A stretch of DNA of 51,360 nucleotides from Halopiger aswanensis (lineage in GTDB: Archaea; Halobacteriota; Halobacteria; Halobacteriales; Natrialbaceae). The notes below the pieces were generated by a model. The model ran no database searches. It was not told the DNA's origin and was given only the letters and a program-made list of their open reading frames with translations. The translations under genes were made by a program, and so were the position numbers. The stretch covers positions 1-51,360 of the forward strand of contig NZ_RAPO01000010.1 in assembly GCF_003610195.1 (NCBI RefSeq). The letters run 5' to 3'. Shown piece by piece: positions 1 to 51,360 of this stretch. Positions within the stretch are counted from its first letter, which is position 1, and every line of letters starts with the position of its first letter.

Positions 1-325
1 TTATTTCAAAAGATTCCTCAAATATATTGCCGTCAACTTTTACTTTTGCATCGATTATATCGCCATTCGTAACTCGTGTGAGATCGGGAAAATCTAAGGC
101 GGTATATTCTTCATCGCCGGATGGTCGTGGAGCAATATCTACGGCTCCATCGATGAGAATCTCGTCACTATTGTCGGAAACAGTAAATTCGACGTGGTAT
201 TGTTGCTCTCGGTGGTTAACAATAGCAAAATGAAAAGATCCTGAATTTCCCAAAATAGTTGTACAACCAGCTGTCAGGAGGATACTTGCTCCTGCTATTT
301 GTTGGAGGACTTGACGGCGATCCAT
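1..325 (-). CDS. Putative Tat-exported lipoprotein, 3' end outside window
   Basis: The frame starts with ATG at 325 and stays open for 108 codons to the window edge, so the C-terminus is missing. The N-terminus reads MDRRQVLQQIAGASILLTAGC: a twin-arginine-like start, a short hydrophobic stretch and a lipobox ending in Cys21. This is the usual form of a haloarchaeal Tat lipoprotein held on the outer face of the membrane. The rest looks like a beta-rich extracellular domain with no family I can name. A TATA-like box lies about 38 bases upstream. The DNA here is clearly AT-richer than the central block, so this gene probably has a different history. Confidence 0.7.
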   Translation of the reverse strand, partial: MDRRQVLQQIAGASILLTAGCTTILGNSGSFHFAIVNHREQQYHVEFTVSDNSDEILIDGAVDIAPRPSGDEEYTALDFPDLTRVTNGDIIDAKVKVDGNIFEESFEI

Positions 326-358
326 ATGGATATTGTCACACAGTCAATACACTTGTTG

Positions 359-367
359 TTTTATATT
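359..367 (-). promoter_or_regulatory. TATA-like box for the lipoprotein gene
   Basis: On the minus strand the sequence is AATATAAAA, centred about 38 bases before the ATG at 325. This fits an archaeal promoter giving a very short leader. Confidence 0.45.
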
Positions 368-540
368 ATTCCTATAGATTACAATTAAAACCAAATGCGT
401 ATCTGGCTGATAGCCTAATCTACTGTCAATTCTACCGATGCGCCGATTCTACTGGCTCTGCCGGTGGATTGATAAATATCGGTTACTCCTAGACCTCTTT
501 CTGCGATCGGTTTCAGCGACACCGAGGAGTGCTCAGTTTC

Positions 541-583
541 TTAACCAACATTCGAAGGTGTGTGCGCACTTTGTGTTGGTTAA
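541..583. repeat. Inverted repeat TTAACCAAC / GTTGGTTAA, copy 1
   Basis: TTAACCAACA at 541-550 is the exact complement of TGTTGGTTAA at 574-583, giving a 10-bp stem around a 23-base loop. It overlaps the stop codon (580-582) of the small zinc-finger gene. A second copy with the same arms lies at 46240-46281, also at the 3' end of a minus-strand gene. It could be a 3' processing or termination element, a recombination site, or a protein-binding site. Confidence 0.6.
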
Positions 584-762
584 GACTTGAAGTGTCCCCA
601 TTGATCCAACACATCAATAGTCTGTGGGAGACGGCTGCTGGGATCCTCCACGTTCTCCTCGAGTGCCGTGCCTAGTAGGGTTTCCGCACCGTGAACGCCG
701 TCTCGAGTCATATGGAGCGTCTCCTCCTCGCAGTCGTTGCAGTACTGCCGGTCAGTCGCCAC
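580..762 (-). CDS. Small zinc-finger-like protein, 60 aa
   Basis: The 60-residue product begins MATDRQYCNDCEEETLHMT. The CxxC followed by a Thr-Leu-His stretch is typical of the many very small haloarchaeal zinc-finger proteins. Only one CxxC pair is visible, so metal binding would need a partner, His residues, or may be absent. The stop codon falls inside the inverted repeat at 541-583. The function is unknown. Confidence 0.55.
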   Translation of the reverse strand: MATDRQYCNDCEEETLHMTRDGVHGAETLLGTALEENVEDPSSRLPQTIDVLDQWGHFKS

Positions 763-852
763 CGCCTTCGTATCCGTTTCAGTCAGTGCCAGACCGTAAT
801 GAGCGAGACCTGCTTCGGAGAGACTTAGTAGTCAGCCCAGACACATGTAAGC

Positions 853-948
853 ATGGAAGCAAAAGACTACGCGGTTCTATTCGTGCTTGACGTGATTGCA
901 ACAGTCGTCGGCATTTTCGCGTATATCGCTGTCGGCGGTTCGTTCTGA
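853..948 (+). CDS. Possible 31-aa single-span membrane microprotein
   Basis: ATG at 853 opens a 31-codon frame ending TGA at 946-948. The product starts MEAKDYAVLFVLDVIATVVG and is almost entirely one hydrophobic helix, with charged residues only at the N-terminus. That looks like a real small membrane protein rather than random sequence. There is no homology evidence and no clear promoter, so the call is tentative. Confidence 0.4.
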   Translation: MEAKDYAVLFVLDVIATVVGIFAYIAVGGSF

Positions 949-1259
949 CAGTATACGTTCCAGTTCCCTTGAACCGAATCAACGGGGCGGATCAAATCGA
1001 CTACCAATATCGGATACGCTAGCAATGCGGGAATCATCAGTTCAAGACCTCGAGCCCGTGCAATCAGTGTGGCGGCATCCAACTTGACCCACCGTAGAAC
1101 TCGAGTACCTTTGCGATTCACTGTCGCTGCTACTGGCTATACACGGTAGGCGAAAGCCCGGCAGCGCAACGGCCTCTGGCCGTAAGCAGCCCGGACCGTG
1201 GAGGTGGTGGGCGGTGGTGGTGACCGACACACCAGCAAAAAAAGGGGGACGACGACCGG
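949..1259. other. Spacer with no convincing gene
   Basis: Open frames here, for example 896-1087 plus and 1042-1326 minus, have non-haloarchaeal composition rich in Arg, Ser and Pro, as expected of chance frames. I see no structured RNA or repeat. Confidence 0.4.
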
Positions 1260-2117
1260 CTACTCCCACCACCGGCTGCGCTCTGGGAACCGGATTTCCG
1301 ACCACCGGGTGAGGGCGATTGAACATCGACCGTTGTACCAGTTCTTCGCCGCAGCCCTGAACCGGACCAGGTCGCCTTCGCTGACTTTTGTCTGCCGGCT
1401 GGCCGTCCAGATGGTGAACTTGGTTCTCCCGCTATCGTCTTCGATCAGCCCGACCTGTTGCTGACTGGGACAGGCGGGCTCCCACAGCTCGATGATACGC
1501 CCTTCGACGCTGACCTCGCCACGATCGATCTCCTCGAGTTGCCCGATCGGAACGATCGTTCCGGCTTCGTTCAGCATCTCCTCTTTCGTGTCCAGAACGG
1601 CGTCGACCAGCTCAGCACCCTCGAGGATCCGACTGGCAATGCGCTTCGCGATAACGGCCCGTGTGTAACTACTGTCGACGTCGTCCGCCAACCGTTGCGC
1701 GTATTGATTGACCTCTGCCAGCGTGTCTCGCTCGAGTTTTGCTCGGGGATCAACCCGTGTGGCCGTCCGCTCGTCGCGGCGCATTGCCTCGACCTTCTGG
1801 CGCGTGCGCCACGCCCGGCCATCCTGCTGTCCGAGCTCGGCTTGGGCACTGATTCGCTCGAGTTCCTCCTCTCGAGCCCGAATGCGCTCCTCCTGGGCCA
1901 GGGTTGCGCCATGGATCCGACTTCCACTGGTGTTTGCGATCCCGTCCGGGTGGTTCGCATCCACCTTTGCCTGTGTCTCCTGCTCGACCGTTGCCTCGAG
2001 CTCCGGCGTCTCGTCGACGACCGGGAAGCGGCCTTCATCGACCGCCTGCTCGCCCGCCTGTTCGAATGCCTGTTCATCGACCGTAACGACCTTGCTACTC
2101 GAGTTGTTACTTGACAT
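1260..2117 (-). CDS. RPA-like single-stranded DNA-binding protein (OB fold)
   Basis: The 285-residue acidic protein has a Ser-rich start, a long charged and probably helical middle (about 60-190), and a C-terminal OB-fold (about 200-285). Visible OB-fold features are the strand pattern VSVEGRIIELWEP, then VGLIEDDSGRTKFTIW and VSEGDLVRFRAA. This matches the single-OB replication protein A-like proteins common on haloarchaeal plasmids and proviruses, which bind single-stranded DNA during replication or repair. ATG at 2117 is the natural start. Two GC-rich hairpins lie just upstream. Assignment to the OB-fold family is good; the exact role in replication is inferred. Confidence 0.75.
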   Translation of the reverse strand: MSSNNSSSKVVTVDEQAFEQAGEQAVDEGRFPVVDETPELEATVEQETQAKVDANHPDGIANTSGSRIHGATLAQEERIRAREEELERISAQAELGQQDGRAWRTRQKVEAMRRDERTATRVDPRAKLERDTLAEVNQYAQRLADDVDSSYTRAVIAKRIASRILEGAELVDAVLDTKEEMLNEAGTIVPIGQLEEIDRGEVSVEGRIIELWEPACPSQQQVGLIEDDSGRTKFTIWTASRQTKVSEGDLVRFRAAAKNWYNGRCSIALTRWSEIRFPERSRWWE

Positions 2118-2213
2118 TGGAACTTCACCAAGTTCCGAAGGCGCTCACGCGCCGCCACCGCGATGCCACTACATCGCGGTTTTCCGACGACTACGACCGA
2201 CAGTCACATCTGT

Positions 2214-2265
2214 GCGCTCTCGCTCGCGCCTTCGCGAGCGCCCCACTGGGCGCGAGCGAGAGCGC
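2214..2265. repeat. Perfect 17-bp inverted repeat (hairpin) upstream of the RPA-like gene
   Basis: GCGCTCTCGCTCGCGCC at 2214-2230 is exactly complementary to 2249-2265, with an 18-base loop. A smaller perfect 8-bp stem (CCCGCGCC / GGCGCGGG) lies at 2391-2413. Being 5' of the RPA-like gene, they could be regulatory or part of a replication region. Confidence 0.6.
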
Positions 2266-2834
2266 GCCTGAGTGAGGTGTCCCAACCAGCACCGCGCGCC
2301 GACCCGCCCGGAGCGAGCGGCCAGCGGGATATGCCCGCTCGTGTCCGGCCCGGACAGCGGGTCCGTGTCCAGCGCGACTGTCGCCGAGCACCCGCGCCGA
2401 CATATGGCGCGGGAAGCGCAGGCGGCACAAAGCGCTGGAACGCGAAAGCCCGCGAGGGGCGCAACCGACGGGCTTACCCGCTGGCGTCGAGGGCACATCC
2501 ATTTTAGCCCGGCAGCCCGCCCGCGACTGCAGGCAGGCAGCCCGGAATGGTCGGTCGCGAAACGGCGAACGAAGTGAGCCGTGCGCGACGCGGAGGGCGG
2601 CAGCGGCGAGCGGGGCGTGCCGGTGACTACAACTGACCACCGGCCAAACTGGAGCCGGCCGAACTCTCCACGCGGGTGGGACTGAAAGGGGCTGGCGGGC
2701 TCGAGGAACCCCGCCGACGCAAGCATCACAACCTGTGAGGAGCGCAGCGAGGCGCGGGACTCGAGCGTGTCAGGGGCTTTCAGCATGGTATTTCCAGTGC
2801 CAGCCAGAAACACAATAACCGACTGACGACTCCC

Positions 2835-2975
2835 GTGCTCACTGAACGATCGGTACACCACGAGAAAACTGCCCCAGAACTTCGGGACAGAGTCTGGAAA
2901 CTTGCAGCCGACTGCCTCGTTAGTTACGACATCGAACTACCTGAAGCCGCTGCTGAACTCGAGATTGGCGAGTAG
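2835..2975 (+). pseudogene. Possible short gene or C-terminal remnant, 46 aa
   Basis: From GTG at 2835 the frame reads VLTERSVHHEKTAPELRDRV and ends with an acidic helical tail, AAAELEIGE, before TAG at 2973. The composition is typical of haloarchaeal protein, unlike every other frame nearby. No start motif is obvious and the frame stays open upstream. It may therefore be the surviving C-terminus of a decayed gene. Confidence 0.3.
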
Positions 2976-3125
2976 ATCACTTCGATATAATCAGAAATGT
3001 TGTTCTGTATAGGGAAAACCGGTAACAGAGCGATGACTGATTTATTTGGAAAACAGCAGACATAGCGTGTTGAATACAGGGAGTCTATTCAGCAGAGCAA
3101 TAACTCTGAGTGTGATTCGCGTGGA

Positions 3126-5636
3126 CTACACCGATTGCATGGAAAGTCGCTTCTCGAACTCTTCTTCCGTCCGCTGTCGAATCTCTCCGGTTACTTCTTC
3201 CCGACGGTCGTCGAGATCGAATTCATCAGGACGTTGTGGGATCTGAAGTAACTCTAAGACTTCCAATAGAAGCTCGACCCGGCGCTGCTGCATCCGCTTG
3301 ACCGTCCAGAATTCATCGAAGTACGACTGAAGGTCTGCATTGATAGCGTCCATGTTCTCGGTGTCATCTTTGACGGCGATAGCTTCTTCAAGCAGTTGGT
3401 CAAGCCGGCTACCATCAATCGCCCCAGCGGGCGTGAAGAATGAATTTGGGGCAATACTGGTGAAGTCCTCTCGTTCCCGGTAGTACTCGACAATCTTCCC
3501 AGAGAGGGGCTGATTACTTGCGGAGATATTGTCACGGCCTCGAAGGAGTAGGAAGTTTCCGATGTCGTCGATGAACCCCTGCCTCATAAACTCTTTAATA
3601 CTATCGCGCTGGCGACTCTGGTCATCACTCACTTCGTCGTCAGGCCGTTGGACGAGGTCCAGATACCTCCGTACTCGTTCAGCTATTTTGTGATTGCCGT
3701 CGGTATCACCATCAAGTCCGAAGAACACCGGTAGCCATATCGGATCATCAGCGTCATACACCGGTGTCTGCGGAAGAACATGCTCGAGATGTACATCGTC
3801 CATGTTCAGCCGGCGGTCGACGATTGTCCCATTTTCTCGGAATTGTTGGTTGGCCATCTTATGGAACAGCGCTTTGACCATATCGTCGTTCCAATCCCGG
3901 GCCTCGGTAATGAGGTCGCGGAAGCGGTCACCGAATAGTTCCGTACTTTCTGCCTGTGTACCATCCAGGATCACTTGCTGGGCTGCCTCGTACGGGTCTC
4001 GCTCCTCTCTGTTGTCACGTATGTCTTGGAATGTGTGTGTCGCATCAAGGAACAACTCTTGGAAGATATTGGGATCTTCGCCCACGAGGAGCCGACGGAA
4101 ATTGAGGGTCTCGATGAGTTCGAGGGTCTCGTAGAATCGCTCTCCCCGGTCGGTGCCCTGAGACGCGTGGTCGTACAATTCCAAGACCAGCGGACGCCAC
4201 TGGTCCATCTGTTGGTCGTTTAACCGCTGGAGAATCTCGTGTGAGGCTTCTCGATGCGATGCGAGCCCCTCGAGATCTTTTGGTTCTAAGGAATCACTGG
4301 TGAGGGTATCATAATCATTAGCGAGTGCGTCTACCCGATCAAGGAACGGCTTTGCTTGCTCGGCCGTCCGGAACCTGGGCTTGATGTCACTTTCGAGATT
4401 CCGGGTCGCGAACGCGTTGGTCAACTCATCCTCTGCATCACCGATCTGGTCGATTTCCTCTTCAATGATGCTCAGGAAGACTGCGAGGTACTCGATGATG
4501 GCGTCACTGTCGGTGCCGAACTGTGTAACTACGTTCTCCCACTTTTCGATGTACTCCTTTTTGACCTCTTTCTCCTCATCGAAGAACGTGTTGACGACCG
4601 TCGCACGAATCCGATCGATTTTGGTGAGCTCAAGCCCCCTGTCATTGAGGATCTTGAAAATTTGCATTCGAAAGGCAGGATCAGCTTCGTGGATCTCAAA
4701 CTCGCCGACGTGGTAGGAATTCTGGAGATAGTTACTAAGGTTGACCAACCCCAGAATCTTGCTGTCGGTATCCTTGGAGTCTTCGACGAACTCACTGACC
4801 CGTTGCTTGTGAAACTCGAACGCTTCCAGCAGCTTCCAGTTCGAATAGTAGACTGGTATAAAGCTCGACCGTCGGTCTTCGCTGACGCCCCACTCTTCGA
4901 CAGCCTCCTCATCGATTCCGAACCGATCGATGAGTGTATCGATTCTAGTTGCTCTCCCCTTTCGTCCATCGATATCGGTATTTCGTTCGTCCGAGGTTAG
5001 ATATCGGAGCTGGCCCTCATGGCCTTGGATAATTGCGTCGAAAAACGCCTCGTCGTGCTTGTTCAATGAGAGTCGGGGCTGATCTCCCATCTCAACGCCG
5101 GCGAAGTGATATAATAATGATTCGATCTGCTGGATCGATCGAGAACGGAGAGTTTCGATGGCATCGTTTTCGATGTCTCCGGACCCCTTCGTTGCTTCGA
5201 GTTCTTCTAGGATCGCCCGCAAAAGGAGATGTACCGAGGTGAGTCGCTGTTGTCCATCGATTACTTCGTGTTTAGCACTCCCACTGTCGACGGCAAAATA
5301 CACCGACCCGAAGAAAACGTCGGATGCTTTCTGATCGTAGCTGTCACGATTGGCGGTTATTAATTCCTCCAAATCAAGCCACAGCTGTTTGTTATGCTTT
5401 TTCTCCCATGAGAATAGTCGTTGGTACTCCGGCACGTCGAACTCGCGATTGCTGAGAAGGTCTTGGAGGGTTCGCTTCTCCATCTGGAATCCCTTCTCGG
5501 CAATCGGGTCTATAACCTCGGACGCTGCGATGATCCGATCAAGATCAAGATCCTGTACCTCACCATACTGGAAAAATGTATCAAACAAGGATGGTTTGTC
5601 ACCGGACACAATAGCGCCCATCTCGGAGGAGGGCAT
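3126..5636 (-). CDS. GmrSD-type restriction enzyme (DUF262 + DUF1524)
   Basis: The 836-residue protein has the two-domain layout of GmrS/GmrD fusions, the type IV enzymes that cut modified, often glucosylated hydroxymethylcytosine, phage DNA. The N-terminal DUF262 shows VPEYQRLFSWE (about 68-78) and the catalytic nucleotide-binding motif IDGQQRLTS (about 126-134). The C-terminal DUF1524 HNH-like nuclease shows HLEHVLPQ (about 615) and GNFLLLRGRDNISASNQPLS (about 692). All expected motifs are present, so it appears intact. Possible starts are ATG 5636 or the in-frame ATG 15 bases downstream. It is a stand-alone defence gene, lower in GC than the central island. Substrate preference is inferred from the family. 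Confidence 0.85.
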   Translation of the reverse strand: MPSSEMGAIVSGDKPSLFDTFFQYGEVQDLDLDRIIAASEVIDPIAEKGFQMEKRTLQDLLSNREFDVPEYQRLFSWEKKHNKQLWLDLEELITANRDSYDQKASDVFFGSVYFAVDSGSAKHEVIDGQQRLTSVHLLLRAILEELEATKGSGDIENDAIETLRSRSIQQIESLLYHFAGVEMGDQPRLSLNKHDEAFFDAIIQGHEGQLRYLTSDERNTDIDGRKGRATRIDTLIDRFGIDEEAVEEWGVSEDRRSSFIPVYYSNWKLLEAFEFHKQRVSEFVEDSKDTDSKILGLVNLSNYLQNSYHVGEFEIHEADPAFRMQIFKILNDRGLELTKIDRIRATVVNTFFDEEKEVKKEYIEKWENVVTQFGTDSDAIIEYLAVFLSIIEEEIDQIGDAEDELTNAFATRNLESDIKPRFRTAEQAKPFLDRVDALANDYDTLTSDSLEPKDLEGLASHREASHEILQRLNDQQMDQWRPLVLELYDHASQGTDRGERFYETLELIETLNFRRLLVGEDPNIFQELFLDATHTFQDIRDNREERDPYEAAQQVILDGTQAESTELFGDRFRDLITEARDWNDDMVKALFHKMANQQFRENGTIVDRRLNMDDVHLEHVLPQTPVYDADDPIWLPVFFGLDGDTDGNHKIAERVRRYLDLVQRPDDEVSDDQSRQRDSIKEFMRQGFIDDIGNFLLLRGRDNISASNQPLSGKIVEYYREREDFTSIAPNSFFTPAGAIDGSRLDQLLEEAIAVKDDTENMDAINADLQSYFDEFWTVKRMQQRRVELLLEVLELLQIPQRPDEFDLDDRREEVTGEIRQRTEEEFEKRLSMQSV

Positions 5637-5872
5637 TATAATTACTGGCGAGGTGAAATAGCGGTCTCATGATTTAACGAATGTCGAGTTCTGTGTATAT
5701 AGAACGAGTTGGGTCTTCCCCGCCGCTATTTCTCTCTTCTTAACGAGGGTGTCAACGGTAGTATTCCAATCATGGGTGAGCACCTAGGGCTGCGATACGA
5801 ACTCTAAGTTTGACATCCTTTGAAGTAATCGATGGCTCATTCGGAAGATATGCATTGAGTGTTCAGCGTGGA

Positions 5873-6615
5873 GGTCACCGTCTAGTTTAGCACCTCCGCT
5901 GGCGTCTGTCCGTTGAGTGATTGGTGTGGTCGCTGTGTGTTATAGTAATGCACGAACTGTTCAAGCCACTCTCTGACGCTCGCCCGACTGCCGACCCACG
6001 AGTTATGGAAGCGGTCGATCCGCATTTTGAGGGTGTGAAACCACTTTTCGATGTGGTTTCGATCGACATAGTCGAGGTGACCACTCAATCCTAATCGAGA
6101 GAGGGCAGTCAGATAACCAGCTCCATCAACGAGAAACTCAGCCTCGGAGAGATCATGTTTCTCGGTAAGTCCATGCAGAAACGCAGCAGCTGGATCGGTG
6201 CCTCGCCGTCCAAAGAGCGCGACGTCAAGAATGAGTTTCGTGTCAAGGTCTATTGCAGCGTACATCCAAGACCGGTTGCCGTTAATCCTGACAGCAGTTT
6301 CATCAACCGCGACCCGCGACGGCTTCGCCGTCGGCGGGTCTGGCACGCTGTCAGCTATCCGATGTACCCAGTGCCAGATTGCTTGGTGAGGCCGTTCAAC
6401 GCCGAGTAAGCGAAGAATTTCTTGTGTCTCTCGAAGCGAACAACCGGTCGCATGGAGCCGGACGGCGAACGCCCTGACGGGCGTCGCCGTTCGCTCGCGC
6501 TCCCAAGATTCATCAAATTCCGCCGCGTAGCTCTCGCTGAGCAGGTCTGCGAGCATTGATCCAAACTAACTCTACGACCTGCTCATTCCTCAAACTGCGC
6601 TAACTAGACGTTGCC
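5873..6615 (-). mobile_element. IS6-family insertion sequence, about 743 bp
   Basis: The element contains one IS6-type transposase gene. Its ends carry related inverted repeats: GGTCACCGTCTAGTTTAGC at the left, and the complement of GGCAACGTCTAGTTAGCG at the right. The right end matches base for base over at least CGTCTAGTTAGCGCAGTTTG the start of the second copy at 51057. I see no matching target duplication on the two sides, which suggests recombination or deletion after insertion. It interrupts a HEAT-repeat gene on its right. Confidence 0.8.
5882..6556 (-). CDS. IS6-family transposase
   Basis: The 224-residue DDE transposase catalyses movement of the element. An N-terminal helix-turn-helix-like region (CSLRETQEILRLLGVERPHQ) is followed by the catalytic core. 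Visible residues are the first Asp in AVDETAVRINGNRSWMYAAI, the second in FLVDGAGYLTAL, and the Glu in the C-terminal block VHYYNTQRPHQSLNGQTPAE. Full length and uninterrupted, so probably active. Start is ATG 6556. A close paralogue begins at 51116 in the opposite orientation. Confidence 0.9.
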   Translation of the reverse strand: MLADLLSESYAAEFDESWERERTATPVRAFAVRLHATGCSLRETQEILRLLGVERPHQAIWHWVHRIADSVPDPPTAKPSRVAVDETAVRINGNRSWMYAAIDLDTKLILDVALFGRRGTDPAAAFLHGLTEKHDLSEAEFLVDGAGYLTALSRLGLSGHLDYVDRNHIEKWFHTLKMRIDRFHNSWVGSRASVREWLEQFVHYYNTQRPHQSLNGQTPAEVLN

Positions 6616-6878
6616 CTCTCGAGGGACTCTCGGAGATCGCGAACACGCTCGATAATGTGGAGGACCTGACGGAAGAGGCCGTCGTCCGGGATCGCGTTCA
6701 TGAACGGACGATTGAACTGTTGGATGACCAGACGCCGGCAGTTCGTGCTGAGGCGGCCCGCTGCCCCGGTCTCTGGGGGACGACCGAGGACAGACTCGCG
6801 GTCAAATCACTGGCGGTTGACCCACAGTCGCAGGTCCGGGACGAAGCCAATCGGGCACTCGAACGACTCGTTGAGTGA
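6616..6878 (+). pseudogene. C-terminal fragment of a HEAT-repeat protein cut by the IS6 element
   Basis: The frame is open from the edge of the insertion sequence to TGA at 6876-6878, giving about 87 residues. It contains HEAT-type helices such as TPAVRAEAARCPGLWG and QSQVRDEANRALERLVE. A GTG at 6657 would allow a short product, but the coding sense continues in frame back to the element. This is therefore best read as the tail of a longer gene lost when the element inserted or recombined. HEAT repeats also make up the two large proteins at 8957-16857. Confidence 0.6.
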
Positions 6879-7691
6879 TCTGAACCGGTCGTCCCTGTCC
6901 TCTGTTGGATGAGAAAGGCCGCACATTTGTTCCGCTCTTCCCATATACGGCACGTCGCGCCTCGAGGAATCTCGTCCAGATCGGGGATCAATCCTGCTCG
7001 GGGTCACTACCCTCCTATCGATGTGTACGGGCTCAGGAACATTCTCGATCAGTAGGCGGTAGCCGTCTTTACACCACTCGACATGAATACGTCAATGAAC
7101 TCGCCACTCTATTGATGTGTTCCGCCTGGATCGATCCCACGACATTTTAAAGTGATGTACGGGCCGAGGTGGACGTCAGATCCGTCACGAAGGGCACCGA
7201 TCCTGCGCACATGTCGTCTGCTGCCAAGACGTTCTGGAGCGAGTGCGAGCGATATCACGACCTCGCGGAAGCGTACGCCCGCAACATCGAACTGGCCCAT
7301 CCCAATACTGTATCCGGCCGACTGTCCCGCTGTCCATCTGATGACTATTGTTGTGGGTTCTGTGTAACCTCAATCAAGTACTACGAGTACCGGGGAGAGA
7401 ACGTTTGATCACATCTCACCTTGAAGAAACAGTCGACAACTTTCATCGCTAACGAGTGGAGTTCCCCAATGGGGTCATTCTGGTTCGTGTATTCCGCGGC
7501 AGCGACGGCCTCCAGGAAGCTCTACGGACGGACCAGTGCACGGACTGCCTTCAGAAATGGATGGGTTGATTTATCGATTCGGCACTCCGACCCGACTAGA
7601 ACACGCCGGCGTGTGAACACCGATTGCGTACTCTCCCGTCAGAGATACTTCCCTACTTGAATGTTATGTGGCGAGGTGGGTATCAGTGAGG
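6879..7691. other. Spacer with one possible small gene
   Basis: Apart from the small frame at 7211-7408, frames here have atypical composition on both strands. I see no repeat or clear promoter. The region may hold decayed remains of the gene interrupted by the insertion sequence. Confidence 0.4.
7211..7408 (+). CDS. Possible small Cys-containing protein, 65 aa
   Basis: From ATG 7211 the product begins MSSAAKTFWSECERYHDLAE and has a Cys-rich patch, CPSDDYCCGFCVTSIKYYEY, near the C-terminus. The amphipathic N-terminal helix and clustered cysteines suggest real coding, perhaps a small metal-binding protein. A GTG 42 bases upstream would give 79 residues. No family recognised. Confidence 0.4.
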   Translation: MSSAAKTFWSECERYHDLAEAYARNIELAHPNTVSGRLSRCPSDDYCCGFCVTSIKYYEYRGENV

Positions 7692-8195
7692 ATGGAGTCC
7701 GAGGCGGTCGACGTAGTGATTGCAATGTCGATCAACACCGAACGCGGGGCCGAGGAGAAGGTGGCCGACAACGAACTCCCGGAACAGGTCAAGGAAACGA
7801 TTGAGACGATCGATCAGGACGGCACCCAGATCACGAAAGCGATCGCTGCCATCGTGGTTCAGGACATGGCCGACACCGATGTGATCAATCAGCTACACGA
7901 CGAACTCTCGTCGCTCCTACGAGAGCGGAGCCACGAGGTTGACGCCGTGTCCATGCACGAGGTCGCGATGGCACTGTGGTTTGAGCTCCGGTACATCGCG
8001 GAGACGATGGACGACAAGGAGGGAGCGGAGACCGGTGCCAGCTCCACGAACGGCGGGGTGGGATCAGAGTCCCCCGATGACGACGACTGGTGTGCCCCCG
8101 GTCAAACCGACCCGGACGCAGGAGAACGGGCGTCGCTCCTCGGATTTGATGGCGGCGAGTCGGACGAACCGCCGACCGACCCAGCGTTCCAGTGA
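7692..8195 (+). CDS. Unknown acidic helical protein, paralogue of 28936-29451
   Basis: The 167-residue protein is helical for about 110 residues, then has a disordered acidic tail. It is clearly paralogous to the protein at 28936. Shared blocks are QLHDELSSLLRE (QLHEELASMLRE), then HEVAMALWFELRYIAE (GEVAFALWTELAYIAE), and the identical last five residues DPAFQ. A shorter relative follows at 8534. ATG 7692 was chosen because both paralogues then begin Met-Glu-Ser. I recognise no family. The conserved terminal tail looks like a short binding motif. One copy sits beside the giant HEAT gene and another between the conjugation operon and the tubulin-like gene, which ties both ends of the island together. 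Confidence 0.7.
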   Translation: MESEAVDVVIAMSINTERGAEEKVADNELPEQVKETIETIDQDGTQITKAIAAIVVQDMADTDVINQLHDELSSLLRERSHEVDAVSMHEVAMALWFELRYIAETMDDKEGAETGASSTNGGVGSESPDDDDWCAPGQTDPDAGERASLLGFDGGESDEPPTDPAFQ

Positions 8196-8533
8196 CATCG
8201 GTGCTAGTTCGTTTCGGTTGAACAGTGTACTGCCATCAAACTGACCCCAGTTGTATTGTCACAACATGTGGATTTCCGTAAGAGACGGACGCGATCGGAA
8301 CATGAACTGTTGCTCCTGCAGGATTCGTTGGAATCAGACCACGATACCAGATCGTCTGACTCGTGTAAGCCTCTTTCAGTTGGATCGTGCCCTCTGGCTG
8401 CCGTCTTTCCCGGCAGCACTACGCGCTCCTCCTCGTTGCAGAGCGCGCCCCCTCTGATACGTAACATAAACATTTCGTATCCTGCGGGTGTCACGTCAGG
8501 GCCTCTGTACTGTCGCCCGTTCGTCCAAATGCG
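8196..8533. other. Spacer without supported gene
   Basis: A long minus-strand frame (8204-8929) crosses this stretch, but it also covers the plus-strand gene at 8534 and looks like a shadow. A TATA-like stretch, ACATAAACATTT, around 8464-8475 is the only possible signal, about 60 bases before the next gene. Confidence 0.35.
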
Positions 8534-8794
8534 ATGTCCGCTGACCGATACGCGAGCGAACAAGAGCAGAACCCGATCGGTACCGACTTCGAAAGCGACC
8601 TCAAGCGCACGGTCAACGTCGTGCGGGCGGGATTCGGGAACCTCGTCGACGAGGACGGGGACCAGAGTGAGGTCTTCGAACGCGTGAACGAGCACGTCTC
8701 GGAGATAAACGACTTCCTCGACGATGAGGATGTTCCCGCCGAGGAACAAATCGCTGCGGCCTGGTTCTTCCTCCTCCAGTTCGCCTCCGAGTAA
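8534..8794 (+). CDS. Small helical protein, short relative of the 7692/28936 family
   Basis: The 86-residue acidic protein begins MSADRYASEQEQNPIGTDFE and ends with EEQIAAAWFFLLQFASE. The last block aligns with the HEVAMALWFELRYIAE segment of the neighbour at 7692 and its paralogue at 28936. The protein seems to be a minimal form of the same fold without the acidic tail. Function unknown; placed directly before the converging HEAT gene. Confidence 0.6.
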   Translation: MSADRYASEQEQNPIGTDFESDLKRTVNVVRAGFGNLVDEDGDQSEVFERVNEHVSEINDFLDDEDVPAEEQIAAAWFFLLQFASE

Positions 8795-8956
8795 CGTCAG
8801 GCGACCGGCCCCGCCGGGATCATTTCGTCGTTGCGTGTTCTCGATGGACTCGGCACTATGTGCGACCACCAGTGTGTGAATGATGTTACCGGCTATCGAT
8901 CGCGATCCGGTGCAGTACTGCTCTGCCAATCCTGAAGGTGCAGATTCAGGTGTGGC

Positions 8957-11900
8957 TTAGTGAGAGTGACTACCAACGGTCGACCGTTCGTAGACGCCGT
9001 TCGGTTCGAGCCGGGTCAAGAGGCGAACCAGCGAAACCTTCGTCGCTGCCGTGAGGATCGGGGCGTCTCGAAGCGTTGCCTCCACGCCCGCTCTCGTCCC
9101 CGGCCGATCCATGGCCGCGTCGAGTACGATCTCCTCGTCGGACCGGAGCGCCGCGTTTAGCACGTCTGCGGCACGAGCACGAACTGACACTGGACTGGAT
9201 GCCGTGCAGCATTCGTCGAGGGCTTTCGCGACGATGGTCTGTCGCTCTCCCGTCGGGATCGCAGCGAACCGGTCGGCAGCGAGTCCGAATCCACGGCGCC
9301 GGACGTCACCGGAGGCACTGGCCGTACACTCCACCAGGAGCTCGGCTGCCGCGTCAGCCGCCCCCTCCCAGTCCGACCGGCGTTCGAACACGTCCGCCGC
9401 GGCCAGAAGGACCTCTGCCGGTGGATCGTCCAGGTTGAGTAGCCCCGTCGTGGTTTCGACGGTCCGATCGTCGGCGACTCCGAACCGATCGGCGGCAAGC
9501 CTGATGGCCATCGACTGGATCACAGGGGCGCCTGTGCGGATGACCCGCTTGAGGAGCGCCATCGCATCGGCATCGTCAACTGGGTGCGCGTTCGACCGGA
9601 TCGCGACTTCCAGCAGTGCCGTCGTGTGGTCGGGAACCAGCACCGGGAGGAGGTCACCGACGAGGTCGGCGAGGTCTGCTCCCGTCAGTGCCGGCGTATG
9701 CTCGTCGGCGACCGTCCGCAGGGCACGCTCGCTGGTCGTCGGGTCCAACTCGGTAGTCAGCGACTCGACGGCCGGACGAATCACCCCGTACGCGACGCTG
9801 TCGTCAACCACCGCGGCCGTGACGGCAGCCAATAGCGCCTCGTCGGGCACCGGTGATGACCGGTCTTCGGTGATCGGATCAAGCACGGACCGGGCCTCGT
9901 CCCAACCGACGTGTCCCGCGTCGATCGCTGCGGTGACGGCATCGCACGCTGCTGCCCGGGCTGGGCCGTAGTCGATCTCAATCCCGTGCTCGAGCACAGG
10001 TCGGGTGGTCGCCCATTCGATCGTTCGATCTTCGAGCAGCGTCTTGACGATAGCCAGCGCGTCCACCGCCGCCTCCGGATTGGTTTCCCCATTCACGGCG
10101 CGCTCGACGACGGTCGACAGCAGCGACTCGACGTCCTCGCAGTCGACCCGGCCGGCGTCGAGTAGCTGCTCGAGCGAGCCGACAGCCTCCTGCGTCACGC
10201 GGGAGTCGTTGTGGGCGATCGCGTCCTGGTACAGCGGTTGGATCGTTGACCACCCGACGGCGCCGTGATAACAGCCGCCCCCGGCGGCGTACAGCGCACG
10301 TGCGACGACGGCATCCGTGTCGTGAGCGAGGCCGTCGGCGATCAGGTCCCACGCGTCGTCCCATGTCAGGTGGTTCTCTTCGAATCCGACCACGAGGGAC
10401 CGAAGCGCCGGGTCGGCGAGTTCGGGCGAGTCCTCCGCGAGCGCCTGACGAAGGAACGATCTGAGGGCGTCCCAGTCCACCCGGTCGACGAGCCGGCCGG
10501 CCGCCTTCGTCGCTGCGATCCGCACCTCTTCGTCTTGATGAGACCGTGCCCGGCGGAGAAATGGGGCAGCGTCGTCCCAGTCGACACCGGTTGACCCGAC
10601 CGAGGCCTCACAGCAGTCGACAGCCGCGAGGATCGGCGCCGTATCGCCGTCGACGGCCGCACAGGCCTCCAGCAGGGGTTCGATGTCACCCCAGTCAACG
10701 GTCCACTCGTGGTTGACCAGCGCATCGTGGAGGACGATCATCGCGTGCTCCCGAATCGCAGGCCGGGTGTCGTCAACGGCCCGATTTAGGAACGCGATCA
10801 GGTCGGCAGGCGAGTCCGTCCCCCGGATAATGGCCTGTCCGAACAGGTCGACGGCAGACACGGCTAGTTCGCCCCCGCGATCGATCGCGTCGACGGCGAA
10901 CGGCCGCACGTCCGCCCAGTCGAAGGCGCCCTTGAAGACGCCGATGCTGACGACCTTGGTGGCCTCGTGGGCGGTCTCTTCGTCCAGTCCCAATGCGAGC
11001 ACCGGAGCGACGGCCTCCCACTTGGGGGTCGTGTGCACGACGATCGTCCCGAGCGCCTCGAGCACGGCGTCGCTCGAGATGGCGTTGCGCTCACGGATCG
11101 CGTCGGCGAACAGCGAGCGTGCCTGTCGAATGTCCACGTGCCCGTTAATAACGGCGTCCCTGACCCCGGCGATGGTTGTCTCGGCGATTGCGGTGGAGCG
11201 ATCGAGCGCCCGTTCGAGGTCGGGCCGGTAGCGGTCGAACGGGAGTTCGCCGACGGAGATCGCGGCCGCGAGTCCCATGAAGGCGGTGTGCGCCGTACGG
11301 TTGTGATCGTGGTCGAGGACCGCCTCGATGAGCGGCGTGACCGCATCCCAGCCGACGGACTCCTTCGCGGCTAGACCGACCGCCACTTCGAGGCCTGTCT
11401 CCGTGACCCGTGGAACCGGATCGTCGACGGCTGTTTCGAACCAGTCGGCGACCTCGGACCACTCCGCGTGGCCGGTCGACAGGGCGAGCCGGATTGTGTG
11501 AATCGCCTCGCGACGTACGCGGTCGCTGTCGCTCCGGATGGCGGCGTCGAGGAAGCGACGACACGCCGACCACGGTACCGGGTCGTCGTGGTTGCCGATG
11601 TCGAACCACTGCGGCGGGTTGTCACTCATCGGGTCGTGCGGCCCCCGGAATAGGAGCCCACCACCGACGGCCCGAACGGCCTCCCGGACGACCGCGTCGT
11701 TCGCATGGTCGAGCCCGGCCCAGAGGAGGTGTTCGACCGACTCGACGCTGACCGTCCCGGCCTGAAAGCCGCCTTGGATCGCGACGAACCCGGTCTGGGC
11801 AATGTCGTCGGCTGGGTGTCGAACCGCCCGATCGAGGAGATCGACGAGCGGTTCCTCGTCGATCGTGCCGGCCGTCACGGCGTGAAGCAGCGAACCGGTA

Positions 11901-14900
11901 GCCTGGTGTGCGACATCCTCCGATTCGTGGTATAGGCCGTCCCTGATCAGATGCGTGACACTCCGGAGCCGGAGCCAGCCCTCATGAAGCGCGACGCCGA
12001 TCAGCGTCAGGACGCGTTCGGCGACGGCTGCAGTCTCGTTCTCGACGCCGCGCTCGAGGAGCGGGAGCACCGTCGCGGGGTCGACTGCTCCGTCTCGGAG
12101 CCCGAGGAAGATCGTCCCGGCGGCGACTTCGGCGGAGTCGACAGACGATCGCTCGAGACACTCGGCTAAAAACGACCGGAACGGGGCGATTCCGACAGTC
12201 CCGTCTCGGATCAACTCGGCGGCTGCGGCAGCCAGGTAACGTCGCTCGTGATCCGTGGCCGTCGACGGAAGTCGATCGTAGAGCGCCTGGAGCTGCGCCG
12301 TGGTCAGCGCGTCCTTGTCCAGCAGGCGGTAGACGAACAGCACCGATGTCTCCGGATCGATATCCGACTCAAGGTCGACGGTCGTCGTCCCGCGGAACAG
12401 CGGTTCGACGAGATCGAAAGCGTCCTCCAAGGGGACTCGATCGTCGACGACGGCATCTGCGAGCAGGGCCACGATCGAGGCCAGCGTTTCGTCGTCATCG
12501 GACCTCCGGAGCGAGTGCTCCAGCCATCGGCGGGCCGTACTGTCGTTCCAGGAGACATGTCCGGCGCGGAGCAGGTCGGCGACACGAACGGCGAGGGCCC
12601 GACGTCCTACCTCCGGGACGCGCTCAAAGACCGCTCGGAAGAACGGCTTCACGGCGGTCCAGTCGGTCTCATCGGTCTCGACCGCGGTGTACGCCGCGTG
12701 GACGCCCGCTTCGACGACGGCCGGGGGCTGGCCGAGTAGGTCGTGGAACTGCGGTTCGACGTTCTGCCATTCGATCGCCCCCGCACCGAGACAGCGTGCG
12801 ATACCGATGACCGCGCCGTGCCGGACAACCGGGATCGGGCTGGCGAGTCCCCGGCGCAGCAGCGGTGCGACGGCATCCGGGTCGCAGTCCCCGGCAGCGA
12901 CCGCGTCGCCGAGCAACTCGAGGTCGAAGGCTGTCTCGACCGGTCGGTCACCACGGGAGGCGAGACGTTCGGTCGGATCCTCGTCGAGGAGGCGCTCCAA
13001 CTTGCGGACCGTGGTGACCTGCTCAAACGAGACGTCGAGGGATTGGATCGCTGCAGCGAGTGCGATGAACGCGGTCCGTCGGACGCGATACGCCGGATCG
13101 TCGAACGCGTGCTGCAGGTGATCGACGACATCGGCCCAGGGCCACTCGACGGACGATTCGTACGCGACCAACACCGTCCGAACGACGGCACAACGCACGC
13201 CCGTGTCCTCGTTGTCGGCAGCCGTCTCGAGGAGCGTAGCGAATCGCTCGCGCTCGGCGCGGGTGACCTCGTCGGGAACCGAACGGAACCTGTCACCGAT
13301 CGCCCAGATGGCCGCGACGCGCTGGGCGGTCTCCTCGGCGTCGTGATAGGCGTCCGTGATTGCCACTACCGGATCGTCTGCGGCCACCAAAGCCTCGACT
13401 TGCCGGTCGAGCCAGCGGCGTTTCTCGTCGTCGTTCCAGTCGTCTGGGGGACCTGGGTGGTCTCCGGTATCGTGCCGTCGATCTCGATCGCCGTTATCCT
13501 GGGAGGCAGTATCTACCGGATCCGACTCGCCGACCGGCCCGTCGCGCTGGTTCTCCGTCGACTCCACGCCCGCCGGTTCCTCCCGTCGATTCCCTAGAGG
13601 TAGCCGGTGCCTTACGTCGGCCGGCTCATCCGTCTGGTCAGCGGACTCGGGGACCAGACTCCGGTCCGTCTGGTGGCGCAATTCGTCGGTGTAGGTCGTC
13701 TCGATGTCTAGCGCTAGGGAGTACGTCTCTCGATCGGAGAGCCCGTATATCTCCATCGCGGTCGAGATCACGGTGGCGAGGTGTTCCCTGGGATCGGTCA
13801 CGTGGCGATCGAGGATCGTCTCGCGAAGCTCCGTCGACGGTTCGAGGCCATCGAGGTACGTCTCCACGGCCCGAAGCGTTCGTAGGCGGACGGCCCTCTC
13901 CGGATCGGTGATTAGATGTCCCAGCGTGAACAGGGCGATGTTGCGAGCTTGGTCGGTCTTGACGTCGCCGAGCGCGTGGCCGGTGGAATGGGCGACTGCC
14001 GCGCGACGAGCGGGGTGGTCTGCGGTCGCGAACTCCCCGAGGCACGTTCTCGCGATCGATCGGACACGATCGGCTCCATCCAGCGCACGGACGGCGGCGA
14101 CGGCTTTCGCCTGGAGGTGCTGCCGGTCCTGTCTCTCGAGACCGGACGGTCCGTCGGCGTTCACGGCCTCGTCGGCCGTCGAGGCATCTCCCGTTCCGCC
14201 AGTCGTTCCTGTCCGGTCTTCCTGCGAATCGGACATCGATCGGCCGATCGCGATCGCCGATGCATCGTAGGGGCCTCCGTCGGAGAAGATGTCGCTCTCG
14301 CCGGGCGTGGACACGTCGTCGACGAGCGACGACAGGGGCGCACGGCGCTGCCGGCTGTTGATGGACTCTTCGGCCTGCGCGATCGGGTCCGGCGACTCGG
14401 TGCGAGCGGCGGCGACGGGATCCGTTCCCTGGAGCACGGCCACGAGGCCAAGTGGCGGATTGTCGGCCGCGAGCGCGTGTCCGAGTGCCCCGACAGCGAC
14501 GGTCCGAACTGCCGGCTCGTCGGCCGCGAGTGCGCGGCACATGAGCCGATTCAGGTCGTCGGCCCCTGGATGGGCTCGGTACGCCCTGCCCAGGAGTTCG
14601 ACCGCGTGGGCGGTGGCTCGGGTCGCCGCCTTGAGCGACCGGTTGATCAGCGGCACGTAGTGGTCGGCGACGGTCGACGTGTCGACGAAGGCCGCGAGAT
14701 CGCCGAGCAACTCGAACATGCGGATGCGGGGCTCCACTGCGAGGTGACGATCGAGGGAGACGAGCACGCTCACGTGGGCGTCCGTGGCGAGTTCGCTCGG
14801 TGCCCGCTCGGCCACGGCCTCGAGCGCCGCGAGGGCAGCGTCCCGGACATCTTCCGGGCCTGTGCTCTTGACGCCGGCTGCGATCCGCTGTTTCTCCCCG

Positions 14901-15040
14901 GCCTGGCTAGCAGACGCCAGCGCTTCGAGCACGAACGGGAGTCGATCGACGCCCTCGACCGGCTCCCGCTCGATGGCCGTCAGCGCCGCTACGAGCGCTT
15001 CGTCGTACTGGGTCTCCACCTCGCTATCCGGTATCTTCAT
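8957..15040 (-). CDS. Giant HEAT-repeat scaffold protein, 2027 aa
   Basis: Apart from low-complexity acidic linkers (about 225-310 and 480-540), the protein is a continuous array of two-helix repeats of about 35-45 residues, many with a Trp-Asp/Glu pair at the turn, as in VGWDAVTPLIEAVLDH or HVGWDEARSVLDPI. These are HEAT/ARM-type repeats that form elongated solenoids for binding proteins. I see no enzymatic motif, signal peptide or membrane segment. ATG 15040 gives MKIPDSEVETQYDEALVAAL; no better start is visible. It is transcribed divergently from a second HEAT gene at 15241. At over 2000 residues it is very large for an archaeal protein. A scaffold or adaptor role is inferred from the fold only. 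Confidence 0.8.
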   Translation of the reverse strand: MKIPDSEVETQYDEALVAALTAIEREPVEGVDRLPFVLEALASASQAGEKQRIAAGVKSTGPEDVRDAALAALEAVAERAPSELATDAHVSVLVSLDRHLAVEPRIRMFELLGDLAAFVDTSTVADHYVPLINRSLKAATRATAHAVELLGRAYRAHPGADDLNRLMCRALAADEPAVRTVAVGALGHALAADNPPLGLVAVLQGTDPVAAARTESPDPIAQAEESINSRQRRAPLSSLVDDVSTPGESDIFSDGGPYDASAIAIGRSMSDSQEDRTGTTGGTGDASTADEAVNADGPSGLERQDRQHLQAKAVAAVRALDGADRVRSIARTCLGEFATADHPARRAAVAHSTGHALGDVKTDQARNIALFTLGHLITDPERAVRLRTLRAVETYLDGLEPSTELRETILDRHVTDPREHLATVISTAMEIYGLSDRETYSLALDIETTYTDELRHQTDRSLVPESADQTDEPADVRHRLPLGNRREEPAGVESTENQRDGPVGESDPVDTASQDNGDRDRRHDTGDHPGPPDDWNDDEKRRWLDRQVEALVAADDPVVAITDAYHDAEETAQRVAAIWAIGDRFRSVPDEVTRAERERFATLLETAADNEDTGVRCAVVRTVLVAYESSVEWPWADVVDHLQHAFDDPAYRVRRTAFIALAAAIQSLDVSFEQVTTVRKLERLLDEDPTERLASRGDRPVETAFDLELLGDAVAAGDCDPDAVAPLLRRGLASPIPVVRHGAVIGIARCLGAGAIEWQNVEPQFHDLLGQPPAVVEAGVHAAYTAVETDETDWTAVKPFFRAVFERVPEVGRRALAVRVADLLRAGHVSWNDSTARRWLEHSLRRSDDDETLASIVALLADAVVDDRVPLEDAFDLVEPLFRGTTTVDLESDIDPETSVLFVYRLLDKDALTTAQLQALYDRLPSTATDHERRYLAAAAAELIRDGTVGIAPFRSFLAECLERSSVDSAEVAAGTIFLGLRDGAVDPATVLPLLERGVENETAAVAERVLTLIGVALHEGWLRLRSVTHLIRDGLYHESEDVAHQATGSLLHAVTAGTIDEEPLVDLLDRAVRHPADDIAQTGFVAIQGGFQAGTVSVESVEHLLWAGLDHANDAVVREAVRAVGGGLLFRGPHDPMSDNPPQWFDIGNHDDPVPWSACRRFLDAAIRSDSDRVRREAIHTIRLALSTGHAEWSEVADWFETAVDDPVPRVTETGLEVAVGLAAKESVGWDAVTPLIEAVLDHDHNRTAHTAFMGLAAAISVGELPFDRYRPDLERALDRSTAIAETTIAGVRDAVINGHVDIRQARSLFADAIRERNAISSDAVLEALGTIVVHTTPKWEAVAPVLALGLDEETAHEATKVVSIGVFKGAFDWADVRPFAVDAIDRGGELAVSAVDLFGQAIIRGTDSPADLIAFLNRAVDDTRPAIREHAMIVLHDALVNHEWTVDWGDIEPLLEACAAVDGDTAPILAAVDCCEASVGSTGVDWDDAAPFLRRARSHQDEEVRIAATKAAGRLVDRVDWDALRSFLRQALAEDSPELADPALRSLVVGFEENHLTWDDAWDLIADGLAHDTDAVVARALYAAGGGCYHGAVGWSTIQPLYQDAIAHNDSRVTQEAVGSLEQLLDAGRVDCEDVESLLSTVVERAVNGETNPEAAVDALAIVKTLLEDRTIEWATTRPVLEHGIEIDYGPARAAACDAVTAAIDAGHVGWDEARSVLDPITEDRSSPVPDEALLAAVTAAVVDDSVAYGVIRPAVESLTTELDPTTSERALRTVADEHTPALTGADLADLVGDLLPVLVPDHTTALLEVAIRSNAHPVDDADAMALLKRVIRTGAPVIQSMAIRLAADRFGVADDRTVETTTGLLNLDDPPAEVLLAAADVFERRSDWEGAADAAAELLVECTASASGDVRRRGFGLAADRFAAIPTGERQTIVAKALDECCTASSPVSVRARAADVLNAALRSDEEIVLDAAMDRPGTRAGVEATLRDAPILTAATKVSLVRLLTRLEPNGVYERSTVGSHSH

Positions 15041-15210
15041 GGCCTCGTCTTCGTCTCCGCCGCCGTAGTCGGTAAGTGACTGCAGTTCGTCCCATCGTAG
15101 GTTAAACGTACTGGAGGCGGAACGACCAGGCGTGCCCGCCGAAGGCGGCGTCTCGGGAGAAGCAGATCGGTCCCAGTGGGAGTGACGTTGCCCCGATCCC
15201 GTACGTCCGA

Positions 15211-15218
15211 CTTTATAT
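15211..15218 (+). promoter_or_regulatory. TATA box for the HEAT gene at 15241
   Basis: CTTTATAT lies 23-30 bases before ATG 15241, the spacing of a leaderless haloarchaeal promoter. It sits in the 200-base divergent region between the two HEAT genes. Confidence 0.6.
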
Positions 15219-15240
15219 CAGTGCAGGAGACCGGACTCGT

Positions 15241-16857
15241 ATGTCACGAGCACTGCGCCGTGAACTCCGCTCGATAGACGACCAGTTCTCTGAGCGCGAC
15301 GGCGACGAGTTCGAGCCCGAGGAACTGGACGTGATCGTCGAGGGGATGGAGGCCTCGGAGCCCCGGACCCGAAGTTCGGCAGTTCGGCTCTTGGACACCA
15401 CGGATGTCGACGCCACGACGCTCCCGATGGACCATCTCCAGCCGGTCCTGGTCGACCTCATTAAGCAGGGCATCGACGCTGATGATCGGCGTATCAAGCG
15501 CACGGCCGAGCGGGCCGCGCGAGTCCTGGCGAAGTACGGGCTGACCGATCCCGAGGCGATCGCTGACCTCACGCACCTTGGCGAGTCGATGCTTGCGGTA
15601 TCCGATCCGCAGCTCCGGACCGGCGGCTCCGCGCTGCTCGGCCCGGTACTGATGGCCGACGACTACGAGCCCGGGGTGGACGAGGTCGACGCCATGACCC
15701 ACCACGTCGTGATGACCGTACAACTCGTCGACGGGTTCAGGCAACAGATCGACCTGATCGTGCCGGCGCTGGTCGCGCTCGCGAACTTACCGGACGACCT
15801 TCTCGACCGCGTCCCGCCACAGCTCGACAGCGTGGATCTGACGCCGTTTCTGACGGCTTCCTACGGAAAGAGCCGGCGAGGCGTCGCGAGGCTCCTGCAG
15901 ACGCTCGCGCCCACTGCCCCCGAGTTCGTAAAGAAGTATGTCCCCGACCTCACGACGCGGCTGGACGACGACGAACCGTTCGTCTCCGAGGCCGCCTCGA
16001 TCGCTCTGACCACCCTCGCCGACCGGATCGGTCGTGCGGCGCTGGAGCCGGCGCTGATCTCGCTCCCCGACGTTCTCGAGGGCGACGACCAGGCCCGACG
16101 ATCGGCGCTCCGCGTGGTCGCGGCGATGGCGGACACCGACCCCGGGATGCTCAAGCGCGTCCCCGTAGAGCGGATCGAGGCGATCGGTCGGGACCTCGAT
16201 CCCGGGTCGGCCAGTCGGGAGCGGGCGTGGGCGATTCGAACACTGGGTGCGCACGCTGCCGAGGCCGGCGCGACCGGTGTCGTCGAACTGACGGTCGAAC
16301 TCGCCTACGGCACCGTCGACGGCGCACCTGTCGACGACGCCATCGTGGCGATCACGCCGCTCCAGCGTGGCCTGCGGGACGCGGTCCTGGCAGCCCCCGC
16401 GACGGCGGCCTGTTCGGTCCCTGCCGACGCCGACTGGCCGCCAGCGGCCGATCTCGGTCCGGAACTCCCGCTTGGCCGCTTGAACAACACGATCGCCAAC
16501 CTCGATCCGAACGGAACCAGGGCAGAGCTCGCCGAGGCAGTGTCCGAGGGCGACTCAGCGGACGGCCCCGGGGTAGACTCGGCGCTGCTGGGTTACTGGA
16601 TCACCGGCTACGCCGTCCGCGGGGCGTTCCAGACCGAGCCGACGGTCCTCGACAACGTCGCGTCCATCGTCACGGACGGGGAGCAGCCTCTCCCCAGACG
16701 GCGACTACTCGCGGGCGCACTAACCGTCGTCCAGGTGCTTGAGGACCTCGACGAGTCGGCCAGCGATCGACTGGCATCTGTCGGGATGGCCCTCGAAGAC
16801 GCGTCGGACGATTCGCTCGACCTGCTCGGACGGGCCCTGCGCGCGGAGGACGATTGA
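15241..16857 (+). CDS. HEAT-repeat protein, 538 aa
   Basis: The protein is made of helical pairs of HEAT type through most of its length, for example TRSSAVRLLDTTDVDATTL, RRGVARLLQTLAPTAPEFVK and RRSALRVVAAMADTDPGMLK. Its overall look recalls adaptin or importin-like solenoids. No catalytic or membrane motif is visible. It starts at ATG 15241 with a well-placed TATA box and is divergent from the giant HEAT gene. The metallophosphoesterase gene follows 51 bases later on the same strand, so the two may be cotranscribed. Probably a binding scaffold; partner unknown. Confidence 0.8.
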   Translation: MSRALRRELRSIDDQFSERDGDEFEPEELDVIVEGMEASEPRTRSSAVRLLDTTDVDATTLPMDHLQPVLVDLIKQGIDADDRRIKRTAERAARVLAKYGLTDPEAIADLTHLGESMLAVSDPQLRTGGSALLGPVLMADDYEPGVDEVDAMTHHVVMTVQLVDGFRQQIDLIVPALVALANLPDDLLDRVPPQLDSVDLTPFLTASYGKSRRGVARLLQTLAPTAPEFVKKYVPDLTTRLDDDEPFVSEAASIALTTLADRIGRAALEPALISLPDVLEGDDQARRSALRVVAAMADTDPGMLKRVPVERIEAIGRDLDPGSASRERAWAIRTLGAHAAEAGATGVVELTVELAYGTVDGAPVDDAIVAITPLQRGLRDAVLAAPATAACSVPADADWPPAADLGPELPLGRLNNTIANLDPNGTRAELAEAVSEGDSADGPGVDSALLGYWITGYAVRGAFQTEPTVLDNVASIVTDGEQPLPRRRLLAGALTVVQVLEDLDESASDRLASVGMALEDASDDSLDLLGRALRAEDD

Positions 16858-16908
16858 TGTGATCGGGATCCGTATCCGCAGCCGATCCGGCACGGAGGCA
16901 TCAAGACT

Positions 16909-17877
16909 GTGAGTTCGCTTCGAGTATGCGTCGTCGGTGATCTTCACCTTGGGATGGCGGCCCCTTCGGACACTGCGCTGCCCCCGCTCGACGAGGCTGG
17001 CGTAGACGTTCTCGTCTCCGTCGGCGACATCGTCGATGACAATCGAGACCACGCTGACGCCGCGGAAACGGGCCACCAGTACGAGGCAGCGGGCCGAGAG
17101 TGGTTCCAGACGGTGGCCACCGAGTATGACGTCCCGATCGTTGCGGTGCCTGGGAACCATGACCCGGTCGACTGCACGGAGCGGCTGGTGTCGGATGTCC
17201 CGAACGCGGTGTGCGCACACAAGTGCGTCGTTGATGGATCTGCGTTCGAGCAGGGTTCGCCCTTGTTTGAGCCCTTTGCGCTCGTCGCCATGGGCTGTGA
17301 GCGATTCAATCTGCGCGACGGCTTCACCTACGACATCGTGCCAGAGTTGAATCCGGCCAACAGCGATGCAACTGATGACCTCGACTATCGGGCCAGGCAG
17401 ACGGCCGAGCGGATCGAATCAACGTTCGGACGGCTGCTCGCCGGTGACCTGTCCGTAGGCGAGGCCGCAACGGCGCTCGAGGTTCGCGACGCGCGTCGCG
17501 ACGCGTTCGAGCGGTGCGTCGAGACCGTCACCCGACGGTACGAGCGGCTGGTAGGGCTGTTCGACGACGCGGCGGCCGCCCCGATCCTCGTGAGCCACGA
17601 GTCTCCGTTCTTCGTCGAGTTCGACTACCACCACCAGTGGGACGGCCCCGGCGAGCGGCTCCACAGGGGATCCCTCCCTCTCAAGCTAGCGATTCGGAGC
17701 GAGGCGCCGAACGCGGCGTTCTGTGGTCACATCCACAACGCGGGCCGGGACGCTGTCGAGACCGTCGACGGCTACTGCCAGGTTCTCAACCTCGGAGCCG
17801 GTGGTGTCGCGATCGTCGACCTGGATCGGGATGCAGGAATCATCGACATCAGACGCTCCGATGGCTCGGGCCCGTAG
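16909..17877 (+). CDS. Calcineurin-like metallophosphoesterase
   Basis: The 322-residue protein carries the complete dimetal phosphoesterase signature: GDLHL (Asp11, His13), GDIVDD (Asp40), GNHD (Asn83, His84), a His in SHESPFF (about 227) and GHIHN (about 271). Members hydrolyse phosphomonoesters, phosphodiesters or nucleic acids; the substrate cannot be told here. The start is GTG 16909, which gives MSSLRVCVVGDLHLG, with the first metal ligand close to the N-terminus as usual. An insertion between the third and fourth motifs (about 120-215) is largely helical. It follows the HEAT gene by 51 bases. A remnant of another phosphoesterase lies at 34179-34361. Confidence 0.85.
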   Translation: MSSLRVCVVGDLHLGMAAPSDTALPPLDEAGVDVLVSVGDIVDDNRDHADAAETGHQYEAAGREWFQTVATEYDVPIVAVPGNHDPVDCTERLVSDVPNAVCAHKCVVDGSAFEQGSPLFEPFALVAMGCERFNLRDGFTYDIVPELNPANSDATDDLDYRARQTAERIESTFGRLLAGDLSVGEAATALEVRDARRDAFERCVETVTRRYERLVGLFDDAAAAPILVSHESPFFVEFDYHHQWDGPGERLHRGSLPLKLAIRSEAPNAAFCGHIHNAGRDAVETVDGYCQVLNLGAGGVAIVDLDRDAGIIDIRRSDGSGP

Positions 17878-18532
17878 CTGCCCGTCCTGATGCTCCACGG
17901 ACGCCCCTCCGGATTCAACCCCGGGATGATCCCTTCACTCGTGTCGACCACGCAAGCGTACTACGATAGAATAAAAAAGTGACGGCTGCCCCTGGTGAGA
18001 CGCGGTGTTCTCCTTGGAGCGGCTGGTTGGTACCAGTATGTGAACTACGACGTCGTCCGTGCACGGCGGGAGAATCGCAAGGCCGGGGTTCCGAACTACA
18101 CTCGAAGCGACTCCGGAAAGGGAAGGGATCCGGAACGTGGAGGGCTTCCGCTGCGCCGGCCCCGATCGACCGGCGACCACGTCAGGTGAAGCGCCGCTAA
18201 TCACGCGCCCGATCCGAGTCATCGAGTCGGGCACGAGCCCGGTGTCGGCCGACGTGTCTCTCGAACGGGGATTCACGAACGGGCGGCCAAACCCGGATCT
18301 CGCCCGCGGACTCGATCGTGTCGAGTGACCGATTCGCCGATCGAACGTGAATGTGAGGTCTCGGGGACGTGATCCGGCGGGCACGAAAAACGGGCCGGTG
18401 AGGTAGGATCGTCGACGTTGCTCTTAGGCGTGTCGCCTTGACGTAGCTTGTGAGCCGATTTCCCCGCGATCGGCGCCGGGATGTGGGACGACGGGACCGA
18501 TTCCCCAGTGTGAACCGTCCGGCCGTTTTATT
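17878..18532. other. Long spacer with a repeated intergenic motif
   Basis: No convincing gene. A frame from GTG 17995 gives 64 residues rich in Arg and Gly and is probably chance. The stretch contains the motif at 17971-17998 that recurs at 22635-22665. Confidence 0.4.
17971..17998 (+). repeat. Intergenic motif, copy 1
   Basis: ATAAAAAAG followed by TGACGG, CTGCC and CCTGGTGA. The second copy at 22635-22665 has the same order of blocks with three extra bases. Both lie shortly after the stop codon of a plus-strand gene. Confidence 0.5.
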
Positions 18533-18533
18533 A
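18526..18533 (+). promoter_or_regulatory. TATA-like box deciding the start of the following gene
   Basis: TTTTATTA overlaps the first ATG (18533) and lies about 31 bases before GTG 18560. That is the right spacing for a leaderless transcript beginning at the GTG. Confidence 0.4.
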
Positions 18534-18559
18534 TGATTCGGTCAGAGGACACGGGCAAC

Positions 18560-19660
18560 GTGATCGAATTCGAGTGGAGCAATAACGGGGTTCGATACTG
18601 GCAGGCGCTGTGCGATCGGGTGTTCCCCTACGAGACACGGTGTGCGATCCTGGACGCAATCGCGACCGCCGACGGGCTAGTGATGACCAACACGGCGCTC
18701 GCGACACAGGTCTCGGAAACACTCGACCGCGAGGTCACGACCCAGACCCTGATCGGCCACCTCGAGGTTTTCGAGGAACTCGGGATCGTTGCGTTGCTTC
18801 CTCGGTGGGATCGCAACCGTGATTCGGTGATCAAGCGCGTTCCCTATCTCGAGGACTGGCTGGCAAACCAGGAGTACCAAGTGGGTGCCCCTGTCGCTCC
18901 GCTGTCGCTGGGCGCGAGACTGATGGTGGAATATCTCGGCTGGGAGTACCGGCCGGTGTCGCCGTCAGTCGATCCGATCCTGTCCCCCGGTGACGAGCGT
19001 TCGCTGTTGCCACTGAAGGGGCTGCTGTTCGCAAACCTGCTTACCGTCACGGGCCGGGTCCCGCTGGACGAGCGACTTGATTGTGATACACGCCTGCTCG
19101 ACGCCGTCGGCGCGATGCCGACGATCGAACTCGAGGTGGGCAGCCTGGAGGCCCTCTCGGACACCGCGTACGATCAACTGGCCGCCCTCGACCTGGGGTT
19201 TGAGGTACCCGAGCGCGGCGAGGAACCGCCCGGCGACTATTGGCACAACATGGCGGTCGTCGGTCGGATCGCCGGGTTCGATTACGACGACCGGGAGCGG
19301 GTGCCGATCGGGAGGACCGTCGCACGGTTCTCCGAGTCCTGGATCGCCGCGCCCATGGAACTGTATCCCCGACAAAAGGCCGACGACCCGTCGCCCCCGG
19401 GGGTCGATCCCGAGGCGATCGACGGGCCGGACCCGGAGCTCGTCGCCCAGCGCATCCCCGAAGCGGCCGTCGACGCCAGAAAAACGGAGTTCCCGACCTA
19501 CGGCTCGGCAGAGAGCTGGTCGCGGCTGGGCCAGGACGTCGCCTTCGGCGATGATATCGTGTTTGGGACGTTCGTCCGCCAGCGGATCACTCCCCGAGAG
19601 CGGTCGATCCAGTACGTCGAGGCCGACGGCCAAGGCCCTGAAGGCCAAGGTGGTGAGTGA
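18560..19660 (+). CDS. Unknown protein with N-terminal winged-helix-like region
   Basis: About 366 residues. The first 110 look like a winged helix: YETRCAILDAIATADG, LATQVSETLDREVTTQTLIG and HLEVFEELGIVALLPRW. The rest is acidic with no known motif. GTG 18560 is preferred over ATG 18533 because the ATG lies within the TATA-like box; starting at 18533 adds nine residues. It opens a tight group with the genes at 19663 and 20750 (2-base gap, then an 8-base overlap), so the three products are probably made together. The gene at 23836 has a comparable N-terminal helix arrangement. DNA binding is possible but not shown. Confidence 0.65.
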   Translation: MIEFEWSNNGVRYWQALCDRVFPYETRCAILDAIATADGLVMTNTALATQVSETLDREVTTQTLIGHLEVFEELGIVALLPRWDRNRDSVIKRVPYLEDWLANQEYQVGAPVAPLSLGARLMVEYLGWEYRPVSPSVDPILSPGDERSLLPLKGLLFANLLTVTGRVPLDERLDCDTRLLDAVGAMPTIELEVGSLEALSDTAYDQLAALDLGFEVPERGEEPPGDYWHNMAVVGRIAGFDYDDRERVPIGRTVARFSESWIAAPMELYPRQKADDPSPPGVDPEAIDGPDPELVAQRIPEAAVDARKTEFPTYGSAESWSRLGQDVAFGDDIVFGTFVRQRITPRERSIQYVEADGQGPEGQGGE

Positions 19661-19662
19661 GG

Positions 19663-20757
19663 ATGGCGGACGACTGGGAGCACGACTGGGTCGAAGCGGC
19701 CTGGGAACAGGCTCTTGTCGAGGCGGGCGTCGATCGATCGGCCGCGAAGTCGATCACGGCTCGCCTCCAGTCCCAGCAGGCGCTGACTGCTGGCACGAAC
19801 AGCGCCGACGAGGTCCGCCGGCACGTTACACGCGCGATCGAGGACCTCGACCTCGGTGCCTACGGCGTTCCTGACACGGAGCGCGAGGACGTAAAGGCAG
19901 AACTCGAGGCCACCCTGGAAGCCGGGTTCGACGGCGATCTCAAAGGTCCCGTCGCGCTTCGAGCGCCAAGCGGCGATCGGACCGCTCGCCCGGTCAATGC
20001 CACGGTCGATGTCGACCGCACGGACGACCGGCCGTCGGTCGCGACTGATGATCGCGACGCGGTCGAGGATGTGTGGCGTGAACGACTCGTCGAGGCGGGC
20101 GTCGATAAATCGACCGCGAAGTCGATCACGACTCGCCTCCAGTCCCAGCAGGCACTGACAGCCGGGGCGAACAGTGCCGACGAGGTCCGCCGGCACGTCA
20201 TGCGCGCGATCGGGGAGCTCGATTTGACTGCCTACGGGATCGACGAGGACGTGGAATCGGCCGTTAAGGCTGACCTCGAACGAGCGCTCGACAACGGGCT
20301 CGACGGGGACCTGCGCGGCCCGGCTGCGGTCCGAACACCCTCTGAGACGCCGCAGTACCGACCGACGAACGCCACTGTCGAGGACGCTTCGGCAGCACCG
20401 GAGGGCGTCGACGAGCCGGGGCGCCCACCGACCGCGGACCTTGGGGCTGCACCGGCCGGTACTGGCGTCGCAAATCGGAGGCCATCCGAGGACGTGTCGG
20501 CCGACGAATCGGACGCCGACCCGAGTCCGGACGACGTCCAGCGGCTTCGCGAGGAACTCCGTCGGATCGCGGCGGACAACGACCTCACGAAGGCTGACGT
20601 CGAGACTACCGTCGACACAGTCGTCGGCGACCGATCGATCGCCGACCTCGAGGGCGCCCGGGAACAGTTGGCGACCGAACTCGAACGACTCGTCGAGGGG
20701 GGTGCGGTGACGGAGCGGGAACTCCGTACGGCAGTCGACTCGCTGTACGATGAGTGA
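19663..20757 (+). CDS. Unknown protein with tandem duplicated domain, paralogous to 33227-33979
   Basis: The 364-residue protein contains two copies of a roughly 110-residue domain (about 5-112 and 132-235). Each has the blocks EAGVD(R/K)S(A/T)AKSIT, LQSQQALTAG, EVRRHV, a Tyr-Gly turn and GP(V/A)A(L/V)R(A/T)PS. A third copy lies in the protein at 33227, which also shares the C-terminal helical segment here (ADVETTVDTVVGDRSIADLE onward). ATG 19663 follows the previous stop by two bases. Family not recognised; the domain looks helical and may be a protein-interaction module. The two halves are nearly identical in DNA, so the duplication is recent or kept alike by gene conversion. Confidence 0.7.
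   Translation: MADDWEHDWVEAAWEQALVEAGVDRSAAKSITARLQSQQALTAGTNSADEVRRHVTRAIEDLDLGAYGVPDTEREDVKAELEATLEAGFDGDLKGPVALRAPSGDRTARPVNATVDVDRTDDRPSVATDDRDAVEDVWRERLVEAGVDKSTAKSITTRLQSQQALTAGANSADEVRRHVMRAIGELDLTAYGIDEDVESAVKADLERALDNGLDGDLRGPAAVRTPSETPQYRPTNATVEDASAAPEGVDEPGRPPTADLGAAPAGTGVANRRPSEDVSADESDADPSPDDVQRLREELRRIAADNDLTKADVETTVDTVVGDRSIADLEGAREQLATELERLVEGGAVTERELRTAVDSLYDE
19720..19850 (+). repeat. Intragenic direct repeat, unit 1
   Basis: Matches 20092-20222 with about 15 differences in 131 bases (roughly 89 percent), at an offset of 372 bases, which keeps the reading frame. Confidence 0.8.
20092..20222 (+). repeat. Intragenic direct repeat, unit 2
   Basis: Second unit of the in-frame duplication. 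It encodes the same EAGVD to EVRRHV segment as unit 1. Confidence 0.8.
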
Positions 20758-22612
20758 CGAGCGGTCGGCCGATGGCTCGATCCCAGTTGCCGAACACCCG
20801 TTACTCCGCGATGCCCAGCGGAACCTCGCGATCGGTCGGACCGACGCGCGTGCGGCGGCGCACTACGCGAGCAACACGCTCCTGCTTACGGTCTCTCCAG
20901 ACGAGCTGGCGGAGATGACGGTCATGTACGCCCTCGTGTCGCGCGAGGAGTTCATGCATGGAGAGTGGAACGAGGCGCTCCTCAACGTGACCGCCCACCT
21001 GAAACAGCAGGCGGCGGATCAACTACTGTCAACGCTCGCGGGCCAGGCGGGGCTCCAGGCGCACGTCCGTGCGATGGTTGACGCGCTGCAAGTCGCTGCC
21101 GAGATCGATCGTGTTACCCATCCGTTCATCGAGGCCGTTGATCGGTTCCATATTATCTCAACGATCGCCGACGACGACGAGTACTACGAATCGGTCAGGC
21201 GAACCTTCGAGGCGGTCGCCGGCGAAAACGACGACGGGATTGACATCGATAGCCGGCTCCGCACCGAGATCGACCAACAGCGAGCGCTCGCACGCGGCGA
21301 GACGGGGATCGACGGCGCGGAATCGACCGTCCAAGGAGGTGGGGACCGAGCACGGACCGAGTACGTCAACCCGCTATACTACCACGCACTGACGGACATC
21401 GCGAAGACCGACTGGCGAGCCTCGTCGAGCATCGGCGAGACCAGATCCCCATCGTACACGCCCAGTGGGCGGCGGATCGCCGGGGCGGTGGCGAGGGCGG
21501 TCCTGGACGTTCCCTACCCGATCGCCCCGCTTGGGGCGTCCTCAACGGGTGAATTGTTCGATCTGGACCGAGTCGACCTCGATCCGGTCTCGATCGCCGA
21601 CCTCGAGGACCGGGTCGCCGTCACGGACGACGCCTACGACCGGCACCTCGGCAGGTACGAATCGACGCTCACCACAGACGTCACTCCGGCGAGGTCCTGG
21701 CTGAGTGACCTATTCGTCAAGGTCACTCGTGCTCTCGAACGGATCGCAGCGGAGACGGCCGTCACCGACCTCGCCGGCCACGACCTCCGGACCCGCCTCG
21801 TGGAAGCGGTGTTCGACGTCGATCTCGCCGAGGTGACGACGATGCGGTCATGTCCGACGCCGTTGCTGGAGGTCCCACAACGCGCTCAACCGACCAGGGG
21901 AAGCCAGGACCTTTCGGCGGTCGATGACGACCCACTTGCCAAACTGCTCGTGGAGGCGTTCGAGGACCACGGCGCGTTCGCGACCGTCCTATACCACCCT
22001 TACGGGGACCGGGACCGACGGCGCACCCGGTACCAGTTCAATTACAATACGCTCGAATGGGAACTCGACCGGGAGCGCTACTCGCTCCCGCCCGGGGTGG
22101 AGACGTACCGGGAGCTCTGGCGACGGTACTTCTTTGCCGACGCGCTGGTGAATGAACTGTTGGCCCGTCGGGACGAATATCGCGAGCATCTCGTCGAACG
22201 GCTAGGCGAGGTCGTCGAGGGCCCATCGGAGTTCCACGCCGTTGTGACCGGTGACGACAGGCCGACGGGGAACGACGATGACGAATTCGTCCTGCTCGAA
22301 GACGACGCCCTGGTCGGCGCCGTCGATTCCACGGCCGGGGCGTTCGACCCGTTCGAGACCGCACAAGAGTACGTGACTGGCACGCTCCTGGCGACGCTCG
22401 AACGTGCCGGAATCGATCACACACCCATCGACGAGTTCGCTTTCTCGCGCGTCGAGTGTCCCCTCTGCTACATCCAGCGGGGCCCCTGTGGCAATGACGG
22501 CTGTGTCGAGGCGGCGTCGATAGGGACGATAAACGAGGCACTGCCGACCTACGTCGCGGCGATCATCGACGCGGAACGGCCAAACTGCGAGCGCCTCCGC
22601 GCCGACACCTAA
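20750..22612 (+). CDS. Unknown 620-aa protein with C-terminal Cys cluster
   Basis: The start overlaps the previous gene by 8 bases, indicating translational coupling. The protein is mostly helical and acidic. Near the C-terminus (about 562-582) it has CPLCYIQRGPCGNDGC: a CxxC pair followed by two more Cys, a plausible zinc-binding knuckle. Zinc-knuckle or RING-like domains are often E3-type partners in prokaryotic ubiquitin-like systems, but four closely spaced Cys do not make a RING, and I would not call it one. No catalytic motif or membrane segment is visible. Function unknown; the context links it to the paralogous-domain protein just upstream. Confidence 0.65.
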   Translation: MSDERSADGSIPVAEHPLLRDAQRNLAIGRTDARAAAHYASNTLLLTVSPDELAEMTVMYALVSREEFMHGEWNEALLNVTAHLKQQAADQLLSTLAGQAGLQAHVRAMVDALQVAAEIDRVTHPFIEAVDRFHIISTIADDDEYYESVRRTFEAVAGENDDGIDIDSRLRTEIDQQRALARGETGIDGAESTVQGGGDRARTEYVNPLYYHALTDIAKTDWRASSSIGETRSPSYTPSGRRIAGAVARAVLDVPYPIAPLGASSTGELFDLDRVDLDPVSIADLEDRVAVTDDAYDRHLGRYESTLTTDVTPARSWLSDLFVKVTRALERIAAETAVTDLAGHDLRTRLVEAVFDVDLAEVTTMRSCPTPLLEVPQRAQPTRGSQDLSAVDDDPLAKLLVEAFEDHGAFATVLYHPYGDRDRRRTRYQFNYNTLEWELDRERYSLPPGVETYRELWRRYFFADALVNELLARRDEYREHLVERLGEVVEGPSEFHAVVTGDDRPTGNDDDEFVLLEDDALVGAVDSTAGAFDPFETAQEYVTGTLLATLERAGIDHTPIDEFAFSRVECPLCYIQRGPCGNDGCVEAASIGTINEALPTYVAAIIDAERPNCERLRADT

Positions 22613-22634
22613 ACACACCTGCGGCTCCCCTGGC

Positions 22635-22665
22635 ATAAAAAAGGCGACGGACTGCCGCCTGGTGA
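22635..22665 (+). repeat. Intergenic motif, copy 2
   Basis: ATAAAAAAGG, CGACGG, ACTGCC, GCCTGGTGA. It parallels the copy at 17971-17998 and starts 23 bases after a stop codon. Confidence 0.5.
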
Positions 22666-22864
22666 CGTCACTCTCCCGGCGGTTCCGAGTCGACTCTGCC
22701 GTAATGGCGTGTACACGGACGCAGGAGCGAAGATTTTGGATAGTTGATAAAGCGAGAACGAAGCGGCAGGGACGACTGCACGAACACGGCGGACCGACGA
22801 CAAACGGGACGCCTGGTCAGGGAGTCGGACCGAGAGTCGTCCGTGTGATCGGACGGCACGTGAG

Positions 22865-23479
22865 GTGAGTTCAGTGGCGGACTTCGAGACACACGTCCAG
22901 TACGGGACCGTCGGACACCTGTTCGTGAGTGTCGGTGCCGTCATCGCCGTTGGCCTCGGCGCCGCACCGACGATCCTGGTCGGGGTCGTGGTGGGCTATC
23001 TAGCGACACTCGCCGGCGCCGGCTTTCCAGATGTCGACCACCCCAGTAGCAAGCCGTACCTGCTCGCGCGGGTCTGGCTGCCGCGGATCATCGCCTCGGT
23101 CGTCGGTATCACGCTCGTCGCGCGACGCTCACTCGTGATCGACTTGATAGCGACAAGCCCACTGGTCGGCGCGCCATCGTTCACAGCCGGCGCGGTCTGT
23201 ACAGCCATCATTATCGGGGTCTATCGGGCGACGCGCCGTGGGATCCCACTGTTACGCCCACCGCACCGGACCGTCACACACAACGTCGGGCTCGCCGTCG
23301 GTATTGCCGCCTTTCTCACGGCGACAGTCACGACCATTGGACTCGCGCTTGACGCCCCGACCGCCTACGGGAACGGTGTCGTCGTCGGCTCCTGTTTCGT
23401 GACGGGCGTCATCACGCATTTACTGGTCGATGGCGAACTCCCCGGCATCCCGTCGAGGCGGACGCTCAACGAGGACTAA
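22865..23479 (+). CDS. DUF457/YdjM-like membrane-bound metal-dependent hydrolase
   Basis: The 204-residue protein has at least four hydrophobic segments and the hallmarks of the YdjM/DUF457 family: GFPDVDHP (about 53-60), HRTVTHN (about 134-140) and HLLVDG (about 187-192). The Asp and His residues facing the membrane surface are thought to bind metal. Related proteins are annotated as putative metal-dependent hydrolases, and the substrate is unknown. The start is GTG 22865; GTG 22874 is an alternative. It stands alone with spacers on both sides. Its presence in this island adds to the membrane-associated character of the cluster. Confidence 0.75.
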   Translation: MSSVADFETHVQYGTVGHLFVSVGAVIAVGLGAAPTILVGVVVGYLATLAGAGFPDVDHPSSKPYLLARVWLPRIIASVVGITLVARRSLVIDLIATSPLVGAPSFTAGAVCTAIIIGVYRATRRGIPLLRPPHRTVTHNVGLAVGIAAFLTATVTTIGLALDAPTAYGNGVVVGSCFVTGVITHLLVDGELPGIPSRRTLNED

Positions 23480-23835
23480 CTGCGATCCATCTCGCTCTTT
23501 TCTCCGCGATGCAAGGTTTGCTGAACCTGGCTCCGCCGGCCAAGGAGTGGCTACGACGGAAGCCAATTTCGACCCACGGGAATCCGATTAAATGAACCAT
23601 CCCGGAGACCGTTCTCATCCTCCAGCGCTGGTCGGACAGGCGTACTCTAAGGACGGCGGCACAATACATGCCTACCACGGATATGGTCGGCTTGATCGAT
23701 CAGGAATAGACGTCCGTTTCGATCCGTCGACGTAGCGTTTTGGCAATTCTCACAACCGGAGTTCTCTCAAAAAAGCTGACGTGTGCAGGGGCCGGTCAGT
23801 CAGGATCCAGAGCGGGCTGAACGAAGTCGCAGCTG
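23480..23835. other. Spacer with no supported gene
   Basis: Frames on both strands look random. An A-run at 23768-23775 is the only notable feature. Confidence 0.4.
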
Positions 23836-24744
23836 ATGCCTCCTCTTCACCAGCCAGACGGACGGGTTACGTCCGCTCCGACCGAGACGTGGGACTCCGC
23901 AAAGTGCATCGATCCGCGATTCCGCAACAAGGTGTGGAACGACGTCTTGGGCTCCTCTCGTAAGCGCGACGTCTTTCTCGCAGTGCGGGAACTCGCCGAG
24001 GAGCGGGCCTGTCTCGAGAAGACCGAGATCGCGACGAAGGCCCTCGCGTACCCGCACTTTCGGGACCGGGACAAGCTCCAGGGTGGCGATCTCGGCGACA
24101 ACGGCGACCTCGAACCGTTGTGTGAACTCGGCGCCGTCATGCCCATCCCGAAGATCGCTCGCCCGAGCGTCGCGTATATCGTGCCGTTCCAGGAACTGTG
24201 CCAGTACCTAGTCGATCCGTACCACGCTCCGGACTCGGTGCGAGTTCGCCTCGCTATCGAGTACTACCTGCGACATCGGGGGCGGAACGGGGTAAGTGAC
24301 GTCCGTAGCAAATGCGGGCGGGATCTCCCGATCGATCCCTTCGCGGTTGAACTCTACACGTACGTCCAGCTGGCGGAGCAATTGGACGTCGGGATCGACC
24401 GCGTCGAATACAGCGGCTTCCGTCCGGCGGCGATTGATCACGATCATGCCCGTGGATTCGAAATCGAAGGGACCCTCCACGGTGTGGAACCGGACGACGG
24501 GTCTGAGATCGACGATGCCGGGGTGAAGCGGGTCCTCGAGACGCTATTCGTCGAGTTCGTCGATCACGCCGCCCGGGGGAAGGACATCTTCCGGATCGGA
24601 ATGTATCGCTGCGACGACGAGTCGGACACGGAACGTGCCGCCAGGCGGCGGGCGATCACCGATTCGGCGACCTTCGAGCAATACGATCGTCGCGGAGCTG
24701 CCGTGACCGTCTCCTGGCAGGTCGAGCCGGTCATCATGATCTGA
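23836..24744 (+). CDS. Unknown 302-aa protein, N-terminal winged-helix-like segment
   Basis: Residues about 35-120 look like a winged helix: RKRDVFLAVRELAEE, then LEKTEIATKAL, then LCELGAVMPIPK and a hydrophobic strand VAYIVPF. The C-terminal half mixes strands and helices, with no motif I recognise. The layout resembles the first 110 residues of the protein at 18560, so both may belong to the same loose family. ATG 23836 is the best start. It is followed by a 545-base spacer and then the ubiquitin-like operon, and could be its regulator, but that is conjecture. Confidence 0.6.
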   Translation: MPPLHQPDGRVTSAPTETWDSAKCIDPRFRNKVWNDVLGSSRKRDVFLAVRELAEERACLEKTEIATKALAYPHFRDRDKLQGGDLGDNGDLEPLCELGAVMPIPKIARPSVAYIVPFQELCQYLVDPYHAPDSVRVRLAIEYYLRHRGRNGVSDVRSKCGRDLPIDPFAVELYTYVQLAEQLDVGIDRVEYSGFRPAAIDHDHARGFEIEGTLHGVEPDDGSEIDDAGVKRVLETLFVEFVDHAARGKDIFRIGMYRCDDESDTERAARRRAITDSATFEQYDRRGAAVTVSWQVEPVIMI

Positions 24745-25289
24745 TCTCCCGGTGATCGACGCTGCGACCACAGGGGCGATCGATGCGGACATCGGTGAGT
24801 TTCTGCTTTCGGGCAACCATAGGGAGACGTTGGTGGCGCTTCTTACAGCAGTCGGACGCCTCAGTAATGCAGACTAGTGAGATGGGGATTCCGGGATCGT
24901 CCAGTGTCGACTCCAATCACGTGACCGGCATTCACTCGTGGGGAGCGACGGGAGGTATTCCCGCTACGAGGTGAGCCCGATCCGAGTCGGGGCCATTCCA
25001 GGGACACCGAATCGAGTCGCCCTGCTCCCGTTCTGCCGATCCACGGGGAGTCGTCGTGGGGTGACCGATCAACATTGACGTCGATCACCGACTAGAACTT
25101 GGATCGTCTCGGCACTCGCCAATCGACTGCGTTCGGCAGGATCCGAACGATCGGTCGCTGATGCGCCAAATTTCGAAGACTATAGAGGCCGCACTATCGA
25201 GTGGCGCCGCCACTGATGGCGGCAGACCAACGAGTCGACCCAGGCCCACCGACGTACCGACAGCCAACCAACAGCGACCATCCACGACC
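24745..25289. other. Spacer before the ubiquitin-like operon
   Basis: No gene is supported. The frame of the first UBL extends upstream to an ATG at 25161, but those residues are low-complexity, unlike the UBL domain. A TATA-like ACTATAG at about 25179-25185 could be the operon promoter with a leader of roughly 80 bases. Confidence 0.35.
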
Positions 25290-25520
25290 ATGGGACAAAC
25301 CGTTCAGCTTGAAGGCCAGGAGATTCCGATCGAGAGCGACATGACCGCAGCGGAACTCAAGAACGAGGCCAATGTCGACGACGACGCCGTCCTCACCTAT
25401 CGGGACGAGGACGGCATTGAATCGCTCAACGACGACGACGTCGTCGCGGAGCACGTCGATGACGGCCAGGAGATCCAGGCACAGCCGCTCGCCGACGACG
25501 GGGTGTTCGGCGGGGGATGA
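25290..25520 (+). CDS. Ubiquitin-like modifier with C-terminal Gly-Gly-Gly, 76 aa
   Basis: The product begins MGQTVQLEGQEIPIESDMTA and ends DGVFGGG. The order of elements fits a beta-grasp fold: strand pair, helix TAAELKNEA, strand AVLTYRDED, and a final strand GQEIQAQP before a flexible tail. The exposed C-terminal glycines are the feature that lets ubiquitin-like proteins be adenylated and conjugated, and here they are already at the terminus, so no processing is needed. Lys24 is the only lysine. ATG 25290 is chosen over an in-frame ATG at 25161 because the upstream residues are unstructured and the second UBL shares only this domain. The stop overlaps the next start (ATGA). Confidence 0.8.
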   Translation: MGQTVQLEGQEIPIESDMTAAELKNEANVDDDAVLTYRDEDGIESLNDDDVVAEHVDDGQEIQAQPLADDGVFGGG

Positions 25521-25957
25521 ACGTCGAGCGGGCCGTCAGCGAACTGACCGAACTCCGGGAGACGCTTGCCCAGCGACAGCAGGTCCAGGTCAGCTACGAC
25601 CTTGCGACCCGAGGCGTCATCCGGATCGACGGCCTGGAGTTCCCGCCGGGCTGGGAGACGCCGGACGGCAGTCGGCGCGGCGCAGTGCTGCTGGATCTAC
25701 CCGAGGAGTACCCGCGGTACCGGCCGCGCGTTTACATCTCCGAGTCGATGCGCCTCCGTGGGGATCGACCGCCGGTGATGGTCCCTGAACGCATCGACGG
25801 CGACGGTCGATGGGCACAGGTCGACGTCTTCTCCGCTGACGCCGAGTGGAACCCGGAAACAGACGACCTGCTGACCATCTTTGAGCGGCTCCAGCGGCGG
25901 CTTCGCTCCCAGGCCGCGACGGGACGGGACTCTGACGACGCCGTTGAGGACTGCTGA
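25517..25957 (+). CDS. E2-like protein without active-site Cys (UEV-like)
   Basis: The 146-residue protein overlaps the UBL stop by 4 bases. It has the E2 (UBC) landmarks: N-terminal helix, strands, LPEEYPRYRPRVYI (about 61-74, like the YPxxPP segment), and W111-N-P113 followed by a helix, as in the canonical WxP block. Relative to its paralogue at 26379, the position of the catalytic Cys is occupied by Val104 (ungapped). The only Cys is the last residue, Cys146. It should therefore not form the usual E2 thioester and may act as a non-catalytic partner like eukaryotic UEV proteins. A role for the terminal Cys cannot be excluded. Confidence 0.75.
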   Translation: MNVERAVSELTELRETLAQRQQVQVSYDLATRGVIRIDGLEFPPGWETPDGSRRGAVLLDLPEEYPRYRPRVYISESMRLRGDRPPVMVPERIDGDGRWAQVDVFSADAEWNPETDDLLTIFERLQRRLRSQAATGRDSDDAVEDC

Positions 25958-26001
25958 CACATGACCGGCTTCCGGCCGGTGTACCGACTTACTACGACAC
26001 C

Positions 26002-26382
26002 ATGACCGAGGACGACTCAACTCAGCACGCACGAACGATCACGGACGAACAGCCAGCGGAAGACGAACTGGCCTTACAGGATGATCCGGCCGCCACCGAC
26101 GCACCAGACGCCGCCGAAAGAAGCGAGGAAGACGACACCGAGGCCGCGGTCGTGACCTATCGGCTCGGCGCCGACGAGATCGCGGTGCCGGAAGGTACCG
26201 TCGCGGCTGACCTCAAGCGCGACCACGACGTTCCGGCGGAGGCCGTGTTGACCTTCCGGGACGAGGACGCCGGCGAAATAGTCGCACTCAACGACGAGGA
26301 CGTCGTGACCGACCACGTCCCGCCCGGGACCGAACTGCAGTCCCAGCCCCTCTCGGGGTCGGAGGTGTTCGGACGAGCATGA
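26002..26382 (+). CDS. Second ubiquitin-like protein, acidic N-terminal extension, no di-glycine
   Basis: The 126-residue protein has about 47 acidic residues of linker, then a beta-grasp domain clearly homologous to the UBL at 25290: AVLTFRDEDAGEIVALNDED matches the same region there, and both tails run QPL...VFG. Here, however, the end is VFGRA instead of VFGGG. It lacks the di-glycine and would need trimming, or cannot be conjugated in the usual way. Lys72 is the only lysine and occupies the same helix position as Lys24 of the first UBL. Its stop overlaps the next E2-like gene by 4 bases, repeating the UBL/E2 pair layout. Confidence 0.75.
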   Translation: MTEDDSTQHARTITDEQPAEDELALQDDPAATDAPDAAERSEEDDTEAAVVTYRLGADEIAVPEGTVAADLKRDHDVPAEAVLTFRDEDAGEIVALNDEDVVTDHVPPGTELQSQPLSGSEVFGRA

Positions 26383-26795
26383 ACGTCGCGGACGTGATCG
26401 TCGAGATCGAGGAACTGAAAGCGGAGATTGGGAAGCGCCAGAGCGCGCGAATGAACTACGACCTCACCGAGGGCGTCGTCACGATCGAGCAGTTGACGCT
26501 GCCCGAAGGCTGGGAGAACAAGCACGGCACCCGCCACGCCGACATGCGGTTCGACCTCGACGAGACCTATCCCCGGAGCCAGCCGACCGTCTACATCAGC
26601 AGCGACATCCGGTACGAGGGAACGAGCCCACACGTACTGTACGCGCGTTCGTCGGCGCCGCCGGGATTCGTCAAGTACTGCATACACACGCTCTCGGACT
26701 GGGACCCGCAGGAACACGACCTCGTGACGATGTTCCGAATCCTGGAGGTCTCGCTGGAGAACCCGCACTCGGACAACCCGCTGGTGGAGGCCTGA
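26379..26795 (+). CDS. E2-like conjugating enzyme with candidate catalytic Cys101
   Basis: The 138-residue paralogue of 25517 has ETYPRSQPTVYISSD (about 62-76) and then KYCIHTLSDWDPQEHDLVTM. The Cys101-x6-Trp-x-Pro arrangement and following helix superpose on the canonical E2 block in which the catalytic Cys precedes a WSP motif. It is thus the likely catalytic E2 that carries the modifier as a thioester. The His-Pro-Asn motif of eukaryotic E2s is not visible. The overlap with the second UBL (ATGA) and a one-base gap to the JAMM-E1 gene show an operon. Catalytic activity is inferred, not shown. Confidence 0.8.
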   Translation: MNVADVIVEIEELKAEIGKRQSARMNYDLTEGVVTIEQLTLPEGWENKHGTRHADMRFDLDETYPRSQPTVYISSDIRYEGTSPHVLYARSSAPPGFVKYCIHTLSDWDPQEHDLVTMFRILEVSLENPHSDNPLVEA

Positions 26796-26796
26796 C

Positions 26797-28608
26797 ATGA
26801 CGGCTACAAGCGACATCGCAAGTGAGACCGTGTCCGACACTGTCACCGACGAGTACGAACTCGTGCTCACCGCGACCCAGGTCCGGCGGCTCCGGGAATG
26901 GTTGCTCCGAGACGACGGCATCGAGCGGTTCGCGTATGTCTACTGCACTCCTGAGGACGGCCGGCTGTTCGCCCGGGAGATCGATCCCGTCCCGGGCGAG
27001 GACTGCGAGGTCCAAGAGGAGGCCGCCGTCCGGCCGGCGCTCTCGGTCGAGCGTGAGCGGCTGGGATCGGCACTCGAGGACGGCCTCGTGCCGGTCATGC
27101 TGCACAGCCACCCGTTCAGTGACTACCCATCATTCAGCGGCCTCGACGACGACATCATGGAATCCTACCGTGAGTGGCTCGGCGGGCTCTATCCGGACAC
27201 GCCGCTGTGTTTTGGCGTGCTCGGCCACCGCGGGATGGACACGGCCGTCTACATCGATCCCCAGCGCGAGACGCGGCGTCGCCTCCCTGTCGAGGTCGTC
27301 GGCGACTGGGCGCTGGAGGGCCCGCTGGACGCTCCCACTGCCCCGACGACGGCGACGGTCGACGAGGACCGCTACGACCGGTCGATCCGCGCGCTGACTG
27401 AACGCGGCCAGCAGCGGCTCGCCGACCGGACGATCGGGATCGTCGGCCTCGGCGGCCTCGGCTCGATCGTCGCGACACAGCTCGCCCGCCTCGGCGTCCG
27501 GCGGTTCGTCTTCTCCGACCCGGACCACGTCGAGCGGTCGAACCTGCCGCGGATCTACGGTGCGACCGAGGCAGACGTCGGCCGGCCGAAGGTCGAGGTC
27601 GTCAGTGAGCACGTGGTCCGTGCCAACCCCGAGGCGAGCGTCGACGCCTACGAGGCACGCGTTCAGGACGTTCCCAAGGACGCGCTCGCCGCGTGTGATG
27701 TCCTGATCGGTGCTGTCGACAGGCTGACCGCTCGCCTCTACTGTAACGAATTCGCCATTCGTCACCTGCGTCACTACGTCGACGCCGGCGTCTCGATTGA
27801 GACCACCGACGACGGGCATATCACCGAGGAGCGGGGACTCGTCCAGCTGGTCGCACCCGGCGTAACCGGCTGTCTGGACTGTCTCGGGCGGAACGACCCT
27901 GAGCGGCTCCGCCTCGAGTCAATGGACGAGGCGGAGATCGAGGCCGACATCGAGCGCGGGTACCTCGACGAGGACGTGCGGTCGCCCGAGCCCGCGATCA
28001 CACCCCTGAACGCGCTCGCGGCGAACACGACCGTCCGGATGGTGACGAAACTCGTCACCGGCTACGAGGCGCCTGCCGACTACGTCCGGCTCGACGGGAC
28101 CACCAACGAGATGGTCTCCGTCGGCACCCACCCCTCGAGGGAGTGTCTGACCTGCGGTACGGACGGGTGTCTCGGCGAGGGGACACAGCGCATCGACGAG
28201 GACACACTTGCGGAGGCGGAGTCGCTGGACCTCGACGTCGACCTCGAGGAACTGGCCGAGCAAGACGCGACGGCGACGCCGACCGAGATCACCGCCGATT
28301 CACTCCGGCCGGCTGCACCCCGTCCCGGGGACGATGCCGGTCCTGCCCCGGAGATCGACAGTCAATCCCAGTCTGTCGCCGGCGGATGGTATGGCACGGA
28401 GTCGCCACCTGCAGCGGAGGACCCCAGCGGCGATGATGCCGAAGCGCCCCTTGCATCCGCCAGCGGGGACACCATGCGAGACGACGATCGTTCGCGCAGC
28501 GATCTCTCGGGGAGCGCGCAGCTGTTGGCGGTTCTGCGGACGAACGCCTGTCCGATCGCGATCGGCTGTCTGGGTGTGCTGGCGCTCTGGCGGTATCTCC
28601 GCCGGTGA
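26797..28608 (+). CDS. JAMM (MPN+) peptidase-E1 fusion with C-terminal membrane anchor
   Basis: 603 residues in three parts. A JAMM domain (about 18-165) has Glu43, HSHP (103-106) and SGLD (114-117), the metal site of deubiquitinase-type isopeptidases. An E1/ThiF domain (about 190-460) has GLGGLGS (217-223), DPDHVERSNLPR (241-252), Lys265 and Asp308, the ATP site for adenylating a UBL C-terminus. Cys359/362 and Cys450/453 fit the structural zinc site. I see no Cys in the crossover loop where many E1s carry the catalytic one; Cys458 is the only spare. A disordered linker leads to a final hydrophobic helix (about 583-598) followed by RYLRR, a tail anchor. Fusion of E1 and JAMM is known in prokaryotic UBL systems. 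Confidence 0.9.
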   Translation: MTATSDIASETVSDTVTDEYELVLTATQVRRLREWLLRDDGIERFAYVYCTPEDGRLFAREIDPVPGEDCEVQEEAAVRPALSVERERLGSALEDGLVPVMLHSHPFSDYPSFSGLDDDIMESYREWLGGLYPDTPLCFGVLGHRGMDTAVYIDPQRETRRRLPVEVVGDWALEGPLDAPTAPTTATVDEDRYDRSIRALTERGQQRLADRTIGIVGLGGLGSIVATQLARLGVRRFVFSDPDHVERSNLPRIYGATEADVGRPKVEVVSEHVVRANPEASVDAYEARVQDVPKDALAACDVLIGAVDRLTARLYCNEFAIRHLRHYVDAGVSIETTDDGHITEERGLVQLVAPGVTGCLDCLGRNDPERLRLESMDEAEIEADIERGYLDEDVRSPEPAITPLNALAANTTVRMVTKLVTGYEAPADYVRLDGTTNEMVSVGTHPSRECLTCGTDGCLGEGTQRIDEDTLAEAESLDLDVDLEELAEQDATATPTEITADSLRPAAPRPGDDAGPAPEIDSQSQSVAGGWYGTESPPAAEDPSGDDAEAPLASASGDTMRDDDRSRSDLSGSAQLLAVLRTNACPIAIGCLGVLALWRYLRR

Positions 28609-28935
28609 CCCCCGCCGGGACGGGGATCTGGGGGCCGGTCGCTCCCGTCTCGCGGGCGGCTCGCTTCTCCTCCGCGTGGCAGTCGGCGCTGGTTAGTCAT
28701 GCCACCGGCGGAGTCCGCAACGACTGCTCACATCCGTATAGGGTCGAGCTACTCTCTCATCGTGACGCCCGCTTCTGGAAGTCGGAGCACGGAAGCAATG
28801 ATCGAGGCCTCAGATATCGGTACAGACAGACGACCTGGCAGTCTCGGACCGACACGGCGACCGGTGCCCTCGCCGGGAATGCGCCCCCCAGATGAATCTT
28901 ACGTCGGGAACAGGGACTGGATTCCGACGATGTGG
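28609..28935. other. Spacer with no supported gene
   Basis: The frame of the next gene runs upstream to 28699, but residues before 28930 have atypical composition and no counterpart in the paralogue at 7692. Confidence 0.4.
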
Positions 28936-29451
28936 ATGGAGTCGGTAGTCATGACTGCGATGGCGATCCAATCCGAACTCGAGACAGAACCGGAGGTCGA
29001 CCCCAGCGACCTGGACGACGAGTCGATTGAAACGGCGGTCGTCGAATTACTTCAGGCGGCTGTCGGCGATGACATCGCCCGCGTCGATCGCCGGGGTGAC
29101 CGGATCAAGCAGCTCATGGCGGCGATCATCGTCCGGCAGCAGGCCGACGGCGAGGTGTCGAGCCAGCTCCACGAAGAACTGGCGTCGATGCTCCGGGAGA
29201 CGGTCCAGGAGAGCGAGGATGTTGGCGTTGGCGAGGTCGCGTTCGCGCTCTGGACCGAACTGGCGTACATCGCGGAGAAGGTTGCAGGTGACGAGGACGA
29301 CGAGGACGAGACCGACGGCCCGCAGTCCGAGGAGGGTCCGGTGCCGGACCGGGACGATGGGTCTGACCAGCAAGATGACGATGACTCCAACTCCCTCCTC
29401 CTCACTGGCGACGAGTCCGAGGGCTCCGTCTCGGACCCGGCGTTCCAGTGA
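28936..29451 (+). CDS. Unknown acidic helical protein, paralogue of 7692-8195
   Basis: About 171 residues. The helical part (to about 118) aligns with the protein at 7692 through DRIKQLMAAIIVRQQADGEV, SSQLHEELASMLRE and GEVAFALWTELAYIAEK. The acidic tail again ends in DPAFQ. ATG 28936 makes the protein begin Met-Glu-Ser like its paralogue; ATG 28930 is also possible. It lies between the conjugation operon and the tubulin-like gene. The conserved C-terminal pentapeptide suggests a docking motif for a shared partner. Family not recognised. Confidence 0.7.
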   Translation: MESVVMTAMAIQSELETEPEVDPSDLDDESIETAVVELLQAAVGDDIARVDRRGDRIKQLMAAIIVRQQADGEVSSQLHEELASMLRETVQESEDVGVGEVAFALWTELAYIAEKVAGDEDDEDETDGPQSEEGPVPDRDDGSDQQDDDDSNSLLLTGDESEGSVSDPAFQ

Positions 29452-29785
29452 CGGAGCAGGGCCGTCACCCTCCTCGTGTTCTGGTGGCTGTCCGGGTCGA
29501 TACGTCATGACCAGCAGGAACAGCGACCCGTGTGTCCTCCGACTCGAGGGTATCCGATCAACCGGGACCGACGAGCGTCAGACTCGATCCGACTACCCGA
29601 CCGGCATCCACCACAAAATGCATCGCCCCTTATAGCTTACGTTCGTTAGAACCCCGAATCAAGACCCACCGGTGGCCGGTCCTTCCTCACAAGCGAATGC
29701 GCGCTCGACGACAACTGCGTGATGGCGGATCCGGTACCGCTCCGGGCCGCCAGCAGTGTCAGTCGGGTGCGCGTTCGAATATACC
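29452..29785. other. Spacer before the tubulin-like gene
   Basis: No supported gene. A CCTTATAGC stretch near 29628-29636 could be a distant promoter. Frames are otherwise atypical. Confidence 0.35.
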
Positions 29786-32176
29786 ATGAGCGAACGAAAG
29801 AACATCGTTATCTCGCTTGGCACCAGCGGATTTCGGACCGCGACGACGATCCACCGACTGGTACAGGAGTACGGGCTCGCCGATCAGTTCACCTTCGTCT
29901 CGATCGAGACGGCCGCGCTGAACGACGAGGAGATCCCGCCGAGCTTCGAGACGGTTGAACTCCGCCGCGACGACGCCGCCGAACAGCGCTTCGAGCAGTT
30001 GAAGGCGGAGGTGCCCTGGCTCGCCGACCGACTCGAACTCGCCAACCAGGGCGCGACCAGCACGCCGCCGATCGGACGGTTCCTGCTGGAGTACTACCAC
30101 CAGCAGGTGTACGCGTCTGTCGAGCAGGTCCTCTCAGAGTTCGTCGACGCTCACGAAACCGACGAGCTGTCGACTTGGCTCGTGGGGGCGCTCTCGGGAG
30201 GGACGGCTGCGGGCATGCTGCCGCTGCTGAGCCCGATGGTCCGCCGGATCGTCGAGAGCTACGCAGACCGCCACGACATCGAGGCAGAGATCGTGGCCGC
30301 GGGCACGGTCTCGAAGTTCGAGCACCGCCACCAGCGGACCACGCTCGGGCCGACCCCCGAGACGTACGTCAACACTAACATCTCGCTCCAGCAGCTGACG
30401 ACGCTGATCAACGTCCCCGACGAGACCGCACAGCGTCCGGATCCGTACCCGATCGAACTGCCGATGGACGCCGCTCCCAGCAGCAACGTGCTCGACGACG
30501 GGTTCGAGATCCGAGAACCGCCACTCGACGCAGTGGTCCTGCTGCCCGTCGACGAAGAGGAGATCGAAGCCGCCCCGCGGACCTCGGATGACGAGTTCTC
30601 GAACTACCGCGAGCACGTCAACTGGACGATCGCGACCGCGGTCCTGTCGATCACCCAAGCCACGGTCAAGATCGAGAACATCTTCACGCGGGGGTTCGAG
30701 GACCGCCTGCTGACCCTGGCGGCAGCCAGCGTTCGCGTCCCCGTGGAGGACGTGTACGACTACTTCCAGAGCCAGCAGGCGCTGACGGAGATCGACGGCG
30801 AGATCGCCGACCTCGAGGCCCGTGAGGCTGACCTCGAGGCGACGATCGCCGACCTTGACGACCTGATCGATGAGGAGGCCGACGTGACCCGGATCGACGT
30901 GGACAGCCTGAACGCCGACGCGCTCTCCGGGATCAGTCGCCCGGTCGCCGACGAACTTGACCGGATGCGGGAGACGGTTGCCGGACTGGATCTCACGGAC
31001 ACCTCTGCGGACGACCTCCGGACGTACGCTCAGCAGATCGCGGCCCAGATCGACCAGGGGGACGACGACTTCCCCCACGAGGCGATCGCGAAGCTGGTGT
31101 TCCACCGGCTGGTCAGTGACCAACTCAACGATCGGCTGGAGTCCCACGAGTTCGAGGCTACGGTCGAGGACTACTGGGCCAAGCACTCGGACGAACTGTC
31201 GGAGCACGCGCCCGGGCTTTCCGAGGCCGATCCCGACGAGAAGTACGAGCGGGGCATCGAGACCGTCCTGCAGAAGAAGCGCTCCCGGATCAAAACCGAA
31301 CTGGAGAACACCAGCGCCGTGCGCGTCGGCACGCGTCGGGAGCTTCGTAAGAAGCTCGACCGGAAGAAGCGGCTCCTGGCCAAGTTCAACCACCTGTACA
31401 ACGAGTTCACGGCGCTCCAGGACCTGGATGACACGCTCGACGAGCAGTTGCTCCCTGAGGTGCGGGTCGCACTCTGCCGGCAGCGTGACTCCCTGACGTC
31501 GACGCTGAACAACGTCCAGTCGGACCTCGAGGAACTGCGCGAGCACCGGTCGAACGTGGCGTCGACGGTGGAGACAGCCGAGACCCGGCTGACCGGCGAC
31601 AGGTCCGGGCCGCTCCAGACGCTGCCGCTGAACACCGACTCCCTCGAGTCCGTCAGTACCCGGACGTTCGACGAGGCCGACCACCTCCAGGATCTCGTCG
31701 ACGCCGACGTCGTCGACCGGGACGACCTGGTCGAAGCGCTCCAGGCGGCTATCGAGGGCCATCTGGACGAACCGTTGGAGGACTACATGCACCCCTCGCT
31801 CGACAACGTCGCGCAGGGGACGCTGTCGCTGCTGACCCACCGCGGGAACCAGCACGTCCTCTCAACGACGGCCACGACCGGCCAGACGCCGTCGTCGGCG
31901 ATGCCAGCCCAGAACATCACCGACCGACTGGACGTCGCCAGCGTGGACGCGCCGTTCACCGTGACGCTGGTTGCGCTCTACGAGGACGTCTCCCTGGCGA
32001 ATACCTCGGAACTGCGGCGCATCCACGAGCGCTGGGAGGAGGGGACCCTGAACGAGCTGTTCGGCCGGGACGTCCCCTTCGAGCGGAACATTGCGTATCC
32101 ACAGCTGTTCGTCGATGGGGCGACCGGCAGCCCGAATCCCGATCAAGATGCTGCCCCCGAGGCTGGAGGTGATTGA
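29786..32176 (+). CDS. Tubulin-like GTPase family protein with coiled coils (Tubulin_2-like)
   Basis: The 796-residue product from ATG 29786 begins MSERKNIVISLGTSGFRTAT, a nucleotide-binding strand-loop as in the tubulin T1 position. GALSGGTAAGMLPLL (134-148) corresponds to the tubulin signature GGGTGSG. This places it with the prokaryotic tubulin-like family Tubulin_2 rather than FtsZ or CetZ. The middle and C-terminal parts contain coiled-coil stretches (about 330-365, 496-540, 561-601), so it may polymerise or tether partners. A long antisense frame here is a shadow. The next gene, for a membrane protein, starts right at its stop codon, which suggests a physical link to the membrane. GTP binding is predicted from motif only. 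Confidence 0.75.
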   Translation: MSERKNIVISLGTSGFRTATTIHRLVQEYGLADQFTFVSIETAALNDEEIPPSFETVELRRDDAAEQRFEQLKAEVPWLADRLELANQGATSTPPIGRFLLEYYHQQVYASVEQVLSEFVDAHETDELSTWLVGALSGGTAAGMLPLLSPMVRRIVESYADRHDIEAEIVAAGTVSKFEHRHQRTTLGPTPETYVNTNISLQQLTTLINVPDETAQRPDPYPIELPMDAAPSSNVLDDGFEIREPPLDAVVLLPVDEEEIEAAPRTSDDEFSNYREHVNWTIATAVLSITQATVKIENIFTRGFEDRLLTLAAASVRVPVEDVYDYFQSQQALTEIDGEIADLEAREADLEATIADLDDLIDEEADVTRIDVDSLNADALSGISRPVADELDRMRETVAGLDLTDTSADDLRTYAQQIAAQIDQGDDDFPHEAIAKLVFHRLVSDQLNDRLESHEFEATVEDYWAKHSDELSEHAPGLSEADPDEKYERGIETVLQKKRSRIKTELENTSAVRVGTRRELRKKLDRKKRLLAKFNHLYNEFTALQDLDDTLDEQLLPEVRVALCRQRDSLTSTLNNVQSDLEELREHRSNVASTVETAETRLTGDRSGPLQTLPLNTDSLESVSTRTFDEADHLQDLVDADVVDRDDLVEALQAAIEGHLDEPLEDYMHPSLDNVAQGTLSLLTHRGNQHVLSTTATTGQTPSSAMPAQNITDRLDVASVDAPFTVTLVALYEDVSLANTSELRRIHERWEEGTLNELFGRDVPFERNIAYPQLFVDGATGSPNPDQDAAPEAGGD

Positions 32177-32178
32177 TC

Positions 32179-33066
32179 GTGCGGAATCGCACGAAGCTGA
32201 CGGCGCTGGCCGTCACGGCTGCGCTGGTGTTCGCGATCGGCGTCGGAGCGGTCGGTGGCGCCGTCGGCCACACCGGATCGCCCGCCGTCGCCGACGACGG
32301 GCAGGCGTCCGCCGACGCGTTCACCGTCGAGACCGAGCGCAATCCCGATCCGGACTCCAATCTGGTCACCGTTCGGCTCGCGATCGAGCCGACAGAGGCG
32401 ACGTTGACGGAGCTCGAGATCGTCGTCGAGCGCCGGGCGCAGTCCCTGGTCGTGCCGGACAGCTACACGACGACCATCTCGCCCAGTAACAACGCCGTCG
32501 AGGTCGATCACGCTGGGGGCAACGAGTTCACCGTCGACGAATTGGAGCCCGGCGAACAGGTCGTTATTGAGTTCCAGACGGTCACGACGGTCTCGGGCGA
32601 TGAGGCGGTCGACGTCGCTGGGATCGACGTCTCCTACACGCGCCACGGACAGCGGCTCTCAACCGACCTCACCGCAACCGGGGACACGACCACCCCGACC
32701 ACCGACACCAAGAGTGGAGGGGTCCCGCTTGTTCAGGTCAGCGGCGTCGGCGTGCTCGCGATCTTGCTCGGGCTCGCTGGCGGCGTCGTGATCGGCCGCT
32801 CCGGCGACGACGCTGCCGGCCGCCGCGAGGAGTGGGTAGAGGCAATCGAGGACATCGAGCCCCACGTCGACGACCCGATCGCGTCGTCGCGGCTTCAGCA
32901 GCTCCGCCGACGGCTGAGCGGCGGGAGTGACGATCTCTTCGATGACACCGACCCAGAGCTGGGGGACGGCGACGAACCGACCGGGTCGATCCTCGATCGC
33001 ATCGCCTCCGTGTTCGGCCGGAGTGACGACGACTCGGAGGACGACGAGTTCGACATCGAGCTGTGA
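32179..33066 (+). CDS. Type I membrane protein with acidic cytoplasmic tail
   Basis: GTG 32179 follows the tubulin-like stop by two bases; TTG 32173 would overlap it. Order of parts: an N-terminal hydrophobic leader (about 8-30), an extracellular beta-rich domain (about 45-165, with GEQVVIEFQTVTTV), a Thr-rich linker, one membrane span (about 188-208, SGVGVLAILLGLAGGVVIG), and an acidic cytoplasmic tail to the end. No enzymatic motif. The coupling to the tubulin-like gene suggests the tail anchors or senses the tubulin-like filament, analogous in layout only to a membrane receptor for a cytoskeletal protein. Confidence 0.7.
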   Translation: MRNRTKLTALAVTAALVFAIGVGAVGGAVGHTGSPAVADDGQASADAFTVETERNPDPDSNLVTVRLAIEPTEATLTELEIVVERRAQSLVVPDSYTTTISPSNNAVEVDHAGGNEFTVDELEPGEQVVIEFQTVTTVSGDEAVDVAGIDVSYTRHGQRLSTDLTATGDTTTPTTDTKSGGVPLVQVSGVGVLAILLGLAGGVVIGRSGDDAAGRREEWVEAIEDIEPHVDDPIASSRLQQLRRRLSGGSDDLFDDTDPELGDGDEPTGSILDRIASVFGRSDDDSEDDEFDIEL

Positions 33067-33226
33067 CCTGCCAACTACTGGGGAGCACTTCTCCGCGCTC
33101 ACACCGCCGCGACGGCGTCTCCGGCGCCGCGATCTGTTGTCGACGGGGCGCCCTGTGACGCCCCGTGACGACCGTCGCAACGCGACTCGCGCGGTGAATC
33201 GACCGATGAACACTACGTTATCCACG

Positions 33227-33979
33227 ATGACGGGTGACAACGAGCTATGCGACCACGACTGGGTAGAATCGGCATGGAAAGACAGACTGCAGCAGGCGGG
33301 CATCGACGAGTCGACTGCAAGATGGATCAGCGCGCACCTGCAATCGACTCCGGCCCTCACGACCGGGAGCGTCTCGCGTCGCACGGCCCGGACCGCTATC
33401 CAGGCGGCGATCGACCGCGTGGCCCTCGCTCAATACGGCGTCGACGATCCCGAGGCGGTCCGGCGTGATCTCCGACGGGCGCTGGACGCGGGCCTGAACG
33501 GTGCGCTCGACGGTCCGGTTGCGATCCGTGCACCGTCGGCTGAGCGGCGGTATCACCCGAGAACTTGTCACGGAGCGGCCCAGATCGACGCCGGGGTCGA
33601 CTGTCCAGACTGCGACGACTGTGACGGCGTGTCTGGCAAGGTCCGGGTTCGGTCCACCGGCAACGCGGCAGGGGAAGTCGACGCGGCGGCCATCGAGGCG
33701 GACGAAGTAATCGCCGGAAGTAACGGTGAGCTTCCGGTCGAAGGGAGCGGAATGCGCTCGGCCGTCGTCGACGCCATCCAACGTAACCTAGAGACGACCC
33801 TCGATTCCGAACGTATCACAAGGCCTGACCTCGTCGCCGCCGTCTCCGTCCTCACGGGAACGTTCGACGGGTCGGACGTCGATCCCCCGATCAGCAATCT
33901 CGTCGCGGAGTTCCAGCAACTTGTCGACCGGGGTGTCCGGCCGTCCGAACTCGTCGAGGCGATCGAACGCCTCGACTAA
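33227..33979 (+). CDS. Unknown protein sharing the repeated domain of 19663-20757
   Basis: The 250-residue protein begins MTGDNELCDHDWVESAWKDR, close to the DWEHDWVEAAWEQ start of the protein at 19663. One copy of the shared domain follows: QAGIDESTARWISAHLQS, a Tyr-Gly turn, and DGPVAIRAPSAERRYHP. A Cys-rich link, CPDCDDC, sits at about 127-133. The C-terminal helical segment (RPDLVAAVSVLTGTF onward) also matches the C-terminus of the 19663 protein. ATG 33227 matches the paralogue start; ATG 33206 is an alternative. Function unknown. The paralogues sit on each side of the conjugation operon. Confidence 0.7.
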   Translation: MTGDNELCDHDWVESAWKDRLQQAGIDESTARWISAHLQSTPALTTGSVSRRTARTAIQAAIDRVALAQYGVDDPEAVRRDLRRALDAGLNGALDGPVAIRAPSAERRYHPRTCHGAAQIDAGVDCPDCDDCDGVSGKVRVRSTGNAAGEVDAAAIEADEVIAGSNGELPVEGSGMRSAVVDAIQRNLETTLDSERITRPDLVAAVSVLTGTFDGSDVDPPISNLVAEFQQLVDRGVRPSELVEAIERLD

Positions 33980-34501
33980 TGCGGCCACCGACTGGAGATT
34001 GGTTACTGCACCTGCCAATCTCGCTCGTCTCGTTTTGCGGGTGATTACCGGAAAACGCCAACGGTGCTTCCGCGCAGTCGGAGCGAAGAATCGCGAGTTG
34101 CTGTCGCCTTAAAGATTGTAGGCGAGAATACCACGCCGTAAACTCACTACCAGCGTTCCAACACCGCGTTCGACGCATTCACTGATGATTGTGTCCGTGA
34201 GGAAGTGATAGAAGATACAGGACGTACTCGTCGGGGAATGCGACTGTAGCAATGTTCGTTATCCCGAGGCGGTTGACCTCGCCTGTGCCGTCGAACGGCC
34301 GGTCGCAGTACTCGATGCTGTTCTCGTGACTGAGGTGGAGGTCGGAGACGATGTGGGTCATCGGCCGACACTGTGAGCGGCCGGCCGAAAGTGGCTTCAT
34401 CGTCCCCCAATGCGACGAAATCCTGTAGCGCGATCGGTGACGAACGGTCGTGGGCGAACGCTGGACTGCAGCGCCCGCCATCCCCCCTTCCCCCCGGTCG
34501 A
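33980..34501. other. Spacer holding a phosphoesterase gene remnant
   Basis: The only coding sense is the minus-strand remnant at 34179-34361. Plus-strand frames entering from 34373 toward the next gene have atypical composition. Confidence 0.45.
34179..34361 (-). pseudogene. Remnant of a calcineurin-like phosphoesterase
   Basis: From ATG 34361 the frame reads MTHIVSDLHLSHENSIEYCD and then RPF. This is the start of the phosphoesterase group with a DxHFGHEN-type motif and CDRPF. After about 30 residues the similarity fades and a stop ends the frame at about 60 residues, with none of the later metal motifs. It is a decayed 5' fragment, unrelated in detail to the intact enzyme at 16909. Confidence 0.55.
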
Positions 34502-35521
34502 GTGAAGCGCCACGACGCCCTTATTCGTGTGGCCGAGTACGATCGATTTCGCCGCCCGACATCGATCCGAATCGACGTCACCGCGGGGTGTCCGATTCCG
34601 GTCGTGCGAACTATCTTCGGTGCGCCCGACAAGCCCACAGAAACCGTGGTCAACGTTTCCCTCGTTACCGAGTCCCATCCCACCCTCGATCCGACGCGCA
34701 AGTATAAGGACCGCTGTCGCCTGGCTAGGCGGATCGCTGACCGCCTTGGGATCGACGAGGGGTGCCACGTCAGAGTGGATGCCGGCCCCTATGCGACGTA
34801 CTATCGTGTGTACGAGATCAGGGAGCACGACGCACCGCTCGTGGTGCACGAGGAGCACCTCGATCGTCTTGGAATCGACGGAGAGCAAACGGTTCGACTC
34901 TCCACCACGATCCCTCAGGAGACACCCGAACAGGTCCGGGAGCGGGGTGGCCTCGCCGAGACGCTCGTCGACGACCAGACCTGCGAGGGCGTGCTCGTGA
35001 CCGCCCCACACGGCGGTGCCGTCGAACGGGGAACGGACGCAATCGCCAGCCGCACGTACGACCGACTGGACGATGGGGGCGTCCGGGCGTCGCTCTGGTT
35101 GCTCCAGGGGTACAACCCGCCGGAGGGGAGCGCAGTGACGGCACACCGCCGGTGGCACGTCGGGGGGTTCGACCGAGCTGTTGACGGCTATCCCGGCCTG
35201 GCAACGCTCACCGGGCGCGCGTTCGACCTCGTTGTCGGCGTCCACCGGTCAGGCTACGAGTGGATTGAGGTCGGAGGTCGCATCGACGCGTCCGTGCGGG
35301 AACGGGTCGCTGACGAACTCCGGACGCGGGCCGGCAGGGAGGTCCGGACCGACCTCGATCGCCTTCATCTCCCCGGCACGAACCCGCGGATCTCGACGAA
35401 CTTCCTCTCGAAGGGTGGCGACCGTGGGCTCCACGTCGAGTGCACGCCCGGAACATGTGATCGACACGTCGAGGAGGCCGCCGCGGCCCTCGCCGAGACC
35501 ATTCGACGCGTCCTGGCGTGA
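34502..35521 (+). CDS. Poly-gamma-glutamate-hydrolase-like zinc hydrolase
   Basis: 339 residues from GTG 34502. The C-terminal half (about 160-339) matches the poly-gamma-glutamate hydrolase family: VTAPHGGAVERGTDAIASR contains His170 and Glu175 as likely zinc ligands, GVHRSG gives His248, and HVECTPG (about 311-317) supplies a late Glu. These enzymes are carboxypeptidase-like and cut gamma-glutamyl amide bonds. The first 150 residues form a separate beta-rich domain I cannot name. Upstream in-frame residues before the GTG are low-complexity, so they were left out. In this setting a peptidase that cuts non-alpha amide bonds could act on conjugates, but that is speculation. Confidence 0.65.
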   Translation: MKRHDALIRVAEYDRFRRPTSIRIDVTAGCPIPVVRTIFGAPDKPTETVVNVSLVTESHPTLDPTRKYKDRCRLARRIADRLGIDEGCHVRVDAGPYATYYRVYEIREHDAPLVVHEEHLDRLGIDGEQTVRLSTTIPQETPEQVRERGGLAETLVDDQTCEGVLVTAPHGGAVERGTDAIASRTYDRLDDGGVRASLWLLQGYNPPEGSAVTAHRRWHVGGFDRAVDGYPGLATLTGRAFDLVVGVHRSGYEWIEVGGRIDASVRERVADELRTRAGREVRTDLDRLHLPGTNPRISTNFLSKGGDRGLHVECTPGTCDRHVEEAAAALAETIRRVLA

Positions 35522-35633
35522 CCGAACCGATTCTTGTCAAACAGCGATCGGGGCTGTCAAGGACCCACGTCTTATTGGTCGCTCCTGACCGGTTCGTGCG
35601 CGATCAATACCGAACCGCCGGTCGACGGGCCCG

Positions 35634-38600
35634 TCACTCGCGAAGCGCCCGGAGCCGCTCGTCGATCGTCGGGTGAGCCTCGGCCAGTGCGTAACCGCCG
35701 TGGAAGACCTGGAACTTCCTCGAGAGGACGTCCTCTGCGGCGTCGAGGTCCTCCGTCGACACGAAGTTCGTGCCGGTCGACGAGACGAGCGCTCGCCCGT
35801 CGCGCTCGCGTTCGAGCGCCTGAAGGCGTTCGAGTGCGGACGCGAGCTGATCTGTGCCGACGCGAGTAGCGGCGTACTGGTCGGCCTCGAACTCGCGGTC
35901 ATGGAAGTCGACGAGTTCGAAGAGCACGTCCTGGCCGACGAGCAGCGCCGATCCGACGACGCGCAGCCAGTACGAGAGTCGCGCGTCCCCGTGTTCGAAG
36001 TGCGCCTGTTCGTGCGCCACGATCGCCGCCTGTTGCTCCATCGTCGTCGCCTCCACCAGCGACTGCGAGAGGACGATTGCCCGCGTAGATCGGGTGTAGA
36101 GCGCGAACGAGGCCATGCTGTCGGTCCCGGTATACGTCCAGACCGGATAATCGGGGTCGAAGGCGACCGAGTCAAGCTGGTAGGACTCGTGGTTGGCCCG
36201 GACATCGTCGACGAACGTCCGGAACAGGTACAGCTGGTGGACGCTCCCGGCGGGGAGATACAGGATGATCGCGGACGCGACCAGCGGTGCGATCGAGAGG
36301 CCGATGTCGTTGGGGCCGCCCAGCGGCGTCCAGATCACGAGGAGGGCGGCGACCGCGACGCTACTCAGGAGGACGTTCCCCGCGACAACGAGGTCGGCCC
36401 CGACGCGGCTGTGGTCGCTTGCCGGATTCCGGGTGAAGTCGTAGTACCCGAGCTGGAGCCACTCAGCGTCGAGGGTCCGGTAGATCGAGACTCCAAGGGT
36501 GGCAACGAGCGCCGCTATGATAAGGTCGAAGGCCCACGCGAGCGGGAGCGGTCCGGGGGCGAGCACGATCAAGGCAGCGATGACAGCGGTGGGGAGCACC
36601 AGCACTGCCTGGGCGAACAGCGCCCGCCGCCCGAGCGGCGGGAATTGGATCCCGAAGGGGGCGCGCCGTCTGACGATGACTGGGAGGTCAATGATGCGCG
36701 TGAGCGCCCCGGTGGCGAGAAGACAGAGCACCGCCGTCCACCCGACGAGTAGCCGGAGGACGGTCCCGATATCGGCCACGACCGCGAACGGAGCGGAGCC
36801 AAGCAGCGCGAGCAGCAGCAGGTACAGCAGCCAGGCGGGATTGTAACTGGCGTAGGTCGCGGCGCGCTGTCGGTCGGCCACCAGCGGGTCCGGTGCCCGG
36901 TAGACCACGAGCGCCAGCTGATAGACCCGCAGCCCCGCCACGATAGCAACGCCGGTCAGCCACATCAACACTAGCGGGACGGCGAAGAGGGCGAGTACGG
37001 TGGGTCTGGTTGGATCGCTCAGGAAGGCGGCCAGATCGAGTCCGATCACGAACTCCGCGTAGACGCGAGCCGCGAGCAGGAGGACGAAGACCTGCACCGG
37101 GAACAGAAACACCCAGACCTGGAGGCCTTGGGGCGCCGAGATCTGCTGTCGGATTCTGTACCCGTTCCGCTCCCGTGCCGGTTCAAGTGACCAGTCGTAG
37201 CGCAGCCAGTGCTGGCCCGAGGTCCAGTACGCGGTGTTGCCTTCCCGGACGAGGTCGTAACCCTCGTCCAGTCGGGCCAGCCGATCCTGCACCGCTCGCG
37301 GGACGAGTTTGTAGACCGCCTCGCTCTCCCTGATCAGTGCGCTTGGCTGTCCGTCCGGGCCGTCGCGGGCGCCGAGCGCCGGTGTGTCCTCTTCCGGGGT
37401 CCATCCCGAGCGCAGCGTCGTCTGTCGTTCCGTCGTAGTCGGCCGACACGCTTCGAGCGTGTCATTCCCACCGAGCCAGACGACGGCACCGCGGACGACC
37501 GCCCGGATCCCGGCCAGCGGGTGCTGGAGCCAATCGATGACCCCGGACGGTCCCGGGAGGCCGGTCCGGGGGCACGGCACGACCGGCAGCGGGCGCGTCG
37601 GCAGGTGCTGGAGCCGCCAGATCCGGCCATCGGACTTGTCTCCGTCCAGTATCTCCAGGGCCGCCCCGAGGTCGTCGACCGCCACCTTTCCATCGACAGT
37701 GTCGTAATCCGTACGGAAGTCGCGCGTCTCGTGGTTGTCGGCCACCAGCAACGCCGTGTTCCCGCCGAACGGGGCCCCGAAGAGGTGGTATGCCGCGTCG
37801 CGGAGCGGACGATGATGGGACAGCCGAGACTGGGCGTGAGCGACCGCCGCCCGGAGTTGCGCTTCGGACAGGCGATCAAACGCCGCCTCTGTGACCGCTA
37901 TCGCCTGTCGACGACCCAGAACGCCTGCAAGCGGGCGGACGCACACGCCTGGATCGTCCACGACGATAACCGGCGGGAGCGGCCGGTCAGTCTCCAACGT
38001 GACGTCGATCGCGGTCCCGCGGCGGCGCAGTCGCCAGGTTCCGACGCTGGCGACGACGGCCGACGCTGCGGTCGCTCCCATGCCGATCGCCAGCGGGACC
38101 AGCCCCAGGCCGAGGAGGACGACCGAGAGCGTCCACTTTGGACCGGAAACCCCAGTCCAGACCGCCGCCAGCAGCGACTGTGCTGCCTCCGTCGACGACC
38201 AACTCGAATCATAAAGATCTGGAAGTAGCCACTCGGCACCGGCGACGAGACCATCCGGGAGGACTGTCCCACCGCCGACTGCCGCAGTGACGAGCGCGAT
38301 CGCCACGACGCCGAAGAGGGTCGCGGTCACGCTCGCCACGGCGACCGTTCCGCGGACGAGCCCCCGAATCCATCCGCTCGTGAGACCGTTTGCACCTACG
38401 TCTTCGAGTGCATCGAGGCGATGGCGGAACCGATCGGCCCTCGAGAGATGACTGGTCACGAGCGCCAGCGCGACGACCCCGACGACGACCGCCGTCGCGC
38501 TGCGAGTAAGCACGGCGAGATTCTCGACCTCGGCGCCCGGAGCGGTCGTGAGGCTATCGTCACTTAGAATGACGTCGTCGAGCGTGATGAGGAACTCGCC

Positions 38601-39230
38601 GCCGGCGCCCACGAGTCCGTACACGAGGATGGCGATCCACAGCGACATGGTGACCCACATGACGGTCTTCAGCCAGTACAAGGCTGGACGGCCGCCGTTG
38701 ACGTTCGCGTAGGGAATCACGTCCATCAACAGCACCTGCGTCAGGAAGATTGCGACGAACAACGCCACCCCGATTCCGAACAGTGGCTGGTCGACCGGGA
38801 GGAGATCAATTGCAAACCTGAGTACGTCGGCTCCGACCGCAACGGCCGTCACGAGCGTCGGCGGTCGGAGTTCGATCGTGTCGGACGATCGCGCGCCCGA
38901 AACTGGTTCGCGCATCGATGGGCCGTACAGCCCAGCAAGTACCAGCCCCCCGAACAGCCACGTCTGGTCACCGGTCAAGAGGGACCAGGCGGTGCTCAGG
39001 ACGACGAGATAAACGAGAAACCGTAGTCGGTCCGGTACTGATCGAACGACCCGAACCCGGTGGTCTCCGTCACCTTCACCTGACTCGATCGCGGCGCGTT
39101 CGGTGTAGAGACCGACGGCCCGCTGGCGAATCCAGTCCCCGTCCTCGGACCGGTCGAACGCCGCGTCGAGTGCAGAGCGAAGCGTCTCCTCATCCCCGTC
39201 GAACAGCCAGACGCGCTCGAACGTGTCCAT
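35634..39230 (-). CDS. Large multi-pass membrane protein with two M48 modules, one degenerate
   Basis: 1198 residues with many hydrophobic segments. The C-terminal module has the full M48 (HtpX/Ste24-type) signature: HEQAH (1073-1077), the third ligand in REFEADQYA (about Glu1113) and the family's end motif HPTIDERLRAL. An earlier module near residue 460 is arranged like M48 (LSEAQLRAAVAHAQSRLSHH), but the HExxH is replaced by HAQSR, so it should be inactive. The protein looks like a tandem duplication with one pseudo-protease half. M48 proteases cut membrane or misfolded proteins at the membrane face. It is the largest of three M48 proteins nearby and is divergent from the gene at 39521. Confidence 0.8.
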   Translation of the reverse strand: MDTFERVWLFDGDEETLRSALDAAFDRSEDGDWIRQRAVGLYTERAAIESGEGDGDHRVRVVRSVPDRLRFLVYLVVLSTAWSLLTGDQTWLFGGLVLAGLYGPSMREPVSGARSSDTIELRPPTLVTAVAVGADVLRFAIDLLPVDQPLFGIGVALFVAIFLTQVLLMDVIPYANVNGGRPALYWLKTVMWVTMSLWIAILVYGLVGAGGEFLITLDDVILSDDSLTTAPGAEVENLAVLTRSATAVVVGVVALALVTSHLSRADRFRHRLDALEDVGANGLTSGWIRGLVRGTVAVASVTATLFGVVAIALVTAAVGGGTVLPDGLVAGAEWLLPDLYDSSWSSTEAAQSLLAAVWTGVSGPKWTLSVVLLGLGLVPLAIGMGATAASAVVASVGTWRLRRRGTAIDVTLETDRPLPPVIVVDDPGVCVRPLAGVLGRRQAIAVTEAAFDRLSEAQLRAAVAHAQSRLSHHRPLRDAAYHLFGAPFGGNTALLVADNHETRDFRTDYDTVDGKVAVDDLGAALEILDGDKSDGRIWRLQHLPTRPLPVVPCPRTGLPGPSGVIDWLQHPLAGIRAVVRGAVVWLGGNDTLEACRPTTTERQTTLRSGWTPEEDTPALGARDGPDGQPSALIRESEAVYKLVPRAVQDRLARLDEGYDLVREGNTAYWTSGQHWLRYDWSLEPARERNGYRIRQQISAPQGLQVWVFLFPVQVFVLLLAARVYAEFVIGLDLAAFLSDPTRPTVLALFAVPLVLMWLTGVAIVAGLRVYQLALVVYRAPDPLVADRQRAATYASYNPAWLLYLLLLALLGSAPFAVVADIGTVLRLLVGWTAVLCLLATGALTRIIDLPVIVRRRAPFGIQFPPLGRRALFAQAVLVLPTAVIAALIVLAPGPLPLAWAFDLIIAALVATLGVSIYRTLDAEWLQLGYYDFTRNPASDHSRVGADLVVAGNVLLSSVAVAALLVIWTPLGGPNDIGLSIAPLVASAIILYLPAGSVHQLYLFRTFVDDVRANHESYQLDSVAFDPDYPVWTYTGTDSMASFALYTRSTRAIVLSQSLVEATTMEQQAAIVAHEQAHFEHGDARLSYWLRVVGSALLVGQDVLFELVDFHDREFEADQYAATRVGTDQLASALERLQALERERDGRALVSSTGTNFVSTEDLDAAEDVLSRKFQVFHGGYALAEAHPTIDERLRALRE

Positions 39231-39520
39231 CCTCTCGTTCCCCTGGGTCCTCGAGCGGCGGTACTGACCGCCGGCAGCCGTCTCGGATAGCCGGTACTGT
39301 CACACCGGTATCAAAAAAATGTTGAGGGTCCGGAAATCGCCCTCCGTGACGTGTCCCCGCTCCGGTGTCAAGCGAGCACTTCTATACCCGTGATCGCCGG
39401 GGACAGTTTCCGAAATGTGAAGCAATCCGTCTCCCGTTTCATTCCAAACGGCGCTGGTTGATCTAGGAACAACGGGCACGCGTATCAAGAACTAAGCCCT
39501 CGATCTGAGAAGGTCCACGC

Positions 39521-41335
39521 ATGTCGACCGCGCGAGGGGGATCCGACTCGCCCGACACCGATCGATCGGGAGAGCGGAGATCTACGATCGGCGCGTTCTT
39601 CCGCGCGACCTACGACTGTGACGCGCTCCCACGGGCGGTCGTTCGGGAACTCACCCAGCGAGCGGGACACAACCCTGTCGGGCAGGATGGTGAGCGACGC
39701 TGGCGGATCGATCACTCGTTTGGCCTCTACCAGATCCACGTGACCTACGACCTGAGTGCGGGCACGGTGACGGTCTTGCGGAGGATCCATCTTCTAGTCC
39801 GATTCGCGATCGCGCTCCTGGTCGCTGCGGTGGGGTTCGGAATCGTCCTCGAGTGGCGGATCGGGCTGAACGGTGGGCTGCTCGGCGGCGTAATCCTCGC
39901 CTTACTACTGTCCGATCTCGCGACTGTCCCGTCCCTGGAGTCGGCGACGCTCCGCTCGTTTGGCCTCGCTCCCGGTTACTACCTGGTACTGGGGGCGATG
40001 CTGGCCGCGGCCGCGGCGTCGCCGGACGTTCAGTGGTGGTTCACCGGCGGCCTGGGAGTTGTGATCGGCCTGCTGCTAGCGGTCCAGTACGCTCGCGGGG
40101 CGTCATTTCCGCTCCTCTCGTTCCCGACCCCAGACCGTGCACCGGCCCAGCTCCGGATCGTACTCGTTGGGTTCGCCGTCCCGATCACCGTCATCTTGCT
40201 TCTCACGCCGGTTACTGCGCTGTGGGCGCTCGTTCCAGGCACCCTGGCGTTCGTGCTCTCGATCGGTGGCTGTGCGTACGCGACGGTCCTCCTCGGGTTC
40301 GCCTGTCGTCTGCAGATCAAGGACCTGGAGCGGAGCGAGTTCGCGGTGTTTCCTTCTGACGCCGAACGCTACCTGTTTCTGCTTACGTACCTGGCCCTGA
40401 ACTTGCTGCTGGTGCGGGAACTCCTGTGGGGAGTCAACCTGGTGAGCGCCGCAGTCCTCGACGTAGCCGTCCTCGACGGCTACGAACTCGCCGGTGCCGC
40501 GACGGACCTCGTCGATATCGTCCGGAGACAGATCGGGGTCGCCGTCACGATTGGTGGCCGGACGATCGATCCAGTGTCGGGGATCGCCGTCGCAGCGCCG
40601 TTCGCGCCGCTCATCGCGGTGGTCGGCTGCTGGTGCGTGTTCGTCGGTCACGCGATCAGTTCCCGGCTGCGAACGGGTGCAGCCCGTGAATTCGTCTGGA
40701 CCGCTCCCGACGGCACGGCCGTTCCAGTCCGGGTCGTCGAGGATGATCAGCCGTACGCCGGCGTCAAGGGACGGGTCTTCGGATTCCAGCCATACGTCGT
40801 CGTCTCGTCACCGATCGTCGACACGTTCGACGAGGCCGAACGCGACGCGGTGCTCGCACACGAACTCTATCACCTGCGGAACCGCGATCCCGTCGTCAAC
40901 GCGGTCGCGACCGCGACGGCTCTGTTCCTGTTCGGTGGCCGGAACGCGTTTCTCGTCTTCTACGAGTATCCCCGAATCGAGCGCGAGGCCGACTCGTTCG
41001 CTGTCGAGTTGACGAGTGCGCGAGCGGTACGCGACGCCCTCGAACGGATCTGGGACTGGCAGGCCCGATCGACGATCGCCGGTCGACGTCAAGGAACCGG
41101 TCCTCATCCGGCGGCGACGGCCGCCAGCAACGGCAAGCGGCGGACTCGGTGGATCGAGCGGCTTCCGGGCGGGACACGGCTCCACACCTGGATCAGTGAC
41201 GCCGGCCGGGACCTCGGAGCGTTCTACCGGCTATTCTACGGCGACGTTCTGCTTGGGAACGCGCACCCGGCGCTCTCCGAGCGGATTGAACAGCTCCGTC
41301 ATGAGGAGGCCGCGGGACCGGTGGATTCAGAGTGA
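39521..41335 (+). CDS. M48 family membrane metalloprotease, 604 aa
   Basis: Several hydrophobic segments fill residues about 90-390. The catalytic module near the C-terminus has HELYH (447-451) in AVLAHELYHLRNRDP, the third zinc ligand region RIEREADSFA (about Glu487) and the end motif AHPALSERIEQL. All metal ligands are present, so it should be active. The N-terminal region (GIGAFFRATYDCDALPRAVV) has no known domain. Start ATG 39521. It is divergent from the 1198-residue M48 protein with a 290-base gap between them and related to the one at 43750. Substrates unknown. Confidence 0.8.
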   Translation: MSTARGGSDSPDTDRSGERRSTIGAFFRATYDCDALPRAVVRELTQRAGHNPVGQDGERRWRIDHSFGLYQIHVTYDLSAGTVTVLRRIHLLVRFAIALLVAAVGFGIVLEWRIGLNGGLLGGVILALLLSDLATVPSLESATLRSFGLAPGYYLVLGAMLAAAAASPDVQWWFTGGLGVVIGLLLAVQYARGASFPLLSFPTPDRAPAQLRIVLVGFAVPITVILLLTPVTALWALVPGTLAFVLSIGGCAYATVLLGFACRLQIKDLERSEFAVFPSDAERYLFLLTYLALNLLLVRELLWGVNLVSAAVLDVAVLDGYELAGAATDLVDIVRRQIGVAVTIGGRTIDPVSGIAVAAPFAPLIAVVGCWCVFVGHAISSRLRTGAAREFVWTAPDGTAVPVRVVEDDQPYAGVKGRVFGFQPYVVVSSPIVDTFDEAERDAVLAHELYHLRNRDPVVNAVATATALFLFGGRNAFLVFYEYPRIEREADSFAVELTSARAVRDALERIWDWQARSTIAGRRQGTGPHPAATAASNGKRRTRWIERLPGGTRLHTWISDAGRDLGAFYRLFYGDVLLGNAHPALSERIEQLRHEEAAGPVDSE

Positions 41336-41404
41336 GCGACGAGGCGCAAGGATGTCCATCGATCCATCCACGGTAGACTCGAGTGCTGGAGCCGTAAGCG
41401 GGAG

Positions 41405-41410
41405 TTTTTT
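41405..41410 (+). terminator. T-run after the M48 gene (or promoter element of the next gene)
   Basis: Six T residues lie 70 bases after the stop at 41335 and about 30 bases before ATG 41438. Archaeal termination at T-runs and a promoter element at this spacing are both possible. Confidence 0.3.
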
Positions 41411-41437
41411 CTACCGATAGGAGTATCATAGGGGCAC

Positions 41438-41935
41438 ATGTCACCACCGACGGCAGGGGACGACGGGGAGATCCCCTGGGCGTACGTCGCTCCCGCCACG
41501 GTCCAGGAGGAGGAGCCACAGATCTCGGTGCCAGACGAGATCGTCGAAGCTGGGATCGTTACACCCGGCGAGTCGGCCGTCTGGTCTTACGAAGACACGA
41601 CGGGCGTGCTCATCGTCTCGAACCAGGAACTGGAGATGGACGCGTACGTGCGGATCGGCGAGATGACGGTCCAGCAGCACCAGAACGTTGTCCGCTTCCC
41701 CGCTCCGATTCAGGTAAACCCACAACTGGTCCGGGACCAGATCCTCCAACAGCACGTTCACGACGACGCGATCGTCGAACCGGGCGAACGGTACCACTTC
41801 GTCTACCGGATGGACGGCATGGCGAGCGGGGAGACGCGGTCGTGCTATCTCTTCACCGATCAGCAGGTCATCGAACACCTCCCGGATCCGACGGACTGGA
41901 GCAAAACGTTCGCCGAGGTCCCGCACTTCTACTGA
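41438..41935 (+). CDS. Unknown protein with AbrB-like segments
   Basis: The 165-residue protein has ISVPDEIVEAGIVTPGESAV followed by GVLIVS. This resembles the swapped-hairpin AbrB/SpoVT fold (I.VP..I.....I..G...V...). A second similar pattern, NPQLVRDQILQQHVHDDAIV then EPGERYHFVY, occurs in the second half, so it may be a tandem. AbrB-type domains bind DNA or act as antitoxins, but the match is weak and could be coincidence. It lies between M48 genes with no obvious partner. Confidence 0.55.
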   Translation: MSPPTAGDDGEIPWAYVAPATVQEEEPQISVPDEIVEAGIVTPGESAVWSYEDTTGVLIVSNQELEMDAYVRIGEMTVQQHQNVVRFPAPIQVNPQLVRDQILQQHVHDDAIVEPGERYHFVYRMDGMASGETRSCYLFTDQQVIEHLPDPTDWSKTFAEVPHFY

Positions 41936-42061
41936 GCGGCCCCCGCCGGCGCCGCGATAAGTGTTGCCCCGGTCTATTCTCGCGTGGGATCGACGTCACC
42001 TTTCCCAGCGTCGATCGGGAAGGCACGACCGGTCGACCGGGCGGGCGGTCGGCACCTGATC

Positions 42062-42589
42062 ATGACTGAACGCGACACACCGTCACCGGAGCGCATCGAA
42101 CGGGTCGTGGAATCGATCACGAGTGAGGCGGCGTGGGTCCGGGAACCGTCGGCGCTCTCGCCGGCGGAGGCCGTCGCAACCGCGGCGTCCGATTCGACGG
42201 ACCGGGCAGAACTGTTCTTCACGCACAGGTGTACGCAGGCCCGACTCGAACTCGTGGCACCCTCGAGAACGTCGGACGGGGTCTGTGATCTGCTCGTTCG
42301 ACAACCCCTTGATCCAGGACTCCGGGCCACGGACGGCGACTTTCTGGCGGAACTCGAACGGGCACACGCGACGATCGCACGTCGGAACGCACATGAGTTC
42401 ACAGAGCCGGTCGAGGATCAATCGATGCTCCTCCGCGCGACCGTCCCCCGGCGATTCGAACCGGACGAGGTAGACGCGTTGCTCGCCAGCATCGGCATGA
42501 CGGTCGCTCAAGTCGACGACCTCCACGAGCGGATTCGCCGTCCCGTCGAACAGATCGTCTCCGAGACCGAGCATCCGTCGCGATCGTGA
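42062..42589 (+). CDS. Unknown 175-aa acidic protein
   Basis: It begins MTERDTPSPERIERVVESIT and is predicted helical at both ends with a mixed centre (CTQARLELVAPSRTSDGVCD). Composition is typical haloarchaeal. ATG 42062 is preferred over an upstream ATG at 41984 whose extra residues look non-coding. No family recognised and no membrane segment. It is convergent with the gene at 42637, 47 bases between them. Confidence 0.6.
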   Translation: MTERDTPSPERIERVVESITSEAAWVREPSALSPAEAVATAASDSTDRAELFFTHRCTQARLELVAPSRTSDGVCDLLVRQPLDPGLRATDGDFLAELERAHATIARRNAHEFTEPVEDQSMLLRATVPRRFEPDEVDALLASIGMTVAQVDDLHERIRRPVEQIVSETEHPSRS

Positions 42590-42636
42590 CCGCTGCGGGG
42601 GCTGCCGTCGGTTGATGCGTCGCTAGTGCCGCTTGA

Positions 42637-43104
42637 TCAGATGCGTGGCGTCCGGAATTCTTGTGCGGCTGCCTCGACGGCGCTTCCGTCCTCACCGTGC
42701 CCACCGTTGGCCACGTCGATGGATCCACGAATCGGACTGCTCCGTTCGCGGAGGTCGTCTCCAAGCGATTCGAGGCTCTCCCGGTTCCCGCTGAGGTACT
42801 CCTCGACCGCGGTCGCTGTCTCGTCGTATTCGCCCGTCAGGTCGGAGAGCTGCGAGACGCACTGGTCGGGATCAGCGTACCGCTCGGCCAGTTCGTCGAC
42901 GTTGTACCGGAGATTCGGATTGGCCGACGCGATCGGACCGGTCCAGGGAGCCGACCCGCCGTCGCCCGTCGATGCTGGTCGATTACTCGTGTCGTCCGAC
43001 GGGCTGGTGCGCGACTGATCACGGTCATGACCGGTTTCCGTGTCGAGCGCCGTTAGCCGGTCCCCCGCTTCGCGGTGATCGATGTCGGAAGTGTGAGTGA
43101 GCAC
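42637..43104 (-). CDS. Unknown 155-aa acidic protein
   Basis: The N-terminal 60 residues are disordered and acidic (TGHDRDQSRTSPSDDTSNRP). The C-terminal part is helical: YNVDELAERYADPDQCVSQL, then EYLSGNRESLESLGDDL. The composition strongly favours this strand over the overlapping plus-strand frames. An AT-rich promoter-like stretch lies upstream. No family recognised. Confidence 0.5.
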   Translation of the reverse strand: MLTHTSDIDHREAGDRLTALDTETGHDRDQSRTSPSDDTSNRPASTGDGGSAPWTGPIASANPNLRYNVDELAERYADPDQCVSQLSDLTGEYDETATAVEEYLSGNRESLESLGDDLRERSSPIRGSIDVANGGHGEDGSAVEAAAQEFRTPRI

Positions 43105-43749
43105 ATCGTGACTGAAGGATCGGAAAACAAATGAACAAATTTAGAGTGTATAGATAGAATATATGGAATTATATCTAGGAAGAATTGCTGTATATTGAGG
43201 GTGGATGGATCCTACGTCACGTCGGACTCCCAAAATATTTATATATAGTCACACAACGGCTGCGATCAGACGGCTGAGAAGGGCTGGATCGGGGAGGCAG
43301 GACGGCGCTTACCGGGATTTCGTCGTGGACCGACGGGTCGCCAGGTATCGATCCACGATCCGTTGACGGCTCTTCACGGGTTGCAGCGGATCAAGGCGGC
43401 CCCACCCTGCAGTGGATCCACATCATTTGGATGCTCTATACCGTATAGCTATATTCTCTACCTACTCGGGATACAGCTACTGACTCTGGCAAACCAAGCG
43501 ATGACTCCAACCGGAAGCGAACTCATGACATCCAGAGCCTCCTGTAGTTTCGACTGGATCGTCACTGCCATCTCCTAGAACTGGTCACACAGGTGCCCGA
43601 GTTCGCTGTACAGCTCCTCTAGGGGGACGTCGACCTCGCTTCCCTCGAGGTCGCGCTGCCGCTGGAAGTCCTTCATCACTGGATGTACCAGCTATGGTCG
43701 CTCTGAATAGACCGACCGATTAACGACAAAGGGTATTGGTGATCGAAAA
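43105..43749. other. AT-rich spacer
   Basis: The first 200 bases are AT-rich with a strong TATA-like TTTATATATAG near 43238, but no clear gene follows it on the plus strand. A small minus-strand frame at 43575-43676 is the only other candidate. Confidence 0.45.
43575..43676 (-). CDS. Possible 33-aa acidic microprotein or gene remnant
   Basis: The frame reads MKDFQRQRDLEGSEVDVPLE, then ELYSELGHLCDQF, before TAG. It looks like genuine acidic helical protein, and a stop precedes it by only a few codons. It may be a tiny gene or the last part of a decayed one. No homologue known to me. Confidence 0.35.
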   Translation of the reverse strand: MKDFQRQRDLEGSEVDVPLEELYSELGHLCDQF

Positions 43750-45480
43750 TTATCTATCCTGTTCGCTGCCGCCAATCTGTTGAAGTTTCCACTGGGCGGC
43801 CATCCCCTCGTCACCAACCTGCTCGATGCGCTCGTCGATGTCGGGATGGACGTCAGTGGCTGCGAACCCACCGTACAGAAAGCCGAATACCCGCTGAGGA
43901 AGCGACTCCCGCTGGACGTTGTTCGCACTCGAGTTGAGCGACGGAGCAAAGGCCAAGGTGTCGAACGAGCGGGTCGAAAGGGATTGATCCCGCAACGTCC
44001 CCAACGCACCGACGAGTGCCTCTGGACTCGTCCGGTCAGCGGCATACTTGTCTGCCTGGATCTCCCGGGTTCGATAATCGAACAGGCTGTACAGGACGTT
44101 CTTCCCCACCAGAAGGACCGGAGAGAGGAGCGCGATGAGGATAGAAAGTCGGGCATCGCCACGCTCGAGATGGGCCTCCTCGTGTCTCAGGATCGCCTTG
44201 AGTTCCGACTGGTCCAGGTCATCAGCGCGATACTGGTCCACGAGTCCCCGCGTCACCACGATCCGGTTGTCACGAGGGAATGCGATCGCCATCGCACCGA
44301 TCGTATCTGTCTCTAGAACCCGGATCTCTGCCGCAAAATCATCGAACGCGGGATCGTCGAGACGGGTTTCCGTCGACCGCATGGTCTCGAATAGTTGCAG
44401 AACGCTGCGGAGTTGATAACACGTGCCGGCGACGAAATAGCCTGGCCCGATCGCCCCGAGAACGAGCAAGAGGAGCAGCGGGCCGTCCACGAACTGGGTC
44501 ACCCACTGGATCGTATCGATCCAGGACCAGATCATCCACACGACTACCCCGGCCCCACCGAGAACACACGACGAGGCAACGATCAGCACAAGGAGATTGT
44601 CTGTCGACCGGCCCGTCGAGACAAACTCACGTCTGATGGCTCGATCGACAAGAATGCCGTACGCGTTGGCATAGAATCCGAGAAGGCAGAGGACGACCAT
44701 GATCGTTATCAGGGATCCAGTGAGAGAGAAGGTGGACATCATCTGTAGCAGCTTGATGCTGTTCATAATCGTCAAGAAGATAGCATGACCAATGGTCGCG
44801 ATACCGACGATGCCGAGATAGAGGAAGGCAAGCGCCGGGACCCGGCGAAAGCCCGTTTTGAGCGTATCGATCACCGCCGCTAGCATCCGTTCGAACGATC
44901 GAGGAGCGACCAGATACAGGCCGTAATAGAGGATGGCGTACACCGCTGGGAGCCCGAGAAGGTACGTACCTATAGCCACCATGGCCTGTGTGAAGACCAA
45001 GCCTCCGAGTAAATCCTGCTGAGTACCGAACCGTTCGTCGTAGTGATTGAGGAGTGGGCTTTCCTCGAGTCCCGGCTGATACGCTTCGATCGCCTCGAAC
45101 CCGACTATGAGGGCCCCCAGAAGCACCAACAGAGCGGGAATCGTGACGAAAAGATCGGTCCGTCCCGTCACACTGCTCCCGAGCACCAAATCACTAACCC
45201 AGAAAAGCCCGGCGAGGAGCGCGCCAACGGCTGCCACCGATCGAAACGGGACCGTCACCCGCTCGTGAATCACGTACTCACCGTCGCCAGGGGCGACCTC
45301 CCAGCGATACGTCGATTTCAGGACCCCGGACCATGCCGTGCGCTCCCGGCCCAACTCCTCATCGGATCCAGTGTACTCTCTCAAGTTCCGCTCGACGTCT
45401 CGAGGTGTGACGCCGGCCGCGTGGTACTCTCGGGTTCCGATCGGATACTCCGGAACGAGCTCCCGAACCCGATCGAGCAT
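43750..45480 (-). CDS. M48 family membrane metalloprotease, 576 aa
   Basis: A multi-pass protein with hydrophobic segments from about 75 to 350 and an intact M48 site: HEEAH (433-437) in ILRHEEAHLERGDARLS, third ligand in REIQADKYAA (about Glu473) and the end motif VHPDIDERIEQV. The HExxH neighbourhood is closest to the C-terminal module of the 1198-residue protein (HEQAHFEHGDARLS). Its ATG directly abuts the stop of the lipoprotein gene at 45481, so the two are transcribed together and the lipoprotein is a likely partner or substrate-binding subunit. Confidence 0.85.
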   Translation of the reverse strand: MLDRVRELVPEYPIGTREYHAAGVTPRDVERNLREYTGSDEELGRERTAWSGVLKSTYRWEVAPGDGEYVIHERVTVPFRSVAAVGALLAGLFWVSDLVLGSSVTGRTDLFVTIPALLVLLGALIVGFEAIEAYQPGLEESPLLNHYDERFGTQQDLLGGLVFTQAMVAIGTYLLGLPAVYAILYYGLYLVAPRSFERMLAAVIDTLKTGFRRVPALAFLYLGIVGIATIGHAIFLTIMNSIKLLQMMSTFSLTGSLITIMVVLCLLGFYANAYGILVDRAIRREFVSTGRSTDNLLVLIVASSCVLGGAGVVVWMIWSWIDTIQWVTQFVDGPLLLLLVLGAIGPGYFVAGTCYQLRSVLQLFETMRSTETRLDDPAFDDFAAEIRVLETDTIGAMAIAFPRDNRIVVTRGLVDQYRADDLDQSELKAILRHEEAHLERGDARLSILIALLSPVLLVGKNVLYSLFDYRTREIQADKYAADRTSPEALVGALGTLRDQSLSTRSFDTLAFAPSLNSSANNVQRESLPQRVFGFLYGGFAATDVHPDIDERIEQVGDEGMAAQWKLQQIGGSEQDR

Positions 45481-46008
45481 CTATGGTTTCTCCCTCCGGT
45501 CGTCACGTTCGGTTCGGAGCGCTTCTGGATCCCGGACCACCGTACGGAAGTCATACGAGACCGGCACAGCCGATCCGGTCTCGGTTTCCGTCTCGGATTC
45601 CTGTGGTTCAAGGTCCGACGGCGCGATCACGAAGACCCTCGGCCCTTCGTCGAGGACGCCCTGGACGTCCTTCGTCACGATGTCGGTCCGCGAAAGGTGG
45701 TCGTGGTATTCGAAGTTCTCCCCGTATCGAAAGCGTCTGTGATCGCGTTCGGACAGGACGAACGTATCGACCGGGTCTGATTGCGGAGCATCGATCGAGT
45801 ACGTGACCTCGATAGGCGTTATCTCGCCGAAGACCATCGTGTAGAACTGTCCCGGTGGAATTTCGATCTCGTCCGACGTCTCCATCCAGATGGCTTCATC
45901 TCGCGAATCGCGATACCACGTCGCGGCGTCAACACACCCACTCATCCCCGCCGACATGGCCGTCGCGCCCTGAAGCAACCGTCTCCGACCACAGGAGAGC
46001 CCGTCCAT
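45481..46008 (-). CDS. Putative Tat lipoprotein cotranscribed with M48 protease
   Basis: The 175-residue product begins MDGLSCGRRRLLQGATAMSA and then GMSGC: a twin-arginine motif and lipobox, with Cys25 as the likely lipid attachment. The remainder is an acidic, beta-rich extracellular domain (TPIEVTYSIDAPQ, DPVDTFVLSERDHRRF) that I cannot assign. The stop codon is immediately followed by the M48 start. Upstream there is a TATA-like box about 33 bases before the ATG. Its pairing with a membrane protease suggests a shared job at the cell surface. Confidence 0.7.
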   Translation of the reverse strand: MDGLSCGRRRLLQGATAMSAGMSGCVDAATWYRDSRDEAIWMETSDEIEIPPGQFYTMVFGEITPIEVTYSIDAPQSDPVDTFVLSERDHRRFRYGENFEYHDHLSRTDIVTKDVQGVLDEGPRVFVIAPSDLEPQESETETETGSAVPVSYDFRTVVRDPEALRTERDDRREKP

Positions 46009-46036
46009 TGTCGTTGGATCGGCTAAGACAACGACA

Positions 46037-46046
46037 GATTATTAAC
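46037..46046 (-). promoter_or_regulatory. TATA-like box for the lipoprotein-M48 operon
   Basis: GTTAATAATC on the minus strand lies about 33 bases before ATG 46008. This is good spacing for a near-leaderless haloarchaeal promoter. Confidence 0.5.
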
Positions 46047-46239
46047 ATTTCTCTGGCCGATCCGAAATCAGTTGGTGATCGTTTAGAGAACGGGTGATTT
46101 CGAGCGCTTGGGACGGGCGTTGGCGGGGAAGCACTCTCATAATGGGTGTTAGTTATTATTATACCGACGTCGATTGGGCTGATCTACACTTGAGTATCCA
46201 TCGGGCCAGGATTCAGCGTTGTAACTGGGGCCAGCATTC

Positions 46240-46281
46240 TTAACCAACGAAATGAATAGTCAGGGGGTGATTGTTGGTTAA
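46240..46281. repeat. Inverted repeat TTAACCAAC / GTTGGTTAA, copy 2
   Basis: Perfect 9-bp arms at 46240-46248 and 46273-46281, 24-base loop, lying 4 bases beyond the stop codon of the ArdC-like gene on the minus strand. The arms match those at 541-583, while the loops differ. Confidence 0.6.
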
Positions 46282-46285
46282 CTAC

Positions 46286-47218
46286 TCAGACATCAGTTTC
46301 GAGAACGTCGATGAGTTCCTCTGCCGTCCGACTGATCCGTCCGAGACGCTCGCGAACGATCTCGGGATCATCCGACACCCATGCAGCTAGATAGAATGCC
46401 GATCCGCTAGTGTCGAGTCCACAGTACCGTCCGATAACATAAGCAACGGCTTCGGCCTCGAGCTCCCGTTTCGACCGCTCGGTATCGTCATCGATGTTGA
46501 AGTGGAGCAGCGCGTGTGCGTATTCGTGGATCAGCGTACGGGCGAGATCGGCGGTGTTCTCCCGATCCCGGACCTCAACGCGCGGCTGCATATCGATGAG
46601 GCTGCGCTGCTTGCAGATACCCTTCACCTCACCGTGCGTCCACTCCGCTTCCGGAACGATCCGAACCGTCACGCCGAGCTCATCCGCGACGTCAGTGAGT
46701 CGGTTGATGAGGTCGTCGGCGTCCCCGGTTGCTTCAGTCTCGAGTTCAGGGAGTGGTTCGCCTTCGGTCTGGGAAATGTCGAACACCGGCGTGGGCTTGA
46801 ACCCGACCAGTCCCTCCGACCACTCCTCTGGTGGCGTCTCGTCGTACTCACAGTCACTGTCTTTGTGGTAACTCGGCGAGTTCTCACACTCCGGACACTG
46901 CTTCGTGATGATCGGCGCCCAGATCCAGATGGCCGACTCGCCTTCTTGGACGTACCGATCGAACTCCTCCTGCCAGGTTTGGTAGCCTGCAACCCGAGTC
47001 ACCTCGGGACACTGCTGTTTGATCAGGAGCGTGTTTCGGTAGGAGTAGTTGTGAAGGCGACTCTGGGCGTCGAGCCACTCTTGGAACTCGTCGCTGGCCT
47101 GCGCGTCGTCGACGCCGGCGATGAGGTCGTCGATCCATTGTTCGATGGTACTGTTCATCTCGTCGGATCGTGTGTCGGTCTGGTTGAATGAGATCGACGA
47201 GTCGCTGGTCGTAGCCAT
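46286..47218 (-). CDS. ArdC-like antirestriction protein with M78-type metallopeptidase domain
   Basis: 310 residues. The N-terminal part (about 22-105) matches the ArdC N-terminal ssDNA-binding domain: SYRNTLLIKQQCPEVTRVAG, then YQTWQEEFDRYVQEGE and AIWIWAPI. A Cys insertion (Cys108, Cys111, Cys123) may bind zinc. The C-terminal part has HEYAH (231-235) and a following ELEAEAVAY, the zinc peptidase signature of ArdC and ImmA/IrrE proteins. ArdC proteins protect incoming single-stranded plasmid DNA and block restriction, so this gene suggests a conjugative or mobile context. The inverted repeat lies just after its stop and a tandem palindrome lies upstream of its start. Confidence 0.85.
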   Translation of the reverse strand: MATTSDSSISFNQTDTRSDEMNSTIEQWIDDLIAGVDDAQASDEFQEWLDAQSRLHNYSYRNTLLIKQQCPEVTRVAGYQTWQEEFDRYVQEGESAIWIWAPIITKQCPECENSPSYHKDSDCEYDETPPEEWSEGLVGFKPTPVFDISQTEGEPLPELETEATGDADDLINRLTDVADELGVTVRIVPEAEWTHGEVKGICKQRSLIDMQPRVEVRDRENTADLARTLIHEYAHALLHFNIDDDTERSKRELEAEAVAYVIGRYCGLDTSGSAFYLAAWVSDDPEIVRERLGRISRTAEELIDVLETDV

Positions 47219-47561
47219 GATATCACTAACTCGCGTTCACGGTGACTGCGGCAGTTCAGAATGCGCCGCACCCCTCTGGGGTGCACAAACAACTCGGCTC
47301 GAGCGCCACTGGCGTTCGTGGTTTTTGTTTATGACGCTGATTGAACGAGTTGCTTGAGAATTGGTAGCTCTCTCAGCGAATTTTTGAGCCAGAAAATGCG
47401 CCTAAGTACCATGATTAGCTCTCCTGTATCGTGATGTGACTCGAGAATGGTCTTTCGTTTCTAGTCTATCTACCACAGATGTCTGTTACAGATGTCTGTA
47501 ATAGGTATCCAACAAGACAGAGTGGGCATAGCGATCGACCATCGTATGTTAGAATAGGGAC
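47219..47561. other. Spacer upstream of the ArdC-like gene
   Basis: AT-richer DNA without supported genes. It includes the tandem element at 47475-47499. Confidence 0.4.
47475..47499. promoter_or_regulatory. Tandem ACAGATGTCTGT element
   Basis: ACAGATGTCTGT occurs at 47475-47486 and again at 47488-47499, separated by one base. Each unit has inverted ACAGA / TCTGT half-sites. It lies about 257 bases upstream of the ArdC-like start and could be an operator. Confidence 0.45.
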
Positions 47562-48263
47562 TTATCGCGATGGAACGCGACTACCGCGACCCGCATACGA
47601 CGCTAACGGATTGGTGATGTGGATGCACTCGAGCACATTGATTACGATACTCTCGAGGCGATCCTCCAGACGGTACGGCTCAGACCACTCGAGCCCCATC
47701 CACGTAGGCCCAGTAACGCGCTCGGTATTCGTCCATGGAACAGGTCCGCGACCAGGCGCACTGTTCGGCTCCGTTTCGCCCTCTGGTAATGGCCCACCGA
47801 CAATCCCGTCTTTGCTGTAACTCGATTGCTTGTAGCCGTCGATGATCCGTCCGAAGTTCGCCGTCGGACTTTCGCCCATCTCGCGTCGCGCTAGCGCGAT
47901 CAACGCAGCCTCGATGGCTTTCCGCTCTTGCTTGTCTTCTGCCGCTGGTGGAACTGCATACGAGACCTCGAGCGCAGGCCCGTATCGATCGCGGACGGCC
48001 CAGAGACACGGCGCAGCCGTGTGGGGATCTCGGTATGGCATTTCGTCGGCGTACACCCCGCGAGCAAGCGCACCAACCCGCCCACGTGTACTTCGGCCGG
48101 TTTCACCGATATACTCGAGTCCATCACGGCGCCGATGTCGAACGCGATAGAGCCCAGGCGCACTCGAGATGGTCTCCAGATCGCCATCTGCTCGATCGAG
48201 CGACAGCCACGGCGACCACTCGAGGCCAAACCAATCAGCGTCGTAAAACCCGGTCTCGTTCAT
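47562..48263 (-). CDS. GIY-YIG-like nuclease domain protein
   Basis: The 233-residue product has APGLYRVRHRRRDGLEYIGE (about 35-54), containing the paired GLY and YIG motifs of GIY-YIG endonucleases. Downstream come Arg60 and a helix with Glu in DKQERKAIEAALIALAR that could complete the active site. Start ATG 48263 overlaps the previous stop by 4 bases (ATGA), which is why it is preferred to ATG 48281. It is coupled to the DUF6884-like gene. The pair may act in DNA modification or defence. The remaining C-terminal 100 residues are unassigned. Confidence 0.65.
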   Translation of the reverse strand: MNETGFYDADWFGLEWSPWLSLDRADGDLETISSAPGLYRVRHRRRDGLEYIGETGRSTRGRVGALARGVYADEMPYRDPHTAAPCLWAVRDRYGPALEVSYAVPPAAEDKQERKAIEAALIALARREMGESPTANFGRIIDGYKQSSYSKDGIVGGPLPEGETEPNSAPGRGPVPWTNTERVTGPTWMGLEWSEPYRLEDRLESIVINVLECIHITNPLASYAGRGSRVPSR

Positions 48264-48688
48264 GTCCGCTCGTTGTACCATCCAAGTCGCTCACCAATCA
48301 TTAGGCCCTCGACTGGGAGCTCTATAGAAACCGCTGTCTCGTCGAGCAGCGGCAGCAGTTCCTCGTAGTACGCTTTGCCAGCGTGAAAGACAAGCGTCGT
48401 ATCTGCCTCGAGTAATCCGGCTGTATCTAACTCATCGAACGTTTCGGTCGCCCACGCTCGTTTCTCGCCTACCCGAGCTCCCGTGAGCGTCTCGTCGTAC
48501 GGTTCGATCGGCGGCCCATCCGGCTCGAGCAGCTGGTGCTTTGCCGACAACACATACCAGTCGTCGTGGTGCTGTTCACAGTATTGCCTGGCCTTACTGA
48601 ACAGCGACGAAGGCGAGTAGAGTTCACCTGGCGAAGCAGGTTCCTCGAGCTTGGTTTTCGTACAACTCACAAGACCGATTTCTCTCAT
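48260..48688 (-). CDS. DUF6884/YaaA-like protein
   Basis: From ATG 48688 the 142-residue product begins MREIGLVSCTKTKLEEPASP. Typical blocks follow: GELYSPSSLF, WYVLSAKHQLLEPD and PYDETL. This pattern marks the DUF6884 group, related to YaaA/DUF328-type folds and often found in DNA-modification or defence neighbourhoods. The longer start at 48718 would run further into the opposing gene. The ATG used here overlaps the ATG of the plus-strand gene at 48687, so the two divergent genes share their start-codon bases. Confidence 0.7.
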   Translation of the reverse strand: MREIGLVSCTKTKLEEPASPGELYSPSSLFSKARQYCEQHHDDWYVLSAKHQLLEPDGPPIEPYDETLTGARVGEKRAWATETFDELDTAGLLEADTTLVFHAGKAYYEELLPLLDETAVSIELPVEGLMIGERLGWYNERT

Positions 48689-49673
48689 GGATTTCTCTAC
48701 TGACAGGTTCCACTTCAATTCCTCGCACCTAGAATATACACCAATTCGGAAAGACCTAATTCCAGATCAAGCCGAAGAGCTCGCATTCAGTCATATTTTT
48801 GAATATTCATACACACTAGATGGTATGACCAATATCGATAGACGGCGGGCGGAAGTTGCAGAAGCAATCGCCGGACTCGGATACGACGGAATCATTCGAT
48901 TTGACGAATCCGAACCCGAATACGAGTTCCTCATCGCAGCAACCGAAGAGTTCGAGAGTACGAAACACCTGGCGTTGCTCACGATCCTCGCAACGACTCA
49001 GGATTATCAACTCAACGGGGATGCACAGCGGTTCTGGGAGACGTTAGAAGAGACCCTGCAGAACTGGGACACTCTTGATTCCGAATCGACGGTCAACGAG
49101 GTTCTGGCTGAGTTCATGGAACAACCGGTGAATGCCCGCCTTCGCGATCAGAAACAGGATCGGTTGGTTCGCATGATCGACAATGGATTCGGCGAGTGGT
49201 TCCTTACCCAGTACCCTGAGGTCGATCCATATCGAGTCTGGGAGGAGATCGCAGAGGCGCTTGAAACGACGATGGACAAAAAGACGGTCGTGCTTGCGGT
49301 CAAGGCCTACGACGAGTTCAATCTCATCGTCAACGGCGAGTATCTTGATCTCCCAACAGATGTGCCGATCCCCTGTGACCTGCAGGTAAAGCGAGTTGCT
49401 CGAGCAGCGGGCATTGTCGAAGACGAATCGACGGGAATCGTCATGGATGCGTGGGCAGATGTGATGGACCAGGTGAATGCGATCCTCGAGCGGCCAGTCT
49501 CGATGTTCCGCGTCGATAGTATCGTCTGGCAGGCCGGACAAATAATCTCGGACCATAACGACCAGAAGAACCCGAGTCAGCAGGCCCTTCGCACTCACTT
49601 CAAAAATACGGGGCTCTCGGAGGAGCAAGCACAGCGACTCGCGAGAGAATTCACCATTACTCTATCCGCCTAA
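48687..49673 (+). CDS. Possible HhH-type DNA glycosylase/lyase-like protein
   Basis: The 328-residue product begins MDFSTDRFHFNSSHLEYTPI. Its second half resembles archaeal 8-oxoguanine glycosylases (AGOG): KKTVVLAVKAYDEFNLIVNG, PIPCDLQVKRVARAAGI and FRVDSIVWQAGQI, matching the order of a helix, a basic helix-hairpin-helix region and a late Asp. The first half is helical. If correct, it removes damaged or modified bases. The divergent DUF6884 and GIY-YIG genes would fit a modified-DNA theme. The family call is by pattern only and may be wrong. Confidence 0.5.
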   Translation: MDFSTDRFHFNSSHLEYTPIRKDLIPDQAEELAFSHIFEYSYTLDGMTNIDRRRAEVAEAIAGLGYDGIIRFDESEPEYEFLIAATEEFESTKHLALLTILATTQDYQLNGDAQRFWETLEETLQNWDTLDSESTVNEVLAEFMEQPVNARLRDQKQDRLVRMIDNGFGEWFLTQYPEVDPYRVWEEIAEALETTMDKKTVVLAVKAYDEFNLIVNGEYLDLPTDVPIPCDLQVKRVARAAGIVEDESTGIVMDAWADVMDQVNAILERPVSMFRVDSIVWQAGQIISDHNDQKNPSQQALRTHFKNTGLSEEQAQRLAREFTITLSA

Positions 49674-49730
49674 TTACCGACGTACAATTCCTACAACCTC
49701 GTACATCAAATCGACATGAAGACAGTCAAT

Positions 49731-50207
49731 CTACGGTGGATTCTCAGCGGTATTGAGATCACCGAACGTACCCTGATCATACGCGCGCCGCCAGAGTTTC
49801 AAGACCGCTCGAGCGACCAATCGAGGTTCTTCGACCTGAATACACGATTGAGCTGCTGTCTCTGATGGTGCATCTGGTGGCTGATGAAAATGCTTCTTGG
49901 CCGAGTGGGGATTCGGATGCTTATCGAATCGCCAGTTTCTCCCATCCGAATCAGTATAATGAAAGCGATATGCCCCGGACGTGTACCAAGTAATATCGAT
50001 TCGACACCACTCAGCGTCACCAATTCCATCTGCAAATCGAATCCGGAGTTCCTGCGGATCAAGGACACTGTCGAATTGCGCTTGTTCTATGAGCGGCTCT
50101 TCTTCGATGACAATGTCCCGAATCCGCTGCATGGTCATAACATCTGGGACGCCCAGATCAGTAGAACGCTCTGCTGACGGAATCCCAACGGAATCGTCGC
50201 CCGTCAT
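49731..50207 (-). CDS. Unknown 158-aa protein, likely partner of the upstream regulator
   Basis: The core shows AEWCRIDITWYTSGAYRFHY and NWRFDKHPNPHSAKKHFHQP, an Arg-Phe-Asp-x-His-Pro-Asn pattern seen in haloarchaeal small proteins encoded after a helix-turn-helix gene. It follows the regulator at 50211 by 3 bases on the same strand, so the two form an operon. This arrangement recalls a toxin-antitoxin pair in which this protein would be the effector. That is inference from layout. Confidence 0.6.
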   Translation of the reverse strand: MTGDDSVGIPSAERSTDLGVPDVMTMQRIRDIVIEEEPLIEQAQFDSVLDPQELRIRFADGIGDAEWCRIDITWYTSGAYRFHYTDSDGRNWRFDKHPNPHSAKKHFHQPPDAPSETAAQSCIQVEEPRLVARAVLKLWRRAYDQGTFGDLNTAENPP

Positions 50208-50210
50208 CGA

Positions 50211-50807
50211 TTAGGCCGAAAGATCGCTGGATTCGCCGGCAAAGGATCCGTACGTAGTGTCGCTCCCATCAGCTCGTATGCTACTGTCGTCACGCTCATG
50301 ATCCGGATCGAAGTCGTACAACGAGAGCGCAGCTTGAGCGAGTTTCAAATTCTCCTCGAGTGATTTCCATCTCGAAATGGCGGTCCATCCCTCCCCGTCG
50401 TCCGCCTCGAGCTCTAAGGCGAGATCATCGGGATCGGTGACGTCGTACTCCTCTTGGTAGGCGTTGATCTTCCCCTTCAGGTCGCGAATCCCATCGACGA
50501 GTTCTGCTTTCGTCAGTTCGGCATGTAAGTCTTGAATGCGATTCATCGCAATCGTTTCTCGAGATCGTTTGTACCGAATTCCTTGTCCAGTATCGTCAGT
50601 TTCGGCGACTCCAGCATCAGCGAGCGTATTCAGGTGCTTGCGAGCACTTGGTTCACTCACTCGAGCCCGTTCTGCAATCGCTTTTGCGTACTGGTGTGAG
50701 GTCGTTGCTAACAGAACCTCTTTGACGCGCTCAAACGGCGTTGTCTCTGTTTTCCATTCCTCGACCACGGACTCGTTCACATCGCCGTCCCACAGATGAT
50801 TCGACAT
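50211..50807 (-). CDS. Winged-helix regulator (DUF7342-like)
   Basis: The 198-residue product starts MSNHLWDGDVNESVVEEWKT. Residues about 25-80 form a winged helix (TTSHQYAKAIAERARVSEPS, then ARKHLNTLADAGVAETDD). A helical stretch (about 85-180) and an acidic tail follow. Proteins with this N-terminal sequence and layout are common haloarchaeal regulators paired with a small downstream gene, as here. ATG 50807 is chosen over 50816 because it gives the usual MSN-type start. Likely autoregulator of the two-gene operon. Confidence 0.7.
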   Translation of the reverse strand: MSNHLWDGDVNESVVEEWKTETTPFERVKEVLLATTSHQYAKAIAERARVSEPSARKHLNTLADAGVAETDDTGQGIRYKRSRETIAMNRIQDLHAELTKAELVDGIRDLKGKINAYQEEYDVTDPDDLALELEADDGEGWTAISRWKSLEENLKLAQAALSLYDFDPDHERDDSSIRADGSDTTYGSFAGESSDLSA

Positions 50808-50907
50808 GGTTCTCACTCATTCTATGGGGTAGAGATAAAAATAGCTTTCTAGCAAATAACTATATTTCCACCGTTGGGTCTGAGTTGTCCTCGAGGTCGC
50901 TCAAAAT

Positions 50908-51056
50908 TCGTCACGAGTAGAGTTCTCGAAACAATGCTACACGCTTCATCAGCACATCGGACACGAAATTCTGGCGTTGGAGATTGCGAACGACCACGTT
51001 CACCTGTTCGTGCAAACAGACCCGAAGTACAGTCCGGCTGACATCGCTCGTCAGTT
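50908..51056 (+). pseudogene. IS200/IS605-type TnpA remnant
   Basis: The frame includes HQHIGHEILALEIANDHVHL, then FVQTDPKYSPADIARQL. This contains the His-x-His motif of Y1 (HUH) transposases. The N-terminal part is missing or garbled, and the reading is cut at its right end by the IS6 element, so the gene is dead. The catalytic Tyr region is absent. Confidence 0.7.
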
Positions 51057-51360
51057 GGCACCGTCTAGTTAGCGCAGTTTGAGAAGTGAGCAGGTCGTAG
51101 AGTTTGGTTGGAACTATGCTCGCAGACCTGCTCAGCGAGTGCTACGCGGCGGAATTTGATGAATCTTGGGAGCGTGAGCGGACGGCAACACCCGTCAGGG
51201 TGTTTGCCGTCCGTCTCCACGCGACCGGTTGTTCTCTCCGTGAGACACAAGCAATTCTTCGCTTGATTGGCGTAGAACGCTCTCATCAAGCAATCTGGAA
51301 CTGGGTACATCGGCTGGCTGACAGCGTGCCAGACCCGCCGACGGCGCAGCCGTCGCGGGT
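51057..51360 (+). mobile_element. Start of a second IS6-family element (truncated by window)
   Basis: The inverted repeat GGCACCGTCTAGTTAGCG begins at 51057. It matches over at least 20 bases the right end of the element at 5873-6615, in the opposite orientation. It inserted into the IS200-type remnant. Confidence 0.8.
51116..51360 (+). CDS. IS6-family transposase, N-terminal part
   Basis: ATG 51116 begins MLADLLSECYAAEFDESWER, nearly identical to the transposase at 5882-6556. It includes the helix-turn-helix region (CSLRETQAILRLIGVERSHQ) and runs open to the window edge. The catalytic residues lie beyond the window. The two elements face opposite directions about 44 kb apart. Confidence 0.85.
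   Translation, partial: MLADLLSECYAAEFDESWERERTATPVRVFAVRLHATGCSLRETQAILRLIGVERSHQAIWNWVHRLADSVPDPPTAQPSR

Follow-up and report, generated by a model that had tools for sequence, protein, structure and literature searches.

A Bub-type ubiquitin-like operon with a duplicated UBL-E2 pair beside a tubulin-like gene in Halopiger aswanensis

Gene content and conservation of the locus

The locus lies on contig NZ_RAPO01000010.1 of Halopiger aswanensis (GCF_003610195.1), of which positions 1 to 51,360 were analyzed (the whole stretch of 51,360 nt, hereafter the window). Five consecutive + strand ORFs in the order UBL1, E2a, UBL2, E2b and JAB-E1 span positions 25290-28608 and are accompanied by a tubulin-like gene and its neighbors, as follows:

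23836..24744, + strand, 302-aa protein kept in clusters with tubulin-like and UBL genes (tblastn)
25290..25520, + strand, UBL1, 76 aa, modeled as a ubiquitin-fold protein, ends VFGGG
25517..25957, + strand, E2a, 146 aa, modeled E2 (UBC) fold with no catalytic residue apparent, UEV-like
26002..26382, + strand, UBL2, 126 aa, acidic N-terminal extension of ~45 aa and a ubiquitin-like domain, ends VFGRA
26379..26795, + strand, E2b, 138 aa, E2-like protein with Cys101 in KYCIHTLSDWDP
26797..28608, + strand, JAB-E1, 603 aa, JAMM peptidase fused to a ThiF/E1 adenylation domain, two CxxC pairs
28522..28605, + strand, hydrophobic C-terminal segment of JAB-E1, sequence LLAVLRTNACPIAIGCLGVLALWRYLRR
28939..29451, + strand, helical acidic protein between the E1 and tubulin-like genes, an ORF with no Pfam match
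29786..32176, + strand, tubulin-like protein (PF13809, 34.2 bits, cut-off 27) with a predicted coiled-coil middle
32173..33066, + strand, predicted membrane protein, overlaps the tubulin-like stop codon; recurrent tubulin neighbor

The window also contains a GmrSD restriction gene.

The original prediction was correct in reading the locus as a ubiquitin-like operon that encodes UBL, E2-fold and JAMM-E1 proteins and in which a UBL-E2 pair is duplicated, and the five genes are tightly packed as described, with a 4-base ATGA overlap at both UBL/E2 junctions, YPxxxP and WxP blocks in the E2-like proteins (YPRYRP/WNP and YPRSQP/WDP) and a JAMM motif (HSHP...S..D) joined to a ThiF/E1 domain in the last gene. 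The claim that every step of a ubiquitin-type pathway is encoded went too far, as E2a has no catalytic residue and the E1 no conserved catalytic Cys, and an E3 was not seen. Natribaculum luteum shares all five genes (55-86% identity), and dN/dS values between the two species were 0.14 for UBL1, 0.27 for E2a, 0.24 for UBL2, 0.09 for E2b and 0.27 for JAB-E1. Chance ORFs are excluded by this conservation and by the dN/dS range of 0.09-0.27; all five are genuine genes subject to purifying selection.

JAB-E1 matched PF00899 (ThiF) with an E value of 3e-44, and its match to Prok-JAB (E 0.045) fell short of the cut-off. The JAMM residues are E43, H103, H105, S114 and D117; E43, H103, H105 and D117 are invariant. 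The protein has a single ThiF domain, and apart from C50 in the JAB part its only invariant Cys residues are those of the CxxC pairs, so that no conserved catalytic Cys was found in the invariant-residue comparison. Hydrophobic tails like that of JAB-E1 also occur in Natribaculum and other duplicated-pair relatives, and the tail is likely a membrane anchor. CxxC pairs of the ThiF/MoeB type without a catalytic Cys domain would also suit a sulfur-carrier pathway, in which the E1 makes a UBL thiocarboxylate in the manner of ThiS/MoaD and the E2 folds are structural; this explanation is improbable given the JAMM fusion and the Cys-bearing E2, the lack of recognized sulfur-metabolism genes nearby and the fact that the closest structures are Bub proteins.

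The ubiquitin-like and E2-fold proteins

Structure prediction and fold search, proposed earlier as a check, gave the expected folds for both UBL1 and E2a. Known folds were compared with UBL1 by structure because a search of PDB sequences with the UBL profile gave no sensible match. The AlphaFold model of UBL1 (pLDDT 87) had only ubiquitin-like proteins as its nearest folds (VIA Z 9.8), and UBL1 models as a ubiquitin fold. UBL2 was 46% identical to UBL1 in an alignment and matched the UBL profile with an E value of 8e-30, being itself a member of the training set. UBL1 does have 76 residues and a Gly-Gly-Gly end, but this end is not a family feature, since the tails of relatives read FGTK, FGGP, FGGR, FGGA, FGRA, FGRR, FGAR, FGSS or FGAA, or end exactly at FG. 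The constant part of the tail is Phe-Gly followed by a few residues, with four relatives stopping exactly at the Gly. The residues beyond Phe-Gly are probably removable, and the mature end of UBL1 is predicted to be the Gly of Phe-Gly, residue 74. Gly-Gly-Gly was rejected as the likely mature tail because relatives end in FG, FGTK, FGRA and the like, so mass spectrometry for Gly-Gly-Gly remnants would be the wrong experiment.

The closest solved structure to the E2a model (pLDDT 86) was Citrobacter BubB (Foldseek rank 1, VIA Z 13.0, rmsd 2.8 over 121 residues), with Z values of about 10 for other E2s and 9.8 for the Tsg101 UEV, and E2a models as an E2 (UBC) fold. No invariant Cys, Ser or Thr was present in an alignment of seven E2a proteins from seven clusters; E2a is hence UEV-like and, judged from these residues, catalytically dead in every tubulin-linked cluster. 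E2b showed weak Pfam matches to Prok-E2_E/UEV and lacks the HPN motif. A single-protein scan of viral contigs with E2b detected no relative. Its Cys occupies alignment column 147, where a Cys is found in all five E2b proteins and in the six further haloarchaeal E2 proteins of the Cys type that were compared. This is the position at which BubB has Ser, so that a nucleophile at this site is predicted for E2b (Cys101) only. The Ser of Citrobacter BubB reportedly serves as an oxyester nucleophile.

In the E2 tree, the E2a clade (support 94/96) and the E2b clade (90/87) grouped together with Salinigranum (96/97), and an origin of E2a and E2b from one duplication is supported by this topology. The idea that the pair was duplicated as a unit is thus supported for the E2s, the UBL tree leaving 11 of its 15 inner branches open. 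The ATGA overlaps offered as proof of a unit duplication were discarded, as single-copy relatives (Natrinema) and bacterial operons (Deinococcus) share them. An E2 fold without a catalytic Cys beside a Cys-bearing E2 is also the arrangement of the UEVs (Mms2, Uev1 and Tsg101/Vps23); however, the nearer relatives of E2a are BubB and the partner E2 in its own operon, and its Cys would therefore have been lost independently of the UEVs. This suggests that a UEV-type dead partner enzyme arose separately in archaea.

Linkage to a tubulin-like gene

The most unusual trait of the locus is its linkage to the tubulin-like gene, which the original prediction did not single out. The encoded protein resembles the FtsZl1/tubulin-like family (Makarova and Koonin 2010, in whose main text ubiquitin genes are not mentioned) in its predicted coiled coil, but its loop reads LSGGTAAG, as in Natribaculum, instead of the GGGTG(S/T)G retained in distant haloarchaeal relatives. 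The protein encoded at 28939..29451 has a paralogue at 7668-8195 and relatives adjoining the tubulin-like gene in Natribaculum and the E1 gene in Halolamina. The 302-aa protein was found by tblastn in genome G041, Halolamina, Haloferax marisrubri, Halorientalis and genomes G010 and G055, and relatives of the predicted membrane protein adjoin other haloarchaeal tubulin-like genes (tblastn).

Among 392 genomes, the tubulin-like gene was present in 13, the E2 in 10 and both in six (Fisher p 7e-8, the test counting genomes as independent, though G010 and G055 are of one genus). All clusters found to carry two UBL-E2 pairs also have a tubulin-like gene (PF13809). The linkage could be mere shared cargo of a plasmid island, as the locus is plasmid-borne in relatives and many further genes are co-conserved between the window and Natribaculum. 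We regard this as rather unlikely, because the linkage recurs across Natrialbaceae, Halolamina, Haloferax and Halorientalis with partly different flanking genes, and because of the restriction of the duplicated arrangement to tubulin-linked clusters. Neither module needs the other: searches with sensitive profiles around seven further loci of the tubulin-like gene turned up no UBL or E2, and UBL-E2-E1 loci in single copy exist without a tubulin.

G010 and G055 keep UBL1 and the dead E2a beside the tubulin-like gene and lack UBL2, the active E2 and JAB-E1. Their E2a has a dN/dS of 0.15 (p 2e-6), and their UBL ends in VFR, with no terminal Gly. A non-covalent role for the UBL1-E2a pair is therefore probable from these genomes, which keep just those two genes. 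Two UBLs, two E2-fold proteins and a single E1 had earlier been taken as two parallel complete tracks (UBL1-E2a and UBL2-E2b) sharing that E1; with a conserved nucleophile absent from 7/7 E2a proteins and E2a persisting where there is no E1, this is very improbable. Nor do we give much credence to UBL1-E2a as a decaying relic of the duplication. E2a has lost the catalytic Cys and evolves faster than E2b (dN/dS 0.27 vs 0.09), yet the pair is intact in seven clusters from several genera, and E2a is under purifying selection even in the absence of the E1.

Relation to described systems and proposed function

With Citrobacter BubB and BubCD as its nearest relatives of solved structure, the operon is assigned to the bacterial Bub or "class 6e" pathway, of which it represents a haloarchaeal form, and is not a system of unknown kind. 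The original prediction did not make this link to a bacterial family already described (Iyer 2006), in which the structures of BubB and BubCD have been solved. The best match of the E2 profile was BubB (E 1.5e-4) and that of the E1 was BubCD (E about 1e-25 in phmmer and 4.6e-37 with a profile for JAB-E1). Shared with Bub are the Ubl, the E2-fold protein and the JAB-E1 fusion, with the ubiquitin-fold Ubl encoded first, whereas the present operon is archaeal, doubles the UBL-E2 pair, adjoins a tubulin-like gene and has an E1 with CxxC pairs and a probable membrane tail. Class 6e operons, known for example from Bradyrhizobium and Deinococcus plasmids, comprise multiubiquitin, Prok-E2_E, JAB-E1 and a metal-binding protein, and the Cys is reported to be missing from their E2s (Iyer 2006), as it is from E2a but not from E2b. 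The gene order (Ubl, E2, JAB-E1) and the Ubl tails, in which a few residues follow Phe-Gly (FGHGNH, FGGGV), are alike. No DUF6527 or phosphotransferase gene was recognized after the E1 here, and as to a metal-binding gene after JAB-E1, the next gene in the window has no Pfam match and none is annotated in the haloarchaeal relatives seen.

The bacterial ISG15-like BilABCD, in which a JAB processes the Ubl tail (PMC11354881), has the same Ubl/E1/E2/JAB set, but its E1 has a Cys domain and its JAB is separate, whereas the present E1 is joined to the JAB and has no conserved catalytic Cys. SAMP/UbaA likewise provides haloarchaea with ubiquitin-fold modifiers and an E1-like enzyme but uses no E2; JAB-E1 scored 78 bits against the UbaA model (cut-off 450), and a GG end is not conserved in the UBL family.

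We somewhat favor the reading that a Bub-type ubiquitin-like module has been joined to a tubulin-like machine, with UBL1-E2a specialized for the latter. With its JAMM residues intact and some relatives ending at that point, the JAMM half of JAB-E1 would trim each UBL after Phe-Gly, and the ThiF half, whose nucleotide-site motifs are intact, would adenylate the Gly. As the E1 lacks a catalytic Cys, the adenylated UBL may be handed straight to Cys101 of E2b, which would attach it to targets, probably with E2a helping as a non-catalytic UEV-type partner; the JAMM half could take the UBL off again, and the hydrophobic tail would keep the E1 at the membrane. The best-supported inference is that UBL1 and E2a serve the tubulin-like machine and can act without conjugation, and their likeliest job may be to regulate how the tubulin-like complex assembles or comes apart during stress or attack.

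Compatible with this reading, the operon might serve anti-virus defense in the manner of BilABCD or CBASS cap2/3, the UBL being placed on viral or host proteins during infection and the tubulin-like, vWA and Hsp70 proteins acting as threshold or effector parts. Tubulin/HSP70/vWA and Ubl systems have been predicted to be conflict systems (Kaur 2020, PMC7159879), and the relatives here likewise have vWA and Hsp70 neighbors, with MoxR and vWA genes adjoining the E1 in Natribaculum and vWA and Hsp70 genes in G010. The distribution is patchy and plasmid-borne, and the restriction gene lies within the window. However, the PADLOC matches were confined to generic E1-E2 ones in the ThiF domain, phage protection by Bub is not demonstrated (PMC13373217), and the E1-less variant of G010 and G055 is ill-suited to conjugation-based defense. 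We consider defense possible but doubtful.

A more specific proposal, which we stop short of calling probable, is that duplication within a Bub-type operon gave rise to an archaeal UEV, a catalytically dead E2 which, with its own UBL, turned into a regulator that acts non-covalently on a machine of tubulin-like filaments and outlived the conjugation enzymes in some genomes, as an independent parallel to eukaryotic Mms2/Tsg101. In haloarchaea the E2-free SAMP has been the system studied (PMC2948915). A compact E2 system is now seen there as well, with one relative in Haloferax. Genetic tools are available for that genus. The E2 site offers a natural experiment, with Ser in bacterial relatives, Cys in haloarchaeal ones and neither in the duplicated copy. 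The locus further unites ubiquitin-type modification with a relative of tubulin, both of them eukaryote-like parts, in a prokaryote, and it makes testable how an inactive E2 can acquire a function that needs no conjugation.

Operon layout and family

Five closely packed genes on the + strand of the window, with UBL1 first and JAB-E1 last, encode two ubiquitin-like proteins (UBLs), two E2-fold proteins and a JAMM peptidase-ThiF/E1 fusion; a tubulin-like gene follows.

Features of the UBL/E2 region
25290-25520, +, UBL1: no Pfam match; predicted beta-grasp
25517-25957, +, E2a: weak Prok-E2_E and UEV Pfam matches; predicted UBC fold
26002-26382, +, UBL2: only a sub-threshold Pfam match, to an unrelated family; assigned from alignment
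26379-26795, +, E2b: weak Prok-E2_E and UEV Pfam matches; assigned from alignment
26797-28608, +, JAB-E1: Pfam ThiF (E 3e-44); Prok-JAB match sub-threshold
29786-32176, tubulin-like gene: PF13809; 1.2 kb downstream of the UBL/E2/JAB-E1 genes

Structure prediction covered UBL1 and E2a, and the identities of UBL2 and E2b rest on alignment. The beta-grasp and E2-like folds of the original prediction were recovered, with the UBL1 model (pLDDT 87) matching only ubiquitin-like or related beta-grasp structures (VIA Z up to 9.8) and the E2a model (pLDDT 86) giving a UBC fold in structure prediction and fold search. The Citrobacter E2-fold protein BubB was Foldseek rank 1 for E2a (VIA Z 13.0 versus about 10 for other E2s) and also the top hit among solved structures for the E2 profile (E 1.5e-4), and the JAB-E1 best match was Citrobacter BubCD (E about 1e-25 with a single sequence and 4.6e-37 with a three-sequence profile). 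Bub is a named bacterial pathway family, for which its discoverers list 544 operons and no phage protection has been demonstrated to date (PMC13373217). Its layout matches class 6e of Iyer 2006 (PMC1779556), seen on plasmids of Bradyrhizobium and Deinococcus, where the genes are multiubiquitin, E2/UBC and ThiF. These best matches and this layout identify the haloarchaeal operon as a variant of the already described Bub/class 6e kind. Related sets also occur in other archaea: haloarchaeal genome G081 (locus L034, 6549-8583) has a Bub-like set with an E2 of the bacterial-type Ser form (RRFSWHRKKKWDP), and G410 and G437, outside the haloarchaeal order (L100, L101), have a one-ORF UBL-E2 fusion with a Cys-bearing E2 before JAB-E1.

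Two unequal E2 proteins

In the alignment, the column of E2b Cys101 (KYCIHTLSDWDP) holds Cys in each of the five E2b proteins as well as in six more haloarchaeal E2s. The aligned BubB residue is Ser, and in Bradyrhizobium and Deinococcus E2s a Ser adjoins the column (FSWH). In the seven E2a proteins that position is Asp, Ser or Glu, and along their whole length no Cys, Ser or Thr is invariant; at the sequence level, E2a is thus assigned as a dead E2. E2a is not a pseudogene, since its dN/dS against Natribaculum is 0.27 (E2b 0.09, UBL1 0.14, UBL2 0.24, JAB-E1 0.27).

E2a forms one side of a 94/96 branch in the E2 tree and E2b one side of a 90/87 branch, both inside a 96/97 set that also contains single-copy Salinigranum. 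The simplest history is a single E2 duplication around the time the tubulin-linked clusters arose, which fits, on the E2 side, the duplicated pair originally proposed. A second, independent E2 pair in genome G128 (L063, 9464-10263) has the reverse order, Cys-bearing then Cys-less, and is accompanied by one UBL and JAB-E1; no tubulin was seen near it.

Association with the tubulin-like gene

Of 392 genomes from the order, the tubulin-like gene has a relative in 13, the E2 in 10 and both in six, the two genes lying near each other on one contig in all six (Fisher p 7e-8, for one genome per species; p-values here and below assume independent genomes or sites). Besides the window, two Natribaculum species, Halolamina pelagica, Haloferax marisrubri and a Halorientalis MAG carry the duplicated arrangement, and tubulin was present wherever it was searched for among them; for N. 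longum the reading covered the UBL/E2/E1 genes. The linkage to tubulin is shown at the level of sequence. No UBL or E2 was found at the seven other tubulin-like loci, and no tubulin in the stretches around single-pair operons; the two modules are therefore separable.

G010 and G055, which belong to one genus and are each about 99% complete, have UBL1 and E2a in the tubulin cluster, followed in G010 by vWA and Hsp70 genes, and genome searches found no UBL2, E2b or JAB-E1. Their UBL1 ends VFR, without Gly, and dN/dS between them was 0.15 for E2a (p 2e-6) and 0.28 for UBL1 (p 0.03). This case is the strongest sign that UBL1-E2a has a role independent of conjugation. At L061, an Hsp70 with a C2H2 zinc-finger segment (15406-17088) adjoins UBL1-E2a, vWA and transglutaminase-like genes.

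The window also encodes paralogous acidic helical proteins about 21 kb apart (7668-8195 and 28939-29451) that share a C-terminal DPAFQ and have a relative adjoining tubulin in Natribaculum. Two HEAT-type proteins (HEAT-repeat 8957-15040, - strand, 2027 aa; HEAT-like 15241-16857) both have Natribaculum relatives. Three distinct membrane-embedded M48-type metalloproteases lie within 10 kb (35634-39230, -; 39521-41335, +; 43750-45480, -). A GmrSD-type restriction gene (3126-5636, -), an IS240-like transposase (5882-6556, -) and a weakly M78/ArdC-like protein (46286-47218, -) hint at a mobile or defence region.

UBL tails, activation and possible role

UBL1 was originally noted to end in Gly-Gly-Gly, as holds for the window protein (VFGGG) and not for its relatives, which vary after Phe-Gly (VFGTK in Natribaculum, VFGGP in Halolamina, VFGGR in Haloferax marisrubri, VFGGA in the Halorientalis MAG). 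UBL2 ends in VFGRA, VFGRR, VFGAR or VFGSS, stopping exactly at VFG in Halorientalis; single-copy relatives end in IFGAA, IFGTDRWSPL or YFGGAAGQ, or stop exactly at VFG/PFG (Salinigranum, G398, G244), and bacterial tails read FGHGNH and FGGGV. Phe-Gly is the constant tail element, and what follows looks like a removable tail, an obvious job for the fused JAMM.

Across three diverged JAB-E1 copies, the JAMM residues and nucleotide-site motifs are invariant, and cysteine is invariant only at C50, within the JAMM part, and in the CxxC pairs 359/362 and 450/453, making direct adenylate-to-E2 transfer more likely than an E1 thioester. A hydrophobic C-terminal segment, also present in duplicated-pair relatives, suggests membrane anchoring. 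Taken together, the parts would allow the UBL tail to be trimmed by the JAMM and the UBL to be adenylated, transferred to E2b and conjugated.

Any biological purpose of the operon is hypothetical. Membrane remodelling has been proposed for the FtsZl1 tubulin family (Makarova and Koonin 2010, PMC2875224), and tubulin, HSP70 and vWA parts have been suggested to form conflict systems, as, in a separate proposal, has Ubl conjugation (Kaur 2020, PMC7159879); either role, membrane remodelling or conflict system, would fit the operon.
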